From positions 1 through 35,231 of the forward strand of contig JAHILF010000030.1 in assembly GCA_018897105.1 (NCBI GenBank): a stretch of 35,231 nucleotides of DNA, given 5' to 3'. This document shows positions 1-35,231 of this stretch, piece after piece. This DNA comes from Pseudomonadota bacterium. Lineage in GTDB: Bacteria > Desulfobacterota > Desulfobulbia > Desulfobulbales > SURF-16. Position 1 is the stretch's first letter; each line of letters begins with the position of its first letter. Made by a program: the position numbers and the translations under genes. Below the pieces are notes generated by a model. The model was not told where the DNA came from, did not search any database, and was given only the letters and a program-made list of their open reading frames with translations.

Positions 1-94
1 TTTAAATTAGTACGTACATTTTAATTGACGCACTATGCGTTCCGTGCTATTATCCAGAGAATCCATCATCAAACCCTTTCCCTGGAGGCATTTT

Positions 95-415
95 ATGGAA
101 CAAGACGCCCTGTTTCTAAAGTATGAAAAGGAAGTTGCTGAGTTCAAGCTTGGCCTAATAGCCCGTCTGACAAAGGAGCTTCCAGCCGCCAAGAAAACCG
201 GTGCTAAGCGTACGTCTAATTTTGACATGGTAGAAAAAGTTCTTTCGGCCGCGGGCAAACCACTACACATGTCCGAGATCATTGCTGCCGTGAAGGAGGA
301 ATTCAGTGTCCAGCTGGACCGGGATTCCTTGTCCTCAGCGATGGTTAAACAGATTCGGAAAGGAATACGGTTCAACCGGGTAGCTCCCAACACCTTTGGA
401 TTGCGACAGGAATAG
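95..415 (+). CDS. small HARE-HTH-like protein carried by the IS
   Basis: A 106-residue protein begins at ATG 95, preceded by a good GGAGG at 84-88; an upstream in-frame ATG at 35 has no such site. The N-terminal third is charged and probably helical. From about residue 48 to the end the pattern of a helix, a GKPLHMSEI turn, further helices and a short hydrophobic strand resembles the HARE-HTH winged-helix fold known from restriction and chromatin-linked proteins. It is probably a DNA-binding accessory of the transposon, either a regulator or a partner in target or end recognition. This is inferred from the domain and from the 59-bp spacing to the transposase in the same direction. The domain assignment is by eye; a generic HTH is the alternative. 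Confidence 0.62.
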   Translation: MEQDALFLKYEKEVAEFKLGLIARLTKELPAAKKTGAKRTSNFDMVEKVLSAAGKPLHMSEIIAAVKEEFSVQLDRDSLSSAMVKQIRKGIRFNRVAPNTFGLRQE

Positions 416-474
416 CAGCGTACGGCAACGGTGCTTTGTCCAGTTGGTCCATTCAACTCGTGTAAGGGGGCAAT

Positions 475-1917
475 ATGATAAGTCAGCTCTGTCTGTTGCT
501 GAAGACGTTTCGTCAGGCTTTTCCCCGGTCGGCAACTTTCGAGTGGTTCGTCGTGGCAGTTTTTGGCTTCATTGTTCGGCTCGACCATCATGGTGTGTCG
601 TCGAGTATCCGCTGGTTGCGGCTTCTTCCCGATACGTACGAGGCTTTTCTGGCCTTCTTCCGCTCCGAAGCGTTGAAGATCGACAGAATCGTTACACATT
701 GGCTGAAGCTGGTCGCGCAACAAGGGGCGTCGCGTACCCGTTCCGGCGCTTTTATCCTGATTGGTGACGGAATCAAGGTCGCCAAGGAGGCGAAATACAT
801 GCCCGGCATTAAAAAATTGCACCAGGACTCCGAAAATTCCAGTAAAGCACCTTGGATTTTCGGGCATCATTTTGGCGTTCTCGGAATGCTGGTTGCCAAC
901 CGGAACAAGGCATTTTGTGTGCCGGTGATTGCCGAACTTCATGAAGGAGCGGAGGTTATTCGGCAACTCCAGCAAAAGGATGCCGATGCCAAAGAGACCG
1001 AGAAGATTACAGTGATCACGCTGATGGCAAACCTCGCCAAGGGTATCGCCGGGAAATTGAAAGAGCCATGTATTGCCGTGCTGGACGCTTACTTTGCCGT
1101 AGGCCCAACCTTTGCGATTGCTAAAACCTTGGGGGGAGACACCGGACAACGCCTGCTTCATATTGTAACCCGCGCTAAAAACAACATCGTCGCCCGTGAA
1201 GAACAGCCCCAGGCCTATAGTGGCCACGGTCGACCGCCCAAATACGGCAAAAAGATAAAACTGGAAAAACTGTTCTCGACTCGAGCCAACGACTTCTCGA
1301 CCGTCACTGTCAGAACTTACGGCGAGACCAGGAAACTGGAGATCCTTTGCCTCGACCTTATTTGGCAATCGATCCAGGAAAAGCTTCGATTTGTGCTGGT
1401 TAAAGACGATACCAGCACCTTCATCCTGATCTGTTCCGACCTGAACATGACGCCGGAAGAAATAGTTGAACTGTACGCCAGCCGGTTTAAAATTGAGGTC
1501 ACCTTCAAAATGGTCAAACATATCATTGGTGGACTCTATTACCATTTCTGGACCAAAGCCTGGCCTGACAATCTGGGCAAGGCACTTGCCGAGGCCGACG
1601 CGGAGCATATGACTGACAGAAGCAAGAAATTGATTGCCAACGCCATGAATGCGATTGAAGGATTTGTGAACATCGCGCTGATTGCGACGGGGATGTTGCA
1701 GATACTTGCCCTGCAGCACGCGGACCGCATCCTCCATCTCCACCATTGGTGGATGCGGACTTATCCTCTGGACGTCCCCTCGGAGGAAATGGTTAAGACT
1801 GTCATTCAGCATGAGTTCTACCATAATTTTCGCAAATTCAAGCATACAGCGATATATCGAATAATTCGGAATAAACGTAGTAAAAACGAGCCAGACTTAA
1901 TAAAAATGGCAGCTTGA
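475..1917 (+). CDS. IS4-family-like DDE transposase
   Basis: A 480-residue transposase with an RNase H-like DDE core. Likely acidic residues are D98 in LIGDGIKVAKEAKYMPG, D204 in AVLDAYFAVG, and E341. Around E341 the sequence YASRFKIEVTFKMVK fits the IS4 signature Y-(2)-R-(3)-E-(6)-K exactly, with Y334, R337, E341 and K348. The beta-strand insertion typical of IS4 enzymes would lie between D204 and E341. The start ATG 475 follows AAGGGGG at the right distance. The frame is intact and of normal length, so the element may still be active. It cuts and rejoins DNA at the element ends in the usual DDE way. It ends only 38 bp before cas1. Subgroup assignment within IS4 is not possible by eye. Confidence 0.88.
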   Translation: MISQLCLLLKTFRQAFPRSATFEWFVVAVFGFIVRLDHHGVSSSIRWLRLLPDTYEAFLAFFRSEALKIDRIVTHWLKLVAQQGASRTRSGAFILIGDGIKVAKEAKYMPGIKKLHQDSENSSKAPWIFGHHFGVLGMLVANRNKAFCVPVIAELHEGAEVIRQLQQKDADAKETEKITVITLMANLAKGIAGKLKEPCIAVLDAYFAVGPTFAIAKTLGGDTGQRLLHIVTRAKNNIVAREEQPQAYSGHGRPPKYGKKIKLEKLFSTRANDFSTVTVRTYGETRKLEILCLDLIWQSIQEKLRFVLVKDDTSTFILICSDLNMTPEEIVELYASRFKIEVTFKMVKHIIGGLYYHFWTKAWPDNLGKALAEADAEHMTDRSKKLIANAMNAIEGFVNIALIATGMLQILALQHADRILHLHHWWMRTYPLDVPSEEMVKTVIQHEFYHNFRKFKHTAIYRIIRNKRSKNEPDLIKMAA

Positions 1918-1955
1918 CTGGCTTAAAACTTTAGACTGTCAAGTTACGAAAAATA

Positions 1956-2987
1956 ATGAAAAAACATCTGAACACACTGTTTGTCACCACCCAGGGGGCG
2001 TATCTGGCCAAGGAAGGCGAGACGGTTGCCGTCAAGGTAGAGGGTAAGGTTCGCCTGCAGTTGCCGATTCACACCCTGGGCGGCATTGTCTGTTTCGGAC
2101 AGGTATCATGCAGCCCCTTTCTCATGGGGTTCTGCGCCGAAAATGACGTTGCCATAAGCTTTTTGACGGAACACGGACGCTTTCTGGCCAAGGTGCAGGG
2201 GCCGGTCTCCGGCAACGTACTGCTCAGGCGTGAACAGTACCGCTGGGCCGATGATCATCGGAAATCAACGTCAGTGGCCCGGTCAGCCGTGATCGGCAAG
2301 ATAAGCAACAGCCGGACAGTTCTGCAGCGCGCCCTGCGTGACCATTTTGACAAAATCGATGTGCCGGTTCTGCAGGCTGCGATTGACCGGCTTAATTCCA
2401 TTCTCATGCATGTACGCGAGGACATCCCGCTGGATACCATCAGAGGCTATGAGGGCGAGGCAGCCCAGGTGTATTTCAAAGTCTTTGACAACCTGATCAC
2501 TTCGCAGAAGGAAAATTTTCTTTTTCACGAGAGAAGCCGCCGGCCGCCGCTGGACAGGGTAAATTGCCTGCTGTCTTTTCTTTATACTCTGGTCATGCAT
2601 GATGTTCGATCGGCCCTGGAATGTGTAGGGCTGGATCCGGCTGTCGGATTTCTGCATCGTGACCGTCCCGGACGGCCGAGTCTGGCCCTGGACATGATGG
2701 AGGAATTCCGTTCTTTTCTTGCCGACCGCCTGGCCCTGTCGCTGATCAATCTTTCCCAGGTAAAGGATAAGGGTTTTCGGATCATGGAATCCGGGGCGGT
2801 GTTGATGGATGACGAAACGCGCAAGACAGTTCTGGTCGCCTATCAGAACCGGAAACAGGATGAGATCATGCACCCTTTTATAAAGGAAAAAATGCCGGTC
2901 GGCCTGTTGTTCCATACGCAGGCACTGCTCCTGGCTCGATATGTGCGGGGTGATCTTGACGGCTATCCGGTTTTTCTCTGGAAATAG
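1956..2987 (+). CDS. cas1: CRISPR-associated endonuclease Cas1, type I-C
   Basis: A 343-residue, full-length Cas1. With Cas2 it forms the spacer integrase that inserts new spacers at the leader end of the array. The N-terminal beta domain spans roughly residues 1-100 and the helical catalytic domain follows. Probable metal-binding residues are E166 in RGYEGEAAQVYF, H234 in GFLHRDRPGRPSLAL, and D246 with E249/E250 in LDMMEEFR. Length, the start (MKKHLNTLFVTTQGAYL) and the linked repeat are typical of subtype I-C. cas2 follows after 72 bp. No Shine-Dalgarno sequence is visible before ATG 1956, which follows directly on the end of an IS, so expression has probably changed. cas4, usually upstream and often overlapping, is absent. 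Confidence 0.95.
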   Translation: MKKHLNTLFVTTQGAYLAKEGETVAVKVEGKVRLQLPIHTLGGIVCFGQVSCSPFLMGFCAENDVAISFLTEHGRFLAKVQGPVSGNVLLRREQYRWADDHRKSTSVARSAVIGKISNSRTVLQRALRDHFDKIDVPVLQAAIDRLNSILMHVREDIPLDTIRGYEGEAAQVYFKVFDNLITSQKENFLFHERSRRPPLDRVNCLLSFLYTLVMHDVRSALECVGLDPAVGFLHRDRPGRPSLALDMMEEFRSFLADRLALSLINLSQVKDKGFRIMESGAVLMDDETRKTVLVAYQNRKQDEIMHPFIKEKMPVGLLFHTQALLLARYVRGDLDGYPVFLWK

Positions 2988-3059
2988 TTTTTGCAACTAT
3001 GTCTGTATTTTTGTTGGTTGGCCCAAGCTGGGGCGCGGATTAAACTGGAAAGAGAACCT

Positions 3060-3350
3060 ATGTTTGTTCTGGTAAGCTATGACGTATCGACCATGGATAA
3101 AGCCGGGCAGAGAAGGCTGCGGCGAGTGGCAAAGGCCTGCAAGAATTTCGGGCAGCGGGTCCAGTTCTCCGTTTTTGAATGTATTGTTGATCCGGCTCAA
3201 TGGACTGTTTTCCGGCAGAAGCTGCTTGATGAGATTGATGAAGAGGCGGACAGTCTGCGGTTTTATTTTCTTGGGTCGAACTGGCAGCATAAGGTAGAGC
3301 ATGTCGGGGCCAAAAAAGGCATAGATCAGGAGGGGCCGTTGATTGTTTGA
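3060..3350 (+). CDS. cas2: CRISPR-associated protein Cas2, type I-C
   Basis: A 96-residue Cas2 with a ferredoxin-like fold. The first strand MFVLVSYDVS carries the conserved Asp at position 8. The central segment (FGQRVQFSVFECIVDPAQW) and the RFYFLG strand are characteristic. A Cas2 dimer bridges two Cas1 dimers in the adaptation complex. The ATG at 3060 is preferred over an upstream extension because the family starts with this strand and because AAAGAGAACCT precedes it. The gene lies between cas1 and the leader, the normal order of a I-C adaptation module. The reading frame is intact. Confidence 0.95.
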   Translation: MFVLVSYDVSTMDKAGQRRLRRVAKACKNFGQRVQFSVFECIVDPAQWTVFRQKLLDEIDEEADSLRFYFLGSNWQHKVEHVGAKKGIDQEGPLIV

Positions 3351-3535
3351 GATGGGTGCGCGAACCACGAGTTCCCATTAAATTCCAGGGATGTTCGCGC
3401 TGTCTGTAATTACGTGGGGAAAAGTTGATTTTGACCTGGAATGTGTCTCCCGCGATGGGGATTTTTGTTTTATTTTTCTTGATTCGCGGAATAACCGCGA
3501 AAAGAGGAGGTGCCATAACGAATTGAAAGGAAACA
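3351..3535 (+). promoter_or_regulatory. CRISPR leader region
   Basis: This 185-bp non-coding stretch lies between cas2 and the first repeat and is AT-rich near its middle. It is the leader by position, and the decayed repeat at the opposite end of the array confirms that this is the acquisition end. It holds a perfect 7-bp inverted repeat, TTCGCGG at 3483-3489 and CCGCGAA at 3495-3501 with a 5-nt AATAA loop, 35 bp before the first repeat. The last bases before the first repeat (AATTGAAAGGAAACA) resemble the GATTGAAAC end of the repeat. The array promoter should lie here, but I see no unambiguous -35/-10 pair. Confidence 0.75.
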
Positions 3536-6500
3536 GTCGCCCCCCTCGCGGGGGCGTGGATTGAAACGCTAGCGAGGATGGCGGTGGTGCAGCTGACGGA
3601 GGTCGCCCCCCTCGCGGGGGCGTGGATTGAAACTGTCAGCACCTTCAATGGGTACGATGACTGGCAAGTCGCCCCCCTCGCGGGGGCGTGGATTGAAACC
3701 CCATAGTAGACTGATTAGTTGTCCCTGTCGTGGGTCGCCCCCCTCGCGGGGGCGTGGATTGAAACAAGTTTCAGGAGTAGACAAGTTGAGGTTTTCTATC
3801 GTCGCCCCCCTCGCGGGGGCGTGGATTGAAACTTGAAAATTGGCTTGCCAAGGCAGAGGGCCGGAAGGTCGCCCCCCTCGCGGGGGCGTGGATTGAAACC
3901 CATTCTCATCAGTCTGCATGGCCTGCTCAAATAGTCGCCCCCCTCGCGGGGGCGTGGATTGAAACAGGACCCCGATGCTGATTTTATGGTGGTATGTGGG
4001 TCGCCCCCCTCGCGGGGGCGTGGATTGAAACATGGCTTGCTATTGTGGCCATTTGTACGTTTCTTTGTCGCCCCCCTCGCGGGGGCGTGGATTGAAACCA
4101 AACTACGGATGGAAGCCGGGTCAGAGATTTGAGGTCGCCCCCCTCGCGGGGGCGTGGATTGAAACTTAGTTGTATCCAAAACTTCCCGATCACTGAACAG
4201 TCGCCCCCCTCGCGGGGGCGTGGATTGAAACAGGACCCCGATGCTGATTTTATGGTGGTATGTGGGTCGCCCCCCTCGCGGGGGCGTGGATTGAAACAGG
4301 AAGAGTATGGTTGTCCTATTCTTCACGCTGGGTCGCCCCCCTCGCGGGGGCGTGGATTGAAACATATTCCATTGGCTTATAGAAATCATAGGATGGTGTC
4401 GCCCCCCTCGCGGGGGCGTGGATTGAAACGAGCTGCTTATGATCGAGGATAATAGGCATTACGTCGCCCCCCTCGCGGGGGCGTGGATTGAAACTAAATA
4501 TGATCTGCAGCAACACCGGCAGCGATGGGTCGCCCCCCTCGCGGGGGCGTGGATTGAAACTGGATCTCCGGTCCATCCCTTAACACCAGCAGGTGTCGCC
4601 CCCCTCGCGGGGGCGTGGATTGAAACTTAAAAAGGCTGAGGCGGCTGAGAAGCCGATGAGTCGCCCCCCTCGCGGGGGCGTGGATTGAAACATACGACGG
4701 GCGTCCTGCCTCCCCATGAGCCAGGTCGCCCCCCTCGCGGGGGCGTGGATTGAAACTGTTATTCTCCACGCGGCAAATGCAGAGGCGACAGTCGCCCCCC
4801 TCGCGGGGGCGTGGATTGAAACTTGGTGGGATTGGGGTTGACAAGTTATGGGGCGGGTCGCCCCCCTCGCGGGGGCGTGGATTGAAACCGAGGTGGAAGC
4901 GGCAAACAGGCTGGAACAGGTCAGTCGCCCCCCTCGCGGGGGCGTGGATTGAAACGGCGCCCATCCAGCCGTGCCGCACATGGGATCGGGGTCGCCCCCC
5001 TCGCGGGGGCGTGGATTGAAACCAAGCCTTCGCCGCCTACCTTTATTAAATCTAACCCGTCGCCCCCCTCGCGGGGGCGTGGATTGAAACAGCTGACCAG
5101 AAAGGCCGGCAAGTGGACCGGAAGTCGCCCCCCTCGCGGGGGCGTGGATTGAAACATCTTACCCGTATCAATTAACGGATTACTGGAAGTCGCCCCCCTC
5201 GCGGGGGCGTGGATTGAAACCCCCAGCCATCAGGATCGGTGAAATGATAGGCGATGTCGCCCCCCTCGCGGGGGCGTGGATTGAAACGTTCCCGAGTGAA
5301 ATCGTCCGGAGCTCCGACAACGTCGCCCCCCTCGCGGGGGCGTGGATTGAAACTCATTGTTGCCCAGTCAATATCCGCTGATAAGGAGTCGCCCCCCTCG
5401 CGGGGGCGTGGATTGAAACAACCTATTGATGGTTGTTTTCATGCCTGCTGCGGTCGCCCCCCTCGCGGGGGCGTGGATTGAAACGAGCGGTAATTTGTGA
5501 AACGTCTCGTAGACAAACGTCGCCCCCCTCGCGGGGGCGTGGATTGAAACATGCTCTGCATCATCTGTCCCAGCCTGATATAGCGTCGCCCCCCTCGCGG
5601 GGGCGTGGTTTGAAACAATTGTTTGCTGTTGGCCGTCTCCTCGGTGACGCGTCGCCCCCCTCGCGGGGGCGTGGATTGAAACGATTGGAAGAGGTCGTTC
5701 GCTGTGCAGTCCCCCGTCGTCGCCCCCCTCGCGGGGGCGTGGATTGAAACCCGATCCCCTGGTCAGCGCCGGGGTGAAGCTGAGTCGCCCCCCTCGCGGG
5801 GGCGTGGATTGAAACGGACTTGAGTTGTCAGGAAACAGCATTATCTTGGTCGCCCCCCTCGCGGGGGCGTGGATTGAAACAGCTTTCACAAGGCATGGCG
5901 ATCGGCGCCTTGCGGGTCGCCCCCCTCGCGGGGGCGTGGATTGAAACTCAGTATCATCTCTTTGATTACCATGGCGCACCGTCGCCCCCCTCGCGGGGGC
6001 GTGGATTGAAACCTTCTGATTATGATTATATCTTATCCAGGGATATTTTGTCGCCCCCCTCGCGGGGGCGTGGATTGAAACTCCGATTCGTCCATGTTGA
6101 GGTTCCACCACCAGCGTCGCCCCCCTCGCGGGGGCGTGGATTGAAACCGCTATGCCATCGAGTCCATGGGCGGGGCTAACGTCGCCCCCCTCGCGGGGGC
6201 GTGGATTGAAACTGCGGCCTGCGCCGATCTCGACAAAGCCGTCCGGTCGCCCCCCTCGCGGGGGCGTGGATTGAAACCTCTGCTTCCTCTGCCGCCCGGT
6301 AAACAATACCGAGTCGCCCCCCTCGCGGGGGCGTGGATTGAAACTCGGGATGGCGGCGCGGTGGGTGACATCACCCGAGTCGCCCCCCTCGCGGGGGCGT
6401 GGATTGAAACTCGGGATGGCGGCGCGGTGGGTGACATCACCCTGGTCGCCCCCCTCGCGGGGGCGTGGATTGAAACATGAAACTACGGACAACATCGGAA

Positions 6501-7863
6501 AAAGCAGGATGTCGCCCCCCTCGCGGGGGCGTGGATTGAAACTCGTACTCAGCCCATGCCTGTCCTTTGACTTTCGTCGCCCCCCTCGCGGGGGCGTGGA
6601 TTGAAACAACAACTCAATTGGATTTCCAGCCGTAGTTATCGTCGCCCCCCTCGCGGGGGCGTGGATTGAAACCCTCTGGACAATCAATTGCTCAATCCCA
6701 GGGGAGTCGCCCCCCTCGCGGGGGCGTGGATTGAAACGGCGCTCGATATTGTCAAAAATCTTGATGCTAAAGTCGCCCCCCTCGCGGGGGCGTGGATTGA
6801 AACGTAGTAATGGGCAAACGCCATCTGTCATGGGGAGTCGCCCCCCTCGCGGGGGCGTGGATTGAAACAGGGATTCCATCAGAAACACGAATAGCCCTGT
6901 TGTCGCCCCCCTCGCGGGGGCGTGGATTGAAACAAGTTCTGCCATTTTCTTTTTAGCATAGTCTCTCGTCGCCCCCCTCGCGGGGGCGTGGATTGAAACA
7001 CCGCAGGCAGTTAAACAAAAGATGTTTCCCTGGGTCGCCCCCCTCGCGGGGGCGTGGATTGAAACCTCGGCATCCTTGACAATCGAGCCGACCGGCACAG
7101 TCGCCCCCCTCGCGGGGGCGTGGATTGAAACTGTCACCACTGGATGTTGCCGCGTATGACTATAGTGTCGCCCCCCTCGCGGGGGCGTGGATTGAAACAT
7201 CCTCATATTGAACAATTGTAATTCCCTTTTTAGTCGCCCCCCTCGCGGGGGCGTGGATTGAAACATTTGCGTCCTTGTACGGCAACTCAATCACCTTGGT
7301 CGCCCCCCTCGCGGGGGCGTGGATTGAAACGGGGTGTTGTAGAAAGAGGTGGGATTGTAATCTCGTCGCCCCCCTCGCGGGGGCGTGGATTGAAACCGCG
7401 TCTAACTGGTCGTCCGGCACCTCACTACGCAGTCGCCCCCCTCGCGGGGGCGTGGATTGAAACGCTATACCCAACTTGCGGCCGACAAAAAAATCGAGGT
7501 CGCCCCCCTCGCGGGGGCGTGGATTGAAACCTCATTGCTTGTGTAAACTCGTACCCCGTCAAAAGTCGCCCCCCTCGCGGGGGCGTGGATTGAAACTTTA
7601 TAAGATGGGAAAGGCCGTTTTGGGCCTCGAAGTCGCCCCCCTCGCGGGGGCGTGGATTGAAACATAATCATCACGTCAAATGTCTCGGTTTTTTCGGTGT
7701 CGTCCCCCTCGCGGGGGCGTGGATTGAAACCGTGTAATGCCTGTTGACCTTGCCCAACATGGCGGGTCGCCCCCCTCGCGGGGGCGTGGATTGAAACATT
7801 AAACCAATGTGCGACCCATTTTTGGCCATGGTCGCCCATCGTGCATCAGTACGTGGCTTGAAG
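3536..7863 (+). CRISPR. type I-C CRISPR array, 65 repeats plus a degenerate terminal repeat
   Basis: The 32-bp repeat starts GTCGCCCCCCTCGC and ends GTGGATTGAAAC. A 7-bp stem (CGCCCCC with GGGGGCG) sits in its 5' half, as typical for subtype I-C. I counted 65 copies, the first at 3536-3567 and the last well-conserved one at 7766-7797. A decayed copy at 7831-7863 keeps only GTCGCCC, CGTGG and TTGAA. This gives 65 spacers, mostly 33-36 nt with the longest at 37 nt (6013-6049). Two internal repeats carry single changes: 5585-5616 (GTGGTTTGAAAC) and 7699-7730 (GTCGTCCCCC). Spacers at 3966-3999 and 4232-4265 are identical; those at 6345-6378 and 6411-6444 differ only in their last two bases. Transcription should run from the leader on the + strand. 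Confidence 0.98.
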
Positions 7864-8022
7864 TTGATCATTGTTTATTTTCAACAGCCTATTCCCCTGA
7901 CCAGCGCATTTGTGCTAAAGTGGAAAAAAAATTGAGAACTGACGAGATATCCGGGCTTTTGTGGCGAAGAGTCCTGGATGAGTGAAAATGACGGTTGGAT
8001 TACGGGCGTAAAGGGAAGAGAA

Positions 8023-8394
8023 ATGAAGAAGAAATATAAAATATTAGTAATTGATGATGATGAGACGGTACTGGAAATTATCGAGCATATACTCGCCTCG
8101 ACCGGCTACCATGTACAGACGGCCTTAAGCGGCAGAAAGGCCCTGGAACTGGCTGAGATTGCCAACGGCGATGTTGATCTGGTGCTGACGGATGTGGTTA
8201 TGCCTGAGATGAACGGGGAGGATATCGCATTGATTTTCAAGCGAACCTATCCTGCGACAAAGGTGCTCTTCATGTCGGCTTATCTGAGGCCCGGCGCGGT
8301 AAGATATTCGGAGTTGCATGGGAAAGTGGAGTTTATCGTCAAGCCCTTTACCTCGGAAAAGTTGAAAGGCGAGGTTAAAAGAATCCTGTCCTGA
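8023..8394 (+). CDS. single-domain (CheY-like) response regulator
   Basis: A 123-residue stand-alone receiver domain. The acidic triad is D11-D13 in LVIDDDE, the phosphoacceptor is D57 in LVLTDVVMPEMNG, the switch Ser is S85 in LFMSAY, and the conserved Lys is K107 in FIVKPFT. There is no output domain, so it must signal through protein contacts or phosphotransfer. ATG 8023 is preferred over an in-frame ATG at 7978 because GGGAAGAG precedes it and the extra 15 residues lie outside the fold. No kinase gene is adjacent; the nearest in this window is the histidine kinase at 32023, and nothing links them. The 159 bp upstream, back to the end of the array, shows no other gene. The partner is unknown. 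Confidence 0.92.
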   Translation: MKKKYKILVIDDDETVLEIIEHILASTGYHVQTALSGRKALELAEIANGDVDLVLTDVVMPEMNGEDIALIFKRTYPATKVLFMSAYLRPGAVRYSELHGKVEFIVKPFTSEKLKGEVKRILS

Positions 8395-8401
8395 GAGTTT
8401 T

Positions 8402-8418
8402 CCCCGGTGTTGCCGGGG
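8402..8418 (+). terminator. possible terminator hairpin after the response regulator
   Basis: A 6-bp GC stem, CCCCGG with CCGGGG around a TGTTG loop, starts 8 bp after the stop codon. No T-run follows directly, so intrinsic termination is uncertain. A second inverted repeat downstream (CCGGATTT at 8467-8474 with AAATCCGG at 8495-8502) overlaps a run of eight T and could be the effective stop. Confidence 0.35.
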
Positions 8419-8577
8419 GTCCATTGTTCAACTTCCCTTCTATATTCTTGATACCTAATGGTATGTCCGGATTTTTTTTCGACAAATTGGAGAGAAATCC
8501 GGCAATTATCTCTGAATTATTTGCACCGGGCGTCTTTTTCCAGTAAAAATGGGTCTTAAAAGCAAAAAATGGTTCTA

Positions 8578-8809
8578 AGAGCTTATTCGTAATGAAGCTT
8601 TTTAGGAATCACGCTGTATTTTGAGATGGATTTGGCTGTGACGATTGAACGCCCCAAGGGCATTTGCTTCGCGGCTCAAAACCGCAGGCGTAGCTACTAC
8701 GGTGAGGATTTCGGAGTCTCGGTTTGCTCGCTTACCTGTGATTGAGAAGCGGTCAAAGCTGGCCAAAAGACAGATGCGAGAACAAAAGTTTTATTCACGA
8801 ATAAGCTCT
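8578..8809. repeat. 232-bp element bounded by 13-bp inverted repeats (MITE-like)
   Basis: AGAGCTTATTCGT at 8578-8590 is perfectly inverted as ACGAATAAGCTCT at 8797-8809. Similarity continues weakly just inside the arms (AATGAA against GAATAA). The interior is GC-rich around 8648-8720, with CGCGGCTCAAAACCGC and alternating short inverted repeats. No open frame of note fills it. It could be a non-autonomous mobile element, or a structured RNA or regulatory segment upstream of selA. No target-site duplication is obvious. Confidence 0.5.
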
Positions 8810-8845
8810 GAGTAACGGCGGTTTTATTGAACGTGCGGAGGGTAT

Positions 8846-10279
8846 ATGGCTGACCAGGACGAAACAAAGGTGCATTCGGCTTCAGTGCAGGAGCTTTTGC
8901 GGGCAATTCCCAAGGTTGATGAGTTTTTGAGCTGGGTGGACCACATGCAGGCGCCGGTGCGTTTTATCAAGGCTGCCGTCCGGGAAGTTTTGAACATTGA
9001 GCGGGAGATTATTCTGGGAGGCCGGGCCGGCAAGCTGGAAGAGCTTGGCCGCGAGGTGCTGCTGGCAAAATTTGATAAACGTCTCAAGGGCAAGTTGACC
9101 CCCAATTTTCGCACGGTGATCAATGCCACCGGGGTCATCATCCACACCAATATGGGCCGATCTCTGCTGCCGCGGGAGGCCATGGACGGCCTGGTCAAGG
9201 TGGGCAGCCGCTATTCGAATCTGGAGTTTGATCTTACCACCGGCAAACGGGGCAGCCGCTACAGTCTGGTGGAGGACCTGCTCTGCGAGCTGACCGGGGC
9301 GGAAGCCGGGCTGGTGGTCAATAATAATGCCGCCGCGGTGCTGCTGGCGCTGGATACCCTGGCCAAGAATCGTGAGGTGATTGTTTCCCGGGGCCAGCTG
9401 GTGGAGATCGGCGGCTCTTTCCGCATCCCCGAGGTGATGGAAAAAAGCGGCGCCTTTCTGCGCGAGGTGGGCGCCACCAACAGAACCCATCTGTGGGATT
9501 ATGAAAATGCCATCAATGAACAAACCAGCCTGCTGCTGAAAGTTCATATGAGTAATTACCGGATCATCGGTTTTACCTCCGAGGTGACCCTGCCGGAAAT
9601 GATTGAGCTGGGCAGGAAGCACAATCTGCCCGTCATGGAGGATCTGGGCAGCGGCAGCCTGGTGGATCTTACCCGCTTCGGTCTGCAAAAGGAACCGACC
9701 GTCGGCGAGGTGGTCAAGGCCGGGGTTGATGTGGTAACCTTCAGCGGCGACAAGCTGCTGGGTGGTCCCCAGGCCGGTTTGATCCTCGGCAAGCGGGATA
9801 TCATCGGCCGCATCAAGAAAAATCCGCTCAACCGGGCTCTGCGTATTGATAAATTTACCCTGGCGGGACTGGAAGCCATTCTGCGGCTTTACTTTGATGA
9901 GGAGAAGGCGCTGACGGTCATCCCCACCCTGGCCCTGATGGGGCTGCCTCCTGCGGTGATCGAACGCCGGGCGGTCCGTCTGATCCGCCGGATCAGAAAG
10001 AGTCTGGCTGATTGCTGCGAGATGAGCACTGTTCCGGTCGCCTCCCGGGTCGGCGGCGGGGCCATGCCGGAGCAGGATCTGCCCAGCAGGGCGGTGGCCC
10101 TGCGGCCCGTGTCCATGAAGGTGACGGAGCTGGAAAGAAAACTGCGGGAGACCTCCATGCCGGTGATCGGCCGGATTGAAAACGAGGCCTTACTGCTGGA
10201 TATGCGCACCGTGGCTGATGATGAAATACCCCTGCTTGCCGCTGCCCTGTTTGATGTTTTTGAGGTGGAGGAGAAATGA
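8846..10279 (+). CDS. selA: L-seryl-tRNA(Sec) selenium transferase (selenocysteine synthase)
   Basis: A 477-residue PLP-dependent enzyme of the SelA family, with the usual length. It converts Ser-tRNA(Sec) to Sec-tRNA(Sec) using selenophosphate. The N-terminal tRNA-contact region covers about residues 10-85. The core shows the family motif NATGVIIHTNMGRSLLP, the cofactor-contact segment VNNNAAAVLL, and the Schiff-base Lys K303 in TFSGDKLLGGPQAG. ATG 8846 follows GGAGGG closely. Bacterial selA is often followed by selB; here its stop overlaps the next ATG (ATGA at 10276-10279) and the coupled gene is a GGDEF/TPR protein instead. selB, selD and tRNA-Sec are not in the window. The gene implies that the organism makes selenoproteins. 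Confidence 0.96.
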   Translation: MADQDETKVHSASVQELLRAIPKVDEFLSWVDHMQAPVRFIKAAVREVLNIEREIILGGRAGKLEELGREVLLAKFDKRLKGKLTPNFRTVINATGVIIHTNMGRSLLPREAMDGLVKVGSRYSNLEFDLTTGKRGSRYSLVEDLLCELTGAEAGLVVNNNAAAVLLALDTLAKNREVIVSRGQLVEIGGSFRIPEVMEKSGAFLREVGATNRTHLWDYENAINEQTSLLLKVHMSNYRIIGFTSEVTLPEMIELGRKHNLPVMEDLGSGSLVDLTRFGLQKEPTVGEVVKAGVDVVTFSGDKLLGGPQAGLILGKRDIIGRIKKNPLNRALRIDKFTLAGLEAILRLYFDEEKALTVIPTLALMGLPPAVIERRAVRLIRRIRKSLADCCEMSTVPVASRVGGGAMPEQDLPSRAVALRPVSMKVTELERKLRETSMPVIGRIENEALLLDMRTVADDEIPLLAAALFDVFEVEEK

Positions 10280-12387
10280 GCTTTCCTTTTGACTTGCGCA
10301 GCAAGAAGCTTGATGAGGTTGATATTGATCTGTTCAGCCTTGAATTTGCCGAGATCGTCAGCCTCTTTCTGCCCTGCCGCAAGGTGCACTTTGCCGGGCC
10401 GCATCCGGGTGGGGATCTCCATGCTGCCTGGAAGGCCGGAATCGAGATGGTGCGCAATGCCCAGAAACCGGTGGTGGACGGCGGCGAGGTGGAGCACCTC
10501 TACCTGCCCCTGTGGGACGGGGAAACACTTTTCTGCGTCGCCATCCTGGACAATCCGCCGGACACCTATCAGGACTCCTCCTCATCCATGCTGCTGGAAA
10601 AAAGCCGGCTGATTTCCGCGGAAATGGCCAGGGTCAAACAATTCGCCCTTGATTCCGTCACTGGCCTGCCCGGCGGTCCCATGCTGCATAACCGCCTGCA
10701 GGCCCTGCTGCAGAAGAAACGCTCCCAGGAAAACGGCAATACGCCTTTTTCTCTGCTGTTGCTTGAGATCCATCCCCGCGCCCGGGACGGTGAACAGGCC
10801 CTGGCAATAATCGCCAGGAGCGCCGCTTTCCTGGATTCACTCATCGGCCATCTCTTTACCCCCTGCCATCTGGGCAGTGGCATTTTCGGCCTTCTCTGGG
10901 AGGGGGTCGGCGAGGCCCAGACCATGAAAATGGCTGATCTGCTGCTGCGCTGGTTGAAAAGAGAGGGGTTCACCAGGAGCCAGATCGGCATCCGTTCCTG
11001 TCTGTCCGAAGAGCAGGCGGTGGCCGGAGAGGTATTTATGAGCCAGGCCTGGAACGCCCTGGGCGTTGCCCGCAAACGTGGCCCTTTTGCCCTCTGTTCC
11101 CACCAGGCGCTCAGCAACCGCAGCGCTCATCCCCTCTGCCCGCCGCCGGCCAGGGTTTTTGTCGAACTGCGCAGGGTGTGGCAGGACAGCGATGGTTTCG
11201 CCTTGCTGCTGGTGCATGCTGACCATAGCGATGAGGGGATCGTTTCCTGGCCTGACACTGCGGGTGCACCGCTGGTGCGCATCGATGAGCATGAGGCCTT
11301 TGTGTATCTGGAGGGGGCTGATCGGCAGTCAGCCGAGGCGTGGGGCAGGGATTTCCAGGCCCGGGCCGCTGCCGGCAATGCCAGTTTTTCCCTGGGCATC
11401 GTCCTTTATCCCGATCATGGCTTCAAAAAGGTGGAAATGGTGGGCAATTGCCGCAAGGCCCTGCTGCATACCGGCTTTTACGGGCCGGGCAGCATGACGG
11501 TTTTTGACGGGGTCAGTCTCAATATCAGCGGCGACATCTATTACAACGAGGGTGATCTGGCCCGGGCGGCCAAGGAGTACCACCTGGGGCTCCAGCTTGA
11601 TCCGGCCAATATCAATCTGCTGAACAGCATGGCCGTTACCCTGGCCCAGATGAATTTGTACCGCAAGGCCATTCCCCTTTTTCAGCAGGCCTTGGCCCTG
11701 GAGCCCGCCAATTTCATGGCGCTTTACAACCTCGGCTTTGCCTATCTGGCCATGGGGGAAGAGGGCAATGCCATGGAGAATTTTGAGAAGGCCCTGGCTG
11801 AACAGGATGATAATTTCGATCTGCTGCTGCAGCTTGGCAAGCTCTATTGCAAGGCGGGCCGCTTTGCCGATGCGGTAAATGTGCTGCGCCGGGGTGAACA
11901 GGTGGGTCCGGGTGGTGTGCGGGATATCAGCCATGGCGCGGTCCACCGTTTTCTGGGCGAGGCGTACAAGGGGCTGGGCGAAAATGGTAAAGCCATGTCC
12001 TGCCTGCAGAAGGCGGCTCGCCATAATCCCCGGGATGCCGCGGCGCTCAGCATGCTCGGCGAACTCTTTCTGCTGGAGAGGCAGGGGGATGATATCGCCC
12101 TTACCCTCTGTCGCCAGGCGGTGGAGCTTGATGAGGATGACTGGCGGCACTGGTCCCGGCTGGCTGCGGTGCTGACGGGATTGAGAGAATATGATGACGC
12201 CCTGCGGGCGTTGCGCAAGGCCCTGGCCCTGGACGGCAGGAACAGCAGGCTCTTTGCCCGGCTTGGCGCCCTTTATGAAAAACGGGGCAATACCGGGCTG
12301 GCGGAAAAGATGTACAGGAAGATTCTCCGTTTTGATCCGCAGTGCCGGGAGGCGACTGAACGTTTGGTCGCCTTGCAGAAGATATAG
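10276..12387 (+). CDS. degenerate GGDEF-like domain protein with C-terminal TPR repeats
   Basis: A 703-residue, apparently cytoplasmic protein. Residues about 1-110 form an unrecognised N-terminal domain. Residues about 125-260 begin with DSVTGLPGGPMLHNRL, the usual entry into a GGDEF domain, but the signature loop is replaced by GSGIFGLLWEG, so no diguanylate cyclase activity is expected. A second similar half (about 290-415) contains SFSLGIVLYPDHG and the helix that follows, again without GGDEF. From about residue 425 to the end there are roughly seven or eight TPR units (for example YYNEGDLARAAKEYHLGLQL, then NSMAVTLAQMNLYRKAIPLF). A scaffolding or sensing role is inferred. The ATGA overlap with selA suggests translational coupling. 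Function unknown. Confidence 0.85.
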   Translation: MSFPFDLRSKKLDEVDIDLFSLEFAEIVSLFLPCRKVHFAGPHPGGDLHAAWKAGIEMVRNAQKPVVDGGEVEHLYLPLWDGETLFCVAILDNPPDTYQDSSSSMLLEKSRLISAEMARVKQFALDSVTGLPGGPMLHNRLQALLQKKRSQENGNTPFSLLLLEIHPRARDGEQALAIIARSAAFLDSLIGHLFTPCHLGSGIFGLLWEGVGEAQTMKMADLLLRWLKREGFTRSQIGIRSCLSEEQAVAGEVFMSQAWNALGVARKRGPFALCSHQALSNRSAHPLCPPPARVFVELRRVWQDSDGFALLLVHADHSDEGIVSWPDTAGAPLVRIDEHEAFVYLEGADRQSAEAWGRDFQARAAAGNASFSLGIVLYPDHGFKKVEMVGNCRKALLHTGFYGPGSMTVFDGVSLNISGDIYYNEGDLARAAKEYHLGLQLDPANINLLNSMAVTLAQMNLYRKAIPLFQQALALEPANFMALYNLGFAYLAMGEEGNAMENFEKALAEQDDNFDLLLQLGKLYCKAGRFADAVNVLRRGEQVGPGGVRDISHGAVHRFLGEAYKGLGENGKAMSCLQKAARHNPRDAAALSMLGELFLLERQGDDIALTLCRQAVELDEDDWRHWSRLAAVLTGLREYDDALRALRKALALDGRNSRLFARLGALYEKRGNTGLAEKMYRKILRFDPQCREATERLVALQKI

Positions 12388-12460
12388 TGGCCTGGTCCGG
12401 AGCCGTTTGGCTCGCGGTTTACCGTTCCTTCAGCAATAAGACTCAGGTGAGGGTAAAGAG

Positions 12461-13138
12461 ATGATGCGATCCGGTGCGAACGGCGAAAACCAGCAGTACT
12501 GGCTGGACAGCTTCAAGGCAGGAGACTCCTGGCGGCTTTTTCGCATCATGAGCGAGTTTGTCGATGGCTTTGATGCCCTGTCCGCCATCAACAGGCCGGT
12601 TGTTTCCATATTCGGGTCCGCCCGTATCACCGAGAGTGACCCATCCTATCAGCTCGCGCTTGATGTGGGCCGCCGGCTGGCCCAGGCCGGTTATGCCATC
12701 ATGACCGGTGGCGGGGCAGGCATCATGGAGGCCGGCAACCGCGGCGCCGCAGAGGCCGATGCCCCCTCCATCGGCCTGAAAATCAGCCTGCCCCTTGAAA
12801 AAAAGGTCAACAGGTATGTGAACCTGCCCCTGGAATTCAAGTATTTTTTTGTGCGCAAGGTGATGCTGGTCAAATACGCCATGGCCTTTATCGCCATGCC
12901 GGGCGGCTTCGGCACCCTGGACGAATTGTTTGAGGCCATCACCCTTATTCAGACCAAACGCATCAAGCCTTTTCCCATTGTGCTGGTCGGCAGTGACTAC
13001 TGGGGCGGTCTGGTTGAGTGGATACGCCATACCATGCTTGCCTGCGGCAACATCAAAGAGGAGGATCTGCTGATTTTTCAGGTCATGGACACGGCAGACG
13101 AGATTGTCCAGTATATCCAACGCACGGTCGTTATCTGA
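12461..13138 (+). CDS. LOG-family nucleotide 5'-monophosphate phosphoribohydrolase
   Basis: A 225-residue protein of the LOG (lysine decarboxylase-like, TIGR00730) family. It has the Rossmann-type start VVSIFGSARI, the GGG loop in IMTGGGAGIMEAGNRGA (about 81-96), and the family motif PGGFGTLDE at 147-155. Family members cleave N6-modified or ordinary AMP-type nucleotides to the base and ribose 5-phosphate; older annotations as lysine decarboxylase are wrong. Helix FFVRKVMLVKYA supplies the conserved Arg and Lys. Two ATG codons at 12461 and 12464 both follow GAGGGTAAAGAG. It lies 73 bp after the TPR gene and 261 bp before mraZ, facing the dcw cluster. The substrate cannot be read from the sequence. 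Confidence 0.9.
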   Translation: MMRSGANGENQQYWLDSFKAGDSWRLFRIMSEFVDGFDALSAINRPVVSIFGSARITESDPSYQLALDVGRRLAQAGYAIMTGGGAGIMEAGNRGAAEADAPSIGLKISLPLEKKVNRYVNLPLEFKYFFVRKVMLVKYAMAFIAMPGGFGTLDELFEAITLIQTKRIKPFPIVLVGSDYWGGLVEWIRHTMLACGNIKEEDLLIFQVMDTADEIVQYIQRTVVI

Positions 13139-13153
13139 AGTACCAGGTTTCCC

Positions 13154-13375
13154 GCCCCACTTTACACCATCCTTTCTGGAAAAAATAATTTTATCTATTT
13201 TCTCTTCATTCTATCCCCTATATTCCTACATAATGTTGTGTTTGCAATGTGGCACACAATATATGGTAAAAAGTTTCGCATCCCCATGTTTTTACCTGAA
13301 AACAGGGCAATATTTCTCCTTGACACTTCTCTGATTTGCCTCTTATAAGTATCATACTATGGTGTAAAGTGGGGC
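13154..13375. repeat. 17-bp perfect inverted repeat flanking the mraZ promoter
   Basis: GCCCCACTTTACACCAT at 13154-13170 is perfectly inverted at 13359-13375. The arms are 188 bp apart and enclose an AT-rich segment with the mraZ promoter. The right arm carries the first GTGGG element of the probable MraZ operator, so the left arm gives a second, opposed operator copy just after the LOG gene. Sequence identity ends sharply at both arm borders. Confidence 0.85.
13320..13348 (+). promoter_or_regulatory. sigma-70 type promoter of the dcw operon
   Basis: TTGACA at 13320-13325 and TTATAA at 13343-13348 are separated by exactly 17 bp, a near-consensus housekeeping promoter. Transcription would start around 13355, just upstream of the GGGG repeats and 45 bp before mraZ. 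It is the only strong promoter I see before the cluster, and most downstream genes overlap or abut. Confidence 0.75.
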
Positions 13376-13392
13376 AATAGGGTGCAGAGGGG
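13369..13392 (+). promoter_or_regulatory. probable MraZ-binding repeats (operator)
   Basis: Three GGG-centred units, TGGGG at 13370, AGGGT at 13379 and AGGGG at 13388, recur every 9 bp between the promoter and mraZ. MraZ homologues bind direct TGGGN-type repeats in front of their own operon and usually repress it. The spacing is slightly shorter than in Escherichia coli, so this is a likely but unproven autoregulatory site. The last unit doubles as the mraZ ribosome binding site. Confidence 0.55.
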
Positions 13393-13399
13393 ATGAAAA

Positions 13400-13879
13400 G
13401 TGAGTGAGACAGTCATTGTGAGTCAGTCAAGCCGCTTCAGAGGCAGGTCTGAACATGCGCTGGACGGAAAAGGGAGGCTGAATGTGCCGTCCCGTTTTCG
13501 TGAGGTGCTCCTGCGTGAATATGACGACCGGCTGCTGATTACCCCGCCATGGCGCACCTGTCTGCGCATCTATCCCCTACAGGAGTGGGAGCAAATGGAA
13601 GCCACTCTGCTGAGCAAGGAAAAAAAAGATCCCCAGTTTCAAAAGATGATCCGTTACCTGATCGGAGGATCGGAGGAGTGCCAGATCGATAAGAACGGCC
13701 GCATCATCCTGCCCATGCATCTGCGCAATCAGCTTGATCTGAAAAAAGATGTGGTGATGATGGGCATGGGACCGTTTTTTGAGATATGGGACAAGGATAC
13801 CTGGCAGGCGGAAAGCAGTATCACACCACAGGATTTTAATGAATTTGACTCGACCCTTCATGAACTAGGCCTTTTTTAA
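13400..13879 (+). CDS. mraZ: transcriptional regulator MraZ
   Basis: A 159-residue MraZ with two AbrB-like SpoVT halves. The first contains FRGRSEHALDGKGRLNVPSRFREVL; the second contains the matching DKNGRIILPMHLR. Each half carries the DxxGR and P-x-x-hR signature used for DNA binding by the ring-shaped oligomer. MraZ is the autoregulator at the head of dcw operons. The start is a GTG at 13400, seven bases after AGGGG; an ATG at 13393 opens only four codons. The N-terminus is about ten residues longer than usual before FRGR. The gene ends three bases before rsmH. Confidence 0.95.
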   Translation: MSETVIVSQSSRFRGRSEHALDGKGRLNVPSRFREVLLREYDDRLLITPPWRTCLRIYPLQEWEQMEATLLSKEKKDPQFQKMIRYLIGGSEECQIDKNGRIILPMHLRNQLDLKKDVVMMGMGPFFEIWDKDTWQAESSITPQDFNEFDSTLHELGLF

Positions 13880-13882
13880 CAT

Positions 13883-14776
13883 ATGCGGACAAAGCCGGTA
13901 CACCTGCCGGTCTTGCTGGATGAGGTAATCCACTACCTGGCTCCGCAGGATGGCGGCCTCTATGTGGATGGAAACCTGGGGATCGGCGGGCATAGCGGGG
14001 CGATTCTCGAGGCAAGCGGTCCCGGTGGTCGGGTGATAGGATTTGACTGGGATGAAGACGCCCTGGCCAGAGCCCGGGTCAATCTGGCCGGTTATCAGGG
14101 CAGAGTGGAGTTCGTCCGGCGCAATTTTGCCGAGATCAGTGAAGTTCTGCCTGATTTAGGCGTGGGCCGGGTTGACGGGTTGCTTCTTGATCTGGGGTTA
14201 TCGTCCCTGCAGTTGGATGTAAGCGGCCGGGGATTTACCTTTCAGGGTTCCGAACCCCTTGACATGCGCATGGATGTCAGAAGCATGGAAACAGCGGCAG
14301 ATTTGTTGAACCGGGCCAGCGAGCAGGAGCTGGCAGACATTTTCTACTTGTACGGAGAGGAGCGTCAGGCCAGGCGGATTGCGTCTTTTGTGGTTGACGT
14401 CCGCAGGAAGACCCCACTGGCGACGACTGATCAGTTGGTAAAGATTGTCGAAAACGCTGTTCCGCGCAGATTCTGGCCCAAAAAAATCCATGTTGCCACC
14501 AAGGTTTTCCAGGCACTGCGTATCGCGGTGAACCGGGAACTTGACAATCTTGAAAAAATTTTAGAGAGCGTGGCGGATATTGTTAAACCAGGAGGGCGTA
14601 TCTGTGTAATTTCTTTTCATTCCTTGGAGGATCGTCTGGTGAAGCGGACTTTTAGAAATAATCCTGCCCTGGAGCTGGTAACGGCAAAAGCAGTTACGGC
14701 GGCCGATGTTGAGATTCTGGCAAATCCGCGGTCAAGAAGCGCCAGGCTTCGCGTTGCCGCGGTGCGGGGGCAGTGA
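13883..14776 (+). CDS. rsmH: 16S rRNA m4C1402 N4-methyltransferase RsmH
   Basis: A 297-residue SAM-dependent methyltransferase (MraW) that modifies C1402 of 16S rRNA in the decoding centre. It starts with the typical HLPVLLDEVIHYLAP. The SAM-binding loop is VDGNLGIGGHSGAIL (family form CTLGGGGHS, so slightly divergent), followed by GFDWDEDAL and the catalytic-face motif LLLDLGLSSLQLD. The C-terminal region has ATKVFQALRIAVNREL and ISFHSLEDRLVKRTF, both highly conserved. Length is close to the family norm. Its stop overlaps the ftsL start (TGATG). Confidence 0.96.
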   Translation: MRTKPVHLPVLLDEVIHYLAPQDGGLYVDGNLGIGGHSGAILEASGPGGRVIGFDWDEDALARARVNLAGYQGRVEFVRRNFAEISEVLPDLGVGRVDGLLLDLGLSSLQLDVSGRGFTFQGSEPLDMRMDVRSMETAADLLNRASEQELADIFYLYGEERQARRIASFVVDVRRKTPLATTDQLVKIVENAVPRRFWPKKIHVATKVFQALRIAVNRELDNLEKILESVADIVKPGGRICVISFHSLEDRLVKRTFRNNPALELVTAKAVTAADVEILANPRSRSARLRVAAVRGQ

Positions 14777-15150
14777 TGGTCGCGCAATTCTCTTCACGCT
14801 ATAAGCCGAGCCTTGGCAGAAACCTGGGTAAAAAGGGGCCTGGCCAGAAATTGACCCTGGGAAGCTGGTTCTGGAAGTTGACCGGCGTGGTGATCATCAG
14901 TGCCACCCTGGCCGGTATGGCGGGCAGTTACTGGTTTTCCTGGAACATCAGACGTGGTCTGGACTCTTTGACCGGAGTGCAGGGGGAAAAGCATGCATTG
15001 CAGCAGGTGAGCAACAAGCTGCTGGGCCAGAAGGGGCAGCTGCTGGACAGAAAACGCATTGAAACCGTTGCTGCAGCAAAACTTGCACTTTACCCCACTG
15101 TGGAACAGAGTGCCGGGGGCGGGGTCATTGTACGGATTCCCGAACCATGA
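14776..15150 (+). CDS. ftsL: FtsL-like cell division protein
   Basis: A 124-residue bitopic protein at the ftsL position between rsmH and the ftsI homologue. A basic cytoplasmic tail of about 35 residues precedes one membrane segment (about residues 37-56, VVIISATLAGMAGSYWFSW) and a heptad-rich coiled region (LQQVSNKLLGQKGQLLDRKRI). FtsL pairs with FtsB and FtsQ to control the septal synthase. Sequence conservation in this family is poor, so the call rests on position, topology and size. The start is ATG 14776 inside a TGATG overlap; GTG at 14773 is an alternative. The end overlaps the next gene by ATGA. Confidence 0.8.
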   Translation: MVAQFSSRYKPSLGRNLGKKGPGQKLTLGSWFWKLTGVVIISATLAGMAGSYWFSWNIRRGLDSLTGVQGEKHALQQVSNKLLGQKGQLLDRKRIETVAAAKLALYPTVEQSAGGGVIVRIPEP

Positions 15151-17204
15151 AAGGCTACAAGGGACAGTTTGAGAGTAACTGGGGCAAAGGAGGGGGTTAC
15201 AGGCAGGAGGAGGAGAAGAGGAAAAGGATTGCCAGACTGCAGCTTCTGGCCGGCCTCGTGGTCATTCTCATCATGGCCGGGACCGCTTTCCTCTTTTTCC
15301 GTCAAAACACTCCAGGAGAAGGTGACCGAGCAAGAAACAAGACGGTCAGGGTAAATGAGGATGTGCGCCTTGCCATACCGCAGAAAAAGGAAGAAGTCAG
15401 GCGCAGAAATATTTATGACAGCAATCTTAATGAACTTTCCATCAGCTTTAAAGTTGACTCGATCTATGTCAAGCCCCTGGAGTTTGACAATATTGAAAAA
15501 ACGGTTTCGCTGCTGGCTGACGCCTTGGATCTTGATGAAAAAGATGTGCTCGAAGAACTGAAAACCCAGAGGACCTACAAATGGGTGGTGAAAAATATTT
15601 CTCCTGAGAAGGCAGCCGCGGTTGCGGCCTTAAATCTGCCAGGAGTTTATTTTTATGAGCAGGAACAGCGCTTTAATCCCAGCCGGGCGAACATGGGACA
15701 GATCATCGGCGAAGTAAAAGACGGCCACGGTCTGTCCGGTGTAGAACTCTTTTATGACAATCTGCTGCTTGGCGATTCGTCGGCACCGGATTCCGCAACC
15801 AGGGGTGGCGGCGGGAAAAGTCTGGTCCTGACCCTGGACGCCAAAATGCAATTGCTGCTGGAGCAGGAAATGACGACACTGCTTAATGACATTCGGCAGG
15901 ATGATCAGACCTCTGAAGCGATGACCGGTGTGAGTGCTCTGCTGATGGACGCCGACCGGGGCGAAGTGCTGGCCTACGTCAAACTGCCGTTTTTTTCCGC
16001 CACGAAATTGGGAACGGCAAACAGCTTTGAAGGCGGGGACCGGATGATGGCCGGCCATGTGGATCCAGGTGTACTGGCGCTCATTTTCAAGGATGCGTTA
16101 AACTTTGACCAGGCGCAGCAGATCATCGCCGCAGGCCAGACCGAAGAGGGGCAGATCCCGGTTGAAACGATCAAAACGCTGGCGCCGAGTATGATGAAAA
16201 AAATACGGGAAGGCCCGTCCAAATCACCATGGGTTCAACTGCGGGACGGGTCCTATGCATCTGACTGGCTGGCGGCTGCGCTTGATGATGAGCAGGCAGC
16301 GGCGGAAAACGGGCAGGTGGATTTTTCCGATTTCGGCAAAATCCTGGACAGAGTTGGTCAGTGCACACTCGACCTTCCCGGAGACAATGGCGGCAAGGAA
16401 ACGGGGATAGGGCTGCTGTGCGGGTATGCCGCACTGGTAAACGGCGGCAATGCCGTCACGCCGCACATTTTGCAGGCCACTCTAACAGCGACAGGCAAGC
16501 TGGAAGAATGGCCATGGTCGTCTCAGGAGAACAAGGTCATCGGCCCAGAAGCAAGCCGGGACCTTGTTCTTTTTTTACGTGAAAAGGCCAACCCGGCGGA
16601 TACCGTACTGGTGGGCGAAATTCTGCGGCCCCGGTGTGATATGGCGTCTACCGAGGGAAAGACTCCGCCTGCTGCAGAAGGAACCGAGCAAGCCCTTGCC
16701 GCGAGCGGAACCCCGGAGCAGGAAGCAAAACCGGACGTAGCGATTCTCCGGCATTGCGACGGGCTGGCCCTTGCCTCGGTAACGGTGAATAAGCCTGAAC
16801 TGGTGATGCTGGTTGTCATTGACGACGCCAGAATTGATCTGATGCAGGCTTCGCCGGTGAAGCAGCACACGGATGCCTTCCTGCAGGCCGCCCTCAAATT
16901 GCATCATCGGAAGGAGAACGGCAAGGCGGTTCCCCAGTCAATATCCAGGGCGGAAATCTTCCAGCGCTGGATACTGCGCAATAAGCAGTTGGGCTTTGAT
17001 GTGCTGGGGGGCAGAAAAAGTGATGCGGACACCATGATCGATGTGCGGGGCATGAGTATCCGCAAGGCTCTGCAGGAGCTGGATGGATTTGATGTCAAGG
17101 TGGTGATAGAAGGTTCGGGCATGATAAAAAGACAGCACCCCGATGCCGGCAGCAAGTTGAAAGAGGGGACACTGGTGATTTTAAAGGCTGAGACTAAACG
17201 GTAA
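15147..17204 (+). CDS. catalytically dead FtsI/PBP3-like protein with PASTA domain
   Basis: A 685-residue class B PBP homologue at the ftsI locus. A membrane anchor lies at about 32-51. The PBP dimerisation domain (84-205) keeps NIYDSNLNELSISFKVDSIY and IIGEVKDGHGLSGVELFYD. A transpeptidase-like domain (225-585) is recognisable from the LTLDAKMQ start, LLMDADRGEVLAYV and ELVMLVVIDDA. A PASTA domain occupies about 628-682. The catalytic motifs are gone: the PGSxxK box reads DPGVLALIFK, with V309 for Ser and L312 for Lys; no SxN is found before LDLPGD; and KTG is reduced to KTPP at 505-508. No stop or frameshift interrupts the frame, so it seems retained as a non-enzymatic division protein. Normal ftsI activity would have to come from elsewhere. 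Confidence 0.88.
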   Translation: MKGYKGQFESNWGKGGGYRQEEEKRKRIARLQLLAGLVVILIMAGTAFLFFRQNTPGEGDRARNKTVRVNEDVRLAIPQKKEEVRRRNIYDSNLNELSISFKVDSIYVKPLEFDNIEKTVSLLADALDLDEKDVLEELKTQRTYKWVVKNISPEKAAAVAALNLPGVYFYEQEQRFNPSRANMGQIIGEVKDGHGLSGVELFYDNLLLGDSSAPDSATRGGGGKSLVLTLDAKMQLLLEQEMTTLLNDIRQDDQTSEAMTGVSALLMDADRGEVLAYVKLPFFSATKLGTANSFEGGDRMMAGHVDPGVLALIFKDALNFDQAQQIIAAGQTEEGQIPVETIKTLAPSMMKKIREGPSKSPWVQLRDGSYASDWLAAALDDEQAAAENGQVDFSDFGKILDRVGQCTLDLPGDNGGKETGIGLLCGYAALVNGGNAVTPHILQATLTATGKLEEWPWSSQENKVIGPEASRDLVLFLREKANPADTVLVGEILRPRCDMASTEGKTPPAAEGTEQALAASGTPEQEAKPDVAILRHCDGLALASVTVNKPELVMLVVIDDARIDLMQASPVKQHTDAFLQAALKLHHRKENGKAVPQSISRAEIFQRWILRNKQLGFDVLGGRKSDADTMIDVRGMSIRKALQELDGFDVKVVIEGSGMIKRQHPDAGSKLKEGTLVILKAETKR

Positions 17205-17207
17205 TTC

Positions 17208-18803
17208 ATGGTACGGATGCGAAAAAAAAGACTGGGCGATCTGCTTGCCGCCGCTGAACTCCCCATCGTTTGTCTTGAGGGTACGCAGGATGTTGAGATC
17301 ACAGGTGTGACGGACGACTCGCGAAAGATCGTGCCGGGGATGCTTTTTGTCGCCGTACCAGGCGCTACGGTGGATGGTCACCGCTTTATCAATGATGCCG
17401 TGGCCAAAGGCTGTGCCGCGGTGCTGGCCTTCCGCGGCTATGCAGAAAAATGTGCCGTGCCGCTGATGAAAATTGCTGATACCGGCAGGGCTTTGGGATA
17501 TCTTGCCGCGGCTTTTTTTGATTTTCCCTGCCGCAGGATGAAGATGATCGGCATCACCGGCACCAACGGCAAGACCACCTGCACCTATCTGCTGGAGGCG
17601 ATGATCAGCCGGGCAGGCGGCATACCAGGCGTGATCGGTACGGTCAGTGTCCGCTACAAAGGTTACGAAACCCCAGCCGCACTTACCACCCCGCAACCGG
17701 TGGAGCTGCAACAGATTCTCGATCAGATGGTCGAGGCGGGGGTTACCCATGTTGCCATGGAGGTTTCCTCCCATGCCCTGGCCCAGCAGCGGATAAACGG
17801 TGTCTGGTTTGATGTGGCGCTCTTTACCAATATCAGCCGAGACCATCTGGATTTCCACGGCAATATGGAAAGCTATTTTGCCGAGAAGGAAAGGCTCTTT
17901 ACCTCTTATCTGAAAGGGGATGGCCAGGGGGTTATCGTGTTGGGTAACGGGGAAGGACAGGGTCAGCAGGGCGATGACTGGTGCGATCGGCTGAACCATG
18001 GTCTTGACAGGGGCAATCATGTCTGTATTTCCTGCGGCATCGGCAGAGGGCTGATCCAGGCCGGAAATTTCAGTTTCGATCTGCAGGGGATCAGGGCTGA
18101 GATCGTCACTCCCGAGGCACGGTTTGTGCTGGAAAGTCCGCTGGTGGGCGAATTCAACCTGCGGAACCTGCTGGGGGTTATCGGTTGCGGAATGGCGCTG
18201 GGCTATGATCTGCAGAGCAGCTGCCAGGGGGTGGCCGGGGTAACCGGCGTGCCGGGCAGACTGGAGAGAGTGTTGCCCGATGGGGACACGTCACGGGAAG
18301 GCGGAGCGGTGGCAACCGTCTTGGTTGACTACGCCCATACCCCGGACGCCCTGGAAAATGTACTGCTGACCTTGCGGGAGCTCAAACCTGCGCGGTTGAT
18401 TCTCGTGTTCGGCTGCGGCGGAGACCGGGACCGGGGCAAAAGGCCGCTGATGGGCGGAGTTGCGGCGCGGCTGGCCGATGTGCTGCTGGTCACCTCGGAT
18501 AATCCCCGCAGTGAGCCGCCGCAGCAGATCATGGCAGAGATCGAGGCAGGCATCAGGGAGGAAAAGCTGACAAAAGCAAAGGGTGCGCAGCTCATGCAGG
18601 CCCGGTCGGTCAAGGGGTATGACGTGATCGAGGAACGGGCTGAGGCAATCCGTATCGCCATTGGCGGCGCCGGAGCGGGGGATGTGGTGCTGATCAGCGG
18701 CAAGGGGCATGAGTGCTATCAGATTATCGGCAGCCGGAAGTTGTTTTTTGACGATCGACAACAGGCCAGAGAGCAGCTTAATATTGCCAGACAGGCAGCA
18801 TAG
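17208..18803 (+). CDS. murE: UDP-MurNAc-L-Ala-D-Glu:meso-diaminopimelate ligase
   Basis: A 531-residue Mur ligase that adds the third stem residue in the cytoplasm. The order is an N-terminal UDP-binding domain with GVTDDSRKIVPGMLFVAVPG, a central ATPase domain with P-loop GITGTNGKTTCTYL (about 115-130), and a C-terminal domain with DYAHTPDALENVL and GCGGDRDRGKR. The motif SDNPRSEPP selects meso-diaminopimelate, as in Gram-negatives. The chain is slightly longer than usual, with an extra Gly/Gln-rich segment near residues 240-275. It starts four bases after the pseudo-PBP with no strong ribosome binding site, so translation is probably coupled. Confidence 0.96.
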   Translation: MVRMRKKRLGDLLAAAELPIVCLEGTQDVEITGVTDDSRKIVPGMLFVAVPGATVDGHRFINDAVAKGCAAVLAFRGYAEKCAVPLMKIADTGRALGYLAAAFFDFPCRRMKMIGITGTNGKTTCTYLLEAMISRAGGIPGVIGTVSVRYKGYETPAALTTPQPVELQQILDQMVEAGVTHVAMEVSSHALAQQRINGVWFDVALFTNISRDHLDFHGNMESYFAEKERLFTSYLKGDGQGVIVLGNGEGQGQQGDDWCDRLNHGLDRGNHVCISCGIGRGLIQAGNFSFDLQGIRAEIVTPEARFVLESPLVGEFNLRNLLGVIGCGMALGYDLQSSCQGVAGVTGVPGRLERVLPDGDTSREGGAVATVLVDYAHTPDALENVLLTLRELKPARLILVFGCGGDRDRGKRPLMGGVAARLADVLLVTSDNPRSEPPQQIMAEIEAGIREEKLTKAKGAQLMQARSVKGYDVIEERAEAIRIAIGGAGAGDVVLISGKGHECYQIIGSRKLFFDDRQQAREQLNIARQAA

Positions 18804-18822
18804 GGGAAAAGGAGAAAGGGAG

Positions 18823-20313
18823 ATGGAACTGCTACGAAGCACGAAAAAAGAGTGCTGCCGACTTGCAGCCGGTCCGGCAACGACCGATTTCGGCTATGGG
18901 TTCAATACGGTGCAGGATCCCGTCTGGACCTTGAGTCAGGTGCTGCTGGCCACAGGAGGGCGTTTTGTCTGCGGGGCACCGGAGGCGAATTTCCGCTCCA
19001 TCTCAACGGATACGCGGACGCTTGAGCCGGGGGATCTCTTTGTTGCCCTGTCCGGCGAACGTTTTGACGGACGGGAGTTTGTCAAGGAGGCAGTCGCTAA
19101 GGGGGCTGCCGGCGTTATCGTCTCCAGCATAATGGAAGAAAAACTGCCCGTGCCGGTCATTTTAGTCGCTGACCCTCTGCAGGCTCTGGGCGATCTGGCT
19201 GCCTACCGACGGGCGGCCATGCCCAACCTGCAGGTCATCGCCCTTACCGGCAGCTCCGGCAAGACAACGGTCAAGGAGATGTGCGCCGCCATTCTGAAAG
19301 AGGAATACAATGTCCTGAAAACCGAAGGCAACTTAAACAACCTGATCGGTTTGCCGCTGACCCTGCTGCGGGTGGATGCCTGCCATGATGTGGCGGTGCT
19401 GGAAATGGGCATGAACCGGCCCGGGGAAATTGCCAGGATGACCGAAATCGCAGATCCGGACATCGCCTGCATCGTCAATATCCAGAGCGCCCATCTGGCC
19501 GGACTGCATACCATCGACGGTGTGGCCAGGGCCAAAGGCGAGCTGTTTAAGGGCGGCAAGTCCTGGGCCAAATTCTGTGTTAATAACGATGACAAGCGGG
19601 TAAGGGCTCTTGCCCGCAACTGCAGTCAGGAGCAGATAACATTCGGCCGGGACCGCAATGCTTTTGTGCGGGCAACCCATGTGCGGAACATGGGCGAGGA
19701 AGGGATGCTTTTCACCCTGCATGTGGGCAGCGAAAAGGTGCGAATTACAATCCGCAGCCTGGGCGAGCATAACATCGGCAACGCGCTGGCCGCGGCGGCC
19801 ATGGCCCACGCCGCCGGGGTAAAGGCCGAACAGATTGCCCAGGGGCTGATGAGCTTCACCCCCTATGATAAAAGGCTGCAGATGGAAACCATCGGCGGAC
19901 TCAAGATCATCAATGACAGCTATAACGCTAATCCGGCATCCATGCTGGCGGCGCTCGAGACGGTCCGGGCCATGAAGAAAAATAAAAAGAGCGTGGCCAT
20001 ACTGGGCGACATGCTCGAACTCGGCGAGAGCAGCGACTCGGCCCATCGCCGACTCGGTGAAACAGCAGCCTGCAAGGCATTTGATTATCTTTTTGCCTAT
20101 GGGCAGTTTGCCAGAAAGGTGGTGGAAGGGGCACTCGATGCCCGGATGACCATAAAACAGGCAAAACAAAAGGAGAACAAAGAGGATATCGTGGAGGCCA
20201 TTGTCAAGCTGATCGCCCTGGGTGAACTGGGAAACGGGGATCTGGTGCTGGTGAAAGGGTCACGGGGCATGCGCATGGAAACAATTATCGAGCAGTTCAG
20301 AAACAGGCTGTAG
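18823..20313 (+). CDS. murF: UDP-MurNAc-tripeptide:D-Ala-D-Ala ligase
   Basis: A 496-residue Mur ligase that adds D-Ala-D-Ala to the tripeptide. The N-terminal domain contains [24 protein letters not shown], the ATP site is [14 protein letters not shown], and the C-terminal part has [17 protein letters not shown] and the MurF-typical [13 protein letters not shown] 18823 follows AAGGAGAAAGGGAG, so the longer in-frame extension that overlaps murE is rejected. About 30 residues before [12 protein letters not shown] are extra compared with typical MurF. No ddl gene accompanies it in this cluster, so D-Ala-D-Ala must be made by an enzyme encoded elsewhere. Confidence 0.95.
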
Positions 20314-20323
20314 GCGGGCGTTA

Positions 20324-21403
20324 ATGCTTTATCATTTTCTCTATCCACTCCATAACCTTTACGGGGGCTTCAATGTCTTCCGCTACATCACCTTCAGATG
20401 TATCGGGGCGATTGTCACCGGTTTTTTGATTGCCATTGTGCTGGGTCCGTATTTCATCAGGCTGCTGCAGCGCAATCTGGTGGGACAGGTGGTGCGGGAA
20501 GACGGGCCGGCCAGCCACTTCAGTAAACGTGGTGTGCCCACCATGGGGGGGGTGCTGATTATTTCCTCGGTGGTCATTTCAACCCTGTTGTGGGTTGAGC
20601 TGAGCAACAAGTACGTCTGGCTGATACTGGCCATCACCATCTGGTACGGCGCCATCGGCGGTATTGACGACTGGCGGAAGATTAAGAAGAAAAACTCCAA
20701 GGGGTTGAGTGCCAAGGCAAAAATGGCGCTGCAGATCGCAGGAGTGGTTGTTGTCGGCGGTTTTTTACTGAATCAGCCGGGTTTTGATACCTCGCTGAGT
20801 TTTCCGTTTTTAAAGGACGTGAAACCGGATCTGGGAATTTTTTATATTTTTTTCATGGTGCTGGTAGTGGCCGGGGCCTCCAATGCGGTCAATCTGACGG
20901 ACGGACTGGATGGACTGGCCATCGGCCCCACGGTGGTGACCAGCGGCGTATATCTGCTTTTTTCCTATCTTGCCGGGCATGCGGGACTTGCCGCCTACCT
21001 GCAGATCCCTTTTGTGCCGGGTGCCGGGGAGGTAACGGTGTTCTGCGGTGCGTTGGCCGGGGCGAGTCTGGGATTTCTCTGGTTCAACGCCTACCCTGCC
21101 CAGGTGTTCATGGGTGATGTGGGCTCACTGGCCATCGGCGGAGCCCTGGGCGTGGTGGCGGTTATTATCAAGCAGGAGATTCTGCTGGTGCTGGTGGGCG
21201 GGATTTTTGTCATGGAGGCTATTTCCGTGATCCTGCAGGTGGGTTATTTCAAGATTTCCGGGGGCAAGAGGATCTTTCTCATGGCCCCCTTTCATCATCA
21301 TTTTGAAAAAAAAGGTTGGGTGGAACCGAAGGTGGTTGTCCGCTTCTGGATCGTGTCAATCATTCTCGGCCTGATGGCGCTTGCCACGCTGAAACTGCGG
21401 TGA
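20324..21403 (+). CDS. mraY: phospho-MurNAc-pentapeptide translocase
   Basis: A 359-residue polytopic membrane enzyme that transfers phospho-MurNAc-pentapeptide to undecaprenyl phosphate, making lipid I. About ten hydrophobic segments are visible. Conserved elements are TMGGVLII near the N-terminus, the DDW motif ([22 protein letters not shown]), the Mg-binding [33 protein letters not shown], and the C-terminal [11 protein letters not shown]. The start [25 protein letters not shown] is characteristic of proteobacterial MraY. Spacing is 10 bp to murF and 7 bp to murD. It is the only polytopic protein of the cluster, since ftsW is absent. Confidence 0.97.
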
Positions 21404-21410
21404 TCTTGGT

Positions 21411-22796
21411 ATGGTTGGCTTAAAAGAATTCATCACCTCTCCGGCATCCTATAAGACCCTTGTTGTGGGGTCGGGCAAGTCGGGATTTGCCGCGCTGAAG
21501 TTCCTGGATAAGCTGGGCTGCCGGGTGGCGCTCAGCGAAAAGGCCAAGGAGTTAGCCCTGGACGGCAAACTGCTGGAGTGGCTGAAGGAAAGGGATGTCT
21601 ACTATGAGACGGGGGGACATCGCAGGGAAACATTCCTCGATGCCGATCTCATAGTAGTCAGCCCCGGGGTGCCGCTGGACATTGACGAGCTTACCGCAGC
21701 CCGGCAGGCTGGTATTGAGATCGTTGGAGAGCTTGGGCTTGGTGCTGCTTATCTTCAGATACCAATTGTTGCCGTAACCGGCACGAACGGCAAAACCACG
21801 GTGACAAAACTGATTGGTGAATTGCTGCAAGGAGCTGGGAGAAAGGTGTTTGTCGGAGGAAACATTGGGACACCGCTGATGGATTACCTGCTGGGGGAGC
21901 AGGATGCAGAGATAGCGGTTCTGGAGGTAAGCAGTTACCAGCTTGATACGGCCGGCCAATTCCGGCCGGACGTGGCGGTGCTGCTGAATATCAGCCCGGA
22001 TCATCTGGACAGGTATGCATCCTATGATGATTATGCGGCAGCGAAAATGAAGATTTTCTCCTGTCAGCAGCCGGAAGACCTGGCCGTGGTCAATGCCGAC
22101 GATCAGGAGATCCTGCGCCTGTTGGATGCTGAGCCGATTGCCGCGAAAACACTGTGGTTCGGCAGGGAACTTGCCGGCCGGCCCGGTACGGTTATCGAAG
22201 GGGAAAAGATCGTCCTGAAAGGGATGTTTGCCCATGAGGAAAAATATGACCTGCCTGAGGGAATGCTGAAATCGCCGAATCGGGAAAATGCCATGGCGTC
22301 AATCCTGGCGACTCGGGTCATGGCCTGCCCGGATGAGGTGATCAACCGAGTGCTGGGGCAATTTCAGCGCCCTCCCCACCGGCTTTTCCGGGTAACCGAG
22401 ATCAACGGGGTGAGCTATTTTGATGATTCAAAGGCCACCAATGTCGGAGCGGTGCAGTCGGCGCTGGAGGGGATGAGCCAGCCGGTGATTCTCATTGCCG
22501 GCGGGCGTGACAAGGGGGGGGATTATCTCTATATGGCGGAAGGTGTGCGGGCCAGGGTAAAAAAAATGGTGCTGATCGGCGAGGCCAGAGAAAAAATGGC
22601 TAAAGCCTTTGAGGGGATAACCAGCATCGAGATGGCGGACAGTCTGGAAGAGGCGGTGCTCAAGGCGGCACGGAGCGCACAGGAGGGTGATGCGGTTCTA
22701 TTGTCCCCGGCCTGCGCCAGTTTTGATATGTTTAAGAGCTATGCCGACCGGGGGGAGAGGTTTCAACGGGCTGTCTGGAAGCTGATGAACTCGTAA
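21411..22796 (+). CDS. murD: UDP-MurNAc-L-alanine:D-glutamate ligase
   Basis: A 461-residue Mur ligase that adds D-Glu to UDP-MurNAc-L-Ala. The N-terminal Rossmann-like domain begins LVVGSGKSGFAALKFL; the ATP loop is AVTGTNGKTTVTKLIGELL, followed by GGNIGTPL and the EVSSYQLD motif specific to MurD. The C-terminal domain has PPHRLFRV, FDDSKATNVGAVQSAL and LIAGGRDKGGD. Length and motifs are normal. After its stop the expected ftsW is missing; a 297-bp gap with a 61-residue gene leads to murG. Confidence 0.96.
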   Translation: MVGLKEFITSPASYKTLVVGSGKSGFAALKFLDKLGCRVALSEKAKELALDGKLLEWLKERDVYYETGGHRRETFLDADLIVVSPGVPLDIDELTAARQAGIEIVGELGLGAAYLQIPIVAVTGTNGKTTVTKLIGELLQGAGRKVFVGGNIGTPLMDYLLGEQDAEIAVLEVSSYQLDTAGQFRPDVAVLLNISPDHLDRYASYDDYAAAKMKIFSCQQPEDLAVVNADDQEILRLLDAEPIAAKTLWFGRELAGRPGTVIEGEKIVLKGMFAHEEKYDLPEGMLKSPNRENAMASILATRVMACPDEVINRVLGQFQRPPHRLFRVTEINGVSYFDDSKATNVGAVQSALEGMSQPVILIAGGRDKGGDYLYMAEGVRARVKKMVLIGEAREKMAKAFEGITSIEMADSLEEAVLKAARSAQEGDAVLLSPACASFDMFKSYADRGERFQRAVWKLMNS

Positions 22797-22894
22797 TATT
22801 CCCTGACGCCAAATTTGTATGACGATAAATCAGGAAATTATCGTGCACGGTACGGCTGTCGAAGGGTTGTTCTGATGAGAAAGTGAAAGTGAAA

Positions 22895-23080
22895 ATGGAA
22901 AAGATATGTTGCCGCTGCAAGCGAAACGAACAGGCAGGCAGGTGGGTTGCCCTGAAGGACGCGGACACAAGTACCTATTCCTATGGGTTTTGTCCGAACT
23001 GCTACCAGGAAACCCTGGCTGAGATAAAAATGGCGTCACCCAAGTACAGAAGCAGGAAGACGCCGGAAATGACAGTATAA
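22895..23080 (+). CDS. small Cys-pair (zinc-ribbon-like) protein at the ftsW position
   Basis: A 61-residue basic protein of unknown function, MEKICCRCKRNEQAGRW followed later by GFCPNCYQ. The pairs CxxC (with an extra adjacent Cys) and CPNC, about 30 residues apart, could bind one zinc or iron. The C-terminal tail is basic and probably disordered. ATG 22895 has only a purine-rich stretch (GAGAAAGTGAAAGTGAAA) upstream; GTG codons at 22883 and 22889 are possible earlier starts. The gene is oriented with the cluster and ends 13 bp before murG. No known division protein is recognised. Similar short rubredoxin/zinc-ribbon proteins are often response-linked or nucleic-acid-binding, but nothing here decides it. 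Confidence 0.7.
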   Translation: MEKICCRCKRNEQAGRWVALKDADTSTYSYGFCPNCYQETLAEIKMASPKYRSRKTPEMTV

Positions 23081-23093
23081 TCCGTCAGGATTT

Positions 23094-24188
23094 ATGGGAA
23101 ACAAGGAAATCAGGTTGATTGTCAGCGGAGGCGGCACGGGCGGACATCTTTTCCCGGGGATTGCAGTGGCTGAGGCCTTTCTGGATCAGTATCCGGGCAG
23201 TCGGGTGCTTTTTATCGGCACCGGACGACAGACCGATGCACGGGTGCTGGCCAACAGAAAATTTGAAACCGCAACCATCAGCAGCCAGGGGCTCAAGGGC
23301 AAAAGTATGGGGCAGCGACTCTCAGCCTTGCTGCAGCTGCCGCTGTCCACCTTTTCCGCCATGGGGCTGTTGAGAAGGTTCCGGCCGCAGCTGGTTCTCG
23401 GGGTGGGGGGCTATGTCACCGGGCCGGTGCTGCTTGCCGCAAAGATGATGGGAATCGCCACCTGTATCCACGAGCAGAACTCGGTGCCGGGCATGGCCAA
23501 CCGGAAGCTGGGGAGACTTGTTGACCGGATCTTTCTCTCCATTCCCGGAAGTGAACGCTATTTTGCCCCAGGCAAATGGGTTATGACCGGCAATCCGCTG
23601 CGCCGGGAACTGACTGCCGCGGCAGAAAAGAAGAGGGGACAAAAGGAAGGACTGACGCTGGTGGTGCTTGGCGGCAGTCTCGGCGCGCACAGGGTGAACA
23701 CGCTCATGGTTGGCGCCATGGGAATACTGAAAAACACGACGGCTCATCTGCGGGTCATCCACCAGACCGGCAGGGATGATGAACAGATGGTAGCCGGCAG
23801 ATATAAAGAGCTGGGCATAAAGGCGGAAGTGGCGGCATTTTTTAACAATATGGCTGAGCTGTACAGCCAGGCCGATCTGGTTGTTTCCCGGGCGGGAGCC
23901 ACCACACTGGCAGAGATCACGGCCTTTGGCCTGCCCATGATTTTGATCCCGTATCCCTTTGCCGCAGATGACCATCAGCGCAAAAACGGTGAATATCTGG
24001 TGCAGGGCGGCGCGGCGCTGATGTTCACCCAGGAGGAGTTGACGGAAAAAAGACTGGCTGAGGAAATCAGCACTCTCCTGACCGATGAAAAGCGGTGTTT
24101 GCAGATGGGGCAGGCCGCCAGGAGGCTGGCCAGGCCCGATGCCACCAAGACGATTGTGGCACAGTGCGAGAAGCTGATGTTTGCCTGA
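23094..24188 (+). CDS. murG: UDP-GlcNAc:lipid I N-acetylglucosaminyltransferase
   Basis: A 364-residue GT28 glycosyltransferase that turns lipid I into lipid II on the inner face of the membrane. The glycine-rich N-terminal motif is VSGGGTGGHLFPGIAVAEAF, the second G-loop is VLGVGGYVTGPVLLAAK, and the conserved acceptor-site region IHEQNSVPGMANRKLG follows. The C-terminal UDP-GlcNAc site includes VLGGSLGAHRVN, VSRAGATTLAEITAFGLPMILIPYPFAADDHQ. Length is normal. ATG 23094 lies 13 bp after the small Cys-pair gene. No irregularity is seen. Confidence 0.97.
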   Translation: MGNKEIRLIVSGGGTGGHLFPGIAVAEAFLDQYPGSRVLFIGTGRQTDARVLANRKFETATISSQGLKGKSMGQRLSALLQLPLSTFSAMGLLRRFRPQLVLGVGGYVTGPVLLAAKMMGIATCIHEQNSVPGMANRKLGRLVDRIFLSIPGSERYFAPGKWVMTGNPLRRELTAAAEKKRGQKEGLTLVVLGGSLGAHRVNTLMVGAMGILKNTTAHLRVIHQTGRDDEQMVAGRYKELGIKAEVAAFFNNMAELYSQADLVVSRAGATTLAEITAFGLPMILIPYPFAADDHQRKNGEYLVQGGAALMFTQEELTEKRLAEEISTLLTDEKRCLQMGQAARRLARPDATKTIVAQCEKLMFA

Positions 24189-24250
24189 AAGTTTGGCGAG
24201 ATACCGTATTCGGTTAAGAGTAGACAAAAATAAACAAGAAATAGACAACA

Positions 24251-25636
24251 TTGTATAAAAAAACAAAACATATTCATTTTGTCGGTATCGGCGGCATCGG
24301 CATGAGCGGTATCGCCGAGCTGCTGCTCAATCTGGGCTACAGTGTCAGTGGCTCCGACCTGAAGCAGAGCGATATCACCAGGCGGCTGCAGAGCCTGGGC
24401 GGTAAGGTTTATCAGGGCCATAACGGAACTTGGGTAGGCAATGCGGATGTGGTGGTTATCTCCTCGGCGGTCAAGGAGAACAATCCCGAGGTGGTTGCCG
24501 CACGGGAGGCCTTTATCCCGGTGATTCCACGGGCCGAGATGCTGGCCGAACTCATGCGCCTGAAAAAATACGGCATCGCCATTGCCGGCAGTCACGGCAA
24601 GACCTCGACCACCTCGCTGGTGGGCTGGCTGCTGGCCGAGGCCGGATTTGATCCCACGGTGGTGATCGGCGGTAAGGTGAACAGCCTGGGCACCAATGCC
24701 AAACTGGGCGAAGGGGAGTTTCTGGTGGCTGAGGCGGATGAAAGCGACGGTTCCTTTCTCCAGCTGTCACCGGTAATTGAGGTGGTAACCAATATTGATC
24801 TGGAGCATCTTGACTACTACCGGGATATTGATGAGATCAAGGAGGTTTTCCTTCAGTTTATCAACAAGATCCCATTTTATGGCGCTGTGGTGCTCTGCCT
24901 TGATGATGACAATATCGCTTCACTGCTGCCGCGCATCAAAAAAAGGGTGATTACCTACGGGCTGGTCACCCAGGCGGATATCAGCGGCCGACTGTTGAAA
25001 GCAGAAGGTCTGAACACCAGTTTTGAGGTCTGCCGGGGTTCCGAGGTACTTGGCGAGATCATGATCAATTCCCCGGGCCGACATAACGTGCTGAACAGTC
25101 TCGCGGCGGTGGCCGTGGCACTGGAACTTGAAATTCCCTTTGCCAGGATTGCCTCGGCACTGGCGACATTTACCGGGGTGCAGAGGCGTCTGCAGATCAA
25201 GGGTGAGGCGCGGGGTATCACGGTGATCGATGACTATGGCCATCATCCCACGGAGATCAGGGCAACGCTTGCGGCCATCAGAAGCGCCTGGCCGAGCCGC
25301 CGCCTGCTGGCCATGTTCCAGCCGCATCGCTACACCCGCACCCAGGGGTTGTTCAAGGAGTTCTGCACCGCTTTTCATGATGCGGATATTCTGATTTTGA
25401 CCGAGATCTATCCAGCCAGTGAAAGTCCGATCGAGGGCGTGACGGCGGAGAATCTCATGGTCGGCATCAAGGAGCATGGCCAGCGCCAGGTGTTTCTTGT
25501 CCCGGGAGTGGATGATCTGGCAGGGATGGTGCACCCCATGCTGGAGGAGGGGGATATTGTGCTTACCCTGGGGGCCGGCGATATTCTGCGGGCCGGCGAA
25601 CAGCTTTTATCCGCTTTAGGGGCCGTTGCGCAATGA
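24251..25636 (+). CDS. murC: UDP-MurNAc:L-alanine ligase
   Basis: A 461-residue Mur ligase catalysing the first amino acid addition. It begins [19 protein letters not shown], the family's Rossmann-like start; the ATP loop is [16 protein letters not shown]; the acceptor-side [12 protein letters not shown] and [10 protein letters not shown], and the C-terminal [10 protein letters not shown] and FQPHRYTRT motifs are all present. The start codon appears to be TTG at 24251, because the conserved N-terminus begins there and no ATG lies upstream in frame before a stop. The next ATG would remove the nucleotide-binding loop. The ribosome binding site is weak. The 62-bp gap to murG and this poor start suggest low translation. 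Confidence 0.95.
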
Positions 25637-25728
25637 CCATGGCATTTCTAACCATTTCGTTACGGCCCTTTATGCCGGTCACGGTAATGGGTTGCTTTGG
25701 TCACTTTTACCACGGTATGGCTTGAGCT

Positions 25729-26748
25729 ATGGAGACTGGAGGGATGTATGAGGCTGCAGCGTATACCGGGAAATGGGACCAGATGATGTCCCCGCCGGGT
25801 GGATCAGACTCACCACTGCCTGCGTGGGCGTCTGCCTTGCAGCAGGCGATGGCTGGCCACCCCGCAGGAGATATAGTCTGGCATGGTTCTTTGGCCAAGT
25901 ACACCACCTTTAACGTCGGTGGCAGGGCCGAGGCCATCGTTTTTCCCACGGGCCGCGATGAGCTGTCCCAGCTGATCCGCAGCCTGCACGGCTTGGATGT
26001 GCCCTGGGTCATTCTCGGCCGGGGCAGCAATGTGGTGATTGCCGATGCAGGACTCAAGGGCGTGGTCATCGTGCTCGGACGTGAATTCGGGGAGATTGAG
26101 CAGGTAGAGGATGCGGCGGGCAGCATCGTGGTCAGGGTTGAGGCCGGCTGCAGTCTGGCAAAACTGGTGAGCTGGGCAGTGGAACGGGGACTGGCCGGGC
26201 TGGAATTTGCGGCAGGCATACCCGGCAGTGTAGGCGGGGCAATCGTTATGAATGCCGGGGCCTGGCAGCGGGAGATGAAAGACGTACTGCTCCGGGTCAT
26301 CATCATGGATGGTCAGGGTGCCATCTCTGCCAGAGAGGTTGCTGCCATGCATTTTGCCTACCGGACCTGGGGGGAGATGCAGGGGGCAATCGCCCTGGAA
26401 GGGTTTTTTCGGCTAAAAAAAGACAACCCGGTCCTGCTCAGGGAAATGTGCAAAGAATACCGGCAGCGCCGCAAGATGCGGCAGCCGCAGAATATGGCCA
26501 GCGGTGGTTCCTTTTTCAAGAATCCGCCGGGCGGTAAAACAGCCGGACAGTTGATTGATCAGGCCGGGCTGAAGGGGTGCCTGGTCGGCGGGGCCATGGT
26601 GTCAACAGTGCATGCCAACTTTATCGTCAATACCGGCAGTGCCACGGCCCGGGACATCATTGACCTGATGGGGATGGTGCAGAAAGTCGTCTATGAGAAA
26701 TACGGCATCGCGCTGGAGCCTGAAGTGAAGATTCTGGGCCTGGAATGA
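25729..26748 (+). CDS. murB: UDP-N-acetylenolpyruvoylglucosamine reductase
   Basis: A FAD-dependent reductase that makes UDP-MurNAc. Up to 339 residues. The FAD domain begins SLAKYTTFNVGGRAEAIVFP and continues LGRGSNVVIADAGLKGVVI and EFAAGIPGSVGGAIVMNAGA. The C-terminal domain has the catalytic Ser in GGSFFKNPPG and the final Glu in LEPEVKILG. The N-terminal 45 residues are an unconserved extension, so the real start is uncertain: ATG 25729 has a poor ribosome site, and ATG codons at 25744 or 25783 are alternatives. It overlaps ftsQ by ATGA. In many relatives ddl sits between murB and ftsQ; it is missing here. Confidence 0.93.
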   Translation: METGGMYEAAAYTGKWDQMMSPPGGSDSPLPAWASALQQAMAGHPAGDIVWHGSLAKYTTFNVGGRAEAIVFPTGRDELSQLIRSLHGLDVPWVILGRGSNVVIADAGLKGVVIVLGREFGEIEQVEDAAGSIVVRVEAGCSLAKLVSWAVERGLAGLEFAAGIPGSVGGAIVMNAGAWQREMKDVLLRVIIMDGQGAISAREVAAMHFAYRTWGEMQGAIALEGFFRLKKDNPVLLREMCKEYRQRRKMRQPQNMASGGSFFKNPPGGKTAGQLIDQAGLKGCLVGGAMVSTVHANFIVNTGSATARDIIDLMGMVQKVVYEKYGIALEPEVKILGLE

Positions 26749-27590
26749 AAAGGAAGAAAAAAGGACTCAAGGTTTATCGGGCCAGTAATCAAAGCTGGTT
26801 CGGCGACCAGCTGCTGAAAATGATCAGCATCAGCTTCGCCATCTTGATTGCGGGGGGCATTATCGTCTTCATCGCTTACCAGGGGCTGAGCCGGTCGGTT
26901 TTTTTTCAGGTTGAAGAGGTTGATATTAAGGGCTGCGTCAGGACAACACCCAATGAGATTTTTTCCTGGAGCGGGCTGGATGTGAAAACCAATCTGTGGG
27001 CGGTGCGCATCGGGCGGATCAGGAAGAAACTGGAAACCCAGGACTGGATAGCTACCACAGAGGTGAAAAGGAATTGGCCGAACAAGCTGGCCATTGTCGT
27101 CCAAGAGCGCAAGCCCATTGCTCTGTTGAGTCTGAAATCCGGACTCTATTATGTTGACCGCGGGGGTGTTGTCTTCGCGCAGGTGCTGCCGGTTGATGAC
27201 CGGGATTATCCCGTCATTACGGGCGTAGAGATAGATAATGTGCCGGGGGTCAAGGAAGAGGCGCAGTTGCAGGAGCCCCTTGATTTTATCATCTTCGGGG
27301 AAAAGGGGACAGTAGCCTTGCCCAAACAGAATATTTCGGAAATACATCTGACCTCAAAGGGGGATCTGGTCCTCTTCATGGCGGACCATGCCTTTCCGGT
27401 TTATCTCGGCAGGGGAGATATGAAGACAAAATATTATCGATTAAGCACGGTGCTTTCCTGGCTTTACCGTAAACAGAAGTATGACTTCGCCGTTGCCATT
27501 GATATGAATTACCTGGCCGGCTATGACATGGACGCGACAAGCGGTGGGAAGGTGCTGGTTCGCATGAGTGATTATAAGGCGGTTCATTGA
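26745..27590 (+). CDS. ftsQ: cell division protein FtsQ
   Basis: A 281-residue bitopic protein. A basic cytoplasmic tail of about 25 residues is followed by one membrane segment (about 28-47, ISISFAILIAGGIIVFIAYQ). The periplasmic POTRA domain starts at VFFQVEEVDIKGCVRTTPNEIF and reaches the conserved RNWPNKLAIVVQERKPIALL; the FtsQ beta domain (YYVDRGGVVFAQ onward) follows. FtsQ links FtsL/FtsB to the divisome. The start overlaps the murB stop (ATGA), and ftsA begins 8 bp after its own stop. Length is typical for the phylum. Confidence 0.92.
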   Translation: MKRKKKGLKVYRASNQSWFGDQLLKMISISFAILIAGGIIVFIAYQGLSRSVFFQVEEVDIKGCVRTTPNEIFSWSGLDVKTNLWAVRIGRIRKKLETQDWIATTEVKRNWPNKLAIVVQERKPIALLSLKSGLYYVDRGGVVFAQVLPVDDRDYPVITGVEIDNVPGVKEEAQLQEPLDFIIFGEKGTVALPKQNISEIHLTSKGDLVLFMADHAFPVYLGRGDMKTKYYRLSTVLSWLYRKQKYDFAVAIDMNYLAGYDMDATSGGKVLVRMSDYKAVH

Positions 27591-27598
27591 GGAAACGT

Positions 27599-28831
27599 AT
27601 GGCAAATGTGGAAAGAGGGCAGTTGATTGTCGGACTTGATATCGGGACGACCAAGATATGTGCCGTAGTCGGAGAGGTGATCGAGAACCGGGTGGATATC
27701 ATCGGCGTGGGTAGCCATCCTTCCATCGGTCTGCGTAAAGGCGTGGTTGTCAATATCGAAAGCACGGTCAACTCCATCAAAAAGGCGGTGGGCGAAGCGG
27801 AAATGATGGCGGGCTGCAATATCACTTCTGTTTATGTGGGCATTGCCGGCAGTCATGTCACCGGGCAGAACAGCGATGGGAACATCGCCGTAAAGAACCG
27901 GGAGATCCGCCAGGAGGAAATCGACCGAGTGGTGGAGAATGCCAAGGCCGTTCCCATGGGGCAGGACCAGGAGGTTATCCATGTCATGCCCCAGGAGTTC
28001 AAGGTGGACGGCCAGGGCGGCATTCAGGATCCACTGGGCATGACCGGCGTGCGTCTGGAAGCAAAGGTGCATATCGTCACCGGATCGGTAACCGCGGTGC
28101 ATAACATCATCAAGTGCTGCAACCGGGCCGGGCTCGAGGTGGATGATGTGGTGCTGGAGCCCATCGCTTCGGCCGAGGCGGTGCTCACCCCGGAAGAGCG
28201 GGAGCTCGGCGTGGCCCTGATTGATATCGGCGGCGGCACCTCCGATCTGGCTGTTTTCGCTGAAAACTGTATCCAGCGCACCTATGTGCTGGGCATAGGC
28301 GGCAACAATCTGACCAACGATCTGTCCATCGGCCTGCGCACCCCGCTGAAGGCGGCGGAACAGCTCAAGGAAAAATACGGCTGCGCCATATCTTCCATGA
28401 TCGATAAGGATCAGGCCATCGAGGTGCCCAGCGTCGGCGGCAGGAAATCGCGCAAACTTTCCCAGCGGGTCATGGGGGAAATCCTTGAACCGCGGGTGGA
28501 GGAGATGCTGACTCTGATCAATTATGAGCTGGTGAATTCCGGGGTGAAAAATCTGGTCAATGCCGGGGTGGTGCTGACCGGCGGCACCTCAATGCTGGTC
28601 CATATTCTTGATCTGGCCGAGCAGATTTTTGATCTGCCGGTGCGTATCGGCTATCCGCGCAATATCGGCGGGGTGACGGATATTGTCAATACCCCGCAAT
28701 GCGCCACCGGGGTGGGTCTGGTTATTTATGGCATGAAGAGCGAGTCGGAAAGAGGCTTCCGGGAACGGGGAGCAAAGGGCCTCGGCGGCCTGGCCAAGAA
28801 GATTAAAGGGCTGTTCGGTAAATTAATGTAG
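27599..28831 (+). CDS. ftsA: cell division protein FtsA
   Basis: A 410-residue actin-like protein that anchors FtsZ to the membrane. The phosphate-1 loop is VGLDIGTTKICAVVGE, subdomain 1C follows, and the second nucleotide motif is LIDIGGGTSDLAVF; VVLTGGTSML is the adenosine motif. The C-terminus GLGGLAKKIKGLFGKLM forms the amphipathic membrane-targeting helix. ATG 27599 follows GAGGAAAC, so the in-frame TTG at 27587, which overlaps ftsQ, is not preferred. An 88-bp gap leads to ftsZ. Confidence 0.97.
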   Translation: MANVERGQLIVGLDIGTTKICAVVGEVIENRVDIIGVGSHPSIGLRKGVVVNIESTVNSIKKAVGEAEMMAGCNITSVYVGIAGSHVTGQNSDGNIAVKNREIRQEEIDRVVENAKAVPMGQDQEVIHVMPQEFKVDGQGGIQDPLGMTGVRLEAKVHIVTGSVTAVHNIIKCCNRAGLEVDDVVLEPIASAEAVLTPEERELGVALIDIGGGTSDLAVFAENCIQRTYVLGIGGNNLTNDLSIGLRTPLKAAEQLKEKYGCAISSMIDKDQAIEVPSVGGRKSRKLSQRVMGEILEPRVEEMLTLINYELVNSGVKNLVNAGVVLTGGTSMLVHILDLAEQIFDLPVRIGYPRNIGGVTDIVNTPQCATGVGLVIYGMKSESERGFRERGAKGLGGLAKKIKGLFGKLM

Positions 28832-28919
28832 AATAATTGCGGGATTAGCTGTAAATTATAAGTTAGGATTTCTACGGGCGACGACGTTCGGCGAGGTTCA
28901 TCAGGAAGGGGGGCGAAGT

Positions 28920-30095
28920 ATGGAGTTTCAAATGGCGGAAGACACATCACGGGTAAAGATCAGGGTCTTCGGTATTGGCGGCGGTGGCGGAAACGCCGTA
29001 AATACCATGGTGGAAAGCAAGCTCCAGGGGGTGGAATTCATAGCGGCCAATACGGATCTGCAGGTGCTGGAACATTCCAAGGCAGACGTGCGGCTCCAGC
29101 TCGGCCCCACAGTCAGCAAGGGTTTCGGCGCGGGCGCCAATCCTGAAAAAGGGCGTGAATCAGCCGAAGAAAGTATTGATGAAATCAGGAATTGCCTGAA
29201 AGGCAGTGACATGGTCTTCATCACCGCAGGGCTCGGCGGTGGCACCGGCACCGGCGCTGCACCCATCGTGGCCAAGGTGAGCAAGGAGCTTGGCGCGCTT
29301 ACCGTGGCGGTGGTGACCAAGCCCTTTGTCTTCGAGGGCAAGGCTCGCATGAAAAATGCCGAGATCGGCTGGGAACAGCTCAAAAAGCATGTGGATACCA
29401 TTATCACCATTCCCAATGACCGTATCCTCTCCCTGACTCAGAAAAAAACCCGCTTTCTGGACGGCATGAAAATGGCCGATAATGTTCTGGTGCAGGCGGT
29501 GAAAGGCATAACCGATCTGATTAACCTGCCGGGTTACATCAATCCGGACTTTGCCGATGTGTGCACCGTGATGAATGAAATGGGACCCGCCCTGATGGGC
29601 GCCGGAGTAGGCATCGGGGAAAACAGGGCCATCGAAGCGGTCAATATGGCCATTGCCAGTCCGCTGCTGCAGGATATCAGCATTGACGGGGCCAAGGGTG
29701 TGCTGGTCAACATCTCCGCCCGGGAAGACACCCTGACCATGGCCGAGGTGACCGAGGCCACCAGCAAGATTTACGAAGAGGTGCATGATGAGGCCAATAT
29801 CATCCTGGGCGTTATCTTTGATGATTCCCTGGGAGAGGAACTGCGGGTAACAGTGGTTGCCACGGGTATCCGGGTGGCTGAGGAACTGGAGCCCCTGCCT
29901 GATAAGGTGACTCCTCTGCCGAAAAAGGATCCGAAAGCTCTCGGCGGCACCCTGCCCTTCAGCCAGGGGAACAAGCTGCCCCATGTGGCAAACGGCGGCA
30001 GCTACCCTGACCCCAGGAACAAGTATAGCACTGTCAGAATTTTTGATGAAGACAAACTGGATGAGCCGACCTTTATCCGGCGTAATGAAAATTGA
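28920..30095 (+). CDS. ftsZ: cell division protein FtsZ
   Basis: A 391-residue tubulin-like GTPase that forms the Z ring. The tubulin signature GGGTGTG is at 106-112, the N-terminal G-loop is FGIGGGGGNAVNTM, and the T7 catalytic loop is in LPGYINPDFADV. After the globular domain (ending near residue 320) comes a linker and the C-terminal peptide KLDEPTFIRR, which binds FtsA and other partners. ATG 28920 follows AGGAAGGGGGG; ATG 28932 is an alternative. The gene closes the cluster; what follows is a repeat-rich spacer. Confidence 0.98.
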   Translation: MEFQMAEDTSRVKIRVFGIGGGGGNAVNTMVESKLQGVEFIAANTDLQVLEHSKADVRLQLGPTVSKGFGAGANPEKGRESAEESIDEIRNCLKGSDMVFITAGLGGGTGTGAAPIVAKVSKELGALTVAVVTKPFVFEGKARMKNAEIGWEQLKKHVDTIITIPNDRILSLTQKKTRFLDGMKMADNVLVQAVKGITDLINLPGYINPDFADVCTVMNEMGPALMGAGVGIGENRAIEAVNMAIASPLLQDISIDGAKGVLVNISAREDTLTMAEVTEATSKIYEEVHDEANIILGVIFDDSLGEELRVTVVATGIRVAEELEPLPDKVTPLPKKDPKALGGTLPFSQGNKLPHVANGGSYPDPRNKYSTVRIFDEDKLDEPTFIRRNEN

Positions 30096-30314
30096 TGGAA
30101 TGCGGATTTCTGATTTCGGATTGCGGATTGCGGATTTGGGATCGGGGATTGCACTGGGACAGCATTTTCCCCGGAGCGCTGGAGCTGACGAGCTGAAAAA
30201 ATTTTTAATTACAATTAGTTATCTCTGTGAGCTCTGTGCTCTCTGTGGTTAATTTTCAGTTTTAGCGAGTCATTCATTCCGTGGTAAAAATCCGCAATCC
30301 CAAATCCGCAATTG
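30096..30314. repeat. composite intergenic repeat between ftsZ and the radical SAM gene
   Basis: The whole spacer is built of repeats. GCGGATT or TCGGATT recurs at 30102, 30116, 30123 and 30130. A 24-bp arm at 30127-30150, starting ATTGCGGATTTGGGAT, is inverted with two mismatches at 30289-30312. Between the arms, CTCTGTG occurs three times at 9-bp steps (30223, 30232, 30241). Such GCGGATT and CTCTGTG tracts are familiar as dispersed intergenic repeats in several Gram-negative groups. The right arm ends two bases before the next start codon. No gene is present. Confidence 0.8.
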
Positions 30315-32033
30315 ATGAAACCGACACGACCAGCAAGACCGGACGAAACCGGGGCCATCAAAAAAAAATGGACAGGAAAGCTCCCTGTTGCCCTGGTGTT
30401 TCCTAACGTTTACCATATCGGCATGTCAAATCTCGGCATGCAGCTTGTCTATGGCCTGGTCAACGCGCACCATGACTTTGTCTGCGAGCGGGTTTTTCTG
30501 CCTGACTCGCCATCTTCGCCCCGATCTGTAGAATCATCCCGTCCCCTGACAGATTTTCCGATACTGCTCTGCACCGTGAGTTTCGAGCAGGACTATGTCA
30601 ACCTGGTCAAACTGCTTATCAGCGGCGGCATAGAGCCATTTGCCGACAAACGGGGCCAGGCGGATCGTATTGCCCCCGGCACCCCGCTGGTAGTGGGCGG
30701 CGGGGTGGCGACCTTTATTAATCCGGAGCCATTGGCGCCTTATTTTGACCTGTTTCTGCTGGGCGAGGCCGAGCCCAGCCTGCCGGAGTTCCTGAACCGG
30801 CTGCTGCAGCATGGCAGAGACGGGTTTGCCTCCCGGGACGAACTGCTGCTGGACATGGCCTTTCACCAGTCGGGATGCTATGTGCCTCATTTTTATGATA
30901 TGGAGTACCAAGGCCACAGATTTGAGGCTGTTAACCGGCGCTGCGATGTTCCCTACCCGGTAAAAAAAACGACCCTGACCGACCCAGGGGTTGCCGGCCA
31001 TTCGCAGCTGCTGACCGCGGATACGGAATTCAGCGATCTCTTTCTCACCGAACTTGGCCGGGGCTGCAGCAGGGGATGCCGTTTCTGCGCCGCCGGTTTT
31101 GTTTACCGTCCGCCGCGACTCTGGCAGGCGGGATCGATTATCAAGGCCCTGGAGGAAAAGGGTGAGCAAACAAAGCGGGTCGGTCTGCTGGGCATGGAGA
31201 TGGCCCGGGCTGATGATCTGGCCAGGATCGCCGACGTGCTTGGCGCCTCATCCTGTCAGCTTTCCTTTTCATCCCTGCGGGCCGATGCCCTCAGCCCGGA
31301 ACTGCTCAAGCTTTTAGGGGCAAGCGGTCTGAAAACAGCGGCCATAGCCCCTGACGGAGGCTCTGAACGACTGCGGCGGGTGATCAATAAGGGCATTACC
31401 GAGGAGGAGCTGCTGTGGGCGGCGCAGGAACTGGTCAAGGCTGGGGTGACAAATCTGAAACTCTATTTTATGATTGGACTGCCCACGGAAACAGATGTGG
31501 ATCTGCAGGAACTTGTTGATCTGACTTTCCGGATCAGGGAGCGGATCGGCGCGGTGGGCAGGGCGCGGGGCAGACTGCCGATGCTGACCGTCAGTCTCAA
31601 CTCCTTTGTGCCCAAGGCCTGGACCCCCTTTCAGTTCGCAGCCTTTGCCGGAGTGCCGGAGCTGAAGGGGAAGATAAAATTTCTGCGTAAAGAGTTTGCG
31701 GGACAGGCCAATATCCGCCTGAACGTGGATAATCCGGATAATGCCTTTTTTCAGGCGGTTCTTGCCAGGGGAGACAGAAAGGTGGGAGAAATGCTTTTTC
31801 ATTTGGCGTCAGCGCCCGGTAACTGGCGTCAGGTTTTCCGCCGGCATGACGTGCAGCCGGAATACTACACCCGGGAGCGGGAGCGGCATGAGCGTTTCCC
31901 GTGGGAGGTCATTGATCACGGAATCAGGCGCGATTATCTGTGGGCCGAATACCGCCGGGCGCTGGCCGGCAAGAAAACACCGGTGTGCGATACAACGAGC
32001 TGCAGGCGTTGCGGGGTGTGCGATGGAAAATAA
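30315..32033 (+). CDS. B12-binding-type radical SAM protein of unknown function
   Basis: A 572-residue radical SAM enzyme. Residues about 20-160 form a Rossmann-like cobalamin-binding-type domain (VALVFPNVYHIGMSNLGMQL, VVGGGVATFINPEPL, FLLGEAEPSLPEF). The [4Fe-4S] cluster motif CxxxCxxC is C251, C255 and C258 in GRGCSRGCRFCAAG. The TIM-barrel continues with IAPDGGSERLRRVINKGI and FMIGLPTETDVD. The C-terminus adds a Cys cluster (CDTTSCRRCGVC), possibly a second metal site. The layout matches the TIGR03960-like group of uncharacterised radical SAM proteins; the cobalamin DxHxxG motif is not evident. ATG 30315 abuts a repeat and has no ribosome binding site. The histidine kinase gene overlaps its end by 11 bp. 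Confidence 0.88.
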   Translation: MKPTRPARPDETGAIKKKWTGKLPVALVFPNVYHIGMSNLGMQLVYGLVNAHHDFVCERVFLPDSPSSPRSVESSRPLTDFPILLCTVSFEQDYVNLVKLLISGGIEPFADKRGQADRIAPGTPLVVGGGVATFINPEPLAPYFDLFLLGEAEPSLPEFLNRLLQHGRDGFASRDELLLDMAFHQSGCYVPHFYDMEYQGHRFEAVNRRCDVPYPVKKTTLTDPGVAGHSQLLTADTEFSDLFLTELGRGCSRGCRFCAAGFVYRPPRLWQAGSIIKALEEKGEQTKRVGLLGMEMARADDLARIADVLGASSCQLSFSSLRADALSPELLKLLGASGLKTAAIAPDGGSERLRRVINKGITEEELLWAAQELVKAGVTNLKLYFMIGLPTETDVDLQELVDLTFRIRERIGAVGRARGRLPMLTVSLNSFVPKAWTPFQFAAFAGVPELKGKIKFLRKEFAGQANIRLNVDNPDNAFFQAVLARGDRKVGEMLFHLASAPGNWRQVFRRHDVQPEYYTRERERHERFPWEVIDHGIRRDYLWAEYRRALAGKKTPVCDTTSCRRCGVCDGK

Positions 32034-33453
32034 TGCGGCCGACTCCGACATGGTCAGCACCAAGCCTTTCCGGCTGGTTAAATTTTTTTCCTACACCAGT
32101 CTGGTCGTTATCCTGGTCGCTTCGCTGGTGCTGTCGCTGGTTATTTCCAACTATACCAAAAACGTGCTGCTTGAACGTAGCGAGGCCTATAACCTGGTGC
32201 TGGCGGAAAATGTCAGCCACCAGATTTTCCAGCAGTTTGTACTGCCCCTTGCCCTGCAGAACAGGCAGATAGCGGTGGAGGACCCCCGGCAGTTCAAGCA
32301 GCTTGATAAAATTGTCCGCTCCGCTACCCACGGCATGAATGTGCATTCCGTCACCATTTTTTCCAAGAAGGAGAATCAGGTGTCGTACAGCACCATCAGT
32401 GAGATTATCGGGGAGAAAAATCTGGGTCAGGAGGAGTATGAAAGGGCGCTGCTGGGTGAAGACGTGTCGGTGCTGCGCATCAACGGTTCGCTGTTGAACC
32501 TGCTGCCGGGACGGGAGCAGATTACCTGCCAGCTGCGCACTTTTATTCCGCTACGTAAGGAAAAACCGTTCAGCCCGACCCGGGATGTCATGGGTGTCAT
32601 CGAAATCGTCCAGGACCTGACCGGGGACCTTGATGCCCTGATCAGGCTACAGGCATGGATTATTTTTACCTCGCTTATCATCATGGGCGGTCTTTTCCTG
32701 GCCCTGCGGTTTATTGTCGCCAGGGCGGACCGCATCATCGAGGCCAGAACGGAAGAAAGAAGAAAGCTCGAGGTAAAGCTCAATCAGTCGGAGAGACTGG
32801 CTTCACTGGGCAAAATGGTGGCATCGGTCTCCCACGAGATCAAAAACCCCCTGGGGATTATCAGGAGCACTGCCGAGATACTGGGCAAAAGACTCGTCAA
32901 GGTCGCTCCGGACAATAGTCATCTGGCAAATATCATTGTCGATGAAACAACCAGGCTCGACGGCATTGTCCGTGAGTTTCTTGATTTTGCCCGGCCCCAG
33001 CAGCCTAGGCTTCAACCCATCATGGTTAATGATGTGCTGGCCAAGGTGATTGATTTCATGGCCACTGAATTTGACACGCGCAACATCGCGGTGAAACGCA
33101 ATTTTGACCCGTCACTGCCGAAAATTCAGGGGGATTTTGATCAGCTTTACCAGGCCTGCATGAATATTCTGGTCAATGCCATGCAGGCCATTGATAATGG
33201 CGGGAGCATTTTTGTGACCACCGGCTTGGCAATCGACCAGAAAAAGGTATTTCTGTCCATTGCCGATACCGGCAGCGGCATGTCCGAGGAGATGCTCGCC
33301 CAGATATTTCATCCCTTTGTCACCAGTAAGAACAGGGGGACCGGTCTGGGGCTGGCGATCGTCAAGAATGTCATTGACAGCCACCACGGGGTCATTTCCG
33401 TGGCCAGCAAAGAGGGAGAAGGGGCTGAATTCATCATAGAGTTTCCCCTGTAA
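32023..33453 (+). CDS. membrane sensor histidine kinase
   Basis: A 476-residue kinase. Membrane segments lie at about 24-43 and 210-230 and enclose a periplasmic sensor domain of about 165 residues that I cannot assign. A short coiled linker precedes the HisKA domain with H271 in VASVSHEIKNPLGII. The ATPase domain has the N box NILVNAMQAI (381-390), G1 DTGSGM (416-421) and G2 GTGLGL (439-444). No receiver domain is fused. The ATG 32023 lies inside the end of the radical SAM gene; a long N-terminal extension from 31741 would overlap that gene and is rejected. The architecture resembles NtrB/ZraS-type kinases, whose NtrC-like partner often follows; here the next gene is cut short. Confidence 0.9.
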   Translation: MENNAADSDMVSTKPFRLVKFFSYTSLVVILVASLVLSLVISNYTKNVLLERSEAYNLVLAENVSHQIFQQFVLPLALQNRQIAVEDPRQFKQLDKIVRSATHGMNVHSVTIFSKKENQVSYSTISEIIGEKNLGQEEYERALLGEDVSVLRINGSLLNLLPGREQITCQLRTFIPLRKEKPFSPTRDVMGVIEIVQDLTGDLDALIRLQAWIIFTSLIIMGGLFLALRFIVARADRIIEARTEERRKLEVKLNQSERLASLGKMVASVSHEIKNPLGIIRSTAEILGKRLVKVAPDNSHLANIIVDETTRLDGIVREFLDFARPQQPRLQPIMVNDVLAKVIDFMATEFDTRNIAVKRNFDPSLPKIQGDFDQLYQACMNILVNAMQAIDNGGSIFVTTGLAIDQKKVFLSIADTGSGMSEEMLAQIFHPFVTSKNRGTGLGLAIVKNVIDSHHGVISVASKEGEGAEFIIEFPL

Positions 33454-33476
33454 CCAGAAGTGAATAAGGAGAACAG

Positions 33477-33569
33477 ATGCCTGCCCAGGATCTGGCTGAA
33501 TTTGTCAGCCGCAATCGAGACCAGGTTGCCCTGCTGGAGAAGAAACCTACAAACTGTCTAAGGGACTGA
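33477..33569 (+). pseudogene. truncated gene start after the histidine kinase
   Basis: ATG 33477 follows an excellent AAGGAG at 33466-33471, 24 bp after the kinase stop, and opens 30 codons (MPAQDLAEFVSRNRDQVALL...) with a helical, charged character. The last codons already overlap the 3' end of the integrase gene on the other strand. The strong ribosome site and operon-like spacing suggest the first 22 or so codons of a real gene whose remainder was displaced by the integrase segment. The family cannot be recognised from so short a piece. It could instead be a genuine small ORF. Confidence 0.5.
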
Positions 33570-34947
33570 GCACCCCATGGCCGCCACGATTAAGCACATG
33601 GGTATAAATCATGGTAGTGGAAACATCGGCGTGGCCCAGTAATTCCTGGATGGTACGGATATCGTGGCCGCTTTCCAGCAAATGGGTGGCAAAGCTGTGA
33701 CGCAGGGCATGGCAGTTGACCCGTTTGCTGATAGAAGCCGCCTGAGCCGCTTTTTTGATACTCTTCTGCAGACCGTTTTCATGAATATGATGCCGCCTGG
33801 TCGCGCCGCTACGCGGGTCCACGGACAGCCTCCCGCTGGGAAAGACAAACTGCCAGATCCATTCCCTGACCGCATTAGTATATTTCCGGGCCAGGGCATC
33901 AGGAAGGAAGACCTCGCCTAACCCCTGGGCCATATCTTCCTGATGCAGTCGGCGTATCTCTTCGAGATGCCCGGTCAACGGCTGTCGTAAGCTCTGAGGA
34001 AACGGCACCACGCGATCCTTTTGCCCCTTACCGTCACGAACCATGATCAGATTCTGGTCAAAATCCACATCCTGCACCCGCAGACGAACGCATTCCATGA
34101 GCCGCATCCCTGTCCCGTAAAGCAACGCGGCCATCAGGTAATGCAGAGAACTGAGCTTTTGCAGCTCCTGAAGCAGACGACTGGCTTCCGCCCGACTCAA
34201 GACCACCGGCAAGCGTCTCGGCCTTTTGGCTCGGACAAAATCACCAAGAATTCCGATCTCCCGTTTGACCACCTGCGTGAAAAAGAAAACCAAGGCATTC
34301 AATGCCTGGTTCTGGGTGCTGGCCGCCACCTGACCACGCACCGCCAGATCTTGCAAAAAAGAGGCGATTTCCGCCTCTCCCACCGCGGCCACTTCCCGTT
34401 CCCCAATAAACTGCAGAAATCGGCAGACCCAACCAAGATAGGCCTGTTCAGTACGAATGGAATAGTTTCTTTGCCGAATGACAGCAACCAGTTCATCTAA
34501 GAACTTGCCATGCCTGACGCATACCGCATTCAGCAATGGCGCTCGTCCGGACGGCTGGTCACTGGGCAGAATCCCACCCTCCCGCGCGATGGTCGGATGG
34601 GTATCCGTCAGCCCCTGGGCAGAGTTGCGCCAGTATTCCCAGTTTACCTGCGACCCACAGGCAGCATTGGCAGTTTGCAGCAAAATCTGTATAGCATCGA
34701 TGATCTGCAGGAATTGCCAGTCCGGAATTCCATCTTTCCGGCCCTGCTCTTCCAAATAACGGTTGATGTCTGCGGGGGCATGATCCAGCAGTTTTTTGCC
34801 CTTGGCAGCCCGGATAAACGCCTCCGCCCGTTTGACATACCAGTGTCGTGCGCTTTCCTTGATCCCACGCTGGCTGAGTATGTCCAGGTATTTACTCCAA
34901 AAAATTTCAACATTTTTTTCCAAAGAAGTTGTTTTAGCCTGCTGCAT
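33547..34947 (-). CDS. intI: integron-type tyrosine recombinase, long N-terminal form
   Basis: A 466-residue tyrosine recombinase. Catalytic residues are R282 ([12 protein letters not shown]), K306 region, H413 and R416 ([17 protein letters not shown]), H439 ([10 protein letters not shown]) and Y448 ([11 protein letters not shown]). The insertion [21 protein letters not shown] (about 368-387) is the IntI-specific patch that allows single-stranded attC recombination, and the ending GVLSPLD is also IntI-like. The usual core-binding domain covers about 145-235; an extra 130 residues before it form another helical SAM-like domain, making it over 100 residues longer than class 1 IntI. ATG 34947 follows GAGG; TTG 34950 is also possible. 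It reads toward the histidine kinase, and the upstream side should hold attI and cassettes. Confidence 0.9.
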
Positions 34948-35014
34948 CAAGTATCCTCAAAAGATATGTGTATTATGTTGGAAAGATAGAGACTGCATGA
35001 CACATATTAAATAA

Positions 35015-35087
35015 CAATAGACAGAACCAAAAAATAAATCAATAGACAGAATTTGCACGGCATAAATATTAGCGGATTCTGTCTAAT
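35015..35087. repeat. three copies of an AATAGACAGAA motif upstream of the integrase
   Basis: AATAGACAGAA occurs at 35016-35026 and 35041-35051, both preceded by C and spaced 25 bp, and once inverted (ATTAGACAGAA on the minus strand) at 35077-35087. They lie 70-140 bp before the integrase start. Repeated binding sites for the integrase (like the DR1 and DR2 sites of attI) or a regulator operator are the likely explanations. Confidence 0.6.
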
Positions 35088-35139
35088 ACACTGATAAGCT
35101 CGCCCGCTGACGCGGACGAGCTTATCGCCGCTGTTGAGT
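35081..35139 (+). other. attC-like hairpin next to the integrase
   Basis: A perfect 10-bp stem, GATAAGCTCG at 35093-35102 and CGAGCTTATC at 35117-35126, encloses a smaller CCGC/GCGG stem. On its outer sides, 5 and 6 bp away, lie GTCTAAT (35081-35087) and GTTGAGT (35133-35139). The latter fits the integrase core site GTTRRRY exactly and the former fits its partner RYYYAAC except for the last base. This spacing is that of attC R and L boxes. The R boxes pair only with wobble pairs and one mismatch, so the site is tentative. Confidence 0.42.
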
Positions 35140-35142
35140 AAA

Positions 35143-35196
35143 CTCGAACACCTTGACAGGTTCCGCCTTAAGGCTACACCTATCAAGGCGTTCGAG
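35143..35196. repeat. large imperfect palindrome in the presumed cassette region
   Basis: Two 19-nt arms, 35143-35161 and 35178-35196, begin CTCGAAC and end GTTCGAG and pair with two mismatches. The 16-nt loop contains a perfect palindrome GCCTTAAGGC at 35165-35174. It may be a second recombination site or a transcription structure. Its outer sequence GTTCGAG departs from GTTRRRY. The remaining 35 bp to the window end show nothing I can name. Confidence 0.6.
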
Positions 35197-35231
35197 CCAC
35201 TGCGCTTCTCAGCTGTAGCACAAGCATAAAA

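Follow-up and report, generated by a model that had tools for sequence, protein, structure and literature searches.

Absence of FtsW from Desulfobulbales and retention of an FtsI pseudoenzyme in the dcw cluster, as read from genome sequences

FtsW is absent from the bacterium analysed here and, as far as the genomes show, from the whole order Desulfobulbales, and the FtsI encoded in the dcw cluster of the order is, judging from its sequence, a maintained pseudoenzyme whose pedestal and PASTA tail are conserved under purifying selection. Since FtsW is missing and FtsI survives as a dead enzyme, another septal enzyme is expected, and Desulfobulbales probably build the dividing wall with an enzyme other than FtsW-FtsI. 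Division without this pair was already known; new here are its occurrence in another phylum and the conserved FtsI pseudoenzyme. An earlier note on this DNA had remarked on a missing ftsW beside a dead FtsI and had proposed joint relocation or replacement of the septal synthase. Its observation was upheld and reaches further than it had claimed: the joint loss was right, relocation was wrong, and replacement was an incomplete account.

The window, that is, the whole stretch of 35,231 nucleotides that was analysed, is contig C151 of a 4.95-Mb draft genome with a completeness score of 100%. Its dcw genes are arranged in the order mraZ, rsmH, an FtsL-like ORF, ftsI, murE, murF, mraY, murD, murG, murC, murB, ftsQ, ftsA, and ftsZ, as follows:

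13400..13879, + strand: mraZ
13883..14776, + strand: rsmH (mraW), by Pfam
14773..15150, + strand: FtsL-like small protein, 12.8 bits to PF04999 (cut-off 22.9), named mainly by position
15147..17204, + strand: FtsI pseudoenzyme, with PBP_dimer pedestal, degenerate transpeptidase-like region and C-terminal PASTA; SxxK and KTG lost
17208..18803, + strand: murE, three Mur ligase domains, name from cluster position
18709..20313, + strand: murF, name from cluster position; the listed ORF overlaps murE
20324..21403, + strand: mraY, by Pfam
21411..22796, + strand: murD, by Pfam
22797..23093, + strand: murD-murG gap, the ftsW slot of relatives, without a SEDS gene
22883..23080, + strand: 65-aa ORF with CCxC...CPxC, in neither a Pfam nor an NCBIfam family
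23094..24188, + strand: murG, by Pfam
24251..25636, + strand: murC
25729..26748, + strand: murB
26745..27590, + strand: ftsQ
27587..28831, + strand: ftsA
28920..30095, + strand: ftsZ

The true start of murF probably lies downstream of the start of the listed ORF. At the position of murE and murF, loci L017, L018, L021, and L027 and some RodA-only loci (see below) carry one ORF of about 1,000 codons, which is probably a MurE-MurF fusion present in several families. Outside the dcw region, the left end of the window holds an IS701-type transposase gene (475-1917; match under the curated cut-off), immediately followed by a type I-C Cas1 gene (1956-2987), and a phage-integrase family gene lies downstream of the dcw region at the right end (33547-34950, - strand).

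According to the earlier note, only 297 bp separate murD from murG, no SEDS protein is encoded in the window, and this gap is the usual place of ftsW. All of this could be confirmed: the last base of murD is 22796 and the first of murG 23094, both genes being verified by Pfam; a PF01098 profile search gave zero matches on the window's contig; and in ten relatives with a dcw-encoded FtsW the gene was located directly before murG in all ten and directly after murD in nine, the tenth being G163, where murD was not found. Across the order, the spacing between murD and murG had a median of 183.5 bp in the 70 distinct genomes with both genes on one stretch (duplicate rows L014 = G016 and L015 = G117 were counted once; the named loci L012-L016, from the window's genus, are contigs of G090, G101, G016, G117, and G074, and L015, whose FtsI frame is apparently interrupted, was left out of A1). 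It exceeded 900 bp only in G132 (L119), where an insert of 2.5 kb stretches it to 2,526 bp and neither of the two ORFs inside (383 and 388 aa) is SEDS; passages of a comparative study also report an insertion near this site in a cable bacterium (PMC7873302). Since the spacing is short across these 70 genomes, the absence at the slot is not the local gap of one assembly. The small ORF at 22883-23080, overlooked by the earlier note, codes for a 65-aa protein that its CCxC...CPxC pattern marks as probably zinc-binding; its dN/dS was 0.15 and 0.33, and 35 of the 70 distinct order genomes have a relative of it at this murD-murG position. As a shrunken FtsW it was rejected, being a short cysteine-motif protein without a relative in the other 35.

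A single SEDS match (PF01098) was found in the 4.95-Mb genome, on a contig other than the window's. It is RodA: it scored 419.1 bits with the NCBIfam equivalog TIGR02210 (cut-off 336.7) and 300.9 bits with the NCBIfam FtsW model, under the cut-off of 337.5, and its gene is located in the operon mreB-mreC-mreD-mrdA-rodA. Apart from MrdA and the dcw FtsI, the genome encodes no class B PBP with a PBP_dimer domain, and RodA and MrdA are its only SEDS and its only motif-complete class B PBP. SEDS matches were obtained in 141 of 146 Desulfobulbales genomes and in the other five there was none: 136 had exactly one, and five had two or three that resemble pieces of one gene (in G077, a complete gene and a remnant of 26 codons), two full-length SEDS genes being found in none of the 146. 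The number of PBP_dimer proteins per genome was two in 131, one in 12, three in two (G012 and G088, the FtsI frame of the latter being split), and none in one; where positions were compared, the stronger match adjoins the SEDS gene. The single-contig genomes G004, G066, G111, G132, and G143 each have one SEDS and two PBP_dimer proteins. In a tree of 54 SEDS proteins, 10 dcw-slot FtsW were separated from 44 others by a split with support of 100, and all 15 order SEDS were placed on the RodA side.

Four genomes of the order, G040, G087, G135, and G137, gave no SEDS, MrdA-like PBP_dimer or MreC match; here the elongasome operon may have been lost or contigs may be missing. G135, of 2.0 Mb, is small for its genus and had no GT51 match either. 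In the single-contig genome G011, rodA is frameshifted at about 7100-7115 of L236, beside a run of six C.

The reading of FtsI as dead was also borne out. The window FtsI occupies the expected dcw position before murE and has the PBP_dimer pedestal, without the catalytic SxxK and KTG; it scored 14.1 bits against Pfam Transpeptidase (cut-off 22.1), whereas two FtsW-bearing relatives scored about 284 bits. Among named genomes, relatives of it occur at 72% identity in a Desulfurivibrio sp. and at 62% in a Desulfobulbaceae bacterium, both on contigs of genomes from the window's genus, and the NCBI taxonomy places Desulfurivibrio within Desulfobulbales. FtsI was read in 107 of the 146 order genomes, as 98 proteins of at least 590 aa and nine short or weak pieces, and the catalytic Ser and Lys were present together at the aligned columns in none of the 107. 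Residues were found at these columns in 106, with Ser alone in two and Lys alone in four; the catalytic site is not really covered in two of the 107, one being a gap row and the other a fragment from G005 that probably starts past it. All 14 controls (10 FtsI of FtsW-bearing relatives and four MrdA) contained PG[ST]xxK and K[TS]GT. A loose motif search of the 107 order FtsI gave [PA]G[ST]xxK in 15, [KHR][TS]G[TSA] in 18, and both in three, and these matches, as far as inspected, lie away from the active site.

Mean pairwise identity of FtsI in the order was 0.36 for the pedestal, 0.23 for the transpeptidase, and 0.47 for PASTA, versus 0.40, 0.50, and 0.37, respectively, in the 10 FtsW-bearing relatives. 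The constraint is inverted, the transpeptidase being the least conserved part in the order and the most conserved part in the FtsW-bearing relatives. By profile, the pedestal was present in each of the 98 proteins of 590 aa or longer from the order and the PASTA tail in 97, the exception being cut by a contig end. In comparisons with two same-genus genomes, the dN/dS of the window FtsI was 0.21 and 0.27 (0.08 and 0.12 in the pedestal, 0.12 and 0.19 in PASTA, and 0.22 and 0.28 in the transpeptidase-like region), and that of the neighbouring Mur, RsmH, and FtsL genes ranged from 0.08 to 0.24; in one comparison the whole FtsI was slightly above its neighbours (0.27 versus 0.08-0.22). Since dN/dS shows purifying selection, FtsI is not a decaying gene.

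Among 296 phylum genomes that were at least 90% complete, most of those outside the order had two SEDS. From about 58 single-SEDS genomes of the phylum, 31 were examined: 26 had a RodA-type gene (25 beside mrdA, and G425 alone) and five had a dcw FtsW. Fourteen families were RodA-only (f28, f35, f39, f40, f59, f65, f66, f72, f75, f76, f86, f91, f100, and f108), f59 by SEDS search alone with its dcw cluster not located; the single genomes G332 and G336 add to these but could not be judged. The 20 RodA-only dcw clusters that were read come from thirteen families, with that of G316 cut at murD, and no FtsW match was obtained in the 19 with both murD and murG visible. None of 19 FtsI remnants from these families had both catalytic motifs. 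The remnants measure 643 aa in f28, 513-563 aa in f66, f72, f76, f86, f91, f100, and f108, 451-455 aa in f75, 410 aa in f40, 324-379 aa in f39, and 248-318 aa in f35 and f65, and some of them still exceed the Transpeptidase cut-off though without the motifs (102 bits in f28, 65 in f100, 39 in f66, and 26 in f75). By profile, the pedestal was recognised in 13 of the 19, a PASTA-like tail in 13, both in seven, and neither in none: PASTA is lost in f66, f91, f108, f40, and one of f39, and no pedestal was recognised in any of the four of f35/f65, in one of f39, or in one of f75. In G253 no FtsI remnant was recognised by profile, and only a sub-threshold PBP_dimer match (18.2 bits) was seen in a 334-aa frame.

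FtsI has been pared down by different routes, and no periplasmic part is common to all lineages. Because the remnants keep different parts, the function of FtsI cannot need the same domain in every lineage. An anchor with a PASTA tail was considered as the part that is always kept and was rejected, PASTA being absent in six of the 19 remnants. The reverse case is found in f29, f33, f94, and G207 (five genomes), which share with the RodA-only genomes the single SEDS but keep FtsW, without RodA, together with a motif-complete dcw FtsI. Rhizobiales likewise have FtsW without RodA.

The connection that the earlier note had drawn between the loss of FtsW and the loss of FtsI catalysis was upheld, the two states agreeing in all 54 dcw loci. 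FtsI was motif-complete in 10 of 10 ftsW-bearing loci and in none of the 44 without ftsW, in which 43 FtsI proteins or remnants were recognised; SxxK and KTG occurred together in none of the 43, with the protein of G005 assessed from the C-terminal half alone. Among the readable loci, neither an active FtsI without ftsW nor the reverse was found; G332, G336, and G205 were not judged in this search, the last two having no rsmH match and dcw clusters that were not located. G332, with a motif-complete FtsI and one SEDS, was not counted as a counterexample, since there are unread bases at its ftsW slot.

Both losses were mapped, as the earlier note had proposed, on a tree of MraY, MurD, MurG, and MurC. 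It covered 54 of the 57 loci prepared, leaving out G316 and G332, for which at most two of the four genes were available, and G001, for which there was none. On this tree the presence of FtsW needs two changes, a loss ahead of the order and most RodA-only relatives and a further loss in f35+f65, and a quick search under a mixture model gave the same two. A single clade of all FtsW-less loci was not rejected (AU test, p 0.461), all these trees being quick searches with weak deep branches. The loss of FtsW is older than the order Desulfobulbales. Because the 44 losses represent only one or two events, the coupling is consistent and statistically unproven.

Our main reading, to which we assign a probability of about 50%, is that a class A PBP would make septal peptidoglycan, with the FtsI pseudoenzyme as its non-catalytic partner. 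An ancestor predating Desulfobulbales would have lost FtsW outright, with no move of the gene, and the transpeptidase activity of FtsI would have been lost with it; FtsI would have been kept as an anchored pseudoenzyme, with pedestal and PASTA tail, in an otherwise complete dcw cluster. A class A PBP, for example the 670-aa bifunctional PBP1A-family protein encoded on contig C124, would make the septum, the FtsI pseudoenzyme would recruit or activate it there, and RodA-MrdA would stay with MreBCD for elongation. The C124 protein scored 653.5 bits against PBP_1a_fam (cut-off 508.75) and has complete glycosyltransferase and transpeptidase motifs (EDARFFQHPG, PGSAFK, SRN, and KTGT), and the genome has six GT51 matches; by analogy, action at the septum is a candidate role for such proteins. 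The analogy is with Clostridioides difficile, in which, according to the parts of the reports drawn on here, the septal synthase is a class A PBP (PMC10693644) that the class B PBP3 supports non-catalytically (PMC12539705).

In the genomes tested, GT51 was found in 21 of 22 from the order, in all 14 RodA-only relatives, and in all 19 two-SEDS relatives. The 21 order genomes had two to six matches each, and the exception, G135, also lacks SEDS and MrdA. Exactly one GT51 was found in nine of the 14 RodA-only relatives and in four of the 19 two-SEDS relatives; since the latter group has such cases too, having only one class A PBP does not set FtsW-less genomes apart. The nine sole class A PBPs all contained the GT51 and KTG motifs, and eight of them PG[ST]xxK; the class A PBP of G404 was not recognised by the motif pattern. 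More tentatively, and with somewhat less confidence than for the main reading, we propose a SEDS-free Gram-negative divisome for Desulfobulbales and the RodA-only families, in which a class A PBP would build the septum and FtsI would be a dedicated non-catalytic activator or scaffold, differently pared in each lineage; within this proposal, and no more firmly held, some FtsI would be little beyond an anchor and a PASTA-like tail and others an anchor and a pedestal. As a separate observation, open frames with GT51 of about 1,100-1,180 aa occur in many of the 22 genomes of the order that were searched for it, and in the large class A PBP at L238:3918-7280 (G000 C56) the transpeptidase domain is matched in two separated halves, as if it carried an insert.

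In the main alternative, RodA-MrdA might build the septum as well as the side wall, and the FtsI pseudoenzyme would be an adaptor bringing RodA to the division ring; we regard this as possible, if on the unlikely side. RodA is the sole SEDS of the genome and MrdA its sole motif-complete class B PBP, SEDS are near-universal in the order (141/146) next to exactly two PBP_dimer proteins in 131/146, and the pedestal, the part that touches the SEDS partner in known SEDS-bPBP pairs, is kept in 98/98 of the order FtsI of at least 590 aa. The pedestal was, however, not recognised in six of the 19 remnants outside the order, including all four of f35/f65. Two further observations, which weigh lightly, also speak against this alternative: the 99%-complete draft G040 lacks SEDS, MrdA, and MreC together, and the frameshifted rodA belongs to G011, which is the sister of G040 in the sampled set. 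They suggest that RodA can be lost and, if real, favour a class A PBP; missing contigs or a sequencing error are possible in these cases. Co-occurrence cannot separate the two enzymes, because both are about equally widespread in the order; the C. difficile precedent favours a class A PBP over RodA-MrdA.

It is improbable that these genomes still encode an FtsW so divergent that the SEDS profile misses it. This explanation would fit four RodA-only relatives of f35/f65, in which the slot codes for a polytopic membrane protein of 261-264 aa without a Pfam family match in the three of the four that were scanned:

L224:5585-6379, - strand: f35/f65 slot protein
L225:5620-6395, - strand: f35/f65 slot protein
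L226:5192-5983, - strand: f35/f65 slot protein
L227:7806-8594, + strand: f35/f65 slot protein

However, hhalign detected no resemblance of this protein to FtsW (probability 1.7, with 1.1 for the MraY control), and within the order the slot leaves too little room, at the median given above. In addition, profile matches of SEDS from the phylum are strong (E of 1e-90 or better for the majority, near 1e-66 for the weakest families), and the order FtsI is without the activity that would partner FtsW. Relocation of FtsW and an active FtsI to a separate locus, as the earlier note had envisaged, is very improbable, with nothing found in its favour: the 100%-complete genome has one SEDS and no third PBP_dimer protein, the only SEDS-PBP pair found by searching the whole genome is the elongasome RodA-MrdA and not a displaced FtsW-FtsI, and the five single-contig genomes of the order show the same count. 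Relocation fell away in these searches of the genome and the order, and replacement is inferred from the loss of FtsW and of FtsI catalysis. That ftsW is merely absent from the assemblies is scarcely credible, for although many genomes are drafts and G332, outside the order, shows how unread bases can hide the slot, in 70 order genomes a single stretch carries both murD and murG, the gap in 69 of them being too small for ftsW, and single-contig genomes lack it too.

On the reading that we prefer, with a class A PBP at the septum and FtsI as its partner, as on any other, a whole sulfur-cycle order that includes the cable bacteria, together with fourteen further families, is without FtsW according to the genome searches, and the active site is lost in the dcw-encoded FtsI proteins that were read from the order and the related families. 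This makes the minimum septum-building set and the non-catalytic role of FtsI testable in culturable bacteria, the differently shortened FtsI remnants being a natural deletion series for that role. No report of the FtsI pseudoenzyme, its order-wide extent, or the shortened remnants was found among titles and abstract openings of the open-licence literature, which is not proof of absence.

The FtsW-FtsI pair is described in passages of PMC10693644 as universally conserved for septal peptidoglycan. Compared with that canonical synthase, the Desulfobulbales system is alike in dcw gene order, the FtsI pedestal, FtsQ, FtsA, and FtsZ, and unlike it in having no FtsW and an FtsI without catalytic motifs. 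Within the same order, a 2021 study of four Desulfobulbaceae genomes, two of cable bacteria and two of Desulfobulbus, reported, in the passages drawn on here, that zipA, ftsW, and ftsN are absent and that mre, pbpA, and rodA lie in one cluster (PMC7873302); those passages treat FtsI as the active septal enzyme and mention neither its lost active site nor a wider extent beyond the four genomes. The closest functional parallel is C. difficile. As far as the parts of the reports cited above go, both have no functional FtsW-FtsI pair in ordinary division (for Desulfobulbales, to judge from sequence), and both keep RodA and its bPBP for elongation and have a class A PBP. They differ in that C. difficile is without FtsA, whereas ftsA is present in the window, and in that C. 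difficile keeps its dcw SEDS and bPBP genes for sporulation, whereas here the dcw SEDS is gone and the bPBP has lost its active site. C. difficile has one class A PBP, in contrast to the two to six GT51 matches in 21 of 22 order genomes, and the septal class A PBP, which we infer for Desulfobulbales, has been demonstrated in C. difficile.
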